Origin: Gigantopelta aegis
Taxonomy: Eukaryota > Mollusca > Gastropoda > Neomphalida > Peltospiridae
NCBI RefSeq assembly: GCF_016097555.1
Contig: NC_054702.1
Coordinates: forward strand, 106,604,226 to 106,668,225
Direction: 5' to 3'
Length of the DNA stretch: 64,000 bases
The notes beneath the pieces are model-generated. The model worked only from the letters and a program-made list of their open reading frames with translations, made no database searches and was not told the origin of the DNA. Shown one piece after another: positions 1-64,000 of the stretch. Position 1 is the first letter of the stretch. Each line of letters starts with the position of its first letter. The position numbers and the translations under genes are program-made.

Positions 1-1767
1 TATGTCCAAAGACTTTTTCAAAACCATCAAATATGCTACGTCATTGGAAGACCTTCTATTCAGCTCAACTCCAGGCTCCTATGGCTCCTATAGCTCCTGC
101 TCCTGCTCCGGCTCCTATAGCTCCTGCTCCTCCTGCTCTGGCTCCTATAGCTCCGGCTCCCCTGGCTCCTATAGCTCCTGCTCCTATAGCTCCTGCTCCG
201 GCTCCTCTGGCTCCTATAGCTCCTGCTCTCCGGCTCCTAGGGCTCTCCGCCTCTATAGCTCCTATATAGCTCCTGCTCCTAGGCTCCTATAGCTCCTGCT
301 CCTGCTCCTCTGGCTCCTATAGCTCCGGCTCCTAGGGCTCCTCTGGCTCCTCTAGCTCATATAGCTCCTGCTCCTGCTCCTCTGGCTCCTATAGCTCCTC
401 TGGCTCCTATAGCTCCGGCTCCTAGGGCTCCTCTGGCTCCTCTAGCTCATATAGCTCCTCCTGCTCCTCTGGCTCCTATAGCTCCTGCTCATAGGGCTCC
501 TATAGCTCCTGCTCCGCTGCAGCAGCAGCCCCTAAGATTGTTACATCCGTTCACCATGATCGTGTCGGGGCCCACGTCGTGTGGAAAAACATTTTTGTTG
601 TACAAACTGCTAAGGGATGGTAAAATCCACCCGCCTCCTCAGCGCATCATCTGGCTCTACAAACGATGGCAACCTCTCTATGATACGATCAAAATGGTTG
701 CTCGAGTAAAATTTTGTTCAAGGTCAGAAATCTCATCGTGTTGGACGACCTGATGTCTACAGCTGGAAAAGACCCTCGCATCACCGATCTGTTCACGGAA
801 GGAAGTCACCACAGAAACCTCTCTATGATTGCCATCAACCAGAACCTCTATAACAGCAAGGACCCGACACAAAGAAGAAACTGTCATTACCTGGCACTGT
901 TCAACAACCCCATCGACAAGCAGCAAGTCCTAACCTTGGCACAGCAGATGTATCCTGGAAATACTCGTCATTTCAAGCAGCGGTTTGAGGAAGCTACCCA
1001 CAGGCCCTACGGACATCTCTTGGTGGACTTAAAACCGACCACGCCCGAACATTGGCGCCTTCCACCAAATGGTTTAGAGACGGGGCCGTCCGGATGGTAT
1101 ATAAGCACGAGTGTAACGGCGAATGTCTCAGAAGAGTTTCAACCACCGTCGGAGAAGGAGCTCTACGAGCAAATCATGCAAAGAAACGCATTCAAGAGAG
1201 AAAACTACCAGGCATACCCGCCTACGAAAGTGACGACGAAGAAGAAGAAGATGAGGTAGAGCCCTATCTGAAAAAGGTCAAGAGGATGCAGTCTTGCGAT
1301 ACGTGTGGTCTGGTCTTTAAAGACGGGAGTGACTTGCAGCGACACGTGAAAACGTGCGAGGAGGGAAATGAAGAGCCGTCGTCCGATCTGGAAAACGAAG
1401 GCGTACGTCTGATGATCGAGCGTGAATTCGACATCAATCGTGACTATTTCGAAAGCAAGAGGAAACGCTACGAAGAAAAAAAAAAAACATGTCCCAAGAT
1501 GCCATCGAAAGAAACATGAAGACATTGCAATGGAAGTTATTTAAAGACACGTACTCTCGCTTTCTGACGTATATGCATTACTTTGACAAAGGCCCCAACA
1601 GGAGAAAAATTCTACAGTTTGTGAATTCAGACAGAGATCTCAGACCACAGATTCGTTCTAAATTAAATCAGTATCGTTCCTCGATCGGCGAATATTTGGA
1701 CGAACAAGACGACGACGATACCGACGATGAGGATACTGATGATGAGCACGAAGATGAAGAGAAATGA
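1..1767 (+). mobile_element. Polinton/Maverick-like element, partial fossil
   Basis: Fragment of a capsid-bearing-type virus-like element; the left part lies outside the window. Recognisable parts, in order, are an Ala/Pro-type low-complexity tract, an FtsK/A32-type packaging ATPase region with a Walker A-like SGPTSCGKT and a Walker B-like LIVLDDL, a C2H2 zinc-finger-like stretch (CDTCGLVFKDGSDLQRHVKTC has the Cys/His spacing), and a short acidic-tailed reading frame that ends at 1767. A polyadenylation-like AATAAA lies near 1876. The copy looks broken, with about two or three breaks in the part visible, so it is a fossil of moderate age. Family assignment rests on the ATPase and zinc finger only; no terminal repeats or integrase are visible here. 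Confidence 0.6.
60..525. repeat. GC-rich tandem repeat (gctcctatagctcctgctcc-type)
   Basis: Short units built on gctcctatagctcctgct recur with small changes across this interval. One frame reads as Ala-Pro/Ile repeats and another as Ser/Gly/Tyr/Cys repeats, so peptide content alone does not prove coding. It lies immediately before the ATPase region of the virus-like element and may be its low-complexity N-terminal linker. Confidence 0.8.
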
Positions 1768-1897
1768 ACACTCATATTATTCACATGTCGCCCTTAAGGC
1801 CTCTCGATGTAACCCAATGTGTGTCCATTGCATGTGTAGTTGTCTCTAGAGAGACCAGCGATTGTACTTTAGAAAAATAAATAAATTAAAAACCAAA
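1768..1897. other. non-coding end of the element fragment
   Basis: AT-rich sequence with AATAAATAAA near 1876, followed by a T-run at 1906-1925. No gene is visible. Confidence 0.4.
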
Positions 1898-2110
1898 CCA
1901 TTGCGTTTTTTTTTTTTTTTTTTTTACTCCATGACTAGATTTGTGATTGGATATTTTTACCGCTACTTTATAGTAGCAAGAGTTGTGTGCACAGGACATC
2001 ACATACCACGGCCTTTGATATACCAGACATAATGCACTGGTTGGCTATAGCCTATTTGGCCATCGATGGGGATCGATCCTAGATTGATCACTGTATTTAC
2101 CCATTTGGTA
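1898..2110 (-). repeat. SINE fragment, - orientation
   Basis: Read on the - strand this contains the conserved body of the window's tRNA-derived SINEs (ggatcgatcccc-type B box near 2070, then accagtgca, aaaggccgtggtatgtg). It is the first of two similar copies; the second is at 2415-2580. Confidence 0.65.
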
Positions 2111-2256
2111 ATTAAAAAGCCCTGTACGAAGGCTAGTACTCTAGTATTCTGTTTAAAAATGCAGCTATTTCCCTTTGGTTAACACGTACTACTTGTTAAA
2201 CCCATGGCGGCGCGTGTGTCGCCGACTTACACTAATGGATTAATCACGTGTGACAT

Positions 2257-2271
2257 CTCTCTCTCTCCCCC

Positions 2272-2365
<94 letters not shown>

Positions 2366-2413
2366 AGCTGTCTCTCTCTGTCTATCTCTGTCTCTCTGTC
2401 TCTCTCTCTCTCT
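2257..2413. repeat. (TC)n microsatellite
   Basis: Almost pure CT dinucleotides, with a few CTGTCTAT interruptions near the right end. It separates the two similar SINE fragments. Confidence 0.95.
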
Positions 2414-2414
2414 C

Positions 2415-2580
2415 AACCATTGCGTTTGTTTTTTGTGTATTCTACTCTATAACTAGATTTGTGATTGAATATTTCTTCCGCTACTTTATAGTAGCAAGAG
2501 TTGTGTGTACAGGACAGCACATACCACGGCCTTTGATATACCAGACATAATACACTGGTTGTCTATAAAGGCTTGTACTC
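2415..2580 (-). repeat. second copy of the 1898 SINE fragment
   Basis: Starting at accattgcgtttg, this matches 1898-2043 for about 145 bases, including flanking sequence that is not SINE core (ctagatttgtgattg, gctactttatagtagcaaga). This indicates a local direct duplication rather than two separate insertions. Confidence 0.7.
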
Positions 2581-2688
2581 TTGGGAAATACTCGTGTTTA
2601 AAATGTAGTTAAAAGAGTATAGGTTAGGTTGGAGCGTTGAGTTGCAGCGTTCTTTCTTCATAGCAAATGCGTTTTCTCCTTCTCTCAT

Positions 2689-2691
<3 letters not shown>

Positions 2692-2723
<32 letters not shown>

Positions 2724-2773
2724 TACTTCGTGTTTGTAATTCACACACACACACGCACGCACGCACGCACACA
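2692..2773. repeat. (CA)n microsatellites
   Basis: Two CA-rich tracts, with acgc variants in the second, are separated by about 25 bases of unique sequence. Confidence 0.9.
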
Positions 2774-2799
2774 CGCACAAAACGTTTGTATTTAATTAT

Positions 2800-2972
2800 G
2801 AAATACTGGCCCCATAAGGGGTATGAGATTGTGTATATAAAAGATCCCTTGCTACTCATGGAAAAAATGTAGCGGGTTTCCTCTCTAAACTGTCAAAATT
2901 AAGTTTTTCATCCAATAACCGATGATTCATAAATCAATGTACTCTAGTGATGTCGCTAAACACAAACAAACT
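2800..2972 (+). repeat. SINE-B 3' portion
   Basis: Contains tataaaagatcccttgctac, tgtagcgggtttcctctc, an AT-rich tail and the ending gtcgctaaacacaaacaaac. This tail type (here called SINE-B) recurs at 8674, 20092, 42944 and 53860. The 5' tRNA-like head is missing. Confidence 0.75.
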
Positions 2973-3554
2973 TTCACGGTCAGTGTGCATACCATAACAA
3001 ATTTATTCTGCTACTTGAGACGGGCACGCGTCGGTATGTCTTTTGCAGTTCACCTGGTTTCATAAACACTCGGAGAGGCGTAATAAAATGTCTTTGTATG
3101 AGGGCCGATGAAGAGGTCTGATAAAGTACTCCTCTATTATAAAACGAATGAATGGCTCAATGATCCTCCGAACACAAAAGAAAACGTCGACAATGTGCTA
3201 AAGAAATACAAATGAATGAAAATCATCACACACGCATTTTGTCTGGCGACATGAAAGCCTCACTTTAAACCAAACAGTCGGCAAACAGTTACAGTCCTTC
3301 CCCACGAGACATATTTTAACGGCTATTATTTTGGGTGTCTAGAATAAAACACTGTGAAAAAACATCCAGGTGTATGTCCACTGTCAATACAAAAAAAACC
3401 ACACACAATAGACGTTATACAATGAAGCCAAAACCAACATCAACGTCACTTACACCTGGCCTATACATAGTGTTATTATTAATTGTTGTTTCTTTGCTTT
3501 TATTTGTTTGCCGACACCAGTTTGTTTGGTAATATGCAATACATTTAATTGAAT
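2973..3554. other. no feature recognised
   Basis: AT-rich sequence without a convincing coding frame, repeat or RNA gene. Confidence 0.4.
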
Positions 3555-3855
3555 ACATCATGATCGCACACCTGCACCCAGACCATTGGCTCTTACCATG
3601 ATCGCACACCTACACAAAGGCCATTGTCTCTTACCATGATCGCACACCTACACAAAGGTCATTGTCTCTTACCATGATCGCATACCTTTCCAAAGCCATT
3701 GTTTCCTACCGAGGCCATACACCTGCACCCACCTATACAAAGGCCATTGTCTCCTACCAAGGTCAGACACCTGCACCCTCCTATACAAAGGCCATTGTTT
3801 CCTACACAAAAGCCCATTGTCTATACCAAGCCCATTGTCTCCTACCAAGGTCACG
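3555..3855. repeat. minisatellite, ~40-bp units
   Basis: Units of the form accatgatcgcacacctaca + caaaggccattgtctctt repeat about seven to eight times. They are regular at the left and degenerate with inserted pieces (caaggtcagacacctgcacc) at the right. Confidence 0.85.
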
Positions 3856-4690
3856 TGATCACGGGAAAGTAGGTCATGACTCTATACAGGCCTGTATACT
3901 ACTGTTAAACAAAACAAAGTTTTGTACCTTATATTGTAGTGAGTCGTAGAAACATACTATTATGTTATAAAAATCATTATCTAGAGCCATCGTGGCCGAG
4001 TCTCTTCCCATCTCCTATCCCCAGTGGCGAATTTAAACGGTGGGGGCAGGGATGAATGAGTCATGTAATCACGGCACTATTTCATCTTACCTGCATCGTC
4101 TACAGGATTACTGCTACTCACAGGACTAGCTCATCACTGTTTAAATAGCGATTAAGAATGCAATTCAACAAATCTTTCTCCAATTTAAATCTAGGCCGCC
4201 CGCTCTAAATTATGCGACCAAAATTATCAATGAGTACATTATTATTTATGTTTCTCTTTTTGGAAGCGCATCTAAATTCGTCGCGCGAGAGCTAAAAGGT
4301 CTAAGTGGCAGATACGACCTAAAACGTCTTTTTTTGCATATTCGGAATCGTCATCCCCGATTACACATTGTTACAAAAAATCGTAGCTGTGTCTCTAATT
4401 GCATCGCTTATACAGAAGGATTTAAATGGTCTAAGTGAATCATAGATACCAATTTGCACGAAAATAGACGTAACTGACACATAAGACTTTCCTCCGATTT
4501 GCTTGCTGTCCATTATGAGAACACGACTGGTCGTGTGTGGTAGATACACCCTTTTTAAATACAGTTCATTATATAATTATGTCTGACATAGGTCGTATGT
4601 GCCAAATACGACACATGTATTCTTTGTTATCGGTCTGTGATAGAAATTACAAATGCGAAGTACAATAGAGTATACATTATGTCAATATTT
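3856..4690. other. no gene; scattered short GGTCGTA-like motifs
   Basis: No coding frame is convincing. Motifs such as ggtctaagtg, acgacctaaaac and ggtcgtatgtgcc occur between 4290 and 4600, similar to the motifs inside the transposon that follows. This could be an older, related copy. Confidence 0.35.
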
Positions 4691-4961
4691 CGTCACCTTA
4701 TTATGAAAGGTCGTAACTGACCAAATTGCCAAAATCAATGTTTTTGTTTCATATGAATCTTCAGTGGTGAAACCTATTGTTGGCATACAATGGTCGTAAT
4801 TGAGGCAATTGTTATTAACATATGGGTCAAAGTATTGGGTAGTAACTGATGATGTACTAGGTTTGTTCAGTAACACAAGGTTGCAAGTAAAATTAATTTA
4901 GTAAGATAAGGTCTAGGTGACTACTGAGCATGTTTAGTACCAGTTTCCTGTTTCAGAAAGC

Positions 4962-5144
4962 ATGGCTTCAAGAAGAAAACAGTTGTTTACTGTCAGCCAA
5001 GTTCTCGAATCATTAACTGATTCAGATGATTCAGATCCTGTTTATTCATCTGAAGATGAATATAAACCTACAAAGTCTGATCTAGAGTCAGAATTGAGTA
5101 GCGATAATGATAAGTACAGTAAACAAAATGCTAACGAAAGCTAA
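4962..5144 (+). CDS. short acidic ORF, possible N-terminal exon of a transposon protein
   Basis: A 60-residue frame starts at an ATG (catggcttc) just after a splice-acceptor-like tttcag and ends in TAA. It begins MASRRKQLFTVSQVLESL and continues with Ser/Asp/Glu-rich sequence (TDSDDSDPVYSSEDEYKP). Basic starts followed by acidic tracts are common at the N-termini of invertebrate transposon-encoded proteins. No catalytic motif is present. I do not recognise the family. It may be spliced to the Cys-rich region downstream, or be a remnant. Confidence 0.4.
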   Translation: MASRRKQLFTVSQVLESLTDSDDSDPVYSSEDEYKPTKSDLESELSSDNDKYSKQNANES

Positions 5145-5233
5145 TTATAAAAATGTACATGGTGTAACTTTCATTGTTTTGGGGCCTGTATTAGGTTAGT
5201 GATAATATTAATAATATTGCGTTTTCTTTAGAC

Positions 5234-5581
5234 GGGGGGGGGGGGGGGGGGGGGGGACGTAGCCCAGTGGTAAAGCGCTCGCTCGATGCGCGGTCGGTTT
5301 GGGATTGATCCCCGTCGGTGGGCCCATTGGGCTATTTCTCGTTCCAGCCAGTGCACCATGACTGGTATATCAAAGGCCGAGGTATGTAGGCCTACTACCC
5401 TGTCTGTGAGATGCTGTATATAAAAGATCCCTTGCTGCTAATCGAAGAGAGTAGGTCACGAAATGGCGACAACGGGTTTCCTCTCTCAACATCTGTCTGG
5501 TCCTTAACCATATGTCTCACGTCATATAACCGTAAAACAAATGTGCTGAGTGTGTCGTTAAAACATTTCTTTCTTTTGACA
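5234..5581 (+). repeat. G-run followed by SINE-A
   Basis: About 23 consecutive G (5234-5256) precede a near-complete tRNA-derived SINE: gtagcccagtggtaaagcgc (A-box-like), ggtcggtttgggattgatcc (B-box-like), then a conserved body and the tail cgttaaaacatttctttctt. I call this tail type SINE-A; other copies lie at 17690 (-), 44684 and 54174. Confidence 0.85.
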
Positions 5582-5604
5582 GGTGATTATTTTAAAATGT
5601 AGCG

Positions 5605-5830
5605 AGTCCATTTAGTCGAACAATCATTCATTCATTTGGTCAGTTATTCCCTGAGTCAATATGTGAGTCAGTCAGTCAGTCAATCAGTCAGTTGGTCGTT
5701 CAGTCGTTCATAGTCAGCCAGTCAGTCACAGTCGGAGAGAGAGAGACACAGAGGGACAGAGAGAGAGAGAGAGAGAGAGACAGGGAGCCATAGACAGAGA
5801 AAGAGAGAAACAGAGAGAGAGACACACACA

Positions 5831-5898
<68 letters not shown>

Positions 5899-5960
5899 AA
5901 AATATCTTCCCCACATATAAAAGATTGATTGTTACTAATGGAGAAATGTAGAGGGTTCTC
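5605..5960. repeat. (AGTC)n and (GA)n microsatellites plus a SINE scrap
   Basis: Imperfect AGTC/CAGT repeats (about 5630-5735) run into a GA tract (5734-5897, interrupted by a cacaca run). This is followed by a short SINE scrap, tataaaagattgattgttac, at 5918. Confidence 0.85.
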
Positions 5961-6056
5961 TCTTAGACTATGTTTGACTGAAACCCAAGCCTAATAGAAG
6001 AAACATGGGCTCTCCCCCATTTATTTATTTACAATGCCTTGACTAAAATATTGAAA

Positions 6057-7538
6057 ATGGTCCAACTTTGCAGAGTCCGACATTTGCATGCCCCAAAGGT
6101 CAACGCCAAGGAAGACCAAAAGAAAATTCCAAGCACGATCTCGTCAGAAAAAAGGACAATACCAACAACTAGTAGCGAAAGAGCTGGAGGCGTGACTGAT
6201 GAAGACCAGCTGAATAACGGGGATGATGGAGAATCGGGTGTTGGTGGTGAAGCTAAGCCAAATGTTGACCAGGAAGCAGAGCCGGATGTTTTTGACAAAG
6301 CAGAGCCGAATTTTGGGGACGAAGCAGAGCCGGATGTTTGTGACAAAGCACAGCCGAATGTTGGGGACGAAGCAGAGCCGGATGTTAGTGACAAAGCAGA
6401 GCCGAATGTTGGGGACGAAGCAGAGCCGGATGTTTGTGACAAAGCACAGCCGAATGTTGGGGACGAAGCAGAGCCGGATGTTTGTGACAAAGCACAGCCG
6501 AATGTTGGGGACGAAGCAGAGCCGGATGTTTGTGACAAAGCACAGCCGAATGTTGGGGACGAAGCAGAGCATGATGTCTGTGACGAAGCAGTGCCGAATG
6601 TTGGGGACGAAGCAGAGCCGGATGTCTGTGACGAAGCAGAGCCGAATGTTGGGGACGAAGCAGAGCCGGATGTCTGTGACGAAGCAGAGCCGAATGTTGG
6701 GGACGAAGCAGAGCTGGATGTCTGTGACGAAGCAGAGCCAAATGTTGGGGACGAAGCAGAGCCGAATGTCTGTGACAAAGCAGAGCCGAATGTTGGGGAC
6801 GAAGAAGAGCCGAATGTTGGGGGCGAATGTTGGGGACGAAGCAGAGCCGCATGTTGGGGACGAAACAGAGCCGAATGTTGGGGACGAAGCAGAGCCGAAT
6901 ATGGGGGACAAAACAGAGCCGAGTGTTCGGGATGATGGAGAATCGGGTGTTGGTGGCGAAGTAGATGGAAAGCCGAATGTTGGGGACGAAGCAGAGCCTA
7001 ATGGAGGTGATGACAGAGAGCTGAATGAAGGGAATGGTGTAGAACTAAAAGGATGTGGTAGAAAAAGAGTGCGAAATGTAAGTGAATGGAAGCAGAGTGT
7101 AAGGAAAAGAGCCAGGAATGAAGGTAAAGAATACACATCGCGAAAAGCGACTGTAGTTCCGGAAAGGAAGATCATCTATCACCGATGCGGTAGATGCGTT
7201 AACAGATGTAATGATATTTTGCCTGATGATGATAGAGACAGGATTTTTCAGAGTTATTGGCAAATGGGAGACAAAGGCAGCGTGATTACATAGCCAGCCA
7301 TGTATGTATAAAGGAGGTCAACAAGAAGAAAACGGCAGACACCAGGCGCAATAGTACTCTGCATTACTTTTTCACTATTAACGACAGGAGGGTTAAAGTG
7401 TGCCAGACAGTATTTCTGAAGACACTAGGTATTGGGGAGAAAACAGTGACATATACATTGAGCCACCGTTCAGAAACAGGCCAGTCTGCAAGAGAAGGGA
7501 GATGCAAATCACCTGGTATTAAAAACCTTGAAAAATGA
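6057..7538 (+). pseudogene. repeat-bearing Cys-rich gene of a DNA transposon, broken
   Basis: The N-terminal part reads MVQLCRVRHLHAPKVNAKED and then about 29 octapeptide units of the type A-E-P-(N/D)-V-(G/C)-D-E/K. A basic stretch (GCGRKRVRNVSEWKQSVRKR) follows. The C-terminal domain holds HRCGRCVNRCNDILPDDD, FQSYWQMGD, QRDYIASHV, RRNSTLHYFF and VCQTVFLKTLGI. The C-terminal pattern (Cys cluster, F-x-Y-W-x-x-G-D, Y-F, V-C-x-T-x-F-L-x-T-L) is one I have seen in multicopy invertebrate proteins, but I cannot name its family or function. The frame shifts at least twice: near 6825 inside the repeats, and near 7270 between the FQSYW and QRDYI blocks. It sits inside the TIR-bounded element, so a transposon origin is likely. 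Confidence 0.5.
6268..6990 (+). repeat. 24-bp coding minisatellite with 48-bp higher-order period
   Basis: Units gcagagccgaatgttgggga + cgaa (24 bp) alternate with gcagagccggatgtttgtga + caaa, so the true period is often 48 bp. The length is a multiple of three and keeps the octapeptide frame until the frameshift near 6825. Open frames on the opposite strand are a by-product of this periodicity. Confidence 0.95.
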
Positions 7539-7852
7539 TGAATGTTGATTTAATTATGTTGATTTATTTTGTTTCAAAACAAATATACAAACGTCGTACG
7601 TAATTATACTTCAGATGTCCTTTAGAATCTTTGAGAATGGCAAGGACGTAAGTGAAATTTTACAAAGATTACATAACCTATCGAAGAAAGGTATATGTAA
7701 CCATTAATGTCTCCTTAGGTCATAAATAAAACCATTAATGCATTTGCATATTAAAATAAGTCTGATTTTTCAAAAGGGGTGAAACATATTTTTCGTTTTT
7801 TTTCTCAAAAACAAGAAAATGTCACTTACGACCTCTTCATAATAAGGTGACG

Positions 7853-8454
7853 ATTTGTATGTGCTTGAATCCTAAAATAATATGACTTTTGTCATTGTGA
7901 GAGCCCTGTCTATTTAAGAAAACATTTGGTACTATATGCAACGAACCATTTGGCAACAGACAAGAATGGTGTCACCATAATTATAATAATAAACATGTTT
8001 TGGTGAATTAGATAGATACAATTTTAAATCATAATAATGTTGTATGTGGCATAATTACACTGATTTTGGATGTACATGTATTTAATTATATGTTACGGTG
8101 ATCAAGTTCCTCCTTTCAGCTGCCTTTGAAGACCTACAGGATTGCCCTAATGTAGCAATATTGCTCATACAAACGTCATTGTAAGTTATCCAGGACAAAG
8201 TCCAGTAACAAAAGACAGTGTAATCAGACGTACGGTTAAAAGTCCGTTAAAATGTCGCCTCAACATAAACGATAGCAAGATCTATGAACTTTTATTAACT
8301 TTACAGTTAACAAATATTTGCAACAGAATATCCCTGTCCTGAGTCAGACCCCTGATCCTATTGGAGGCCGGACTCTGGATAGACGTGTTCGAAACCCTAG
8401 TGGTATGTGGACTAAGCTAAGCAACAGAATGTTGAACGTGAACATGACACAACA
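7853..8454. other. no feature recognised
   Basis: AT-rich DNA beyond the right end of the transposon candidate. No gene or RNA is visible. Confidence 0.4.
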
Positions 8455-9150
8455 CACACACATCAAAACATTAGCACAACATAGGACACACAACAGAAGC
8501 TGAACATGACATAGCACACACAACAGGACCTGAACATAACATAGCTCACACAACAGGACCTGAACATGATATATAACACACAAAAGAACAAGACCTGAAC
8601 ATAACATAGCAAAAAGCTGAACATGAGAAAATAATAACCATAGAAAATGAACGTGACATAGCACTTGCGACAGTTTATTTGTTTGTTTTGTTTAACAGCA
8701 CAACTAGAGCACATTGATTAATTAATCACCGGCTATTGGATGTCAAACATTTGGTAATTATGACTCATAGTCATCAAAGGAAACCCGCTATATGTTTCCT
8801 AATGCAGGAAGGTATCTTTTATATGCACTTTCCCACAGACAGGACAGCACATACCATGGCCTTTATTGAGTCACTTGCGACAGAACTTAAACATGGCATA
8901 GCACTCACAACAGAACCTGAACATAATGGAGAACTCGCAACAAAACCTGAACATGACGTGGCACACACAACAGAACCTGAATGTGACATAGTACACACAA
9001 CAGAACCTGAAGAAGAACATGACAGAACACACATACAACATACCATGATCATGACATAGCACACACAAGAGAACTTGAACATGACATATCACTCACAACA
9101 GACGCAGAAAATAATTTAGCACACACAACAGAAACCGGAGAATTGATCAC
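8455..9150. repeat. degenerate tandem repeat of acacaacaggacctgaacat type
   Basis: Loosely repeated pieces (gaacatgacatagcacacac, acaacagaacctgaacatga) of roughly 30 bp occur on both sides of a SINE. In one frame they read HTTEPE repeatedly, which is related to the decapeptide repeat of the next array. This looks like the older, decayed edge of that array. Confidence 0.75.
8674..8871 (-). repeat. SINE-B, - orientation, inserted into a tandem array
   Basis: The - strand copy begins (tail side) with tttatttgtttgttttgttt and has the conserved SINE-B body (ggctattggatgtcaaacat, tatcttttatatgcactttc). It is flanked by a perfect 12-bp target duplication cacttgcgacag at 8662-8673 and 8872-8883. This proves retrotransposition into the tandem repeat. 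Confidence 0.9.
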
Positions 9151-9159
9151 TTAACACTC

Positions 9160-10195
9160 AACAAAACACGGAGAGAACACTGCACATAATATAGTCTGGA
9201 TATATCACTGAACACACATCATACATAACCTGGAGAGATCTCTGAACACAGTAGAACCTGAAGAGATCACTGAACACAACAGAACCTGGAGAAATTCCTG
9301 AACACACAATAGAACCTGGATAGATCACTGAACACACAACAGAACCTGGAGAGATCATTAAACACACATCATAACCTGGAGAGATCACTGAACACACAAC
9401 ACAACCTGGAGAGATCACTGGACACACAACAGAACCTGGAGAGATCACTGCACACACAACAGAACATGGAGAGATCACTGAACACACAACATAACCTGGA
9501 GAGATCACTGAACACACATCATAACCTGGAGAGATCACTGAACACACAACAGAACCTGGAGAGATCACTGAACACACAACAGAATCTGGAGAGATCATTG
9601 AACACACAATAGAACTTGGAGAGATCACCAGACACACAACGGAACCTGGAGAGATCACTGAACACACAATATAACCTGGAGAGTTCACTGGACACACAAC
9701 AGAACCCGGAGAGATCACCAAATACACAATAAAATCAGGAGTGTGCACTGAACACACAACAGAACCCGGAGAGTACACCCAGCACACAACAAAACCTGGA
9801 GAGATCACTGGACACACAGTAGAACCTGGAGATCACTGGACACACAACATAATCTAGAGAGATCACTGAACACACATTATAACCTGGAGAGTTCACTGGA
9901 CACACAACAGAACCCGGAGAGATCACCAAATACACAATAAAATCAGGAGTGTGCACTGAACACACAACAGAACCCGGAGAGTACACCCAGCACACAACAA
10001 AACCTGGAGAGATCACTGGACACACAGTAGAACCTGGAGATCACTGGACACACAACATAATCTAGAGAGATCACTGAACACACATTATAACCTGGACACA
10101 CAACAGAACCCGGAGAGATCACCAAATACACAACAAACCCAGGAGTGTATACCCAACACACAGCAGAAGCTGTAGGTTTTACTGTTCACTCAATA
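9160..10195. repeat. 30-bp minisatellite array
   Basis: About 33 units of approximately acctggagagatcactgaac + acacaacaga. A block of about 190 bp (near 9735-9925) is repeated at 9945-10135, which shows higher-order duplication. On the + strand a 30-bp unit reads as the decapeptide GEITEHTTEP, but several units carry TAA (acataacctgg), so the array is not an intact coding repeat. The long - strand frames are shadows of the period. Confidence 0.95.
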
Positions 10196-10199
10196 TAAC

Positions 10200-11707
10200 C
10201 TGGAAATAATCCACATACTCAACAGGTGGACATGGTATAGTGTTCATTACTTCTGGATTTGATATTCAGTACACACCATCATTGGAAATGTAAACCCTAT
10301 ATCCTTTGAATGAGCTTCACTTGAACCTGGTGTATCCCAAACCAATAAGCTGCTAAACATAGTTTCTTCATTAAAGGATACCAGTTTTAGTTTGCTTAAC
10401 TATTCTGGTTTGTCTGTTGCACTAGATGATAAATTAGGTATTCTTGAAACTAGTGAATTACACCCTGAGGCAGCAGAGGCAGGAACTATCTGCAAAAGGA
10501 CTCTCATGGTGCAAAGAACACGGAAAGAACACTGCACACAACATGACATCAGCTTTTCTGATGACTCATCAGGAACGAATACTTGCCTAGAAAAAGAGGT
10601 TTTGTATGAACAAGTCGTCGGTTTCTGATGCACCATCATCAAACAACGAACATGGAGCACTACCACCACAGTGTTTCTGCCAGATAGAAATTTTTGGTAT
10701 GGCTCTATGGAATTGAATGCAACCACAGTCAAGAGATGGGGGGGGGGGGGGGGGGGGGGGGGGGGGTCCTCCCTCAGAAAGAAAATGGGTTAAGTTTACG
10801 GTTAGGATTAAGAAAATCATACAGTAATGATAAGAGTAATTAATTTTGTCAAAAAGTTAACTTAAAAAACATTCTGTAAAATTATTATTATTAAAACATT
10901 TTTTAATTTATTTCCCCAGATCATTTTGGCAAAGTCAAGGATGGGGTGCCTTGCCTCAATGCCTTACAGAATTTATATGCATAGAAAATATTCAAATATA
11001 TTCAACATATGCACACATTTAAACAGGTATATAAAATCTACACAGTTTGTTTAATTGTACAGTACATTCATTTTTTTAATAACCTAAATCATGGATATTG
11101 AAATGGACTCAATATACACCCGTAATCTATTTGTTATGTTTATTTGTTCTGAGTACGGGCTAGTACAGAGAAAACAAGGTTGAAAAAAATACACCAAAAA
11201 ACCCCAACAAAACAAAGTGGTTGTAGTATTACAAAGGTGCACAACGATGAGAAAAACAAAAGAAAGAAGAAAAAAAGAGAGAAGATATTAGTTTGAAATA
11301 TCGTGATTGTAACGCTATCATAATAGAGATGGAGTAATGAGATTTAGTAATAGAGATAAAAAAATATATATATATTTTTTGTAAAGTTGAAACTTTGTAG
11401 ACATTTATATACTGTAGATAAAATCAGTTGTTTCTAGTATTTTTTAATCGAAAAGATTAAGCCACTTGGACCATTCGATGTTAAATTTATCATATTCACA
11501 GTTTTTATAATAGATATATTTTTTGATATGAAATTTCTTTTAACCATCTTCATTGAATAAATATAATATTTAAAGTTACATTATCTGGTTACCATATTAT
11601 AACATCATGTACCAATGTGAAATACAAGCTCAAATGCACTTTTAAAAAAGTCGTGTGTCTTCGCTATGAACGGATATCGTCAAACGTATACGCTTGATTC
11701 GTCGCCT
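10200..11707. other. no gene recognised; G-run at 10738-10766
   Basis: A short frame near 10392-10628 lacks a credible start codon and domain. A run of about 28 G follows at 10738. From 10800 onward the sequence is strongly AT-rich with no repeats I can name. Confidence 0.4.
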
Positions 11708-11716
11708 GTGCTGCCA

Positions 11717-11778
11717 CAATCTAATTAAAATTAGTTCCACTATTACATGTAATAGTGGAGCTAATTTTAATTAGATTG
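11717..11778. mobile_element. 62-bp TIR-only palindrome of the long-TIR family
   Basis: The sequence starts caatctaattaaaattag and ends with its inverse (ctaattttaattagattg). The two arms meet at acatgt, so nearly the whole 62 bp forms one hairpin. It is flanked by gtgctgcca (11708-11716) and gtgccgcca (11779-11787), a 9-bp target duplication with one mismatch. Its ends are identical in type to the elements at 18320, 18400, 22539 and 28200. Confidence 0.85.
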
Positions 11779-12144
11779 GTGCCGCCATAGCTCGGCAAAG
11801 CACAAACGACAGCCTGTTTCAGTTAACACGTGCGTTTGCCGATTTCAAATTGTCTCAGAAAATTAAAAGAGAAATCTTGCGCTGTAGTTAAAACCGGCTT
11901 GATCTTGACAACGTATTATCGACAGTCGTACCTTCCTATTTCAGAACTGATATTTTATAAAGTGTTAGTAGAACTTTCAAAGTTTAGTTTGTATACTAGT
12001 AACACATTAATCATGTATATATTTTTAAAATAAAATATACTAAAGTAGACAATGAACGTTTTCACTTCTTAATTTTATGTGTTAAAATCGACAAATTCAG
12101 ATAAATATTATTTCGTTTGGAAAGGGTAAAGTTTGGGGGGAGGG

Positions 12145-12315
12145 GGGTGTTTAACGACATCAAAGATAAAGCATATTGATTTAATAATCATCCGACCCCA
12201 TACAACCGTAAATAAAATGTGTTGAGTGCGTCGTTAAATAAAACATATCCTATCCTTCCTTCCATCTGCTGTTGGATGTCTAACATTTGGTAATTTTGAC
12301 ATATAATCTTAGAGA
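12145..12315 (-). repeat. SINE-B (-) interrupted by a SINE-A tail
   Basis: Fragments tgtttaacgacatcaaagat and ctgttggatgtctaacattt are consecutive parts of a - strand SINE-B. Between them (about 12188-12263) lies a + strand SINE-A 3' end, caaccgtaaataaaatgtg + ttgagtgcgtcgttaaata, with a ccttcc tail. So a short 5'-truncated SINE landed in an older SINE. Confidence 0.7.
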
Positions 12316-12959
12316 GGAATCGGGTGCATGTATCGGAGGTCGAAACCCTTACTTGCCCAAGCTTAAAAAAAAAATGAAATGTATTTTTGGGGGGAGCATG
12401 AATAAAAAATAACATATAGTCTTGAAAAATGTTACGTAAATCGAACACAGTACCCTCTTTCTCTACCCCTAGAGCGTTACGTAATTAGTAACACCCCCTT
12501 ACTTGTAACGCGTATGCCAACTGCTGGCCACTGTCAAAATTTCAAGGCAAATGGATATAAATATGTTTTGGAGATATGAGACGGACCCCTCAATCAAGAC
12601 AGTTAAATTTATTCAAAAATTGCGAAATCTCACGTGATCTCTTTTTGGGGAATTATATACTTCTGATAAGCCAATAAAAACCGAGATCGGTACGAGCCAG
12701 TCAAAAGTGTTCCACTTTTAAAATCATGACTTTGTGTTTGACCTGGATAAGCCAGCTTAGTGAAACCAACGCGGAGTGCGGCGTCATATATGCACCAAAC
12801 GTAATTGGATGTTCTGTTCTATATACTTAAATAATAAAAATATTCCAGGGAATGTAGTTTTAACATTAATTATTAATCAGTTTATATTTTTTGCCTTTTT
12901 ATCATCTATCATACCAAAAATAACTATATTTTTAGTAAATGAAATGCGAATTCCAGTTT

Positions 12960-13415
12960 TTATAAATACCATTTTTCAACATTTTCCCAAAGTTCTCGGA
13001 CTTTATCACAATCGTAAAACAGGTGTTGTAGCGTTTCTGGGAGATTATTACAGAAAACGCATTTATTTGAATCAATATAATTTATCATATGTAGAAATCT
13101 ATTGGTACCAAGAATTCTGTGTAGCAATCTGTATTGAAACCATATTAATGAAGTGTCTTTCATGCATTTAAATGGTATAAGATAATACTTTGTCCATGTA
13201 TGATGATCAAATATTATACCTTTATCTGCGTATTTTGTTTGTGCTTTAGGAGTTTTGATTTTATTATTCAAAGTGCTGTATATAGCCTTACTTAATGCAT
13301 TCTTATTTAACAACATTTTTAATTTAAAAGGCAGAATTGGTAGTTTGATTGCAATATATTTTATTATATTGAAACTGTTTTGTATTTGTAAAAAAGCTTT
13401 TACAGCATTCGCCAA
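12960..13415 (-). pseudogene. LINE ORF2 C-terminal region
   Basis: An open frame of about 150 codons contains FQYRLLHRILGTNRFLHMI and CVFCNNLPETLQHLFYDCD, then VRELWENVEKW. The C-x2-C…H-x4-C pattern is the C-terminal zinc-knuckle-like region downstream of the reverse transcriptase in L1/Tx1 LINEs. It terminates at 12960, probably early relative to an intact element. Confidence 0.75.
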
Positions 13416-14237
13416 CGATGCATAACTTAAAATATTTTTGTGTTTATGTTATATTTTTGTGTGAAACATTCGAAATTTAAAACTTTTCCTTGGTCATCAA
13501 GCAGATCACTAATATAAATAATACCTTTCTTAATAAAGTTCTTGTATAAAAATGGTTTATTATTTAACAGTATTTTACTATTAAACCAAATATTTTGTCC
13601 CTGTATATATTCAGTAATTTGAAACTTTTGTTGTTTTTGCACTAAGTGCCCAGCTGCATAAAACATCTCGCCAAAACATATTTTTTATGCTTTTCTTTTT
13701 AATTTCAATAAAGTAATCACCATATACAATAAAATCTTTTGTTGTTAAACCTGTAGTGGATGTAAAAAGTTTAGTCCATGCTGCGTTTTGCTGATAAAGT
13801 CTTTGTAACCACGTCGTTTTAAAAGATGTAATAAGGTTTAATATACCAGGAACCTTTAAATCACCATATCAATAATCTTGTTTTAATATATTTATCTTGA
13901 TTTTTTTCTGGTTTATTTTGCCAAATAAATTTTAAAAACGTGTTTAAAAGTTTGAATCATGTGTTTTGGTGGATTTGGAAGAGTTAGGAAAAGATGGACG
14001 ATTTTAGGTATGATTAAAGATTTTATAACTGTAACTCTTCCAAGAACAGAGTTTTTTTCTAACTGACCAAAGCTTCATTAGATTCTGCATTTCTATAATT
14101 TTTTTAGTTATAATTATATTCTATAATGTCATCTAAGTTAAGTGTAAAATTAATACCAAGTAGACTGAATGTATCTTTACCCCATTCTAACTTCCATCGC
14201 ACATGATGATATACATCTTTTGAATATTTTTTACTGT

Positions 14238-15528
14238 CTATCCAAATGGCCTTAGACTTGGTGTAGAATATCTGAATAGAGACTGGGAGGTCCCGTCAAG
14301 AATAAAAGTAGTATCATCTGCGTATTGTGTTAGTCTGTATTCCTCCCCGTCAATAGAAACACCTTTTATATTATTGTCATTTCTAACTAAAATTGAAAGA
14401 ATTTCAGCACAAATTAAAAAAATATACGAAGAGAGAGGATCTCCTTGTCTGCATCCTCTTTCAAGTTTAAATGTTTCTGATATGTGACCATTTTGTATTA
14501 CGCAGGACATAGAATTTTTATATAAAGTTTTTTATCCATCTTTTTATTGAGGAGTGAAAGTTAAATATATGTAACGCTTTTTCTATAATTGACCACGAGA
14601 CTGAGTCAAATGCTTTTTCAGTCTATTAACACTAAAAGACCAGGTATAGAATGTGTTTCTGTATACTGCATGATGTCATACACTAAACGAATGTTTTCTC
14701 CAATGTATCTACCTTTTATAAAACCCGTTTGATCATTATTTATAATTTTATACAAGACTGTTTTAATTCTGTTAGCTATACAACCAGCGGCTATTTTGTA
14801 AATACAATTTAAAAGTGTTATAGGTCTCCAATTTTTTAAAAACTGCTTAGGCTTATTTGGTTTTGGAATACACGTTATAATTCCTAATTTTTGAACAACA
14901 GACATTTCGCCTACACTGTAGCTGTAATTAATTGCTCTAACTATAAAATGTCCTAGATCCACCCAAAACATTTGAAGAACTCTACTGTAAACCCATCTGA
15001 GCCAGGACTTTTGTCGTTTTTCATATTTTTAAGAAAGTTAAAAGCTTCCGAATAAGCAATTTGTCCTGCTAGTTCATGTGCTTCTTTGTCTGATAATTTT
15101 TTTAAATTATAACCAGATATTTTCTCACCTATATCATTATCAGATTTGTTAAATGACGTCGAATATAGTTTTTGGTAAAAATCTTTTGTTTCTATTAGAA
15201 TTTGTTTTTGGTCAATTATAATTTTCTCATCATTGAGTTCTATTCTTGATATACGTTTGCTATAGTAATTTCGGGATTCCATATTACAGAAGTATTTTGT
15301 TGGTTTTTCACCTTCATCTATCCATTTTGCTCTTGCTCTTATATGACTTTTCATCTTTTCTCTTCGCAATTCCAATAACTCTTGCTTACGTTTTTGTAAT
15401 AGTTCAGTATTAGCCTCATTTTCAGATTCTTCCAGTTCCTTGATTTTCTCACATAGTGTATTTTCTTTTTCATTGGTCTTTTTCTTTTTGAATGCCGAAT
15501 ATGATATTGTTTTACCTCTTACTTCCAT
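14238..15528 (-). pseudogene. LINE reverse transcriptase, frameshifted
   Basis: Three adjoining frames together carry the reverse-transcriptase blocks. 15528-14953 has KWIDEGEKPTKYFCNMESR and NDKSPGSDGFTVEFFK. 14971-14618 has IPKPNKPKQFLKNWRPITLL and NDQTGFIKGRYIGENIRL. 14510-14238 has LERGCRQGDPLSSYIF and the catalytic LTQYADDTTF box. The YADD motif keeps both catalytic aspartates. Frames change near 14960 and between 14618 and 14510, where a remnant of the FDSVSW block lies. Confidence 0.85.
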
Positions 15529-16027
15529 TAATAGTGTTTCCAGAAATAAGCTGTCATTTATTATAAACTGTATTTCTTTTTTGGTATAATGCTTATAGTT
15601 TGTGGGTTATAAATTAATATAACGTATTGATTTATATTATTTATTACATCTTTTACAATTTTTATGTATTCTTTATCAGATTACAGTGAATTGTTAAATT
15701 TCCATAAGCCGCTACCCGTGTGTATTTTATTTAAATTTAAAAATAATACAACACCTGAGTGGTCTGATCTATAGCTCTTTTCTATTATAACTTTTCTGTT
15801 CGTGACATTAAATTAGTTGATAGGAGGAAAGAGTCTAACCTGGATAATTTCAGTGGACTCGATTTCCTCCATGTATATCTCCTGAGATTGGGATATAATT
15901 CCCTAAAAGGGTCTTTTAAATCAAAAGCTTCAAGATTTTGTAATAATGTTTCTCGCGCCTTTGGGTGTATGTAAGTAATTTTTGGTATCTAGCTTTTGAT
16001 CTAACACTAAATTAAAATCTTCACATA

Positions 16028-16441
16028 TTAAATACTGTTCATTTGCAAACTCTTCAATACATTGTAATATAGTTTCAAAAAAACAAAACAAAAAGGCTTA
16101 TCAGTATTTGGTCCATAAATGTTTAAAAGCGTTACTCTTTCCCCTTCTATAGTAGTGTCCAAAACAATAAAATTTCCAGTATTATCTGATTTTATTTTAT
16201 TAAGTTCATATTGAAAATTGTTATTTAGCAGAATTGCCAACCCTCTTGTGTTACTAGTGAGATAAATAAGCATTTGTATCCCCACTGGGTTTGTACATAT
16301 GGTTCTATGTCATCAGTAAAATGAGTATCTTGTAAGCAATATGTTAAACTGTTTACATTTTAAATAATTAAAAACATCTCTCCTTTTTTCAGGATCTCTC
16401 AGTCCCTGACAGTTTAATGTCATTATCTGAAAACATGTCAT
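16028..16441 (-). pseudogene. LINE endonuclease N-terminus, broken
   Basis: An ATG at 16441 opens MTCFQIMTLNCQGLRDPEKR, the typical L1/Tx1 endonuclease start. After a frameshift the next block contains YCLQDTHFTDDIEPY. Then SNTRGLAILLNNNF and VTLLNIYGPNTDKP follow. LNCQGL, LQDTH and NIYGPN are the expected endonuclease blocks in order. Confidence 0.75.
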
Positions 16442-17689
16442 TTTAAAATAATAGCAAATTGATGAAATTTGTCTACTTTCGTTTCTTCAAAAATTATAAA
16501 TAGTGTTTAATGGTATGTGATTTGATTTAGGTGAATTATCAGACATATGTTTACTCCATCTCTGTACCAAATTTAGTGAAATTTGTAAAAGAAAGATATT
16601 AAAAATAAAAAAATATAAAAAGAAGTGCTGAGAATGACAGAGAAGTAATAATGTTAATAGATTGGGCATTAAAAATAACATACAGGTCAAAAATATTTGG
16701 ATATGGTACCATACCCATTTTACCCTCTGGCAAAACCCCTGCACCAGATAAGGTCACACAAAATCAGGGGTGGGTCAAAGAAAAACAAGGATTTCACGAG
16801 TAGTTTTTTCACATTATTATTTTGTTCAATTGTTGATTTTATTTATTGTATTATTATTAGCAAAAGTTAAAAAAATAAATTTCACGTAATATTTTGTTTA
16901 AGCGGTGATTTTATTAATACGTACTTCTACTTGTATTCCTTTTTGAATGTTTGCTTCTAAATATTTTCTATTTACAAGCTTTCTCCTTTTTAAAAATAAA
17001 TATGTGATTTGCAAAACTGAAATGTTTTAGAAGTGATGGTTCTTTCAGAATAAATATTTAAATTTACTTTATATACTGTTGGTCGTAAATGACGCATTTA
17101 ATTTAATCATGAATAACTGTCGAAACTACAACTATTTAATCAAATAACTAAAACACCTAATATACTATAAATACCGCAAATATTCAAAGAAATTGTAAAT
17201 CTGTTCAGCTTTCATTGTCATTAAAACAAATTCGACATCTTAACTACCGGTACTGATCAAGAAAAAGTTTTCCTTCATTATCTCGGCTTTTTAAAAATGA
17301 ATTTTGATGCACTTACGTCCTTCTGGCTCTCACGCGACGAATTATTAATAGCTCCATTTCCTTTTCAGAATAAAATTCTAAATTGTTCCTACAACTTTCT
17401 GTCCCGGGTCAAGTCCCTGGCTATCGAGAGACAGGGCCCGGGATGGACATGCCTGATATATGGGCATGTTAAAAAGTTTCAAGTCAAACTAGTTTTGTGC
17501 AGGTTGAAATATGTCGAACAATCTAGTGGGTGGCAATCCTCCTGCAGGCAATATTACATTGTCCTCGGATGTCCACCTATCAATGCGGACATTATACACA
17601 TGACACATCAAAACACTTGACATTTATAATATTGTTTATTAAACATTTAGTTTTTATGACATAATAATGTTGATGTTTTGTAAATATGA
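16442..17689. other. no confident feature
   Basis: AT-rich. An ATG-initiated frame of 107 codons at 17297-17620 has no domain I recognise and lacks supporting splice or repeat context, so it is not called a gene. The left part may include LINE 5' untranslated sequence. Confidence 0.4.
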
Positions 17690-18015
17690 AGGAAGGAAAT
17701 GTTTTATTTAACGACGCTCTCAACAAATTTTATTTACGGTTATATGGCGTCAGACATATGGTTAAGGACCACACAGATATATAGAGAGGAAACCCGCTGT
17801 CGCCACTTTGTGGGCTACTCTTTTCGATTAGCAACAAGGAATTTTTTTTATGCACCATCCCACAGACAGGATAGCACATACTACGGCCTTTGATGTACCA
17901 GTTGTGTAGCACTGGCTGGAACGAGAAATAGCCCAACGGGTCCACCGACGGGGATCGATCCTGGACCGACTGCGCATCAACCTAACGCTTTACCACTGAG
18001 CTACGTCCCGCCCCT
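17690..18015 (-). repeat. SINE-A, near full length, - orientation
   Basis: Read on the - strand it has the tRNA-like head (gtagctcagtggtaaagcgt), a B-box-like segment (gatcgatccccg), the conserved body and the tail taaataaaacatttccttcc. Both ends are present, so it is close to full length. Confidence 0.9.
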
Positions 18016-18268
18016 TGTAGATATGAAGCCATGAACGTGCGACAGTAAAAGTGTATGATAAATTACCGGTCTTTTTAATGATATATTCTATTTGTAGGCC
18101 CCAATTACAACTAACTTTTGAAAGTTCCAGATGTCTTGGAGATATACTGTCGAAGACAGAATTTTATATAGGGAGAGCGATCAAACAAACCCCACCCTAG
18201 TAAGTCGTGTTATGGTTATATTACAGGCTATTACTATTAGGCAAATATATACGGTTGGAGTGTAGGTT

Positions 18269-18269
<1 letters not shown>

Positions 18270-18311
<42 letters not shown>
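18270..18311. repeat. (TG)n microsatellite
   Basis: Uninterrupted TG dinucleotides abut the target site of the long-TIR element that follows. Confidence 0.95.
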
Positions 18312-18312
<1 letters not shown>

Positions 18313-18319
18313 TGTACGT

Positions 18320-19615
18320 CAATATAATTAAAGTTAGCTCCACTATTACATGTGGATCTAACAGCAGCCAGCTGGAGCTCATGTCCACCAATCAAAACCC
18401 AATCTAATTAAAATTAGCTCCACTATTACATGTGGATCTAACACCAGCCAGTTGGAGCTCATGTCCACCAATGAAAACCTTACTTGCAGAATCCTGCCAG
18501 TGATTTAAAAATAATTTGAAAACATTCCGAATTATCCTGAGGGTATACGATACATTTCGTGTGAATTACGAATGCCTTAAAACTATAAATATATAAATAA
18601 TTTTTAATGTAAAATTGAAGACTGATAACCCGCCCCGTACGTATTGGTATGGTTCGCTGTACTGCGGCCACTAAAATAGACTCGCCCGATATTTTTAGAA
18701 TCTGTATGCTCCCAAATAACGTTATAAAAGGCGAAGTGTGATTGGTCAATATTTAAATTATTATTTACAGACGAAATGTTACCTGGACATGGAGGACTAC
18801 GCAGTGTTGTTAGCAATCCGATTAAAATTAGTTCTACTGGTCTAAATAAGGCATTCGTAATTCACATGAAACATATCGTATACCCTCAGGATAATTCGGA
18901 ATATTTTCAAATTATTTTTAAATCACTGGCAGGATTCTGAAAGTAAGGTTTTCATTGGTGGACATGAGCTCCAACTGGCTGGTGTTAGATCCACATGTAA
19001 TAGTGGAGCTAATTTTAATTAGATTGTGGAACGAGCCAATGTTTAAAATCAAACATTCAGAGCAGCGATTTGTTATGTTTAGATCAGAGTCTGACGTCAC
19101 CCAGGAGATAATGTTTATGTTTGAACCACATCGACATACGAGTAGCAATAAAAGGATAATCGTTACTGAAGGAAGGAAATAGTGGAGCTAATTTTAATTA
19201 GATTGATCAAAACCTTACTTGCAGAATCATGTGAATTACGAATGCCTTATTTAGACCAGTAAAACTAATTTTAATCAGATTGCGTAGTCTCCAATGTCCA
19301 GGTAACATTTCGTCTGTAAATAATAATTTAAATATTGACCAATCACACTTGCCTTTTATAACGTTATTTGGGTGCTTACAGATTCTAAAAATATTGGGCG
19401 AGTCTATTTTAGTGGCCGCGGTACAGCGAACCATACCAATACGTACAGGATGGGTTATTAGTCTTCAATTTTACATTAAAAATTATTTATTTATTTATAA
19501 AAAAAAAAACCCAACTAAATCAGTCTTCAGTTTTACATTACAATTTTTTTTTTATATATAAAATAAAACATATTTTAAGGCATTCGTAATAGTGGAGCCA
19601 ATTTTAATTAAATTG
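18320..19615. mobile_element. long-TIR element (Mutator-like), outer copy
   Basis: The left end caatataattaaagttagc (18320) and right end caattttaattaaattg (19615) are inverted. They are flanked by an exact 9-bp duplication tctgtacgt (18311-18319 and 19616-19624). Another copy of the same family is inserted inside (18400-19205). Long TIRs with 9-bp duplications fit non-autonomous Mutator-like (MULE) elements; no transposase is present, so the superfamily is inferred. Confidence 0.8.
18400..19205. mobile_element. long-TIR element, inner copy with captured flank
   Basis: Begins caatctaattaaaattagct and ends at 19205 with ctaattttaattagattg. It is flanked by exact 9-bp duplications atcaaaacc (18391-18399 and 19206-19214). 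Positions 18400-19026 alone form a complete element. 19027-19178 is unrelated sequence, and 19179-19205 is a second right-end fragment. The unit that moved therefore includes about 150 bp of captured DNA. Confidence 0.75.
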
Positions 19616-19624
19616 TCTGTACGT

Positions 19625-20091
19625 GTGCTACGACTGCACAGGAGTATCCAGGATTTTATATTGGGTGGTAGTGGTACCCACATCGTCTATAAGTCATGTT
19701 ATGAGACGAAAGTAAAACCTATAACGTGATTGGTGTGTGTAATTGGAGAAATGGGGTTGCTTCCATGGCCTCCCTCTGGCCACGCCAGTGTGACTGTGGT
19801 TGTAGTCACGATACTTTGCGTAGTTGCAAATTAAACATTCCGTTCTAAGAGAAATAAAGGTTTCAAGTGACTAGTCTGTTCTAAGAACAAGGCCGATGAC
19901 AACAAAACACACGTCTTATTATTAATATAATCAACCTGTGATTTGTCACATTGGCACGAATGGGTATACGGTCCCATTAATACTGATGTGTATAATGTCA
20001 TGACCATGTGTTTCTCAAGGGGCAATTTGCAGTGAACACTTCTATTTTCGGCAAGACCTACTTCCCATTAGTAATATATTACACCATTCAA
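19625..20091. other. no feature recognised
   Basis: Unique AT-rich sequence between the nested elements and a SINE. Confidence 0.4.
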
Positions 20092-20345
20092 AAGTTTGAT
20101 TTGTTAACGGCACCACTAGAGCACATTTGATTAATTAATCATCGGCTGTTGGATGTCAAACATTTGGTAATTATGACTCGTAGTCATCAGAGGGAACCTG
20201 CTACATTTTCCCTAATGCAGCAAGGGATCTTTTATATACACTTTCCCACAGACTGGAAAGCAAATACCACGGCCTTTGTCCAGTTGTGGTGCACTGGTTG
20301 GAACGAGAAAAACCTAATCAGCTGAATGGATCCACTGATGTGATT
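20092..20345 (-). repeat. SINE-B, - orientation
   Basis: Shows ggcaccactagagcacattt, ggctgttggatgtcaaacat, gcaagggatcttttatatac and cactggttggaacgagaaa in - strand SINE order. The 5' head is partial. Confidence 0.85.
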
Positions 20346-20697
20346 CTACACCATTCAGAACATGAAGATGCGATCGTACGGTGATATAAAAAGGAAAAAC
20401 TTTCTAAACTTGAGTTATCTAAAAATATGTATATATTATAAACAATGTCAACCCCCAAATCACACACCTTTTACATCACCACCTTTTGTATTTACCAGTC
20501 GTCCCAAAACATGATTCATTTATGAACAGTGTGAGCCACCCCACTACCAATATAAAATCCTGGCTACGCCAATGATTATAATTATTGTTATTTTGGCGTT
20601 TTCGTTCATGTTTGTGATCTGCAAAATTTTCAGGTACCCACGATATTGGCAAAGTACGGTAGATCCACACTGACTATCCAAGAAATCATAAAACATT
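20346..20697. other. 3' flank of the TEX30-like gene
   Basis: No clear - strand AATAAA was found close to the stop codon. No other feature is recognised. Confidence 0.4.
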
Positions 20698-21299
20698 TTA
20701 CATACTCTCTGTGTCACGGTTACCTTTTGCCCATATCGAACGTTTTCGTTTTCGACTAGATATCCGTTTGTAACTGCTGTTTGCACTGGTACCCAGTGAT
20801 GCCGCACGAACACTCTCTTCATCCTCATCACGAGCTAACAAATCTGACCTTTCACCTCTTTTACTCTTTCTCACAGACGTTAGTGGTGGTGTTTGTTTGC
20901 GCTTTTTCTCTGTAGCTGCAACTGGTAAAGCTATTTCTGGGCATATTTTGGAACACCAAAGGAATACTTTGTCTGCAATCATGTTAACGGTCGCCTCCAG
21001 CCCGACTGACTTGTCTATTAAATCATGGCCGGCATGTTGTATCCAGTGCATGTCAGCTCTGGACATACGTTTGAGTACGCTTTCCATTCTCTCCCTCTTA
21101 CACATTTCATCTTTCTCGCCACTGATGAAAATAACAGGACAAGAAAGGTTATACAACGGAGCATCTCTTATTTTATCGGGCGATTCTGGAGGGTACAGCG
21201 GATAAGACAGACATATTACACCAATTATGGATGCAGATATATCGGTCGATTCATTCTCGTTGGCAACATTAACTGCAGCACGTGACCCCATTGATCGAC
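20698..21299 (-). CDS. TEX30: TEX30-like terminal exon
   Basis: 602 bp, entered after ttttcag. It completes the Gly codon and reads RSMGSRAAVNV through to a TAA at 20698-20700. It holds the catalytic Ser, the Asp-containing loop, the His loop, and the long basic C-terminal extension. GC content is higher than in flanking DNA, as expected for coding sequence. Confidence 0.85.
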
Positions 21300-22358
21300 C
21301 TGAAAATTAAAAAATGTATGTCCTTTTAATTTAACAAAAATGCCTGTACATGTCTATTAAAACATAATTTTAAAAACCCCAACACCACCATCATGAGACA
21401 TTTTGCCACCACCACCAACATAACAACAACAAAAGAAGAAGAAAAAGAAGAAGAAACAGAAGAAAATATATGTCCTGTTTTAGGAAGCAACCTACCACAA
21501 TGTTCAATAGATCATTAGACTTACCTGCTAGAATACATATTTTTATCCCATAGGAGGACGCAAGTAGAAACTCCTGAAAAAAAAAACAAAAACCCAGGTA
21601 CATATAATTTGTTCTAGTTTTGCTATCGACACCAGTGGTTCAGTCGTTATGCAAACCATTTGCTTGCCACATCCCAATACGGATTCACACACAGTGTTTT
21701 ATGGGGCCAATGGAAAGGTACAAGCCTATGGTTAGTACGCTGACCTCTCTCATTAACCACTGACCATTAACCTGGCCACTACACTAACCTCCCTAACTAA
21801 TCACTAACCCGTCTGGACAGTCCAGATAGCTGAGGCATATACCTTTACTAGATATAAATCTGAAAGACAAAACCGTTATTCCCTGATGAAATCGTATCTC
21901 TGCACAAGACAGTCGAAAGGATGTTAGGCAAAGTCGTAATTACTTCTATGATACACTACTAGGTGCTACTAGGAAATGCGTAACGGGATGTTTTGTCCCT
22001 CCTGCACCGCATGTAGGACTGCAACTCCAAAGACTACCTTAGTAAACCCAAAACACAGACATTACATTAAAATAAAAAAGAAGTTATTACTTACCACAAC
22101 TTTGGTATAGACCTTTGTTCTGTATTTGAGATTCAACCCTTTGCAAGTAAACCGCAACACCGCTACTCCCTTATCAGCAATAGCTTCAGCCAGGAGAACC
22201 AGTTGTTTGGAATTCATATCTCCCCCAGCTCCGTGGGTCAGGATAATGCAGACTGTACTACTGTCTCCGCTGGGTACAGTAAAGGCAGCTGGGATATTCT
22301 TTCCCCCATATTCCACCGATACATCTCTTAAAACAATGCGGGTCAAACGGTTACTCAA
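20698..22358 (-). CDS. TEX30: TEX30-like alpha/beta hydrolase (three exons, 5' start unresolved)
   Basis: Coding exons on the - strand are 22358-22095, 21573-21525 and 21299-20698, joined by GT-AG introns with consistent phase, giving about 304 residues. The order of blocks matches human TEX30: ILTHGAGGDMN (oxyanion-side loop), LRFTCKGLNLKYRTK, the nucleophile elbow GRSMGSRAA (Ser about 107), FISGEKDEMC (acid residue) and HWIQHAGHDL (His). This is a predicted serine-hydrolase fold of unknown substrate. Human TEX30 has about 227 residues; this one carries about 74 extra C-terminal residues rich in Lys/Arg (EKKRKQ, RKSKRGER, SRKRKRS) that look like nuclear-localisation signals. The first exon has no in-frame ATG where the human protein starts (TTG at 22356-22358), so the true start, perhaps in an upstream exon, is unknown. 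A TTAA transposon lies 80 bp upstream. Confidence 0.8.
21525..21573 (-). CDS. TEX30: TEX30-like exon 2
   Basis: A 49-bp exon encodes EFLLASSYGIKICILA plus the first base of Gly. It is preceded by a T-rich tract and cag, and followed by gtaagt. It supplies the beta-strand leading into the nucleophile elbow. Confidence 0.8.
21700..21870. repeat. interspersed repeat fragment (cagtccagatagctgagg type)
   Basis: Contains gtctggacagtccagatagc + tgaggcatatac, similar to gacagacagtccagaaagct + gaggtgtgtgcc at 62812-62880. The two copies show this is an interspersed family; its class is unknown to me. It lies in the intron between TEX30-like exons 1 and 2. Confidence 0.5.
22095..22358 (-). CDS. TEX30: TEX30-like exon, N-terminal part
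   Basis: Encodes 88 residues ending in TKVYTKVV. The donor is gtaagt (read on the - strand) just below 22095, in phase 0. Coding similarity begins about 3 residues after the left end, so the 22358 boundary is only the limit of similarity, not a proven start. Confidence 0.75.
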
Positions 22359-22441
22359 AATTTTATGTAAATCAATAAAATGTTTATAAAATTATAATAT
22401 ACATATTAGTCTATAATGGGATCAACATAAAGAGTACTTAA

Positions 22442-23902
22442 AGGGACACACCCTAGTTACGGCTAGTTGTTAACCATTACGGCGTTGTTTTTCGCTATTA
22501 ACCCCATTTTTTCACAAATAAAATTGCACTTTACTTACCAATCTAATTAAAATTAGCTCCACTATTACATGTGGATCCAATCTAATTAAAATTAGCTCCA
22601 CTATTACATGTGGATCTAAAGACAGCCAGTTGGAGCTCATGTCCACCAATCAAAACCTTACTTGCAGAATCCTGCCAGTGATTTAAAACTAACAACACTG
22701 CGTAGTCCCAAATGTCCAGGTAACATTTCGTCTGTAAATAATAATTTAAATATTGACTAATCACACTTCGCCTTTTATAACGTTATTTGGGAGCATACAA
22801 ATTCTAAAAATATCGGGCGAGTCTATTTTAGTGGCCGCAGTACAGCGAACCATACCAATACGTACGGGGTGGGTTATCAGTCTTCAATTTTACATTAAAA
22901 ATTATTTATTTATTTATAAAATTAAAAAAAAAACTAAATCAGTCTTCAGTTTTACATTACAAATTATTTATTTTATAAAATAAAACATGTTTTAAGGCAT
23001 TCGTAATTCACACGAAACATGTCGTATACCCTCAGGATAATTCGGGATGTTTTCAAATTATTTTTAAATCGCTGGCAGGATTCTGCAAGTAAGGTTTTGA
23101 TTGGTGGACATGAGCTCCAACTGGCTGTCTTTAGATCCACATGTAATAGTGGAGCTAATTTTAATTAGATTGTTTACTTACCGTTTATTATTTAGAATAT
23201 ACATTTCCATTCACCTGAAGTGTTTTTTGATAATCCTGGTTTTTGTAATACCACAAAGTGCATTTTTCTTATTTCTTAAAAACGGACGCATGTTTGAGAA
23301 AAAACCGTTGAGCAGACAAGGTCTAATCTATTTTTAGACGGGATATTTCCATTTCAATGTCACAGACGTTGGTATAACACGTAACCGTTATCATTTTGGT
23401 TCGATTTGTTTTCTCGTGCACGGTTCGCGCAATCAACATCCGATTTGTTGTTGTTCATTTGTGAGATTTTTCTTCACAGTTCGTGAACATTTTCAGTAAC
23501 AATAAAGTTCAGACAAGTGTCTCAATACAAAACGTTACAAACCCTTAAAACCAATAATTTTGCTAAGTCTTACGATATCTGGAGAGGGAATACAACCAGG
23601 ACAGAACAGTTGAAACATGTCCAGGAGAGGTGAAAAGAACGCACCCCAAGTATGTGCGCACTCTGTGAAATTTGTCATGACGTAGGCATTGTTGTGCTTC
23701 GAGCGACATCTACCGGTGACATCAGAATACTAATTTTCAAAATTATTTCAAGCAATTGGGAAATGGGGATTCCCATGGTATTTATCGATATAAAACCTGC
23801 TTTTTCATTCCATTTGATAAAAACGTGATCTAAGTGTGTTACAGGTTTGTAGATTAACCAAATTATAATTTATTTTCGCTGGATGGAACTAGGTGTGCGG
23901 CT
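22442..23902. mobile_element. TTAA-inserting element family 1 (Kolobok-like MITE), copy 1
   Basis: Terminal sequence agggacacaccctagttacg at the left and aactaggtgtgcggct at the right are inverted partners, flanked by TTAA on both sides (22438-22441, 23903-23906). Without the 634-bp insertion at 22539 plus its 9-bp target copy, it is about 820 bp and matches 31981-32792 throughout. TTAA duplication plus AGGG-type ends fits Kolobok (piggyBac also uses TTAA). No transposase is present. Confidence 0.8.
22539..23172. mobile_element. long-TIR (Mutator-like) element inside the TTAA element
   Basis: Ends caatctaattaaaattagct and ctaattttaattagattg, with exact 9-bp duplications tttacttac at 22530-22538 and 23173-23181. 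The empty-site sequence is seen in the copy at 31981, which proves the insertion. The first 39 bp of the left end are present twice in tandem (22539-22577, then again from 22578). Confidence 0.9.
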
Positions 23903-23979
23903 TTAAGAATGGGTTAAAATCACTGGTAACCTTCGAGTCAATAAACTTATGACATCGTAGCATGAGTGGGTTAGTTGTT

Positions 23980-24026
23980 GGTTAGTGAGAGAAGAGGGTG
24001 TGGCCTTACACCTACCCATTGAGCCC
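23980..24026 (-). repeat. SINE-C-like fragment, left half
   Basis: cttacacctacccattgagc matches the - strand SINE-C at 32889. It is interrupted at a TTAA by the 3.2-kb element and appears to resume at 27242 (gaactcgctctgggttggag). Confidence 0.55.
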
Positions 24027-24223
24027 TTAAAGGAGACCGGACACCAAACCATATATACGGCGTAATGAATTGTTTGCCGTCATAAACCACAACACGCAAC
24101 TACCGCGCTCGACTTATTGACGAAGTTAAGCGTGCCAACCTTGGTTGTTTTGTTTTTTTTCGCCGATCTCCGATGTTTTCCGGAAACTGTCGACAATTGA
24201 TGAGCTAGACCCGTGACGTCACG

Positions 24224-24433
24224 ATGAGAGGAAAACTGAAAAAACTACCAAGCAGCATGGACGAACTTAGCGATTCGAGTGACGAAGAATTGTGTCCAGC
24301 TTGTGCTAATGGAATCAAACCGTATCAGTTTAAACCACTTATCAGAGACTTTGTCCCTAATCCTGGAAATGTCTTAGACGAAAATTCAGATGAATCAACT
24401 GCCGACGAAGACGAGGAAGCCACACGGTCATAG
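24224..24433 (+). CDS. short acidic ORF with Cys pair, element-encoded
   Basis: A 69-codon ATG frame lies 193 bp inside the left end of the element. It reads MRGKLKKLPSSMDELSDSSD, then CPACANGIKPYQFKPL, and ends acidic (DESTADEDEEATRS). The PYxFxPL-plus-acidic pattern resembles N-termini of invertebrate multicopy proteins with a P2X7-type C-terminal domain, but that domain is not seen downstream. Function is unknown. It may be a real small gene, an exon, or a remnant. Confidence 0.45.
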   Translation: MRGKLKKLPSSMDELSDSSDEELCPACANGIKPYQFKPLIRDFVPNPGNVLDENSDESTADEDEEATRS

Positions 24434-24905
24434 ACTAGCATACAAGCATTTTTTTAAACATAATTTTTTGTGACATTTTTAATGTAAACTGAAGCAAATG
24501 GACCTAATTAGAAGAAAAGCACACAAAATGTAATAATATTTCATCATAAATCTTGTTCAGCATAGATGTAAATATGACACGTCAGTGGATATTCCAGAGG
24601 CCGATTTCGCAAATTTGCAAAAAGCGTCCCCTCCTCACCAAAGCAAGATATAATAATTTAACAAAAAACTTTGTTCTCTTAACTAGTTACCCTCCAAGTT
24701 TTAATGTGTTTGGTTAAATGGTGTATTTTTAATTATTAAGAAAATGTGTTACCAGTCTGCCGAAACTGTCCACAGCCGGGTACAGAAACACAGAAATGTT
24801 GGAAAATATTATACTGTTGCCACATACTGACAATCACTTTACAACTAATATGTCTTATCGACAACATTATTATGTAGTCTTTGCATTTATTAATATAAAA
24901 TACAA

Positions 24906-25107
24906 CAGGCCCGTAGGAACTGGGGAGGGGCAGGCCTAGGGGCTTGTTCTCCATCACACACTCTAGGATGAAAATGTATGTTTTAAATTTTCACTACTTT
25001 GCATAAATAAAGATGATATAAAGATAAAAATCTAGTTTGTATCCCTCACTAGAGACTGTATTCCCCCATCCCCTCTCCCCCACTTCAAATATCGTTCCTA
25101 CAGGCCT
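24906..25107. mobile_element. small MITE 1 (aggcccgtaggaac ends)
   Basis: Left aggcccgtaggaactgggga and right gttcctacaggcct are inverted. The flanks atacaa (24900-24905 and 25108-25113) are repeated. It is about 200 bp and nested in the Kolobok-like element. Confidence 0.7.
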
Positions 25108-25538
25108 ATACAAATGTAGATGTTATGTAGAGGGTGAAGTTAGGAACCAGTTCCTTTTATCTTTAGGATTTTGTAATCATGATTCCAAACCAACTGTTGT
25201 TTCAGGTAGTTTACTCCACATACTGACATAAAACACATTTGTTATATATTGGAATAAAATAAAAATAATTACAATATATCCAGTGTTATTTTCTTTAATC
25301 ATTCATGGAGGAAGAAGGAAGTCCTGATGAAAATATATTACAGGTAAAACAAAATAATATATGATGGTTATTCCATGTGGTAACTATTGTTAATTTTGCT
25401 TTAAATTGCCAGATGCCAAAAGTGATTAATTATATTATTTTATGGTAACAGTCGAAAATTAGACGACCAATTTTTTCAACCTCTGCCAAAGGTACCAGGT
25501 TTTCTGCCAGAAAATAATTTGAGGGTACGTAATAAAAC

Positions 25539-25687
25539 AGGCCCGTAGGAACTGGGTGGGTGGAGTGGTGCACCCCACTTGTGAGCTTTCCTTTATCACA
25601 TTAATTTTTGCCATTGTAACCAAAATCTGATGTAGAGTTTATACCCGGTCCGTCAGTGCCCCCGCCCCAAGTCGTTCCCACAGGCCT
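25539..25687. mobile_element. small MITE 2, same family
   Basis: Left aggcccgtaggaactgggtg and right cgttcccacaggcct are inverted, about 149 bp. The internal sequence differs from copy 1. A related single end (gcacgggcgtaggaagg) appears near 27875. Confidence 0.65.
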
Positions 25688-25699
25688 GTAAAAATTAAA

Positions 25700-25702
25700 T
25701 AC

Positions 25703-25762
<60 letters not shown>
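25700..25762. repeat. (AT)n microsatellite
   Basis: TA dinucleotides with one atgt interruption. Confidence 0.95.
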
Positions 25763-25770
<8 letters not shown>

Positions 25771-26269
25771 TAATTTCTGAGATTTTTTAGTACATACATG
25801 TAAGTTTACCCTCCGCACCCTCTGGCAGAAACCTAGGGTAGGTATTAAAATAATTATTTGGTGTAGAGTATTTTTAATATGACATACAGAAAGCATTGAA
25901 AAGTACAATTTTATTATGCTTTAATAATCGACATTAGCTTTAAAATTATTTAACCATCATTCCTTCTGGCCAAAGTACATATGTTGTTCCTGCCAAAGTG
26001 TTAGCATTTTAATTTTAATGACAATATACTGAACTGACGATAAACATTGTTAACTAACGTAATAATTCACGTTTTGAAGGTGTTTTGTTATGAGGTTAAC
26101 AAACCAACTAGATCAAGAGACGTTAGTATGGAGTCGTTATGGGCTGTCGGTGAAAATTAATTTGGTAATTATAGGTAAATAAATGTGAAGTTTAAATATT
26201 TAAATATGTGAACAAATTGCAATACCTTTATTTAATGTATATCTTAAGTACATACTTGTTTTAATTTTC

Positions 26270-26450
26270 ACATTGTAAATGTACCATAACCTGCTGTATT
26301 TTGTTGGTGTAAAGCCCATTCGACGACAATAATGCTTCCATGTTTTAAAACAACTTTCGTTTTTTTTTTGGAAATCGAAACCATGATGTTGGCCGTTTCT
26401 TGGGACGCATTGCTGTTACTGTTGCAGTTAAACACTGCGCAGTTAACCAT
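26270..26450 (-). pseudogene. THAP zinc-finger domain, frameshifted
   Basis: An ATG at 26450 (- strand) opens MVNCAVFNCNSNSNASQE, with the C-x4-C start of a THAP domain. In shifted frames follow FRFPKKK, then KTWKHYCRRMGFTPTKY and SRLWYIY, which match the THAP core (FRFPK…W…C.R…F.P.KYSRL). At least two frameshifts separate these blocks. THAP domains are the DNA-binding part of Kolobok and P-type transposases; its place inside a TTAA-flanked element favours Kolobok. Confidence 0.7.
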
Positions 26451-27241
26451 CATATAATTACGTCGACAGTATATAATAACACTAATTATCTTGTAAATTA
26501 AATTTCCGATAAACCTGGAGACAAAAAAAAGAAAGACGACAACTAAAAAGCCCAACCAAAGAATCAACACGTGTACCGGTATTGCTTGGTAACTCTCACC
26601 GATGACGTATTGCCTCGGTTTCATTCAGATCTATGCATAATCCCGCCCATTTCTGTTTTTACCCCAAACCTAAGACGCGCAGCTGGCCTCAGATTACAGT
26701 TATCTTCCCATTTGGTTGTCCAAAATCCGGAAATTTGACCGCGCAAGTAGTCTGCTGTTTGACTGTGATTATTTCATGGCAGACAGCTATGAAGTGGCAA
26801 CTGTTTGACTGAAGTGACAGGTGATAGCATGTAGTTTGTAAACATGTGTAACTTGTTGACATTGAAGACTTGTTTGTGGTAATTCCGGCCCATGCAAAAG
26901 TAGTGCTTTTTGTGTAAAATGGGTGTACTCCGGCCTGGTTTAGAGGGTGTGTCTGTTTAAACCAATATGCTGGGAGAAAGAGCTGGACAACAGGGGTTGT
27001 CCTTTTCAGGGTATGTGTCCCCCATGCAGGCAAAGGTACATACAAAACTTCACGAGCCTGCTGATATTAATAAAAATGTTATAGCCACTAAGGCTATATA
27101 GAAACATATAGCGAAATTAATTGTGGTCTGAGGCCAGCTGACCGGTGCCTCGCAGCGAGCCGGGCGTTAGAGTAATGCGGTCTGTGACGCTAACTTATTC
27201 CATTACACACTACATGTCTTTTGGTGTCCGGTCTCCTTTAA

Positions 27242-27305
27242 GAACTCGCTCTGGGTTGGAGCCTGTACCGGGCTGCGAACCCTGTAGCTACCTGTAAAAT
27301 AATAT
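27242..27305 (-). repeat. SINE-C-like fragment, right half
   Basis: gaactcgctctgggttggag + cctgtaccgggctgcgaacc continues the SINE interrupted at 24026, with the B-box-like part of the tRNA head at its right end. Confidence 0.5.
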
Positions 27306-27928
27306 CCTACCGTTACCCCCTATTTTGGTTAGTAGGGTTAGGGTTTGAGTTGGATTTAGATGTAGTTAGGGTTAGGGTTACTTTTTAGGTTACAGTGACA
27401 AAGACAAAGACAAAGAGATTTACGTGCACATTCAGAGCAAGCTGTTGTAGCACACGCCTATCCTGGCCACAGGGACCGACCTTGGCCGGTTCCCTCTGTC
27501 CAGGACAGGAAAGGGTTGGGGGAGGGTTGTAGAGAGGGAACGCCTGCACTGGCAAGTGCAAGGGAGCACCAGCAGTCCAGTGTTGGTGGCAGGCGGGGGG
27601 GGGGGGGGGGGGTGTTACAGTGAGCTACGTTCCCTTTTTATACATGTATCAATATAATGGGGGGGGGGGGGGGGGGGGTCGAATGGTGAAAAAAGCATGG
27701 TTAAAAGGTTTCAGGCCAAATCATTTTGCTTGAATACCTTGCTATCGTTTTGGCCCGAATTTGAGGATTTACTCCAGTACCCCGTGTAGTACGCTTATGC
27801 AGTTTACTGTCTGGAACAAGTCGGCGACCGACGCTGACCAAAGAAATCTTCGTCGATAGCCAACGTATTATACAGCACGGGCGTAGGAAGGTGCCAGAAA
27901 ATGGGGGAGGGGGCACACATTACATACA

Positions 27929-27930
<2 letters not shown>
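27306..27930. other. no gene; G-runs and GC-richer segment
   Basis: A few ttaggg-like units (27325-27385) are followed by a GC-richer segment (27400-27590) that looks repeat-derived but has no second copy here. G-runs occur at 27594-27612 and 27660-27678. Confidence 0.4.
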
Positions 27931-28012
<82 letters not shown>

Positions 28013-28058
28013 CACACACACACACATATATACATACATATACACACACTTGACAAAA
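27931..28058. repeat. (GT)n / (CA)n microsatellite
   Basis: A long GT tract passes into CA and TACA repeats, giving a partly self-complementary segment. Confidence 0.95.
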
Positions 28059-28199
28059 GTAATCGATTACGATTACAAGGAAATTGAAAGTAGTCGATTA
28101 CGATTGCCAATACACTACAGTAATCATGATTACATTTCCACAAATATACACAAATAATGAAATGATGTTACCAACATGAAATTATTCAATTTCGCAACC

Positions 28200-29038
28200 C
28201 AATCTAATTAAAATTAGCTCCACTATTACATGTGGATCTAACACCAGCCAGTTGGAGCTCATGTCCACCAATCAAAACCTTACTTGCAGAATCCTGCCAG
28301 TGATTTAAAAATAATTAAAAAACATTCCGAATTATCCTGAGGGTATACGACATGTTTCGTGTAAATTACGAATGCCGTAAAACTATAAATATATAAATAA
28401 TTTTTAATGTAAAATTGAAGACTGATAACCCGCCCCGTACGTATTGGTATGATTCGCTGTACTGCCCGATATTTTTAGAATTTGTATGCTCCCAAATAAC
28501 GTTATAAAAGGCGAAGTGTGATTGGTCAATATTTAAATTATTATTTACAGACGAAATGTTACCTGGACATTGAGGACTACGCAGTGTTGTTAGCAATCCG
28601 ATTAAAATTAGTTCTACTAGTCTAAATAAGGCATTCGTAATTCACATGAAACATATCGTATACCGTCAGGTAGCCCGAGTACTCTGACTGTAAGAGAGCT
28701 AGACGGACATTTGGACATAAATACGCTCTCATTACAGTCAGAGACTTTTGTGGTATTAGAGCGGGAATCTTTGCCAACCGTTTGGTAGTCAGGAATTGCC
28801 AAAAATATACATAGGTTGGTCTCTGACTGTAATGAGAGCGTATTTATGTCCAAATGTCCGTCTAGCTCTCTTACAGTCAGAGTACTCGGGCTAACCCTCA
28901 GGATAATTCGGAATGTTTTCAAATTATTTTTAAATCACTGGCAGGATTCTGCAAGTAAGGTTTTGATTGGTGGACATGAGCTCCAACTGGCTGGTGTTAG
29001 ATCCACATGTAATAGTGGAGCTAATTTTAATTAGATTG
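28200..29038. mobile_element. long-TIR (Mutator-like) element with nested hairpin element
   Basis: Begins caatctaattaaaattagct and ends ctaattttaattagattg. TIRs extend about 175 bp inward. It is flanked by tttcgcaacc at 28190-28199 and 29039-29048 (9-10-bp duplication). The right TIR is split by the 223-bp element at 28671. Confidence 0.9.
28671..28893. mobile_element. 223-bp long-TIR hairpin MITE
   Basis: Starts tagcccgagtactctgactg and ends with its inverse cagtcagagtactcgggcta. The inverted arms are about 75 bp (through acagtcagagac). It is flanked by accgtcagg (28662-28670) and accctcagg (28894-28902), a 9-bp duplication with one change. It interrupts the right TIR of the outer element. 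Confidence 0.9.
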
Positions 29039-29716
29039 TTTCGCAACCATACCGATTTCATTAACTGAAAGACATAACGGATAATTTTTGGATTATTTAT
29101 TAAATTAGTTTTAAATGGTATGAACGTATGTATACTGCAAGGAGGGAATCAGTTTTCAAAACCAGATGATGGGGAGAGACCGGGGTTGGTTGTCACACGG
29201 GTTGGTTGTCACAATGGCCATATCTCTTCCATTAAATGGCGTAAGCGTACTGGACTAAGACAGGTGTGTGGCTTGAAATGTTTATATTCCGCCATATTTA
29301 AATTATAAAGAATTCACGGTATTTTTCTGAGATTTCAAAAGTTGACTTTTTTTTCGCTCTGTGTGTATTTAAAAAAAAATAATGTCATTATATTCTAGTT
29401 TTTACCAATTGTACATTTTGTTTGAGATTAGTACAGTGTTAAACAGATATGAAAGTCTGCTTCTTATGGTGTAAACGTATAAGCAGTAGACTAGTACACT
29501 AGTCTGACGGACAGTAATTATTGTGAATGGATCGTGAGGGGGCAGGTTGTCACACTGTGTCGGGGGTTGGTTGTCGCATACAATAACACGTGACGACCAA
29601 CCCCGGTAACGCAAAAGCATGGTGAATTGCAATTTACATACCTACCTGCATGCATGCAATACATATGCACATGCATGCATACATGCATATATCCTCGGTT
29701 AACATTATTTTTATAA

Positions 29717-29870
29717 TGTCTCGGTGACCAAGCGGTAATCATGGTGGTCAAGGAAATATGAGCGATTGGGTGCCATATGTTCGAGTCCAGGCAACGGCAT
29801 GAAAGACAATCTGAGGCCAAAACAGATGTTTATCCCCTGTGTCCGTCAAATCCGACATGTATACAGTATA
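29717..29870 (+). repeat. tRNA-derived SINE (SINE-D)
   Basis: Head tgtctcggtgaccaagcggt (A-box-like) and tatgttcgagtccaggcaac (B-box-like) are followed by a body (catgaaagacaatctgagg). The body continues past where a tRNA would end, and no cloverleaf is complete, so this is a SINE rather than a tRNA gene. Confidence 0.6.
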
Positions 29871-29908
29871 TAGATATTCATACATTTATAAATGCATACA
29901 TATACTTT

Positions 29909-31074
29909 TGTCACGGGGATCCTATAATACCCGTAACTGAATGAAACACGATTGTCCAAATATCTCTCCTAACTTTATATCTATTAGATCTCTCTGTAAC
30001 AGGCAGTTATACCCGATGGTGGCTCGTCTAGGTATGATCAGAGATACGATCTTATATAAAGTATATATTATTATAGCACGTTTAGTTCACTAGAAAACAC
30101 AACAAAAACACAATACACTTTGGAATCTGTATTAATCTACGCTGACAAATGTACTGCCGCAGTAATTAATTAACAACAACAAATAATAACAACCCAGAAC
30201 TGATCACTTAGTTAGTTAATCTCTAGGTGTCTCGTTTACACAATATGCTAATCACTTCACCGTGACACAACACCCACACGTGTGATAATTGAGAAACGCT
30301 TCCAGGAGAACTTAATTAATAAAGGAATTACAACTCTATTCCTAACTGGTTAATTTTTAATTAACCCTTACTACTCGTTCAGTAGCGTGTGATAATTGAG
30401 AAACGCTTCCAGGAGAACTTAATTAATAAAGGAATTACAACTCTATTCCTAACTGGTTAATTTTTTATTAACCCTAACTACTCATTCAATAACCTTGTAA
30501 TACAGACTTAATACCGGTACCTATCACAATAAAGACAATAACCTACAGTTTACCTAGGTCCTCTAGGATGACTGGATAAGCTTTATATATATATATATCA
30601 GAACGGTGAGCCTACAGTATTACTGCGTCAGATGACCGGCAGCACCGTCTAAATAATATTGGTATAATACAATATTAAAATATTTAAAGTCACATCAATC
30701 ACATCAAGGTTATACACAGAGCAGAAAATATATAATTACCAGTCCGGACCCCCTGGACGCCTTCCAATATGTTTCTCCCCGATATCTCTAAACCCCTAGC
30801 TATTTATTTTAAAAATCCGAATATCGCCTGGGGGTACAAGGCGGTACCTCACGTATCAAGTGAATTTCCACAGCGACCAAGACGGCATATCTTTCTCTGA
30901 TCGTCAGACTTAATGACGCCTAGTCGCCAATTCACGGTTGTAAAAACCGCACTCGCGGAGGTATTACGTAACTACTGGCCACCTGGGCTTAAGTGCATAG
31001 GAACTGCACACGGCCCTCTAAAACAATTAATATCGCCACAGGCGAAAACAAAATTAAGAGCATGTTCCGTCACA
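29909..31074. mobile_element. solo LTR of an LTR retrotransposon (fossil)
   Basis: About 1.17 kb, beginning tgtcacgggg and ending ccgtcaca. It is flanked by a 5-bp duplication acttt (29904-29908 and 31075-31079). No internal coding region is present, as expected after recombination between two LTRs. TG…CA ends and a 5-bp duplication fit Ty3/Gypsy-like or related elements; the exact family is not determinable. It inserted into the surrounding DNA transposon, so it is younger than that element. Confidence 0.75.
30280..30493. repeat. 107-bp tandem duplication within the LTR
   Basis: Two adjacent units each begin gtgtgataattgagaaacgc and end in aaccct…actactc…; they are almost identical. Such internal duplications are common in LTRs and may mark a subfamily. 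Confidence 0.85.
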
Positions 31075-31508
31075 ACTTTCGAAAATTCAAGTACATGTAT
31101 GTCGTTATTGTTTGAAGTATGGCATATTAAATAATTATTTTGTTGAAAATATTTTTTATTTTTAAATTAATAAGTCTTAAATTGGACAACATTGAGTTGT
31201 AATATTCAATTACAAGAACTTCAACTTATTGTGTCTTACTGTATTTTCATACATTAAACATAATATTATTGTGACAACCAACCTCAGGACCTGTGACAAC
31301 CAACCCCGTAACGGGGCAGGTTGTCTCAATAATGTTAATATTTTCAATAGCCCGAATCCTATATTTAAATGAAGCTGGGCGAAATTTACCTTTACACTAT
31401 ATGGCTGATATAGACGACTTCAACTTTACAAGAAAATCAGTTGACAGATTTCATAAATTGTAAAAATGTAACGACATAAAAAGTGTGACAACCAACACCG
31501 GTCTCCCC

Positions 31509-31976
31509 TATTATTCTTAAATTTGAAATATTGACGAAAAAGTACCCATAACCATAGGTACAATTATTGTATCATTGTATAATATATATTAATTATTATA
31601 TTAATTCAAATGGTTTTATAGTAAACGTAAACACGATAGATTCCATTATGTGAATGTGTCTTCATCCCCTTGATTACATTCATCTGATAATTCAGTCATT
31701 ATGATCCTGTTTCTCAAGGCAAATGATAGTTCTACTATGAGAGTAGTAGACCAACAGATCAATTCTACTGATTGACCAGCACTGCTTCTAACAATACGCA
31801 CTGTTACTGGAGTAAATAGATCACTAATTTCTCGTGTTTAAAAATATGCAAATATTTCAGGTTAAGGGTTGTGTCAAAGCAGTGTATTTGTAAACAAATC
31901 AATATCACTAGTGTGTTTTCCATGCATGCACTATACACATGCTAGTAAAATAATACAAGGTATTACAAAATAAATG
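31509..31976. other. no feature recognised
   Basis: AT-rich unique sequence between two mobile elements. Confidence 0.4.
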
Positions 31977-31980
31977 TTAA

Positions 31981-32792
31981 AGGGACACACCCTAGTTACG
32001 GCTAGTTGTTAACCATTACGGCGTTGTTTTTCGCTATTAAACCCATTTTTTCACAAATAAAATTGCACTTTACTTACCGTTTATTATTTAGAATATACAT
32101 TTCCATTCACCTGAAGTGTTTTTTGGTAATCCTGGTTTTTGTAATACCACAAAATGCATTTTTCGTATTTCATAAAATCGCACGCACATCTGAGAAAAAA
32201 CCGTTGAGCAGACGAGGTCTAATCTATTTTTAGAGGGGATTTTACCATTTCAATGTCACAGACGTTGGTATATCACGTGACCGTTATCATTTTGGTTCGG
32301 TTTGTTTTCTCGTGGACGGTTCGCGCAATCAACATCCGATTTGTTGTTGTTCATTTGTGAGATTTTTCTTCACAGTTCGTGAACATTTTCAGTAACAATA
32401 AAGTTCAGACAAGTAAGTGTCTCAATACAAAACGTTACAAACCCTTAAAACCAATAATTTTGCTAAGTCTTACGATATCTGGAGAGGGGATACAACCAGG
32501 GCAGAACAGTTGGAACATGTCCAGGAGAGGTGAAAGAAACGCACCCCAAGTCTGTGAAATTTGTCGTGACGTAGGCATTGTTGTGCTTCGAGCGACATCT
32601 ACCGGTGACATCAGAATACTAACTTTCAAAATTATTTCAAGCAATTGGGACATGGGGATTTCCATGGTATTTATCGATATAAAACCTGCTTTTTCACTCC
32701 ATTTGATAAAAACGTGATCTAAGTGTGTTACAGGTTTGTAGATTAACCAAATTATAATTTATTTTCGCTGGATGGAACTAGGGTGTGCGGCT
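31981..32792. mobile_element. TTAA-inserting element family 1, copy 2 (uninterrupted)
   Basis: 812 bp between TTAA sites (31977-31980 and 32793-32796). Ends are agggacacaccctagtt and aactagggtgtgcggct. It is the cleanest of three copies and serves as the empty-site reference for the insertion in copy 1. It contains no transposase. Confidence 0.85.
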
Positions 32793-32888
32793 TTAAAGCG
32801 CGAAACATTTACGATCACGACCACGAGTATGGAAACCGGGCTCAACCACTGTTCGTGCGAGTCCTCCACGCTACCAAAAATAAATAAA

Positions 32889-33275
32889 GTTTGTTTTATT
32901 TAACGACGCCGCTAGAGCACATTGATTTTTTATCTTATCATCGGCTATTGGACGTCAAACATATGGTCATTCTGACACTGTTTTTAGAGGAAACCCGCTG
33001 TCGCCACATAGGCTACTCTTTTTACGACAGGCAGCAAGGGATCTTTTATTTGCGCTTCCCACAGGCAGGATAGCACAAACCAAGGCCTTTGTTGAACCAG
33101 TTATGGATCACTGGTCGGTGCAAGTGGTTTACACCTACCCATTGAGCCTTGCGGAGCACTCACTCAGGGTTTGGAGTCGGTATCTCGATTAAAAATCCCA
33201 TGCCTCGACTGGGATCCGAACCCAGTACCTACCAGCCTGTAGACCGATGGCCTGCCACGACGCCACCGAGGCCGG
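32889..33275 (-). repeat. SINE-C, near full length, - orientation
   Basis: On the - strand the head ggcctcggtggcgtcgtggc and gggttcggatcccagtcgag (B box) lead into aaaaatcgagataccgactc, acccattgagcct-type sequence, and then the body shared with SINE-A. A related + copy is at 60140. Confidence 0.9.
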
Positions 33276-34566
<1,291 letters not shown>

Positions 34567-34572
34567 TGGAGA

Positions 34573-34731
34573 GCATGGGCGTACGACCCGGGGGGGGGGG
34601 AACAGGGGGGCAAATTCGGGCAAAACAGTGGGGAAAATTCGGGGAGTTTTTATCTGGGTAAAATTTCGGGAAAATCAACCCCTCCAGCCTCCCCCCCCCC
34701 CCCCCAAATCAAAGAGCCCATACGCCCATGC
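34573..34731. mobile_element. 159-bp MITE (gcatgggcgtacg ends)
   Basis: Left gcatgggcgtacg and right catacgcccatgc are inverted. The duplication tggaga occurs at 34567-34572 and 34732-34737. The interior has a G-run and a C-run that could themselves pair. Confidence 0.8.
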
Positions 34732-34737
34732 TGGAGA

Positions 34738-35248
34738 GGCAAGCTATTATTATATTGATTTGATTTTTAAGAGGGGAAACCAATGCAATCATTAGTTTCT
34801 ATTTTCCTCCCTTTACCCCCCCCCCCCGAACTCCCCACCCCACCGCTCGAGCGACCATGATACATGTGATGGTGACAAAGTGGTTTTTCCCTCATCACAA
34901 ACCAAGGGCTTATATGGGGGGGGGGGGGGGGAGGGTTATCATCTTGTGACTGATACTTGTGACATGCACCTGACCCGGCATGCCTTTTTACTGCCTCTCA
35001 GAAACAGATAAACTAATAAAAAATATATAATTGTTTTGTTATCATAGCATAATTAGTTTAGCTTATACAGATGTACGACATCAGTAGAATGTTTCGAATT
35101 ATTTAAGCACCATTTACATGCTATTTTTGTCTCAAAGTCGACGAAAAATAACACCGCGGAAGAATATCTGGAAGAAAAAAGGGAAGTAAATAAATGGCAA
35201 TCACGTGAAAGTTTCCTTTCACTTTGAATCCACACTGTTACTGCCAAG
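34738..35248 (+). promoter_or_regulatory. LGMN: legumain 5' region
   Basis: Region upstream of the legumain ATG. Homopolymer C and G runs occur at 34818 and 34915. No TATA box is obvious. A short upstream ATG at 35194 would read four codons and stop at 35206-35208, if transcription begins before it. Confidence 0.4.
35201..35208. promoter_or_regulatory. TCACGTGA E-box (CLEAR-like core)
   Basis: A palindromic TCACGTGA lies 41 bp before the legumain start codon. In vertebrates TFEB/MITF family factors bind GTCACGTGAC-type CLEAR sites in front of lysosomal genes. Legumain is a lysosomal protease, so position and sequence fit, but the outer bases (A…A) are not the full consensus. Confidence 0.45.
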
Positions 35249-35362
35249 ATGTTGAAACTCGTTTCGTTTTTATTTGTAATTGCTTTTGTTTATGCCGACG
35301 AGCAGAAACATTGGGCTCTTATTGTTGCAGGATCTGAGGGATGGGATAACTACAGACACCAG
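35249..35362 (+). CDS. LGMN: legumain exon 1
   Basis: 38 codons: signal peptide then [20 protein letters not shown] + HQ. It carries the Asn and Arg of the active-site region. The ATG (aagATGTTG) is the first that opens the family frame. Donor gtgtgt, phase 0. Confidence 0.95.
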
Positions 35363-38300
35363 GTGTGTATTATAAATAAAGTAGGATCATCTGTGATAAT
35401 CATACTCATGATATTGTCATGATCATGACAAAAAAGAAATGTCAAATGTCTTTCTTTAAATTTAAGCACTTGCGTTTTAAGTTCATTGCAAATGGGACTT
35501 TACCATTAGGTAAATCTACATTTTACACACAACAAATTAAAAAAAATAATAACTTACGTTGTAAAAAAATAATAATCATAACAAAATTAACATGATAACT
35601 GTTAGCCCAGTCACCTCTAGCCCTCCCCTTACTGATATGTAGGTGTAGGCTAGAGGAAACAATGTAATGCTTTGGCAGTCATCCACAACCAAACAGTCAC
35701 AAGCTACTGTGTCTAAAATACAATTTTTCTCCTAAATTTGATGCCACAGAGGTTTAGCTTTACATGTTAACCAGTACATAAGGAAAAAAATGTTTTATTT
35801 AACAATGCACTCAACACATTTGATTTACGGTTATACATCGTTGAATAACCAGTACATACTACATAAAGAAACCCGAAATCAGCATTGCAGTCGATACAAA
35901 GTCTGTGCTGTCTTTAGAAGTCTCGAAAAACTTTAGGAAAATCTAATTGCACATTGCCTTTGATCATTTGGCTACGTGCACAGAATCGTATTCTGTTCGG
36001 AAATTAAAGGGACTGAATTTTAGCTATAGTAAGAGCTCCATCTCTCCCCCCCCCCACCCCACCCCTCTGCCAACAAAATAAACATGTATCCATCCTACTT
36101 TTTTTTTTTTTTTATTATTGTTTCTTAAACATTGGGTATTTCCTATGAGTTAAAAATAAATTACGGTGTATAAAATTAGGCACGCACAATTTTGTCGTTC
36201 GTCTGTAGGTTATGCAAAACCAATATCAACAAATGATGGATCATTCGTGCAAAAGCTGTAATCACTCATCAGAAAATCCAAACAAATGTGTGTGGACTAA
36301 TATCATCAGTGTTTTGAAAAACTGCGGGCAGTGGGAAATCCCTGACCTAGATGTGCTTGATAGTAATGTCTAACCAGCTTTTTCTCCATTGTTCAACATG
36401 TCCAGCTATTTCCTTCACGACCACCGTCTACTTTCGTTATAAAATGTAACCTGCGTTATAGGGCTCGAGTACTAGAAAGTCAAACTCGACCCGGTCCCAA
36501 GTACCCGGCTCTTACATTAGACGATGAGATTAAAGGAATAAAGTACAATAGCATTATGCATCTTAATTCCAACGTTGAACATGCATGCCAAATTTTGCCA
36601 TGGTATTGCATTTAGAAGTGTTGTGATGGACGGCCAGTTTAAAAAGAGAAACTAGCGCATGATCATATAATTATTGTGTAATTTATATCATTGATTATCT
36701 ACTGCTGAAATTATTGTCCTACATTGTCCATTGTATTATAGCTTCTCATTGTATTCCACCTTGTACAGGTACTTGAGTCCTATGAACGCCACTGTTTGAA
36801 GCATCACAGAACCTTTATGAGTAGTTTCTTAGAATATTATATTTTATACTGATACAATTTAATGACACTGATGAAAACAAAATATGTTAAAAAAATTATG
36901 GACGGGTGTCATGAAAATCTCTCACCGCTATTCCAAGCCATTCGGAATAAATCAGCCGATTACGGATTCTCCGCAGACTTTGAGCTTCTTTCGGACTGAA
37001 TCGGGTCTGTTAATTTAGCAAACGTGATGGCATTCTAGCGACTGTAGCCTACCTAGTGTCGGACAAATTACCACTAATATACTGACACACAATGAAAATG
37101 CAAAACAGATATTTTTCTATATTTTGTTGTGATTAATGAAAAATATATTTATTGGACTTAAAATAACAATTTATAAGAGAAAGCCATTGATTGGTACTTT
37201 TGTCTGGATTTTAATCCTGGTTTTGTTCTCGTTACACATACAATAGCAGAAACACACAAAATGGTGTGAAATGCAATGCACGTGAAATGCGAGTATGTGG
37301 ACACATACACGTCACGTAATGGTGTCATATTCCTCGTCACATTAAGAATGCCACGACTCTGAGAAGAACAAAGGGAGCAAGCGTTGGGCATGGTTCAAGG
37401 GGGGACATCTCAAAGCCAAGTTGCTAGGACCTTCAGAGTCCATCCATCAACTATTAGATGACTTGTTGACCGTCATCAACAGATCGGGAGTGTCCATGAT
37501 CGACCTCGACCTGGTCAACCTCCAGTTATGACCCACGCCAAGATCGGCATATTCGACGACGCCACTTCCGTGACCGGTTGAGAACTATGACGATGACAGC
37601 AAGCAACACAATAGGATGTCATGGAAGGTCTATCCATCCGATCACGGTCATCCGTCGACTCAGAACGGCTGGACTCTGATGCAGACGCCCGTACAACGAT
37701 AACATCATGACACAGCGACATCGTACTGCAAGATTACTGTTTGCTCTCCAGAATGGTAACCAGCCTTTTACCGGAGCATTGTTTTCTCAGATGAGTCCCG
37801 TTTCTCTGTCTCCTTTGCCGATGGAAGAGCACGTGTGTACAGAAGACTCCATGAACTGTACGCTGACGGATGTGTGAGGGAACGTGATCGGTTTGGCAGG
37901 GGTTGTCTGATGATATGGGGGGCAATCAACTGTGATTTCAGGAGTGATCTCATCATTGTCCACGATGCCCGTACAGCCCAGCATTATGTTGACATTATTT
38001 TAAGACCAGTTCTCCAGCCACTTTTGCACCGTCACCGAAGACCAGGAGGTCCCCTTCTGTTTCAACAAGACAATGCCCGTCCACATACTGCAAGAATTAC
38101 CCAGGCATTCCTGCAACAAGCTGGTATCACCGTTATGAACTCGCCTGCCGTTTCACCGGATTTGAACCCAATTGAACACATGTGGGATGAGTTAGGACGT
38201 CGTGTACGTCACCGCCAGCTTGCACAGGCATTGCAGGAGGAGTGGAGAAACATTCCTGTGGCTTATTTGAGATGTTTGTGCCAATCCTTTCCCCGTCGTC

Positions 38301-40761
38301 TTCACGCATGCTCACAGGCCAATGGTGGACACACCAGATACTGACCTTGATATGGGTGGGGGTTGAACTTTTCGATTACTGATGATAACTGGCCATGTTT
38401 CCATGTGAATGTATCTCATGAATACCAGTCATTAATGTCATATTACATTATCCATCAATTCATTAATAGTTTGTCGTTATTTGCAATGAAAAGTTGTTAT
38501 TGCGTTTTCATTGTGTGTCAGTATATTAACTTTGTGACAGTCAAAGCATGCCAATACATAGTCTCATCTGGCTCACGCTAAGGTACATGTGCAGCTACTG
38601 TTAGATCGATTTAGTTTAAAACCCATTTTGCCTGTCACAAGAACATGCACCGCGGAATGGGAGATCTTGTGCCACCATCGTTAGAAAATCGTGTTCTCGT
38701 TACTATGGATAGCATTTTACAGAATTTCTAATGTCCAACGAATTCAAAGTGACATTTGTAAAAAAAAATTAAAATTATATAGAGGTTATAAAATGTTTGA
38801 CATATATCATCTACAGATCAATATTATACTTGTTTAAGCCTAAATTAAAATTGGTTAAATATTTAAAAACAAACAAAATACTTCGATGACCCACGAAAAC
38901 TTAGTGTCTGGTAAATGGTCAATTTACTAATGAAGGCCAAAAATCATGAACAAATGTTCAACTTCATCAACGTTTATTAATAACTAATAGATTTTAACAG
39001 GTTAACAACTTGTTGAATGTATATATGTATATGTCTCCTTTAGTAATTAAATAATCAACAATAGCTATATATACTAACACTAAATTATTCCAGGGCTAAA
39101 TAACTAACAATATATTCTACTCAATGTATTTAACAAGTCAGGTGATGACCTTAAAAGACTGAATTCAATCATCTACTAATACTTTAACCAATTAATTACA
39201 AACTCAACAGACCGAGTCTAAAAAAGATACAGGTAATGGATCTTATACTAAAAAATCCTCCCAATGCTTCACTAGAAAAATGCTGTAGTCTACAAACAAT
39301 ATTTCAATTTGTTTATGTCAAATACTAGTGCACTCGCACTTACTTCACTGGTACAAAACAATACAAACAATATCCAATTGTTTGCCTAATCAGTGTACAT
39401 GCAAAGCCTCATTTGTGCACACTCTATTCTTTATACACTTGTAATTGAACTTGTCACATAAATATCCACAATACCCGGGACCTACACTTTTATGTGCTGG
39501 GTATTGCTTACTCTATTCCCTAACTCAATTAATGCATAGTCAAAACCTAATTCTATTTCTTAACAATTTTTGTTTTATGGCCTAAAAATTAGTCTGGTCC
39601 TTATTTATTATACTACAACATATGCTAAATCTTTATTGTCAATTACTACATTAACCCACCTAATGGGACGAAACACTGACAACCCAACTGACTATACTAT
39701 GACGCGATTGACCAGAGTAACAAACATTGGCTGGATTGCTATTTATACCCCCGCCACATTCTACGTTTGGCGTAATTCTGCTATTGCTGGATTTCTAGCC
39801 GCTTGCAGAATTTACGCTGTACAATTCTGCCGATCCCATTAATGGTTGGAACGGCAGAATTATTCTGCCCTTTATTGGATAAATTGCCAATAACGCTAAA
39901 GTTAAATATATTATTTTAGCCAACTATACTTAATTTTACATATTTTATCACTTTTATAAGATATTTCTCGTTCTTTAAAAACACATCAGCTAAAAATAGC
40001 ACTTTACCGTTGCAAGGTGAATGTCGTCTGCAAATCAGCTGTTTATGACAGGAAATATTTCAGAACGAGGCTCTGGCACCATTTTCATATACCATACATG
40101 TTACGAACTACTATTGCTAATCTTCTATCTTATTTCCACTTGGAAACTGACAACATCTGCCATACAGTAATAAATACCTCCATTAATGTTAAACAAATCT
40201 AATGATATGTCATGTGAGTAATTCAACTTGCTATTAAAATAAGTGTAAGGCCAAAAAAAAAGTGTGTTTCCGGTCGACAGACCGTCCCTAGTTTTACCCC
40301 CCTCCCCCGGACCCAATTTTTTTTCTTCTCAAACTGAAAAAAAAAATAAAAAAAGAAGAAGTAAAAATAAAAGAGGACAACATCACCAAACAAGAGTATT
40401 TCCTTCCTTGCACATTGTTTACGTACTATTATACGATACATTTTGCACATGTAATTCCCTTCCGAAAAACATCGAGAAATTATGGAAAAGCTTTTGTAAT
40501 AGAGTTCCTTCCCCTGATTAGCTACCACCGAACAGCTTGGTCGGTCACAGAAGTAACTGAATGTACGAACATAGCCTGGGTACAGGTTATTTCGATTAAA
40601 TATAATCGTATCAATTCAGCTTAATTCTCGTCTTCACTTAAATCAACAGGTCTTATTATTAATGCATCTCAAATGTTTGCATAAAGTATTTAAATTAAGA
40701 ACAACGAAATTAATACAAATGTCCCATTAATTTAAAGAAATACACAAACAGTGCATACCAA

Positions 40762-40838
<77 letters not shown>

Positions 40839-43800
40839 ATTATTATTATTATTATTATTATGATAGTATTCAATTTAAAAAAAAAAAAAAAAAAACCCCT
40901 ACCTACCTACCCTAATTTTTTGGGGGGGATGCAATCGGAAACACCTATTTTTGTGTGTGGCCTAAACAAGAATGTAAACAACCGTTCTTGTTGGATTCTA
41001 TTAAAGGAGCATTATCTTCAAATACGAACGTCAACAATAATGCAGATATTATTTATACAATGCACCACTGGTAATGTTGCACATTACCAAATCCTTACAA
41101 TACTTCATAAAAAGAGGTCCAAAAAGATTTTCATCGGTCGGTCGGGTTACGACAAACAAACCTAATTTATATTTTTGCCTGGTAGTTAGTCTTAGCACAC
41201 AAAAAGTATATTTTCGTATTTATGATAGGAGAAAATCGCTCATCTTAGATTCTCGTTTGAATATCGTTGCCCATTAACCTTTTCATTTGTATCTGAACTA
41301 CTGAAGAAAGTCGTATGTGTAAACAATAAAACCATATGGTTGTCTGAAAAATTCAAATTTTATGCCATGTAAACTCTGGCACTCAAAAATTGCAAATATT
41401 AAAAACAATTGGCAAATTTTATTTTAATTTGGCAAATAAATTTCATGTAATAAATGTCATTTTATTCGAAATTAACTGTGTTTTTGCAATTTTTGAAGTT
41501 TGAAATGATGATTTGGCGACATTTTCTGATCACCCAGAACTAGCCTTGAAACAACATGCATGTTTCTGTTTTAGGCTGATGCCTGTCATGCCTATCAGAT
41601 TATGAAGAAACATGGCATCCCTGATGAAAGAATCATTGTTATGATGTATGATGACATCGCACACAATATTGAGTAAGTAATATGTTTGTACTTCTCATTA
41701 TTCTGCCCACTAAATTCATATAGTTTAATTTTAACATGTCTTAGTGTAACAGGCACTGTTGTGCTCAAAGCTAATGCAGGATGCCACTGAAATTAACATC
41801 ATTGTTACCCAGACAACCGATTGTTTGGTCACACAAATTATATTTGTATTTTGAATAAAGTTTTGATGATCCTGAAGTTTGTAAAGTTCTCTTTATTTAG
41901 AATAGAATGGTTCATTACGTAACCAATTGGCAGTATGTGTGAATTTACAGATGTGTAACCAGCACATGAACTGAATGATGGTTTACATGAAACATTGTGC
42001 CCTAAAGTTGCATAATAGAATAATTTGGGTGTCATCTGCAGTTCCTTCCCTTCTAGTTCTATATTTCTCTTTTTACGTTTATGCTTATCCAAAGGCTGGC
42101 AATAATATATTTGTTTAATACATAAAAAAATGTTTGTGCCAGTTGAAAAGTAACACATTAATATAGGAAAATTAAGTTATTTAGATCAAAGCTCAGCAAC
42201 TGAGAGTAATGTGTCAAAAGAATGTGGAAGTGGCAGTGACTGTCATGCTTCAGTGTGCTTGTGTTGTTCTCTTCTGTGTAGATTGCAATAGATGCCATCT
42301 TCTAATTAGTATGCATAGCTGTGCATTTTCTAGCTATTTTAAGGGCAGTAAAACACTGTGCTTAAGATTGTTAAGTCTAGCTCAGGTCTACCTTGTGAAG
42401 TCACAGAACAATTGGCAACTGACTGTTTTGGATCAGGCTGTGTCCCAGGCACGACCATGTGGCACAGTTCAAATTGATGATTTCTCTTTTTACATTCACG
42501 ACTGAGTGCATTTATGATGGTGTTCTGACGATTGACTAATCATCACGAGAGTTCAGTTGATCTTAGGTGGCAGGATCAGGATGGTAGATACAGTTGACAT
42601 AAATCTAGTTATAGTGTCATTCCAACATCCCAAAGTACCAAAGTTGATATTTGTTTTTTGTATTTATAACCAGTCGGTATACAGTATAATTTAATTTATT
42701 AAGTTTTAATCTAGTACATTGGTGGCTTAATTGTTAATATAAACTAAGCATTCCTCATTGTTCCCATTAGATAGCTCAAGTGCTTATGTTTTATTAAGAA
42801 AGCTATTAACGCCCCCCTCAATATCCTTTCTGTGGATCTAATACTACAAAAACATATAATCTGAAACCTTTACATGAACAGCAGTTGTAACCCAAAAGGT
42901 AATTAATTTCAGTTTAATAATGCCCCAACATTGAACAAAGTCCATGGTATGTATTGTCCTTTCTGTAGGAAAGTGCATATAACAAATACTTTGCTGCTAA
43001 TGGAAAAAATATAACATGTTTAATCTAAAGACTATGTTTCACAATTACCAAACATTTGACATTAAATAGCTGATGATTTAAAATGAATTAATATGCTCTA
43101 GTGGTGGCATTGTTAAACAAAACAAGCTTTAATATTTGCTATTGTAAAATATGCTAACCTTGGTTAGGGTCACAAGTTTAAAAGTAAAACTAAAAATATT
43201 GCTTGAATTCTCATGTTATGCCATATTTCTTACACACCCATTGGTGAGAACATCATACGTTATTTTTGGTTACACATTGTTGTTAACACATGTATGTGTG
43301 TTAATAATTTCAAGACATATGACTGGCTGCTCCTAGGTCACCAATGCCATACTGCCAATGAAAACCTCCACGATGGAAATTGGTTAGACTGTGATACACA
43401 TGTATATAGTTAACCTAACATTCATGTGTCTGTGATGCATAAGTCAGCTACAAGTGCAACATCTGTCAATAACTTTTAGTAAAAAAAGATGTTAAAATTG
43501 ACTTTAAACCTGTTTTTTGGGGGATATGTAAGAAATAGAATAATACATTCGTGTCTGTTAGATACCATTTATCTCACAACTCGTTTAAAAAGGTATACAA
43601 CTTGCTTTCGCTCGTTAGATACATTTTAAAACAACTCGTGAGATAAATGGTATCTAACAGCCACTCATGTATTATTCTTTATATATATCTACTATAACAA
43701 TATATATGTCAGGAACACAATTGCCTACATTTCAAACATTTCTGTTCTAACTTTGTTTGAAAGGGAGTGGATAAAAAGGTTATTGGTGTTAAAAGGAGCT

Positions 43801-44355
43801 ATGGATAAAGGTGAATCAATAGAATGTATTTTAAACCATAATTTATGTAGCACTAATATGGATGCTGCCATTTTTAAAATGTCACATGATTGAGTGTGAA
43901 AACATCTGATGGTCATTGAGGGTGACCCAGTTTTGGTTGTCATCCTCTTGTGTGCTGGTGCTACTTAGTGCATTGTTTTCGTAAATTTGTCACCTGAGCA
44001 TGTTTGGTTTGCTTGTTGTGGTGCAAGTGATCAATCGTAGTGTGATCCAAGCTAGGCTAAAAACCCAAGGCCTATATTTGTTGGAAATTCCGTTTGTACT
44101 CGTTCACTCGTTCAGTGATGAGTACTGTACCTCCAGTCTGAGAAATCCCAGAGTTCACTGTTATCTGAAACCTTTTTGCTCAGTCATAGTGAAAATACCT
44201 GAAACATGTTGTGACTCCCACACGTTGATAGCAGTAACACATGTATGTCTCAGGACATGTGCTATCTGTTGGTCAACATTCTGTCTTATCTTAAGCCAAC
44301 CCACATGTCACTGACCAAAAATATGTTATCATGATTGTGATTTTGTAGAAACATA

Positions 44356-44394
<39 letters not shown>

Positions 44395-44594
44395 AAATTA
44401 ATTTTAATATATACTTACTGTAGATATGATAATGTCCACATTTTATTTTAATTTTTTTTTTAAAGAGTAACATGAAATCTCTTGAAAGTAGGACCTCTGA
44501 GATGTATTGTAGAGCATTATAAAGTTAAAAAAAAAAAATATAAGAGAATCATGAGCTCAGTCTCAGCTAAATAGAAGATGAGCTGATCATACAC

Positions 44595-44666
<72 letters not shown>

Positions 44667-47600
44667 TCTCTTTAAAACTGGGATGGGACGTAGCCCAGTG
44701 GTAAAGCGTTTTCTTGATATGCGGTCGGTCTAGGATCGATCCCTGTTGGTGGGCCTATTGGGCTATTTCTAGTTCCAGCCAGTGCTCCACAACTGGTGTA
44801 ACAAATGCCGTGGTGTGTACTATCCTGTCTGTGGGATGGTGCATATAAAAGATATCTTGTTGCTAATTGAAACGAGTAGCCCATGAAGTGGCAACAACAG
44901 GTTTCCTCTCTCAATATCTGTATGGTCCTTAACCATATGTCCGATGCCATATAACTGTAAATAAAATATGTTGAGTGCGTTGTTAAATAAAACATTTCCT
45001 TCCTTCCTTTAAAATTTACCTGCGATTTTTTAATAAATTTAGCAGGTGAATATTTATTGTAATAATGGGACTGCTATTTGCTTTTTGCAGGCTACTATAA
45101 TGAGACCTGAAATTATTTATAGTTTCTGTTTTTCCTTCTCACCCCCACCTCACCTCCAAATGCCTTGTAAATGATCCCTTGTGAAATATCACTTGTACCA
45201 TGGGTCCATTTCTTAATCTCTGGTCACATGATACATTGTAAGTGTAAAGCTGTATCCTATTTCAGTGTTTAATCGGTAGATCATAGGGTCAGGGCATGGC
45301 ACACTACGTCTAGAACAATTGTTACAAACATGTATTTACAGGTTAATTACCAAGATGTGCTTATCAGCCTATATTTGGGAAATATGATACCAGTACTTAG
45401 TTGAAGCACATACGCAGGTACATACATACACACATACATACATACATACATACATACATACATACATACATACATACTTACATGTATTAATTGTTGAAAG
45501 TATTTGTATCACATGAGATGTTAATTTTAGGTAGGTAGGTAGCTAGTTTTATGTGCTCATATACCACTAGGGTTTCGAACACTAATTTTAGAATGTGTTT
45601 TTTAGTGGGTGTGAAACTGCTTAAAATATTATCTAGCACTTCACTTTCATTTCATAATCATATGCCATAACTTTCATGAATTATATAAAGTTACAAGTTC
45701 ACCGTACCATATATCATTTACTGATGCAAAATACAAACACAACTACAGTTGTAATAAACTTGTGTGTTATTGCTGTCAGTATTTATACAGCACACAAAAC
45801 AGTAAAATAGCCTGTTTCTAGGTGTTAAAATTGAGAATAAAACATTTCCCATGAGATAGAGAATTCCCATGGCCAATACTTTTCAATTATAGACAAGAAA
45901 AATGGCATTCAAAGCTAAAGTAAGGAAATTAATATGAATGATCTGTTCTGAATTATTAAATATACCAAAGAAATATTTACTGTTTTAATAACGTGCCCAC
46001 ATCATGTCTTAAATTCAATCTCATGTCAATCTTGAAAAAACTAAAAAAAATTCTGTTAAAGGAGAGGACAATTAAGGCATTTGGCCTGGTATGCATATTT
46101 AACGATATATAATGCACATTATTGCTTAATATCAACACGTATAATCGTATAGTTAATTAATAAAACAGTTAAATGTGACGACTATTATATATAACGGGCG
46201 CAGCCATTTTGTACCATCTCAGTGAGTACGCCCTCTGTCGAGCTGGTGGTTACGTAATACTTAACGCGTCACGTCAGGAATGAGCCTTAGAACTAGAAAA
46301 ACACAATCTACCTGGTTTTTGCGGGATAATAAATAGTCATACATTGCAATGTTCTGTAATAATACACATCCCAGTAAGCCAACGGTAAGTATATCCAGCA
46401 CTATATATATTATTTTTCAATACAAAATAAAATACCATTGTCAAAGTGGCTACACAACAAGTCGAAACAATTAACAATGTTTTTCCCATGCATTAACCTA
46501 CGTACTGAAATGATACACGGAGTGTTTTCTTAGTTAATTGGTCTATGCTGTTAGTTGCTTCTACCTGTGATTTCTGATTGGCAGGTGTGTATTTGATTGG
46601 TAACCAGACGAGCCAATTAATTGACGCTGTCTAGACACAAAATACATACCGGTATTGTGGAATATTACCTGTCGCCCCTAAAATCGTAATGGACATGGTT
46701 TATTACTGTAAATAGTTCTGTAAAACTATTGATTAAGTAGACTTTTCCATCTACAACCACAGAACTGACCAATTACATAGTCCCAAAGAAAAGAAAATTA
46801 TCACTTGCCGACTTGTGTATTGTGGGTTGTCGTTTTTGCTTCAACGTAGCATATCAATAGGCGTAATAGTGTACATTTTTCCTTTGGATTATTAAACAGA
46901 GAAAAATACTATAACCCCATTTTGTTCCGTTAATGCAACTTGAAATATATTTAGTTAAATAGTTTATTATATTATTACGTCATTTATGCTGTTTTACAAG
47001 TCAGGTTGATCAAAGAGAAGCGCCTTGTCAAAAATTACTGCTTTTGTTTACACTGTACATACAGTAGATGGTCAGGAGCTGACGTCACTTCGCCCCAAGC
47101 TATCCCACCGGACGTCACAAAAACGAAACAAAATGGCTGCCCCCAGTTAGCAGGAATAATCATGGTTTTTTATTAACTCTAGCAAATGAAAAACGCGTAA
47201 TTTTAAAGTGTCAGTATGTGTTGGTGGTCCGGGTATGCATCTTTCCAACACATAAGGCTCTTGTTGGAGTTGACCCTACCTTTAAGCCTTTTTTTTATAT
47301 ATACAGACTGGTACAAATGTGAAGTATTTGTGAATGTGTAATTATTGCTGTTATAATTAGGAACATCTGGATCACATTTGTTTGTGTCGACATGATTACA
47401 ATTTTATCGCTGTAGAAACCCAACTCCAGGGATTGTGATTAACCGACCCAATGGTCCTGATGTGTACCATGGAGTCCCAAAAGACTACACTCACTCTGTA
47501 AGTAGTATTCCGGTTCACTTAATTATCTTCTTGTTTGGAATAGAATTCATTATTATATACATAGCTACAAAATATATACTACTCGAAAGAATTTAAGGGT

Positions 47601-50600
47601 CAAAAATTTATAACCAAATAAGTTTCAGAGTGTATTAGATTGATGATGTAAACTACACCAAATTTTTTATTTATTGTTCCATATTTACAAAAAACCACAA
47701 ATAAACGTCACTGTATACAAGAAAGTCACATGACATGCTGTCAAAGTTGAAGGTTGTCAAACATGGATTTTACACATTAGAACATTTGTTTAATAGCGTG
47801 TGAATCCACCCCTGGCGCGAATACACTCGTCACATCGTTGCCTCATGCTGTTGATCAGATGTCTGAAGAACTCTTGGGGAATGGCCTGCCACTCTGCCAT
47901 AAGAAGTTGACCCAGATCATGAAGGTTGGCCGGAGGGGCATGGTTATCCCGAACTCTCCTGCCTAATTCGTCCCAGGCGTGCTCTATTGGGGCCAAGTCA
48001 GGCGAATATGCTGGCCAATCCATCCTGGCGATACCTTGTTGTCTGAGAAAGTCCGTTACCACCCTGGCGCGGTGGGGTCTGGCATTGTCATCCTGCAGAA
48101 CTGCCCCGCCGCCAATCTGCCGAAGGCCTGGGAGAACCAACGGCCGGATAATCTCATTCAGATAGCGGATTCCATTCAGATTGCCATCCACCACATAGAG
48201 GGGGGTCCTGTGGTGGATAGAGATGCCGCCCCACACCATGACGCTGCCACCACCGAACCGGTGACGTTGTCTAACGTTAACGTCAGCGAAGCGCTCACCA
48301 GGACGTCTGTAGACACGAACCCGACCGTCGTTGAACTGGAGACTAAACCTGGACTCATCAGTGAACATACTCGACCCCACTGAACACGTTGCCACCGCAG
48401 ATGAAGCGTGCACCAGTGATGTCTGGCCGTTCTGTGACGTGGTAGGAGTGGTGGTCGAACAGCCTGGTGACGGCAGCGTAGATTATTGGCTCTCAGACGA
48501 TTGCGTATGGTTTGATCAGACACTCGAGTTCCAGTCGCAGTCCGCAGATTGTCACGTAATCGGCGTGCAGTGGTTCTGCGTTGACGTAGAGCCATATTGG
48601 TGATGTAGCGGTCCTCTCTATTTGTAGTGCTTCGGGGTCTTCCCGAACGTGCACGATTTCGAACAGAATTCGTTGCTTGGTACCGTTGCCACAGACGGCC
48701 AACGACACTGACTGACACCAAGTCTCAGAGCAACATTTCTTTGCGTATTGCCATTCTGAAGCCAAGCAATAGCCCTTCCTCGATCTTCGATAGTCAGTTG
48801 AAGTCGTACCATTGTCGAATTTGGAGTGTGCACCGTACACGAACGCAAGCTCCAATTATACGGAAATTCAGCATTGGGAACATGGAATACACGTGCAAAG
48901 CGTGCAAATGAAGCGCTTTGTGAAAAAGCAAGTTATGGGCACTTAGCAGACCTTTCACTTTCGCCCTAATTTACGTGCAAATGTAAGCATGTTTTCGCCA
49001 TTAGAACTAGTCGACAGTGTCAATGACAGTGGATTTTAATTCATTTATGGGTTGCTTAGACCCACTTTCGTCAAAATGGAACAATACCATGCGTGACATT
49101 ATGGTCTAGCTAATATAATTGACATTCAGAAAATAATGTCAAAAATATCGTCTGACCCTTAAATTCTTTTGAGTAGTATATATAGATTTACAGAATCCAT
49201 CAAAGTGATATTCAGTGAAAAGTCATATTTTCATTGTATCTTTGTTACAGTAAACCATATTTATATTTTGTGAACAAATTCATGATTCAATTATCTCCCT
49301 TGTAAATAATGGCATTTTAATTATTGAGGTCAGTGTCATTTTATAATTTTTAAGTTTGATAATTATTAATGCATCTGATTATATTTGAAAAATAAAAACA
49401 TGTAATTTAAACAATTGTACCTATAAAAACTTGATATGAGGTGCAATTATGATAAAATATCTAAAACTGACTGCGTACGAAGATTTAAAAAAAATAAAAA
49501 AAATATGACAATCCTGTTGTTGAGTGTAAGTTAAAATTTTTAACTGGTTAATTCATGTTTTATTTTTGTGGGTTAGGTAAGGTAGTTTTAATCATATCTC
49601 TATTTCTGCTAAATTAATTAATGCTAGTCCTTGAGTGTTGTGTGCAGCTGTGTCAGGTATAGGATGCCTGTACTTAATTCATCTTAAAGCAAATAGTGTT
49701 TTCTGTCCATAAAGGAATGCTTGTGCAAGGCTTTTGGACTGGTATGCAAATTCAACTGTATATAATGCGCATTATTGCTTAATATCAACAAGTATATTAT
49801 TATATTTAATTAATAAAACAGTTAAATATGATGGCTATTATATATAAAGGGTGCACCCATTTTGTTCCATGATAATAAATATCTCTGGCGAGCCGTTGGT
49901 TACATAATACTTCATTTCAGGAATTAGTCTTAAAACCTGAAGAAACAAACATACCAATGTTCTGTAATAGTATCCATCCCAGTAAGCCGGCAATAAGTAT
50001 ATATTATTTTCAATGCAAAATAAACCACCTTGTCAAAGTGGTCGAAATAACTATCATGTTTTGTACTTACATGTACCTACATACTAAAATGATAATTGGA
50101 GTGTTTTCTTAGTTAATTGGTCTATCATGTAGTTGCTTCCACCTGTGATTCCTGATTGGCAGACCTGTGTATATTAGGCAGGTTACACCTTGTTGTAAAT
50201 TACTGCCTTTTGTTTACACTGTGCATACAGGAGTTGGTAGGAGCTGATGTCACTTCCTCCCAAACTAGATTACCTGATGCGACTAAAACGAAACAAAATA
50301 GCTGCCCCCAGTTAGCAGGAATAATCATGTTTTTTATAGACTATAAAATTACGTGTTTTTCATGTCTTAAAGTGTTGGTATGTTTTGGTGGCCTGGGTAT
50401 GCATCTTTGCAACACACAAGGCTTGTATTTGACTTGTTCTCCCCTTTAAGTACTGAACAAAATGTTCATGAATCACTGCCAAAATGTGTGGTTATAGTCT
50501 GTAGAGGTGAGGCATACAGCCTTTCTGGTTGTCACTATTAGCATTGTTAAATTACAGATTCTGACATAACAATGTTTAGAATCCTTAACATTTGGTATTT

Positions 50601-53600
50601 TTGCAGGAGGTAACGCCTAAGAACTTTTTGGCTGCGTTGACTGGTGATGAGGAAGGTTTGGCCAGTCGAGGACTGTTCGGAAAGAAAGTCATCAAGAGGT
50701 ATAGTTAATTAATTTTTTACTGTTTTTCTTGACATAGAACCACTAATAGGTGTTGGAAGATAAGGGCAACTGACCGGCCAGCTAATGAACTACATAATTT
50801 GATTTTTAATGGGGGAGGGAGAGTGCAGTGCATTATCTTCAGAATTGGGTAGGGGAGGCAGTCTTTTCTCTCCTGCTTCCGATGCATGTGCCACTATAAA
50901 AAATTTTTTTTATGTGTGTGGTTATACTCCTGTTTAGAAACAGATATATAGGGTAACCCTATTGTATTTTCACATTTACTGATGGATATTGGTGGTTTTA
51001 ATGTCACAAATGTGGTTCTGTTGATGAAACTAAAGATGTGCTATTTGGAACATCTGCTACTCACTGATGTGTGTCATACTCATAGGTAATCATACTAATG
51101 TTATGCCATTTTCTGGCAATCATGTAATTGTCATTTCTTATTTTTGTGTACAAGCATCTGCAACATAGAAGGATATGGTCAGGACTAATGTTAAGATTTT
51201 CAGAGTAAAAGACCTTCAGAGTAATATATCTTTGGAATTTAGACATACCACCAAACTGAAGTACCTTGAGACCCAAAACACTCTGGGTATGGGTCTGGTG
51301 ACTATGGTACCAGTCGAAAATTAAATGCATTGACATGTGACAAAACATACCATGTCTGTGTTAACTAATGCTCTGGCAACAGACGCCATAGAACATGCGC
51401 TATATTTTCACACTACCAGACTGGCAGCTGCACAATGTGCAAGTCTTGTTTTTTGATTTTTCTTATAAACAACACGAAAGATATATATTAAGCAATGTGG
51501 AATTATCGTAAATATTGTTGATGTTTATAGAAGACAATATATCCAAAGATATGAATGTAATCAATTACATTGATATACTAATAACATGCAACAGATACAG
51601 ACGCAGACATCAAAATTCACCAGAATGAGCATGTTTGCCACACTCGCTAGATCCAGACCCAGACCCAGATTTGGTGTAGTTTGGGCAAACTTTTAAAATT
51701 GTAGTTGCCAAACACTTGAATAAAATTATCCATGTTTGTGTACACCTATCCCAGTCCTATAATGGTTTTTCCTGTGTTTTTCTTCACTTTTTTTTTTTTT
51801 TTTTTTTTTTTTTTTGTATTTTTGTTCCATTAGTTTAGTACTTTAAATTTCTATCTACTTTTGAACAGTGCAGTGACTTTGTGATAGAATACTTCTTTTA
51901 TAACTTGTATTTAAAATATTTTGCTTTCAGTGGTCCAAATGATAATGTTTTTGTGAACTTTGTTGACCATGGTGCACCAGGAATTCTAGCTTTTCCTGAA
52001 CAATTTGTAAGTTTGCATGTCAAGAATAGGCATGTGGTCACAGCATGTACACAATGCATGTATAGTGTAGTGGACGTTACTGCATGACAGGTGTGCTGTA
52101 GTTTGGCAAAGTGTACACATGAAAATAAGTTGTAGTGATGAGTTTTCACTTTTGTACAAGTTATTATTTTTCAAACATTTACAGTGTTTGAAATATGCAA
52201 AATTTTAAATTAGTACAGAATCAGTGAAGACATTACACATTCTTGGTACCTAATATAAGTAAATAATATTGAATGTCAACACTAGTAAAAAAAAAAAAAA
52301 TTCACAATTTTCAGTGTTAAAAATCTTGAGATAAGCAAATTGTATACTTTTTACTACAGTACTCCAACTGTTTTCATGTGTACATTAACAACATTTTACT
52401 AACAGTTTTACAGCATTAATAGCCATTATGTTTGGACAGAGGTAAATAATCCATTGTCTTGCATCTGATATAGATCCACAGCCATAATTAACAGTATGAC
52501 AAAATACAAAAAGGTGGCATTTTTGTCGAGCTATAACACCAAAATGGGTTTCAAACTTTATATGTCCCAATTCTTTTGTCAGTGCCCCTTCAGTAAACAT
52601 ATTAGCTAACTGACTATTTAGTTTTTCTCTCTTTTCACTTTTATAACGCTGCATGTAACTTTAGCGATATAACAGGGATCAGTTTTGTTTTGAGGAACCC
52701 ATGCTTTCTTTTGATTTTTGTTCATTTTTCTCTTTAGGTCTTACACAGTATACTAGGATTTGCTGTTTGTGGCTTGAACATATTTTCATGTAGTCTTAAG
52801 GGTTAAAACAATTTTAAAAAATCCATCTTGTTTTTTTTCAAATACTAGTTTGGTCTTTATCAAAGAAAAACAATATTACAGTTACACACCACCATTACTT
52901 ACTCAATGCAATGCAGGACAAATTTTATCACAATGTATCAGCTCTGTATAAACACAAAGTTTAGCCAAATTATTTATTAAACTTCAAAAATGACAGAAAA
53001 CCAGTTATTTTATAATAAAATATAGTAAAATTATTTCGCCAACTCAAAATAAAATTCGGCAGTTGTTTTCAAAATTTGCATTTGGTGAATCTGGCGACTG
53101 CCAGAGCTAGCCCTGTGTATTGAAAGTGCCATGTGACTGATAGTTTTTGGGAGTACTTTCCCATGACAACAACCTGGCCAAAAAATTCAGTTAGTCACCT
53201 TTACGCAGAGCACTGCCTCATTTTTGTGTTATACATGTGTCGGTATACCACTAGCATAATTGTTGTCAGTTGGTATTAAAAATGACAAGTGACTTGAAAC
53301 CAATGGGTTATTTAAATACCACAGAGGTTAACCTACGTGTAATCATCAAAGAAAGATTTTAAAAGGCATTTTAGAATTTTGTTTGATTTTTTTTAATGAA
53401 GAACTATTTTTTAAATTTAACTGTTTTAATGGTGGTGTGATTCTTAAAAGCTTTATTTTAAATAACCTTAAAAATTAATTGCTACAAATCGACAAACTCC
53501 ATAGTATTAACAAATTTTATGCACTAATATTCCTGTTTTGCTTGATATTTTGCTTTTTTATTAACATCTGTGCATGTCTGTATACTGTTCCAGAGTTAGT

Positions 53601-56600
53601 GATTGTGATATTCAATAATTTCAGTGGTCCAAATGACCATATTTTTGTCAACTTTGCGGACCATGGCGCCCCTGGAATTTTGGCTTTTTACAATAAATTT
53701 GTAAGTACTTAACAATATATGACTTAGGTCCATTTTGTGTAATCTAATATATACAAAATCAAAATTGTATTAGGTAACCTTCATAAAAAAAATACATTTT
53801 ATTCTTTTGATTAATTTAGTATACTGTCATTTGATTACTGCTTCACAATTGGTGAAACAAAGTTTGTTTTGTTTAACAACACCACTAGAGTACATTGATT
53901 TATTTTAATAATCTTCAGCTATTGGATGTCAAACATTTGGTAATTTTGATATAGTTTTAGAGAGAAAACCATGCAACATATTTTTCCATTAGTAGCAAGG
54001 AATCTTTTATTTGCACCATCCCATAAACAGGACAGTTCATACAACAGCCTTTGATATACAAATCATGGTGAAGTGGCTGGAATGAGAAATAGCCCAATAG
54101 GTCCACCAACAGGGATCAATCCTAGACTGACAACTCTAGGCGAGAGCTTTTAGTGAGGGCTGTGTCCTGTCCCAGTTGGTGTAACAAAGGCCATGGTATG
54201 TACTATCCTGTCTGTGGGATGGTGCATGTAAAAGATTCCTTGCTACCAGTAAAAAAAGTGGTGGCAGTAGGTTTCCTCTCTACTTATCTGTGTGGTCTTT
54301 AACCATATGTCCGATGCCATATAATTGTAATTACCAGGTGAAATGTGTTGAGTACGTCATTAAATAAAGACTTTCTTTCTGTCTTTTTTTAATGGGCTTT
54401 TTCAAAGTTTCTTAGATGGCTATCTGACACAGATTTGACTGTATTCTTAGCTTTCAATTATTCACACACACACACACACACACACATACACACAAATGCA
54501 ATTTGCACTGATTAGATTCCTTTAAATATTAACTGCATATTTTATTTAGTATGTGTTTTTCATATTTTACACTAACATATTTTGAAGCATTTAGGATTAA
54601 CAATTCAGTTTACTTTTTTTTTTCTATAAGGAGCCATTCTTCCAGTTTCATTAGCTACTATTTTGAAAAGCTAGTTATGTGAAAATGCAGGATTCATCAT
54701 ATCACCAATTGTTTAGCGGTACAGTGAAGTAGTCTAAAAATCATTACAGGGTTTGAACTTAAGAATTTGTTACCCATGAAAATTTGAAATGTTTTTGCCA
54801 CAGGCTAAATGCTCACCTATGGCATTTTTTAGCCTTTTACAGCACTTTTTGAACCACTAACATTTGCAGATTTTTGTAACTTTTATATTATAATGTATGC
54901 AGAAAAGAAATATAGACTTCAGAGTTTATCGAATATACATAATGCATGTGCAGGTGAAATAAATTGACAGAAATACACATGTAGGCGAGTCAGGGCTCAT
55001 ACTTGAACAAATATTCGTTTAGCCAATTTTCAGAAATTAGAGTATTTCGTTAAATTTATTAAAATGTTGTTAATTTAAGCAAAATTTTATTAGCCAAATA
55101 CTAAATTTTGTAGCTATATTGTATAAAATTGTTTGAGTCTGTTGGCTATTAATGTAAAGATTGAGCCCTGTGAGTGTGTCCTAAAGTTATTTTCAGAATG
55201 GTGGAATGAGGTAATGTTACAATTCATGATGATGATGTATTACTTATATTGCACATTACGAATGGTCTCATAAAATAGTTTTGATTCCTTTACAGCTTCA
55301 TGCTCGAGATCTAATGTCAGCCATTAACAAGATGCACAGTGAGCAGAAATACGCAAAGGTAAGAAATATTGACTAAACGATTACCTGTTTATTTAGCATT
55401 ACCTGTATTTGCTAGATTTCACCAGGTGAACTGGGAAAAAAGAATAATATAGGGATGGAAAAGAATATCTGTTTTAATGACATCTAGATTGTTTTATTGA
55501 TTAAATTCATAGAAAGTTATGTAGATTGCTGCGGAATAAAATTAGGGAAGACAGAACATGATGATAAAAATAAGACATTATGCGATGTAAATAGATTGTG
55601 TAGTTTTTCAAATTTAGTGGATGATTAAAGAAATATAGTTTATGTTTCAGAAAGTGGAGAGAATAGAGTAAGATTATTTCTCATTCAGTTTCAGTTTATT
55701 TAAAAAATGGAAATGTTTGGTGGATTGTAAAAGTACAAGTTTTTAACCTATACAAATTATGTAAATATGAGCAAGAATGTTGTAACATAATGTTTTGGCA
55801 TTGTTTTAAGTTGGCTAAACCCATTTGATTTTGAGAATATGTAATAAATATATGGTGGGTTTTTTCTGTAGATGGTGTTTTATATTGAAGCCTGTGAATC
55901 TGGATCAATGTTTCAAGACCTTCTGCCTAAGGACATAAATGGTGAGGACATTATATAGTTTAATGTCATCCAACTAATAGTGGGGAAGATATAAACATAT
56001 GTAACAGAAAACTACCAAGACATTCACATCTGGCAGGAAGTGTGAAATGTTCACATCTGGGCAGAAAGTGTAAAATTTGGTATATAGGGGTATTTTGGTC
56101 TACTGATTAAACAAATTGTTGGATGCAAGAAGTGACAGGCTGGTTATCTGCCATCTTGAATTTAAAGATAGCTCCCATTACAAAATATAAATTGCTCATA
56201 TTTCGGTTTCTGAACCACATAGGAGATCGGAATTTGGTATATGGAGGTATTTTTGTTTTGCTAATTTAAAAAATTGATTGATTACAATAAGTCTGACAGG
56301 CTGGATAGCCACTGTAGATAATGTCTGTGCCATGTTTTGATTTAACGTTGTGAATGGTGTTTATTTTCCAGTGTTTGCCACAACGGCAGCCAATGCCCAC
56401 GAGTCATCGTACGCCTGCTACTTTGACAAGAAGAGGAGGACCTACCTCGGTGACGTCTACAGTGTCATGTGGATGGAGGACTCTGACAAGGTGGGTTAAC
56501 TGGTACATCATATGCCATGATATGTGCTGTTCTGTCTGTGGGAAACTTCACTTAAAATATCTCTTGCTACTTTTTGAAAGGAGTGATGTGTGTGGCTGCT

Positions 56601-59600
56601 TTTATTTCGATGAAGTATCATAATAACTATGTTAAATGCCAAATAGCCATAATTTAACGTGCTGAGGTGTTATTAAACACATATTCATTTCATTTCCAAT
56701 AATGTCGTTAGATTCGTGGGTTTGGGCAATATGTTATTGCTGGTGCTAAAGGTGGTGTTTGGTTCTGTTGTCTTACAAACTAATTTTAGACATTCATCAT
56801 AACCTATCACATGACAATATCAAACGTATATTGGAGATTGATTTAGTGACATGTTATTGGCTTCACCATTTTGATAATCAACTTGTCAAATCCGAACCGT
56901 TCACTAAAATCAACATTAATGATGCTCAAGTTAACTGTTAGTATGCAGGCACTCTGATAACTGTAAATAACTGAAAAATACATTTTAATTTTTATATCTG
57001 GTTTTGAGCTTTTTGTGCTATTTATTTATTCAAAACCATAGTCTTTTAGTGTACAATTCCTTTGGATGACACAGCATTTTTCTGTTTCTGTATTAAATAA
57101 CTAAAATATACTCTTCAAAAAAAGAAACGCAAAAGGGTACAAATGGGTTATAACTCCGATTTTATGTTTCCTACCGATTCATGCTTTGTGAATATAAGGT
57201 CATTGCATGTCCCAAACACATTCCCACGGTTACATTCGATAAAACGCAGCTACTGTACAATAAAGTTCCAAAATGTGAATATTCGCAAAAACGCAGCCAC
57301 GTGCAAACCATGTCACCACTGCACGTGCGTTGTCTGCACGTGCAACATGAACACCGACAGTATAAAAGTGCAGGGTGTTCGCTTGCCTGGCCTCTGTATC
57401 TGGCCGACAGTTGACAATCCAGGACATGCCACGTCTCAGTGAACCGCAGAGAAACAATGCCATCGGCCGACTAGACGCAGGCGAATCCAGAACGGCCGTT
57501 GCCAGGGCATTCCATGTGTCCCCAAGCACCATCTCCAGACTGTGGGACCGTTACCAGCAACATGGATCAACACGTGACCTCCCTAGATCCGGTCGACCAC
57601 GGGTCACTACCCCCGGGCAGGACCGCTACATCCGGGTACGCCACCTTCGGGAACGATTGACTACTGCCACCTCCACAGCCGCAGCAATACCAGGTTTGCG
57701 CAGGATATCCGACCAGACCGTACGGAACCGCCTACGTGAGGTAGGAATTCGTGCCAGACGTCCAGTTCGAGGTGTCATCTTAACACCACAACACCGTCGA
57801 CTCCGACTGCAGTGGTGCCAGATTCATCGACAATGGCCTCAACTGCGATGGAGACAGGTGTGGTTCAGTGACGAGTCCCGATTTCTGCTCCGACGTCATG
57901 ATGGAAGATGTCGCGTGTATAGGCGTCGTGGTGAACGTTATGCGGCAAACTGCGTGCAGGAAGTGGACAGATTCGGTGGGGGTAGTGTCATGGTGTGGGC
58001 AGCCATCTCACACACTGGCAGAACTGACCTGGTCCACGTGCAGGGCAACCTGAATGCACAGGGCTACATTGACCAGATCCTCCGGCCACACATCGTTCCA
58101 GTTATGGCCAACGCCAACGCAGTGTTCCAACATGACAACGCCAGGCCTCACACAGCACGTCTCACAACGGCTTTCCTACAGAACAACAACATTAATGTCC
58201 TTCCTTGGCCATCGATATCACCGGATTTGAACCCAATTGAGCATCTATGGGACGAGTTGGACCGACGCCTCCGACAGCGACAACCACAGCCCCAGACCCT
58301 GCCCGAACTGGCAGCAGCCTTGCAGGCCGAGTGGGCCACCATCACCCGGGACGTCATCCGTACTCTGGTTGCTTCAATGGGCAGGCGGTGCCAGGCAGTT
58401 GTCAACACACGCGGAGGCCACACCCGGTATTAACTCCAGATGACCTTGACCTTGGTGGTGTGTCCTATCACTTACTCACAATGGACTAGAGTGAAATGTG
58501 AACAATCCTGCAACATTTGGTAATTATCGGACTCACCATTCAATAATTAAATCAATTCTCCAAATGTTACGACAATGTGATTTTGCGTTTCTTCTTTTGA
58601 AGAGTATATAAAGCACTTCGTTAAACACACTGTACAGATGAACTCCGTAACTGCACATTATAAAATATTTCTGTTGACTATTTTAGGAAGATCTGCAGAC
58701 AGAAACTCTTCAGAAACAGTTTTTGATTGTGAAAGAGGAAACCAACACCAGTCACTGCCAGGAGTATGGAGACATGGTACGCGTCTCACACAGCCTCTAC
58801 AGTTGATAAACAAGTGACATAGGAGCCTCATTTACTGTTTTAAAACATGGTGCTCTTTTATAACCAGTATTAGTTTCAAAATGGCTCTTGGACTTTATAA
58901 TAGTGACTTCCTGTCAAAATTATGGGGTTTTTTGTTTTTTTTTAATGTCAAAATTATGTCTTGTATAATTTTATCTTTAAAAAAGCCAAATAATTTTAGC
59001 ATACAAGAAGTTCAATTGTAAAATCGGTTGAGAAGATTACCAAAACATCACAGTTTTATTCTTGATATCAGTTTACACATAATTCTTTCTGGTAACTGAA
59101 AAAGAAAAGAAATTTGGCCGAAGTACTCTAGAAAGGGAAGTTGAAAATACTATAGATTTACCAGAAATATAGCAATTATGATTTCTCAGAAATGAAAATA
59201 TCAGCCACAAAATAACAGGAACTTGTACTTAAAAATAAAACTGTAAACTGGTTTTCAATTGCAAACTGATTTATTTTCATGTTGCATGTCTTGCATATTT
59301 TATGGTGTTTTACATATATGTTTCAGAGTATAAGCAATCTGGATGTTGCAGAATTCCAGGGCAAGATGAAATCCAGGACTACATCAAAATACGATCGCAT
59401 TCGCATTCCCAATCCAAATGTAAGCTTGCTAAAACCTATTGCCGTAACTATTTTTTTTTAATTTAGCTCAAACATGTTTCAGTTATTGTTTGATAAAATG
59501 GTGTAGTATGCACAGAGTTGCATGTAAAATTGTTTTCTGATGCATATATATTGAAATAACTTACAACAAAATGATCAAGTCATTCATGCAGATTCAGGTA

Positions 59601-62600
59601 AACAGCTACGTGTTTTTACAGGGTGTGATATTTGAGAAGTTGTATTCCATGAAAATATAAAACATTATTTAAAAAGCCTAGAATTAAACTTGTTTTTAAT
59701 AAATTGTCACTAGATTCTTAAGTTTTTTCTAAGTTTTAAAAAAACCCATTGGGGGGAGGGTGTTTATGGGAGGGGAGGTTCTGGTATGTAAGAACTGCAG
59801 AACATTGTGTTAAATTTATACTGAAGATATTTTCTGATGCATCCTGCTTTAAATGTTAATGTGTTGTGATTGAATTTCTTTAGTAACTACAATTTCCTTT
59901 ATTACATTTTTTTATCCAGTTTGGTGCTGTCAAGTCTGAAGATGTTCCTCTAGCTATTCAGTATCAGTCTGTTAAGGTTGCTGAAACGGAAGAAGAAAAA
60001 GACAAATATCTCACGAAGATTGCTGCCCTCGAGCAAGTAAGTGGGGCTCGTGAGAAAATAGACTTAACATGATTTGGCCATGCTACAATCCATAGCAGTT
60101 TGCATAGATGGACTGTAAGATTTAGGACTTTAAGACATGTACCGGCCTCGGTAGCATCGTGGTTAGGCCATCGGTCTACAGGCTGGTAGGTTCTGGGTTT
60201 AGATCCCAGTCGAGGCATGGGATTTTTAATCCAGATACTGACTCCAAACCCTGAGTGTGCTCTGCAAGGCTCAATGGGTAGGTGTAAACCACTTGCACCG
60301 ACAAATGATCCATAACTGGTTCAACAAAGGCCATGGTTTGTGCTATCCTGCCTGTGGGAAGCGCAAATAAAAGATCCCTTGCTGCTAATCGGGAAAAAGG
60401 AACCCATGTAGTGGCGACAGCGGGTTTCCCCTCAAAATCTGTGTAGTCCTTTACCATATGTCTGATGCCATATAACCATAAATAAAATGTGTTGAGTGCG
60501 TCGTTAAATAAAACATTTCTTTCTTTAAGACATGAATTTTAAACAGCGAAGTACTTTCCACAAGAAAAGAATTTCAGAATAGACAGGCTAGCCTTTTAAA
60601 GACCTTTCAAGAAGATTTAGCTTAAGAATTTTATTATTATATACTAATATTTTTTGTTTAAGATGAAGAGCATCATTCGCAATGATTTTTATAGGAAATT
60701 AGACAATTTGACTTTTTTCTTTGTATTTTTTTTTTTTTTTTTTTTATTTTTTTTTTTTTTGTACTGTACATTCTCCGACATTGGTAAATATTTAAGAAAA
60801 TGTATCAAAGAATGCATTTTTCTTTTTCAGAAACGAACCCAGACAATTGAAACGTTTAGGCGCATCATAAGTGTGTCACTAAACCACGATTCTTGGAAGG
60901 TTTCCGAGGTGATGTCTAGCCGGATGACGCTCAGGAACTTTGATTGTTATGAGCCAATTGTAGAGGCTCTTCGCCAGGAGTGTCCTGGTCTCAACATTCC
61001 ACAGGTCAGAACATTTCTTCTTAACTTGATTTTTGATTATCCAGTTGAAATTCAAGCATGTTGTCACACACCTCAGCTATGTGAGCGGTCTGTTCTGGTT
61101 AGTTGTGAGTAGCTGTCAGATAGACATTGAGCTGGTAAAACTCTCTCTGGATGCAAACCAGTACCAGGATCTAGATCCAATATCTATCGCCCATAAGTCA
61201 AATAACATAAACGCTACACTACCACAACCAGTAAATCTGCACGGTTTTATGATGTGCTTATTAATATTATTCAATGTAATGGAACATCAGTTGGTGATCT
61301 TATTTAGAATCCTGTTCGGAGTTATTTCCCTTTATTGTTCTTGTTACATTCATAATTAAGTAATTTCACAGTATAAGAATCTTAAACAACATATATATAA
61401 AACAGTGCTATGCTACTTGTAATAACAAATTCCACTTGTTGGTACACACGTATGTTTTTTTTTTCCTCTGAATTTAATTTCCAAGTTTAAATGGATCTAT
61501 GGCTACCTCTATTAAAGGGACACACCCTAGTTGTTAACCATTACGCCGTTGTTTTTCGCTATTAAACCCATTTCCTCACAAATAAAATTGCACTTTACTT
61601 ACTTTTTATTATTTAGAATATACATTAAAATTCACCTGAAGTGTTTTTTTGGTAATCCTGGTGTTTGTAATACCACAAAATGCATTTTTTTGTATTTCTT
61701 AAAAACCCAGGTGCATCTAAGAAAAAAACGTTGAGCAGACATGGTCTAATCTATTTTTAGAGGAGATCTTCCTGTTTCAACGTCGCAGACATTGGTATAC
61801 CATGTGACCGTTATCACTTTGGTTTGGTTTGTTTTCTCGTGCACAATTCGCGCAGTCAACATCCGATTTGTTGTCGTTTGCTTGTCGTTCATTTGTGAGG
61901 TTTTTCTTCACAGTTAGTGAACATTTTCATTAACAATAAAGTTCAGACAAGTAAGTATCTCAATACAAAACGTTACAAACCCTTAAAACCAATAATTTTG
62001 CTAAGTCTTACGATATCTGGAGAGGGGATACAACCTTGGGGGGTGGGGTGGAGGGCACAAGCTATATTGTTACCTTTATTTACATTACATTTTCGTCCTG
62101 GGGAGGGGAAGTGCCTCCCCACCTCTGGTTTCTACAGACTGTACTACTACTACCACTACCACCACTACCACTACCACTACAACCAATAATAAACGGTGCA
62201 TCTAATTGCTAATAACAATAGGTTAGCTACTAGTACCTGGTGCCGAATAGCAAATGTAGGCTAATTGCAGTTTATATATAAAATGTATTATTTCAAACAC
62301 TAGTATAGTCAAAATGGTCAGTGACGGACTATCATTGTCGTCTTATTCTGATTCAAGTATCATGATTGCTGCAGCAGCCACTTCCTCAACAGAAGCACCC
62401 ATGTTGGTAAAGTAACTTCCTATTCCAAACTCATTCCTTTCGCTGTCCAGGACAGAACAGTTGGAACATGCCCAGGAGAGGTGAAAGGAACGCACCCTAA
62501 GTCTGTATGCACTCTGGGAAATTTGTCGTGAAATAGGCATTTCTGTGCTTTGAGAGACATTACCGGTGACATCAGAATACTAACTTTAAAAATTATTTCA

Positions 62601-63477
62601 AGTAATTGGGTCATGGGGATTCCCATGGTATTTATCGATATAAAACCTGCTTTTTCACTCTATTTTTATAAAAACGTGATCTAAGTGTGTTACAGTTTTG
62701 TAGATTAACCAAAATTAGAATTAATTTTCGTGGGCTGAAACTAGGGCATGCAACTTTTAAGAAATAATGCCGTTCCTTACAATGTAAGACTACTATACAA
62801 ATTTCCACTGTCCTGGACAGACAGTCCAGAAAGCTGAGGTGTGTGCCCAGGAAAGCATGCTTAAACATTAATAACTATAAATGAAATAAAAATATGTATT
62901 AAACAGCTACCCGTCTAAAATACCCTTTTTTTAAACACTGCCTTTGACTGCTTGTTAATACAATATTAGCAAATAATATTACAAATCATACTAGTAGGAA
63001 GAAAAGGGAAGTCCTGAAAAGAGAGTGTTTTTTTAATATAGAAGCAATTTTCATCTCCAACAGATTCATTTTATCTTTGTCTCGCGAAATTCAAAAACAA
63101 TAGGTGAATTAAAAAAAAAATTGGCGAAATAATTCCATGAATAATTGATACTTTGTCAGAAAATAACGGAGTTATTACAATTTTTGAAGTTTAATAGATA
63201 ATTTGTCAGAAAATAACGGAGTTATTACAATTTGTGAAGTTTAATAGATAATTTGTCCAAATGTTCTGCTGACCCAGAGCTAGCCTTGGTGACGTTTACC
63301 AACTTTCTATTTGAATGATGTAGTTTTAACGAGTCTCAAATTTGTTTTCAGAATGACTATGCTCTCCGACATCTGTACACATTTGTGAACTTGTGTGAAA
63401 TTCACCCGCGTCTTGACAATGATGAAATCCTTGATGCTATCAGCAAAGTGGCTGAGGTTCCAGACAGTGGATGTTAG
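35249..63477 (+). CDS. LGMN: legumain (asparaginyl endopeptidase), 13 coding exons plus one alternative exon
   Basis: Peptidase family C13 lysosomal cysteine protease that cleaves after Asn. Exons with exon 5a join to 1314 bp, 437 residues (human 433). Signal peptide: residues 1-16 ([16 protein letters not shown]). Catalytic residues by comparison with human: Asn34 (GWDNYRHQ), His142 (in FVDHGAPG), Cys183 (IEACESGS). S1-pocket Arg36, His37 and Glu181 are also conserved. Other landmarks: [44 protein letters not shown], a conserved glycosylation sequon NTS at 258, and DVPL before the activation region. The C-terminal half (residues 300-437) is the helical prodomain/stabilising domain ([13 protein letters not shown]). 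All junctions are GT-AG with matching phase. Exon 5 is duplicated (5a/5b). Intron 1 is about 6.2 kb. The Asn at the human N323 autoprocessing position aligns here to Glu. Confidence 0.95.
35788..35850 (-). repeat. SINE-A tail fragment in intron 1
   Basis: aaatgttttatttaacaatgc and tgatttacggttatacatcg match the - strand SINE-A 3' end only. Confidence 0.7.
37077..38526 (+). mobile_element. Tc1-like transposon in legumain intron 1, decayed
   Basis: 1450 bp with inverted ends atatactgacacacaatgaa (left) and ttcattgtgtgtcagtatat (right), flanked by TA (37075-37076 and 38527-38528). It contains a broken DD34E transposase on the + strand. Confidence 0.9.
37348..38344 (+). pseudogene. Tc1-like transposase, broken
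   Basis: From an ATG at 37348 the frame reads MPRL[22 protein letters not shown] and a helix-turn-helix ([12 protein letters not shown]). A second stop interrupts the sequence after STIR, another follows RLRTAGL, and frameshifts lie near 37530 and 37785. The C-terminal 169 codons are open (37835-38344) and keep [12 protein letters not shown] and [14 protein letters not shown], with 34 residues between the second Asp and the Glu. The first Asp (FSDES) lies near 37790. Confidence 0.85.
40763..40860. repeat. (ACT)n and (TAT)n microsatellite, intron 1
   Basis: About 25 ACT units are followed by TAT units. Confidence 0.95.
41575..41672 (+). CDS. LGMN: legumain exon 2
   Basis: 98 bp after ttttag: [32 protein letters not shown]. 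Ends two bases into a Glu codon (ga|gtaagt), phase 2. Confidence 0.95.
42944..43128 (+). repeat. SINE-B, old copy, intron 2
   Basis: Shows ccatggtatgtattgtcctt, tttgctgctaatggaaaaaa, accaaacatttgacattaaa and the tail ggcattgttaaacaaaacaa, all diverged. Confidence 0.75.
43537..43678. mobile_element. 142-bp foldback element, intron 2
   Basis: Arms agaataatacattcgtgtct…tctcacaactcgttt and aaacaactcgtgagataaat…atgtattattct are inverted over about 50 bp, with a 41-bp loop. It has the form of a MITE; no target duplication was assigned. Confidence 0.7.
44359..44661. repeat. two (TA)n microsatellites, intron 2
   Basis: TA tracts at 44359-44390 and 44597-44661, separated by AT-rich sequence. Confidence 0.9.
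44684..45007 (+). repeat. SINE-A, full length, intron 2
   Basis: Head gacgtagcccagtggtaaag, B-box-like ggtctaggatcgatccct, the body gggatggtgcatataaaaga, and the tail gttaaataaaacatttcctt. Confidence 0.9.
45418..45478. repeat. (CATA)n microsatellite, intron 2
   Basis: Tetranucleotide acat repeats. Confidence 0.95.
46060..47281. mobile_element. TTAA-inserting element family 2, copy 1, intron 2
   Basis: Ends aggagaggacaattaaggca and right gttgaccctacct (inverse aggtagggtc) lie between TTAA sites (46056-46059, 47282-47285). Inner inverted pieces are ggtatgcata near 46090 and ggtatgcatc near 47232. It shares much internal sequence with 49713-50445. Non-autonomous, Kolobok-like by target site. 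Confidence 0.7.
47416..47497 (+). CDS. LGMN: legumain exon 3
   Basis: 82 bp: completes Glu, then [27 protein letters not shown]. Donor gtaagt. A Tc1-like element starts only 80 bp downstream. Confidence 0.95.
47577..49178 (-). mobile_element. Tc1-like transposon in legumain intron 3, - orientation
   Basis: 1602 bp with inverted ends tactactcgaaagaatttaa and ttaaattcttttgagtagta, flanked by TA. It lies 80 bp after the exon 3 donor. The transposase gene reads opposite to legumain. Confidence 0.9.
47790..48812 (-). pseudogene. Tc1-like DD34E transposase, two frameshifts
   Basis: The start [20 protein letters not shown] (ATG at 48812) is followed by a helix-turn-helix. The frame slips near 48715 (before [13 protein letters not shown]) and again near 48390, just before the first catalytic block FTDESRF. 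The rest is open to the stop: [22 protein letters not shown] and [14 protein letters not shown] keep the remaining catalytic Asp and Glu. About 341 codons in total, the usual length. It is close to intact and therefore fairly young. Confidence 0.88.
49713..50445. mobile_element. TTAA-inserting element family 2, copy 2, intron 3
   Basis: Shares with 46060-47281 the blocks cattattgcttaatatcaac, ttaattaataaaacagttaa, ggctgcccccagttagcagg-like sequence and gggtatgcatcttt. The right TTAA (50446-50449) is intact; the left is ATAA (49709-49712). It is shorter through internal deletion. Confidence 0.7.
50607..50698 (+). CDS. LGMN: legumain exon 4
   Basis: 92 bp after ttgcag: [30 protein letters not shown], ending in ag of a split Ser codon (phase 2). 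Both exon 5 copies begin tgg, which completes Ser-Gly. Confidence 0.95.
51789..51815. repeat. T-run, intron 4
   Basis: About 27 T about 115 bp before exon 5a; it could act as part of an extended pyrimidine-rich region. Confidence 0.8.
51931..52006 (+). CDS. LGMN: legumain exon 5a (catalytic His; alternative copy A)
   Basis: 76 bp after ttgctttcag, donor gtaagt. Encodes (S)[17 protein letters not shown] + ILAFPEQF, including His142. The ending FPEQF is closer to the human FPNED than copy B is. It enters at phase 2 and leaves at phase 0. Confidence 0.95.
53625..53700 (+). CDS. LGMN: legumain exon 5b (catalytic His; alternative copy B)
   Basis: 76 bp after ataatttcag, donor gtaagt. Encodes (S)[17 protein letters not shown] + ILAFYNKF. 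It has the same length and phase as 5a, about 59/76 bases identical by hand count, and an intact DHG. The six amino-acid differences are N>H, V>I, V>A and PEQ>YNK. If 5a and 5b are both spliced in, 5b is read as W-S-K-stop. Confidence 0.92.
53860..54170 (-). repeat. SINE (B type), - orientation, intron after exon 5b
   Basis: Order tttgttttgtttaacaacac, gctattggatgtcaaacatt, gcaaggaatcttttatttgc, ccataaacaggacagttcat and a tRNA-like head remnant near 54110-54140. Confidence 0.85.
54174..54386 (+). repeat. SINE-A, + orientation, 5' truncated
   Basis: Starts cagttggtgtaacaaaggcc and ends gtcattaaataaagactttc. It is head to head with the preceding copy, so about 70 bp of the bodies are complementary. 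Confidence 0.85.
54463..54486. repeat. (CA)n microsatellite
   Basis: Short CA tract next to the SINE pair. Confidence 0.9.
55296..55358 (+). CDS. LGMN: legumain exon 6
   Basis: 63 bp after tttacag: [20 protein letters not shown] + K. Phase 0 on both sides. Confidence 0.95.
55872..55941 (+). CDS. LGMN: legumain exon 7 (catalytic Cys)
   Basis: 70 bp after ctgtag: [23 protein letters not shown]; Cys183 is the nucleophile. Leaves phase 1. Confidence 0.95.
56372..56490 (+). CDS. LGMN: legumain exon 8
   Basis: 119 bp after tttccag: (V)[39 protein letters not shown]. Contains substrate-pocket segments. Followed by gtgggt. Confidence 0.95.
56506..56690 (+). repeat. very degraded SINE, intron 8
   Basis: Recognisable only by gatatgtgctgttctgtctg + tgggaa, atctcttgctac and the tail-like gtgttattaaacac. 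Confidence 0.5.
57109..58606 (+). mobile_element. Tc1-like transposon in legumain intron 8, apparently intact
   Basis: 1498 bp. Inverted ends tactcttcaaaaaaagaaac and gtttcttcttttgaagagta (one base different), flanked by TA at 57107-57108 and 58607-58608. It contains one uninterrupted transposase gene. Confidence 0.93.
57426..58433 (+). CDS. Tc1-like DD34E transposase, complete
   Basis: 335 codons from the ATG at 57426 ([20 protein letters not shown]) to TAA; an upstream TTG-led extension is not needed. It binds its own TIRs and cuts and pastes the element at TA. A paired helix-turn-helix region covers residues 1-110 ([32 protein letters not shown]), with a GRPR-like hook at 55-59. The catalytic triad is Asp149 (FSDES), Asp237 (QHDNARPH) and Glu272 ([10 protein letters not shown]), with exactly 34 residues between the last two. 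It also has the Gly-rich GGGSVMVW box. The length is standard. It reads in the same direction as legumain within intron 8 and is GC-richer than the surrounding intron. No stop or frameshift was seen, so it may be recent or still active. Confidence 0.93.
   Translation: MPRLSEPQRNNAIGRLDAGESRTAVARAFHVSPSTISRLWDRYQQHGSTRDLPRSGRPRVTTPGQDRYIRVRHLRERLTTATSTAAAIPGLRRISDQTVRNRLREVGIRARRPVRGVILTPQHRRLRLQWCQIHRQWPQLRWRQVWFSDESRFLLRRHDGRCRVYRRRGERYAANCVQEVDRFGGGSVMVWAAISHTGRTDLVHVQGNLNAQGYIDQILRPHIVPVMANANAVFQHDNARPHTARLTTAFLQNNNINVLPWPSISPDLNPIEHLWDELDRRLRQRQPQPQTLPELAAALQAEWATITRDVIRTLVASMGRRCQAVVNTRGGHTRY
58687..58776 (+). CDS. LGMN: legumain exon 9
   Basis: 90 bp: [30 protein letters not shown], with a conserved NTS glycosylation sequon. 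Phase 0. Confidence 0.95.
59327..59419 (+). CDS. LGMN: legumain exon 10
   Basis: 93 bp: [31 protein letters not shown]; the catalytic domain ends here. The two Asn at 297 and 299 are candidate processing sites (inference). Confidence 0.92.
59920..60036 (+). CDS. LGMN: legumain exon 11 (activation region)
   Basis: 117 bp after tatccag: [43 protein letters not shown] aligns with human; the residue at the human N323 position is Glu. Confidence 0.92.
60140..60527 (+). repeat. SINE-C, full length, intron 11
   Basis: Head ccggcctcggtagcatcgtg, B box gggtttagatcccagtcga, the linker ggatttttaatccagatact, a body shared with SINE-A and the tail cgttaaataaaacatttctt. Confidence 0.92.
60728..60761. repeat. 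T-run before exon 12
   Basis: T homopolymer with one A, about 70 bp upstream of exon 12. Confidence 0.85.
60831..61004 (+). CDS. LGMN: legumain exon 12 (prodomain helices)
   Basis: 174 bp after ctttttcag: [20 protein letters not shown] … [20 protein letters not shown]. Part of the helical C-terminal domain. Donor gtcaga. Confidence 0.92.
61516..62756. mobile_element. TTAA-inserting element family 1, copy 3, intron 12
   Basis: Left agggacacaccctagttg and right aactagggcatgcaact lie between TTAA sites (61512-61515, 62757-62760). It matches copies 1 and 2 at both sides but carries about 413 extra bases at 62036-62448. Confidence 0.8.
62036..62448. other. extra segment inside TTAA element copy 3, exon-like ORF
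   Basis: Sequence absent from the other two copies: a G-rich stretch, (ACC/ACT) repeats near 62141-62185, then AT-rich DNA. At 62314-62406 an ATG (caaaATGG) opens [20 protein letters not shown], a run of Ala and TSSTEAPML, and then gtaaag, a donor-like site. This looks like a first coding exon. It may be a remnant of the autonomous parent or an inserted piece. Confidence 0.4.
62812..62880. repeat. interspersed repeat fragment (second copy of 21700 type)
   Basis: gtcctggacagacagtccag + aaagctgaggtgtgtgccca matches the fragment in the TEX30-like intron. Confidence 0.5.
63147..63246. repeat. 50-bp tandem duplication, intron 12
   Basis: Two adjacent units contain tttgtcagaaaataacggag + ttattacaattt and gaagtttaatagata, nearly identical, shortly before exon 13. 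Confidence 0.9.
63352..63477 (+). CDS. LGMN: legumain exon 13 (terminal)
   Basis: 126 bp after gttttcag: [41 protein letters not shown], stop TAG. ALRHLY…VNLCE matches the human C-terminal helix. Confidence 0.95.
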   Translation, partial: NDYALRHLYTFVNLCEIHPRLDNDEILDAISKVAEVPDSGC

Positions 63478-63826
63478 AACACACATGAATTATCATATTA
63501 ACTAATTCATAGAAATCTGAAAAATTATTTTTGATGAAAATATTGTTTTCTCTGATTAATTATTAACCAGTATATAACATAATTGTGATTATTAACATTA
63601 AATGAAGAAATATGAAATGACTGTAATTAACATTGTCAGTAGCCCAGTTTTAGTTGCAGTGTTAGGTCTGCCCGTCTGTGTGGTTAAGATGGGATTAAAC
63701 ATTGATTAACTTGAAGTATTTTATAGTCATCATCAAGTTTTTACGCAGCTTATCTGTTTGAAAATGGTGTCATCTTACATTTGTTGCTACATATCTGAAT
63801 AGAGCATAATATCAAATATGTTATTG

Positions 63827-63850
63827 AATAAAACATAATTTGAAAATAAA
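63827..63850 (+). promoter_or_regulatory. legumain polyadenylation signals
   Basis: AATAAA at 63827-63832 and again at 63845-63850, about 350 bp after the stop codon. Either could direct 3'-end formation. Confidence 0.7.
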
Positions 63851-64000
63851 TGTAGTTTACTTAGCTTTGTACATTGCCGAGTCCACAGTTTGCTCAGTAT
63901 ATGTTATTTGAACAGAGATGCTCAATACCAGAAAATGAAAACTATCCCAACATTTAAGTCTTAATTTTAATGATATAGTTTGTATGGAACTAAATGCTTC

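Follow-up and report, generated by a model that had tools for sequence, protein, structure and literature searches.

A tandem pair of probably mutually exclusive catalytic-histidine exons in the legumain gene of the vent snail Gigantopelta aegis

Legumain cuts peptides after asparagine and can also join them. Current work on the human and plant enzymes asks what sets their preference on the prime side, their stability at different pH and their binding of inhibitors. A stretch of 64,000 nucleotides from the vent snail Gigantopelta aegis (NC_054702.1, positions 106,604,226 to 106,668,225 of the forward strand; hereafter the window) holds a legumain gene in which the exon for the catalytic histidine occurs twice. 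The locus raises the question of whether one gene supplies two proteases that differ beside the active site.

The gene is complete, spanning 35249–63477 of the window, with an open frame of 437 amino acids from ATG to stop with either copy of exon 5 (Table 1). The C13 catalytic domain, PF01650, is matched at 378.7 bits by isoform A and 374.5 bits by isoform B (curated cut-off 22.8), and the legumain prodomain, PF20985, at 28.1 bits by both (curated cut-off 25.2). In an alignment of 36 sequences with isoform B as its first row, the catalytic residues H142, C183 and N34 do not vary, and those of isoform A align to His148, Cys189 and Asn42, the catalytic triad of human legumain (PMC9604545). By its domains and catalytic residues, the gene product is a legumain of peptidase family C13. 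The gene appears to be single-copy in G. aegis. No second legumain gene was found within the window, and a family search of the genome gave three matches, two of which are exons 2 and 8 of the window gene. The third was rejected as a second legumain, its sole PDB relatives being GPI-anchor transamidases. Since this search caught two exons of the window gene, a divergent second legumain gene could escape it.

Table 1. Exons of the legumain gene and candidate regulatory motifs, in window coordinates.
Feature	Position	Strand	Basis
Exon 1 (ATG, signal peptide, start of C13 domain)	35249..35362	+	gene model; isoform B = P0001
Exon 2	41575..41672	+	gene model
Exon 3	47416..47497	+	gene model
Exon 4, constitutive, upstream of the exon 5 pair	50607..50698	+	gene model
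Exon 5A, catalytic histidine, rim PEQF (acidic type)	51931..52006	+	copy comparison, gene model
Five GCATG (52015, 52030, 52043, 52056, 52082; three are TGCATG), putative Rbfox enhancer cluster, 8–75 nt past exon 5A donor	52015..52086	+	motif count
TGCATG, putative Rbfox repressor site, 48 nt before end of exon 5B acceptor	53571..53576	+	motif scan
Exon 5B, catalytic histidine, rim YNKF (basic type), used in NCBI isoform X1	53625..53700	+	copy comparison, gene model
Exon 6, constitutive, downstream of the exon 5 pair	55296..55358	+	gene model
Exon 7, catalytic Cys, EACESGS	55872..55941	+	gene model
Exon 8	56372..56490	+	gene model
Exon 9	58687..58776	+	gene model
Exon 10	59327..59419	+	gene model
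Exon 11	59920..60036	+	gene model
Exon 12, prodomain	60831..61004	+	gene model, domain match
Exon 13, including stop codon	63352..63477	+	gene model

A preliminary description of this DNA had reported two 76-bp exons of the same phase, each with an AG acceptor, a gtaagt donor and the DHGAPG motif, and this holds to the base. Both copies are 76 nt long with identical entry and exit phase; each opens with TGGTCC after cag and closes with TTT before gtaagt, and the splice sites are intact. The identity given there as about 78%, with some 17 differences, is 77.6% (17 mismatches in 76 bases; blastn within the window, E 4.5e-14). The six residue differences, PEQ versus YNK among them, were likewise found, in peptides of 25 residues that both retain DHGAPG, and the junctions proposed for splicing (50698-51931 with 52006-55296, and 50698-53625 with 53700-55296) agree with the gene model. 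The doubling is limited to exon 5: the window contains no second copy of any of the other 12 exons and no third copy of exon 5. When exon A was used as a DNA query against the 1.15-Gb genome, exon A itself alone was returned; exon B was missed, and the search is therefore blind to copies that have diverged as far as B.

The similarity between the copies ends about six bases past either exon edge (an 88-bp match), so the duplication is not recent and the pair is no artifact of assembly; the introns flanking 5A and 5B do not align. An assembly or haplotype duplicate is ruled out by the 78% identity of the exons together with these unalignable introns. There are nine synonymous differences in 16.2 sites and eight nonsynonymous differences in 58.8 sites (Fisher P 0.001), giving a dS of about 1.0 and a dN/dS of about 0.15 (rough 95% range 0.04–0.45). 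Had both copies been neutral, the chance of seeing no more than eight nonsynonymous differences would be 0.0005; for one neutral copy it would be 0.02, which on 76 nt is a weak test of a single copy. Judged by these differences, the duplication of exon 5 is old and has evolved under coding constraint.

These figures bear on the possibility that a single copy is used, most likely the annotated B, the other being a duplicate that is in decay or seldom used, so that transcripts including it are noise. Neutrality of one branch is rejected just at the P of 0.02 given above, and in simulated decay of one copy by eight neutral substitutions an open frame, DHGAPG and no more than six changes survived in about 20% of trials, falling to about 5% for a passable exon after 12 substitutions. 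In addition, the sole G. aegis protein sequence retrieved carries exon B. Against this, exon A has kept all its splice signals, its open frame and DHGAPG after a dS of about 1, and an enhancer-like cluster of GCATG motifs adjoins it. Every residue of exon A occurs in other legumains, while Tyr151 of exon B is found in no other of the 123 retrieved; A is thus a poor candidate for a copy in decay. The NCBI name cited below also implies more than one isoform. We regard the use of one copy alone as unlikely.

The preferred reading, that both exons serve and that each transcript takes one of them, is favored by the length of the pair. Since 76 cannot be divided by three, a transcript with both exons, or without either, runs out of frame into an early stop, after 157 amino acids with A and B together and after 134 with both skipped according to the gene model; enzyme is thus to be expected from single-exon mRNAs only. 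The copies are neighboring internal exons, similar, equal in length and frame, bounded by GT-AG and free of in-frame stops, the features by which mutually exclusive exons are recognized in PMC5740500; joining of the two is allowed there if it leads to a premature stop, as it does here. The NCBI protein ‘legumain-like isoform X1 [Gigantopelta aegis]’ (P0001) is identical to the isoform B model over 437 of 437 residues. Its name suggests that automatic annotation already lists an alternative form, although it is silent on how the other isoform differs. The database cluster of P0001 holds two member sequences, the second of which may be something else. Protein searches gave 13 proteins when scored on the exon region and 47 fragments with a 100-amino-acid query; among the 170 proteins retrieved from this database, which is clustered at 90% and so hides isoforms, P0001 alone has an FPEQ or FYxK rim.

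Taken together, it is probable that G. aegis legumain has two functional mutually exclusive exons, A or B in any transcript, derived from an ancient tandem duplication of exon 5 of which both copies would have been retained. The earlier proposal of two proteases from one gene has thus gained two intact, constrained and frame-matched copies, a frame logic and an annotated isoform B; the use of exon A we infer. That proposal came with the statement that no such pair was known in legumain, and none was found in the literature searched, the name ‘isoform X1’ aside. Mutually exclusive exons are known from other genes, and legumain is an added case.

In nematodes, annelids and molluscs, exons 6a and 6e of coq-2 form such a pair (PMC7434440). 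They are equal in length (134 nt) and alter the core of the enzyme near its substrate sites, as the legumain pair would, and similar exon pairs are reported in molluscs (PMC7434440). They differ in belonging to another enzyme and in that worms lacking one of the exons were tested, whereas the legumain pair is known from sequence. The oyster alternative oxidase, with forms CvAOXA and CvAOXB, is a second mollusc enzyme with a tandemly duplicated exon, one copy being conserved and the other changed around key functional sites (PMC5589949). There, exon 10 is subject to 3' alternative splicing and stress-dependent expression was shown; in legumain the exon is internal and exclusivity would be forced by length.

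Where the isoforms differ has been sharpened. The preliminary description placed PEQ/YNK next to the active-site strand; in an ungapped alignment these residues correspond to human residues 157–159, in the loop between Val155 and Asp160. PMC9579014, PMC8491156 and PMC13052201, among them, put Val155 at the floor position of the S2' pocket and Asp160 in its wall, describe contacts of P2' with Asp160 as deciding specificity, and describe the prime side of human legumain as flat. Both isoforms retain the catalytic histidine and its neighbors and differ at the S2' rim. Of the six changes, three lie side by side in this short loop, and its charge goes from −1 in isoform A to +1 in isoform B. When the four rim residues of the 123 legumains are compared, 94 are net acidic, 14 neutral and 15 basic; isoform A has the commoner acidic type (PEQ, with proline) and isoform B the rarer basic type (YNK, without it). 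Basic rims also occur in legumain sequences of Haliotis, Mya and Mactra, which suggests that rim charge may be a trait that varies in molluscs.

The change of rim would be expected to alter prime-side substrate or inhibitor preference and perhaps pH stability. We give a real biochemical difference between the isoforms about an even chance. Somewhat less probable is that A and B are equivalent and that drift, or some role in splicing, maintains the pair. Both variants are common in other legumains at positions 134, 135, 140 and 152, four of the six that differ, so these differences may be neutral, and Phe154 of the pocket wall and Ala149 of the floor are the same in both isoforms; it is the clustering of the other three changes between floor and wall, with the reversal of charge, that speaks against equivalence.

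The plant legumains AtLEG-beta and AtLEG-gamma are separate genes and differ throughout, whereas the G. aegis isoforms differ in one exon of one gene. The plant enzymes, isoforms within a single organism as in the snail, are unlike each other at the S2' wall and in their behavior toward inhibitors or substrates (PMC9579014, PMC8491156, PMC13052201). If borne out, a natural pair that is six residues apart, three of them in the S2' rim, and has no other difference would offer a clean test, made by nature, of what the rim does, and a protease would join the enzymes that are tuned through exons of this kind.

With respect to the choice between the exons, five GCATG motifs lie in the 100 nt after exon A, where 0.08 are expected (Poisson 2e-8; about 5e-4 once 1024 words and 26 flanks are allowed for). 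None of 20,000 dinucleotide shuffles reached five, and no cluster of four or more turned up in a further 20 stretches of C4 (200 kb, both strands). With the exception of one poly-T run, no word is more strongly enriched in the 26 exon flanks of the gene. The lone TGCATG ahead of exon B does not stand out, since four other 150-nt exon flanks hold one GCATG. Rbfox acts on mutually exclusive exons through UGCAUG: it activates the chosen exon in a model of C. elegans unc-32 exons 7a/7b, and from the upstream intron it represses one exon of egl-15 (5A/5B) in C. elegans and of mammalian FGFR2 (exons 8/9) (PMC3585155, PMC2880598). The legumain motifs have the corresponding placement, downstream of the exon that would be enhanced and upstream of the one that would be repressed. 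An Rbfox-type protein probably enhances exon A through the five downstream motifs and represses exon B through the upstream TGCATG. In unc-32, egl-15 and FGFR2 the role of the motif is experimental; in legumain, where the cluster is denser, it is a prediction from sequence. We consider the odds of an Rbfox switch of exon choice to be roughly balanced. The acceptor tract of exon B, with 12 pyrimidines in 20 against 12–16 in the others, does not suggest that the exon needs to be regulated.

Exclusivity might instead be brought about by competing RNA structures, with docking and selector sites, or by frame-dependent decay alone. Pairing of intron RNA is a known mechanism (PMC6071210), and the 76-nt length by itself eliminates wrong products. 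The best duplex between introns 4 and 5b (−70.3) beat both of two random versions, the better of which reached −60.7, and the unrandomized value for introns 5a and 5b was −72.7, so that pairing over longer distances may play a part; the duplex of introns 4 and 5a fell within the random range. Among 15 intron-end pairs near exons 5A and 5B, each set against 10 random versions, no outstanding docking or selector structure was found; two pairs beat all their random versions, by less than 2 kcal/mol. The rank of the GCATG cluster among words in the exon flanks also speaks against this reading, and we consider an explanation without Rbfox less likely than not.

RNA-seq of G. aegis organs, among them foot, mantle, ctenidium and oesophageal gland, has been reported (PMC7895826). 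More speculative, and improbable in our estimation, is a scheme in which an Rbfox switch draws from one gene acidic- and basic-rim legumains that span the rim types of different genes or species. The basic form would be more tolerant of higher pH and would favor other residues on the prime side. The ratio would be organ-specific, serving the lysosomal breakdown of symbionts in the oesophageal gland versus ordinary turnover elsewhere. If true, the higher pH tolerance of the basic-rim form would go with less negative charge on the prime side.

Some smaller observations concern the motifs and the exon edges. TRF did not report a tandem repeat from which the GCATG cluster after exon A could have arisen; the spacings of 15, 13, 13 and 26 may nevertheless be the trace of a 13-nt repeat that has decayed. 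Elsewhere in the window, GCATG occurs four times on the plus and five times on the minus strand of a TGCATGCA simple repeat (29617-29686), and three times on the minus strand at 31921-31942. Lastly, the protein fragments P0168-P0170 resemble translations of exon 5 by itself that continue into V-S or V-G at the position of the donor, which suggests that exon 5 may have equal edges elsewhere.

Gigantopelta aegis, a hydrothermal-vent snail of the gastropod family Peltospiridae, carries in this window a legumain gene of 13 exons encoding 437 residues, with a C13 domain, a prodomain and a signal peptide assigned by eye. Its fifth exon, which encodes the catalytic histidine, exists as two copies, 5A and 5B (here A and B; isoforms A and B are the corresponding proteins). 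The best protein match is P0001, a database entry labeled 'legumain-like isoform X1 [Gigantopelta aegis]', which is identical to the isoform B model across all 437 residues and therefore supports the exon edges other than those of A, which were taken from alignment with B.

Legumain exons and other features by window position
Feature	Position	Strand	Description
Window	C4:106604226-106668225		C4, the contig carrying it, 120,622,278 bases; genome 1.149 Gb
Legumain coding region	35249-63477	+	ATG to end of stop codon
Exon 5A	51931-52006	+	76 nt, AG before, gtaagt after
Exon 5B	53625-53700	+	76 nt, AG before, gtaagt after
GCATG sites 3' of exon A	52015, 52030, 52043, 52056, 52082	+	three are TGCATG
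Simple repeat	29617-29686		TGCATGCA-type, GCATG-dense on both strands
GCATG triplet	31921-31942	-	three GCATG
Intron 1 element	37380-38340	+	by eye resembles a Tc1/mariner-type transposase gene
Intron 3 element	47790-48482	-	DDE_3 transposase fragment
Intron 8 element	57366-58433	+	open 355-aa frame; DDE_3 and Tc3-type helix-turn-helix domains
Dispersed repeats	60140-60540, 44690-45000, 33000-33280	both	related by eye
Open frame	20698-21306	-	Abhydrolase_11 match, 79 bits
zf-RVT match	12960-13448	-	reverse-transcriptase zinc-binding domain
IVa2 match	283-753	+	adenovirus IVa2 packaging protein, 19.3 bits (curated cut-off 21)

Reading of the sequence bears out the preliminary description of two 76-nt exons with AG acceptors, gtaagt donors, equal phases and a conserved DHGAPG: entry and exit phases are common to both, as are D141-H142-G143-A144-P145-G146. 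The estimate of about 17 base and six residue differences also holds, at 17/76 bases and 6/25 residues (positions 134, 135, 140, 151, 152 and 153). By tblastn and exon-by-exon blastn within the window, neither a third copy of exon 5 nor a second copy of any of the other 12 exons was found. Since 76 nt leaves a remainder of one, an mRNA with both exons reaches a stop after 157 residues, and one skipping both after 134. In animals generally, mRNAs with such early stops are decayed, and in this snail messages with both exons or neither would be expected to share that fate.

The pair is real and old, and it is probably functional. Similarity between the copies stops about 6 bases past the exon edges (an 88-bp match). 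By site counting, the copies differ at 9 of 16.2 synonymous sites and at 8 of 58.8 nonsynonymous sites, for a dS of 1.02, a dN of 0.15 and a ratio of 0.15 (approximate 95% range 0.04-0.45; P 0.001 by Fisher's test). The probability of 8 or fewer nonsynonymous differences is 0.0005 had both copies drifted freely, and 0.02 had one alone. A simple simulation of decay bears this out for the pair: with 17 random differences, 0.2% of trials were free of stops and had six or fewer amino-acid changes. It is weaker for a single copy, where an open frame with DHGAPG kept and at most 6 changes survived in about 20% of trials with 8 neutral substitutions, about 5% with 12 and about 0.5% with 17. Judged from these patterns, the case that A and B are both coding is good; for either taken singly it is moderate.

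Alignment to human legumain has no gaps from the catalytic histidine to past Asp160, so that residue n here is human n+6 in that stretch. The PEQ (A) versus YNK (B) block, rightly placed earlier in the loop by the active site, is human 157-159, between the floor and wall of the S2' site. Floor (Ala149) and wall (Phe154) are common to both isoforms, and the charge of the rim (residues 151-154) goes from -1 in A to +1 in B. The bottom of this pocket is glycine in plant legumains and Val155 in human, leaving the human prime side flat, and Asp160 is the human counterpart of the plant eastern wall (PMC8491156). The P2' residue's contact with Asp160 is described as key in determining specificity and transpeptidase activity (PMC13052201), and a fungal inhibitor without its Asp160-binding arginine lost inhibition about 100-fold (PMC9579014). 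An 'electrostatic stability switch', in which negative charge near the active site makes legumain unstable above pH 6, has been described (PMC8491156). The passages of this work on the active site and S2' do not themselves name human residues 157-159.

Among 123 legumains of at least 300 residues, P0001 included (picked by similarity, not evenly sampled), 94 have a net acidic rim, 14 a neutral one and 15 a basic one; position 151 is Pro in 104, Gly in 16 and Tyr in P0001 alone. Exon A is therefore of the common acidic type, and B is closest to the basic GxKF type of Haliotis. Isoform B may be steadier close to neutral pH and select other prime-side residues. Two legumains of the mussel Potamilus streckersoni that seem to come from a single contig have different residues at this rim (P0005, GDKY; P0013, GDDM), as if gene duplication there matched exon duplication in G. 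aegis.

Five GCATG motifs lie within 100 nt past the exon A donor, where 0.08 are expected (Poisson 2e-8). Because the motif was first spotted by eye, all five-letter words were checked in the gene's 26 exon flanks; it was the top word, barring a poly-T run before exon 12, and the best word in any other flank had P 2e-4. Five copies were reached in 0/20000 dinucleotide-preserving shuffles of the exon A flank, and no 100 nt with at least four was found on either strand of 20 stretches of 10 kb of C4. Elsewhere in the window, four or five occur in one place, the simple repeat, and a single place reaches three. Exon B has one TGCATG 48 nt upstream of its acceptor end, weak evidence alone because four other flanks also carry one GCATG within 150 nt. 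Rbfox recognizes GCATG, and its sites usually enhance an exon when downstream of it and repress it when upstream. Rbfox would favor exon A through these putative sites. It governs mutually exclusive exons through UGCAUG in unc-32, egl-15 and FGFR2 (PMC3585155, PMC2880598). As for RNA structure, nothing outstanding was seen close to the two exons; a partial scan of whole-intron pairing, without a proper null, gave two strong distant duplexes.

Two sequences make up the 90% cluster of P0001, and the label 'isoform X1' implies that one or more other isoforms were predicted; we infer that the second member carries exon A. Organ transcriptomes have been made for G. aegis, whose oesophageal gland houses two bacterial endosymbionts and highly expresses 26 lysosome-pathway genes (PMC7895826). 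In the open-access literature we found no paper naming both legumain and Gigantopelta and, among the matches listed, no description of mutually exclusive, alternatively spliced (mollusc) or tandem-duplicated legumain exons, in line with the preliminary description. Tandem mutually exclusive exons tune the enzyme encoded by coq-2, with similar pairs reported in molluscs (PMC7434440), and oyster AOX has a tandem duplicated exon (PMC5589949); the legumain pair resembles these in a different enzyme and yields a testable prediction, both regulatory and biochemical.

The legumain introns also hold mobile elements. The intron 8 frame is apparently an uninterrupted Tc1/mariner-like transposase, and the intron 3 fragment belongs to another such element; the intron 1 element would be a third. 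The dispersed repeats have a tRNA-derived (SINE-like) look. On the minus strand, the Abhydrolase_11 frame is probably an exon of a second gene, and the zf-RVT match probably a LINE remnant. The weak IVa2 match could be what is left of a large DNA transposon or of a virus-like element.
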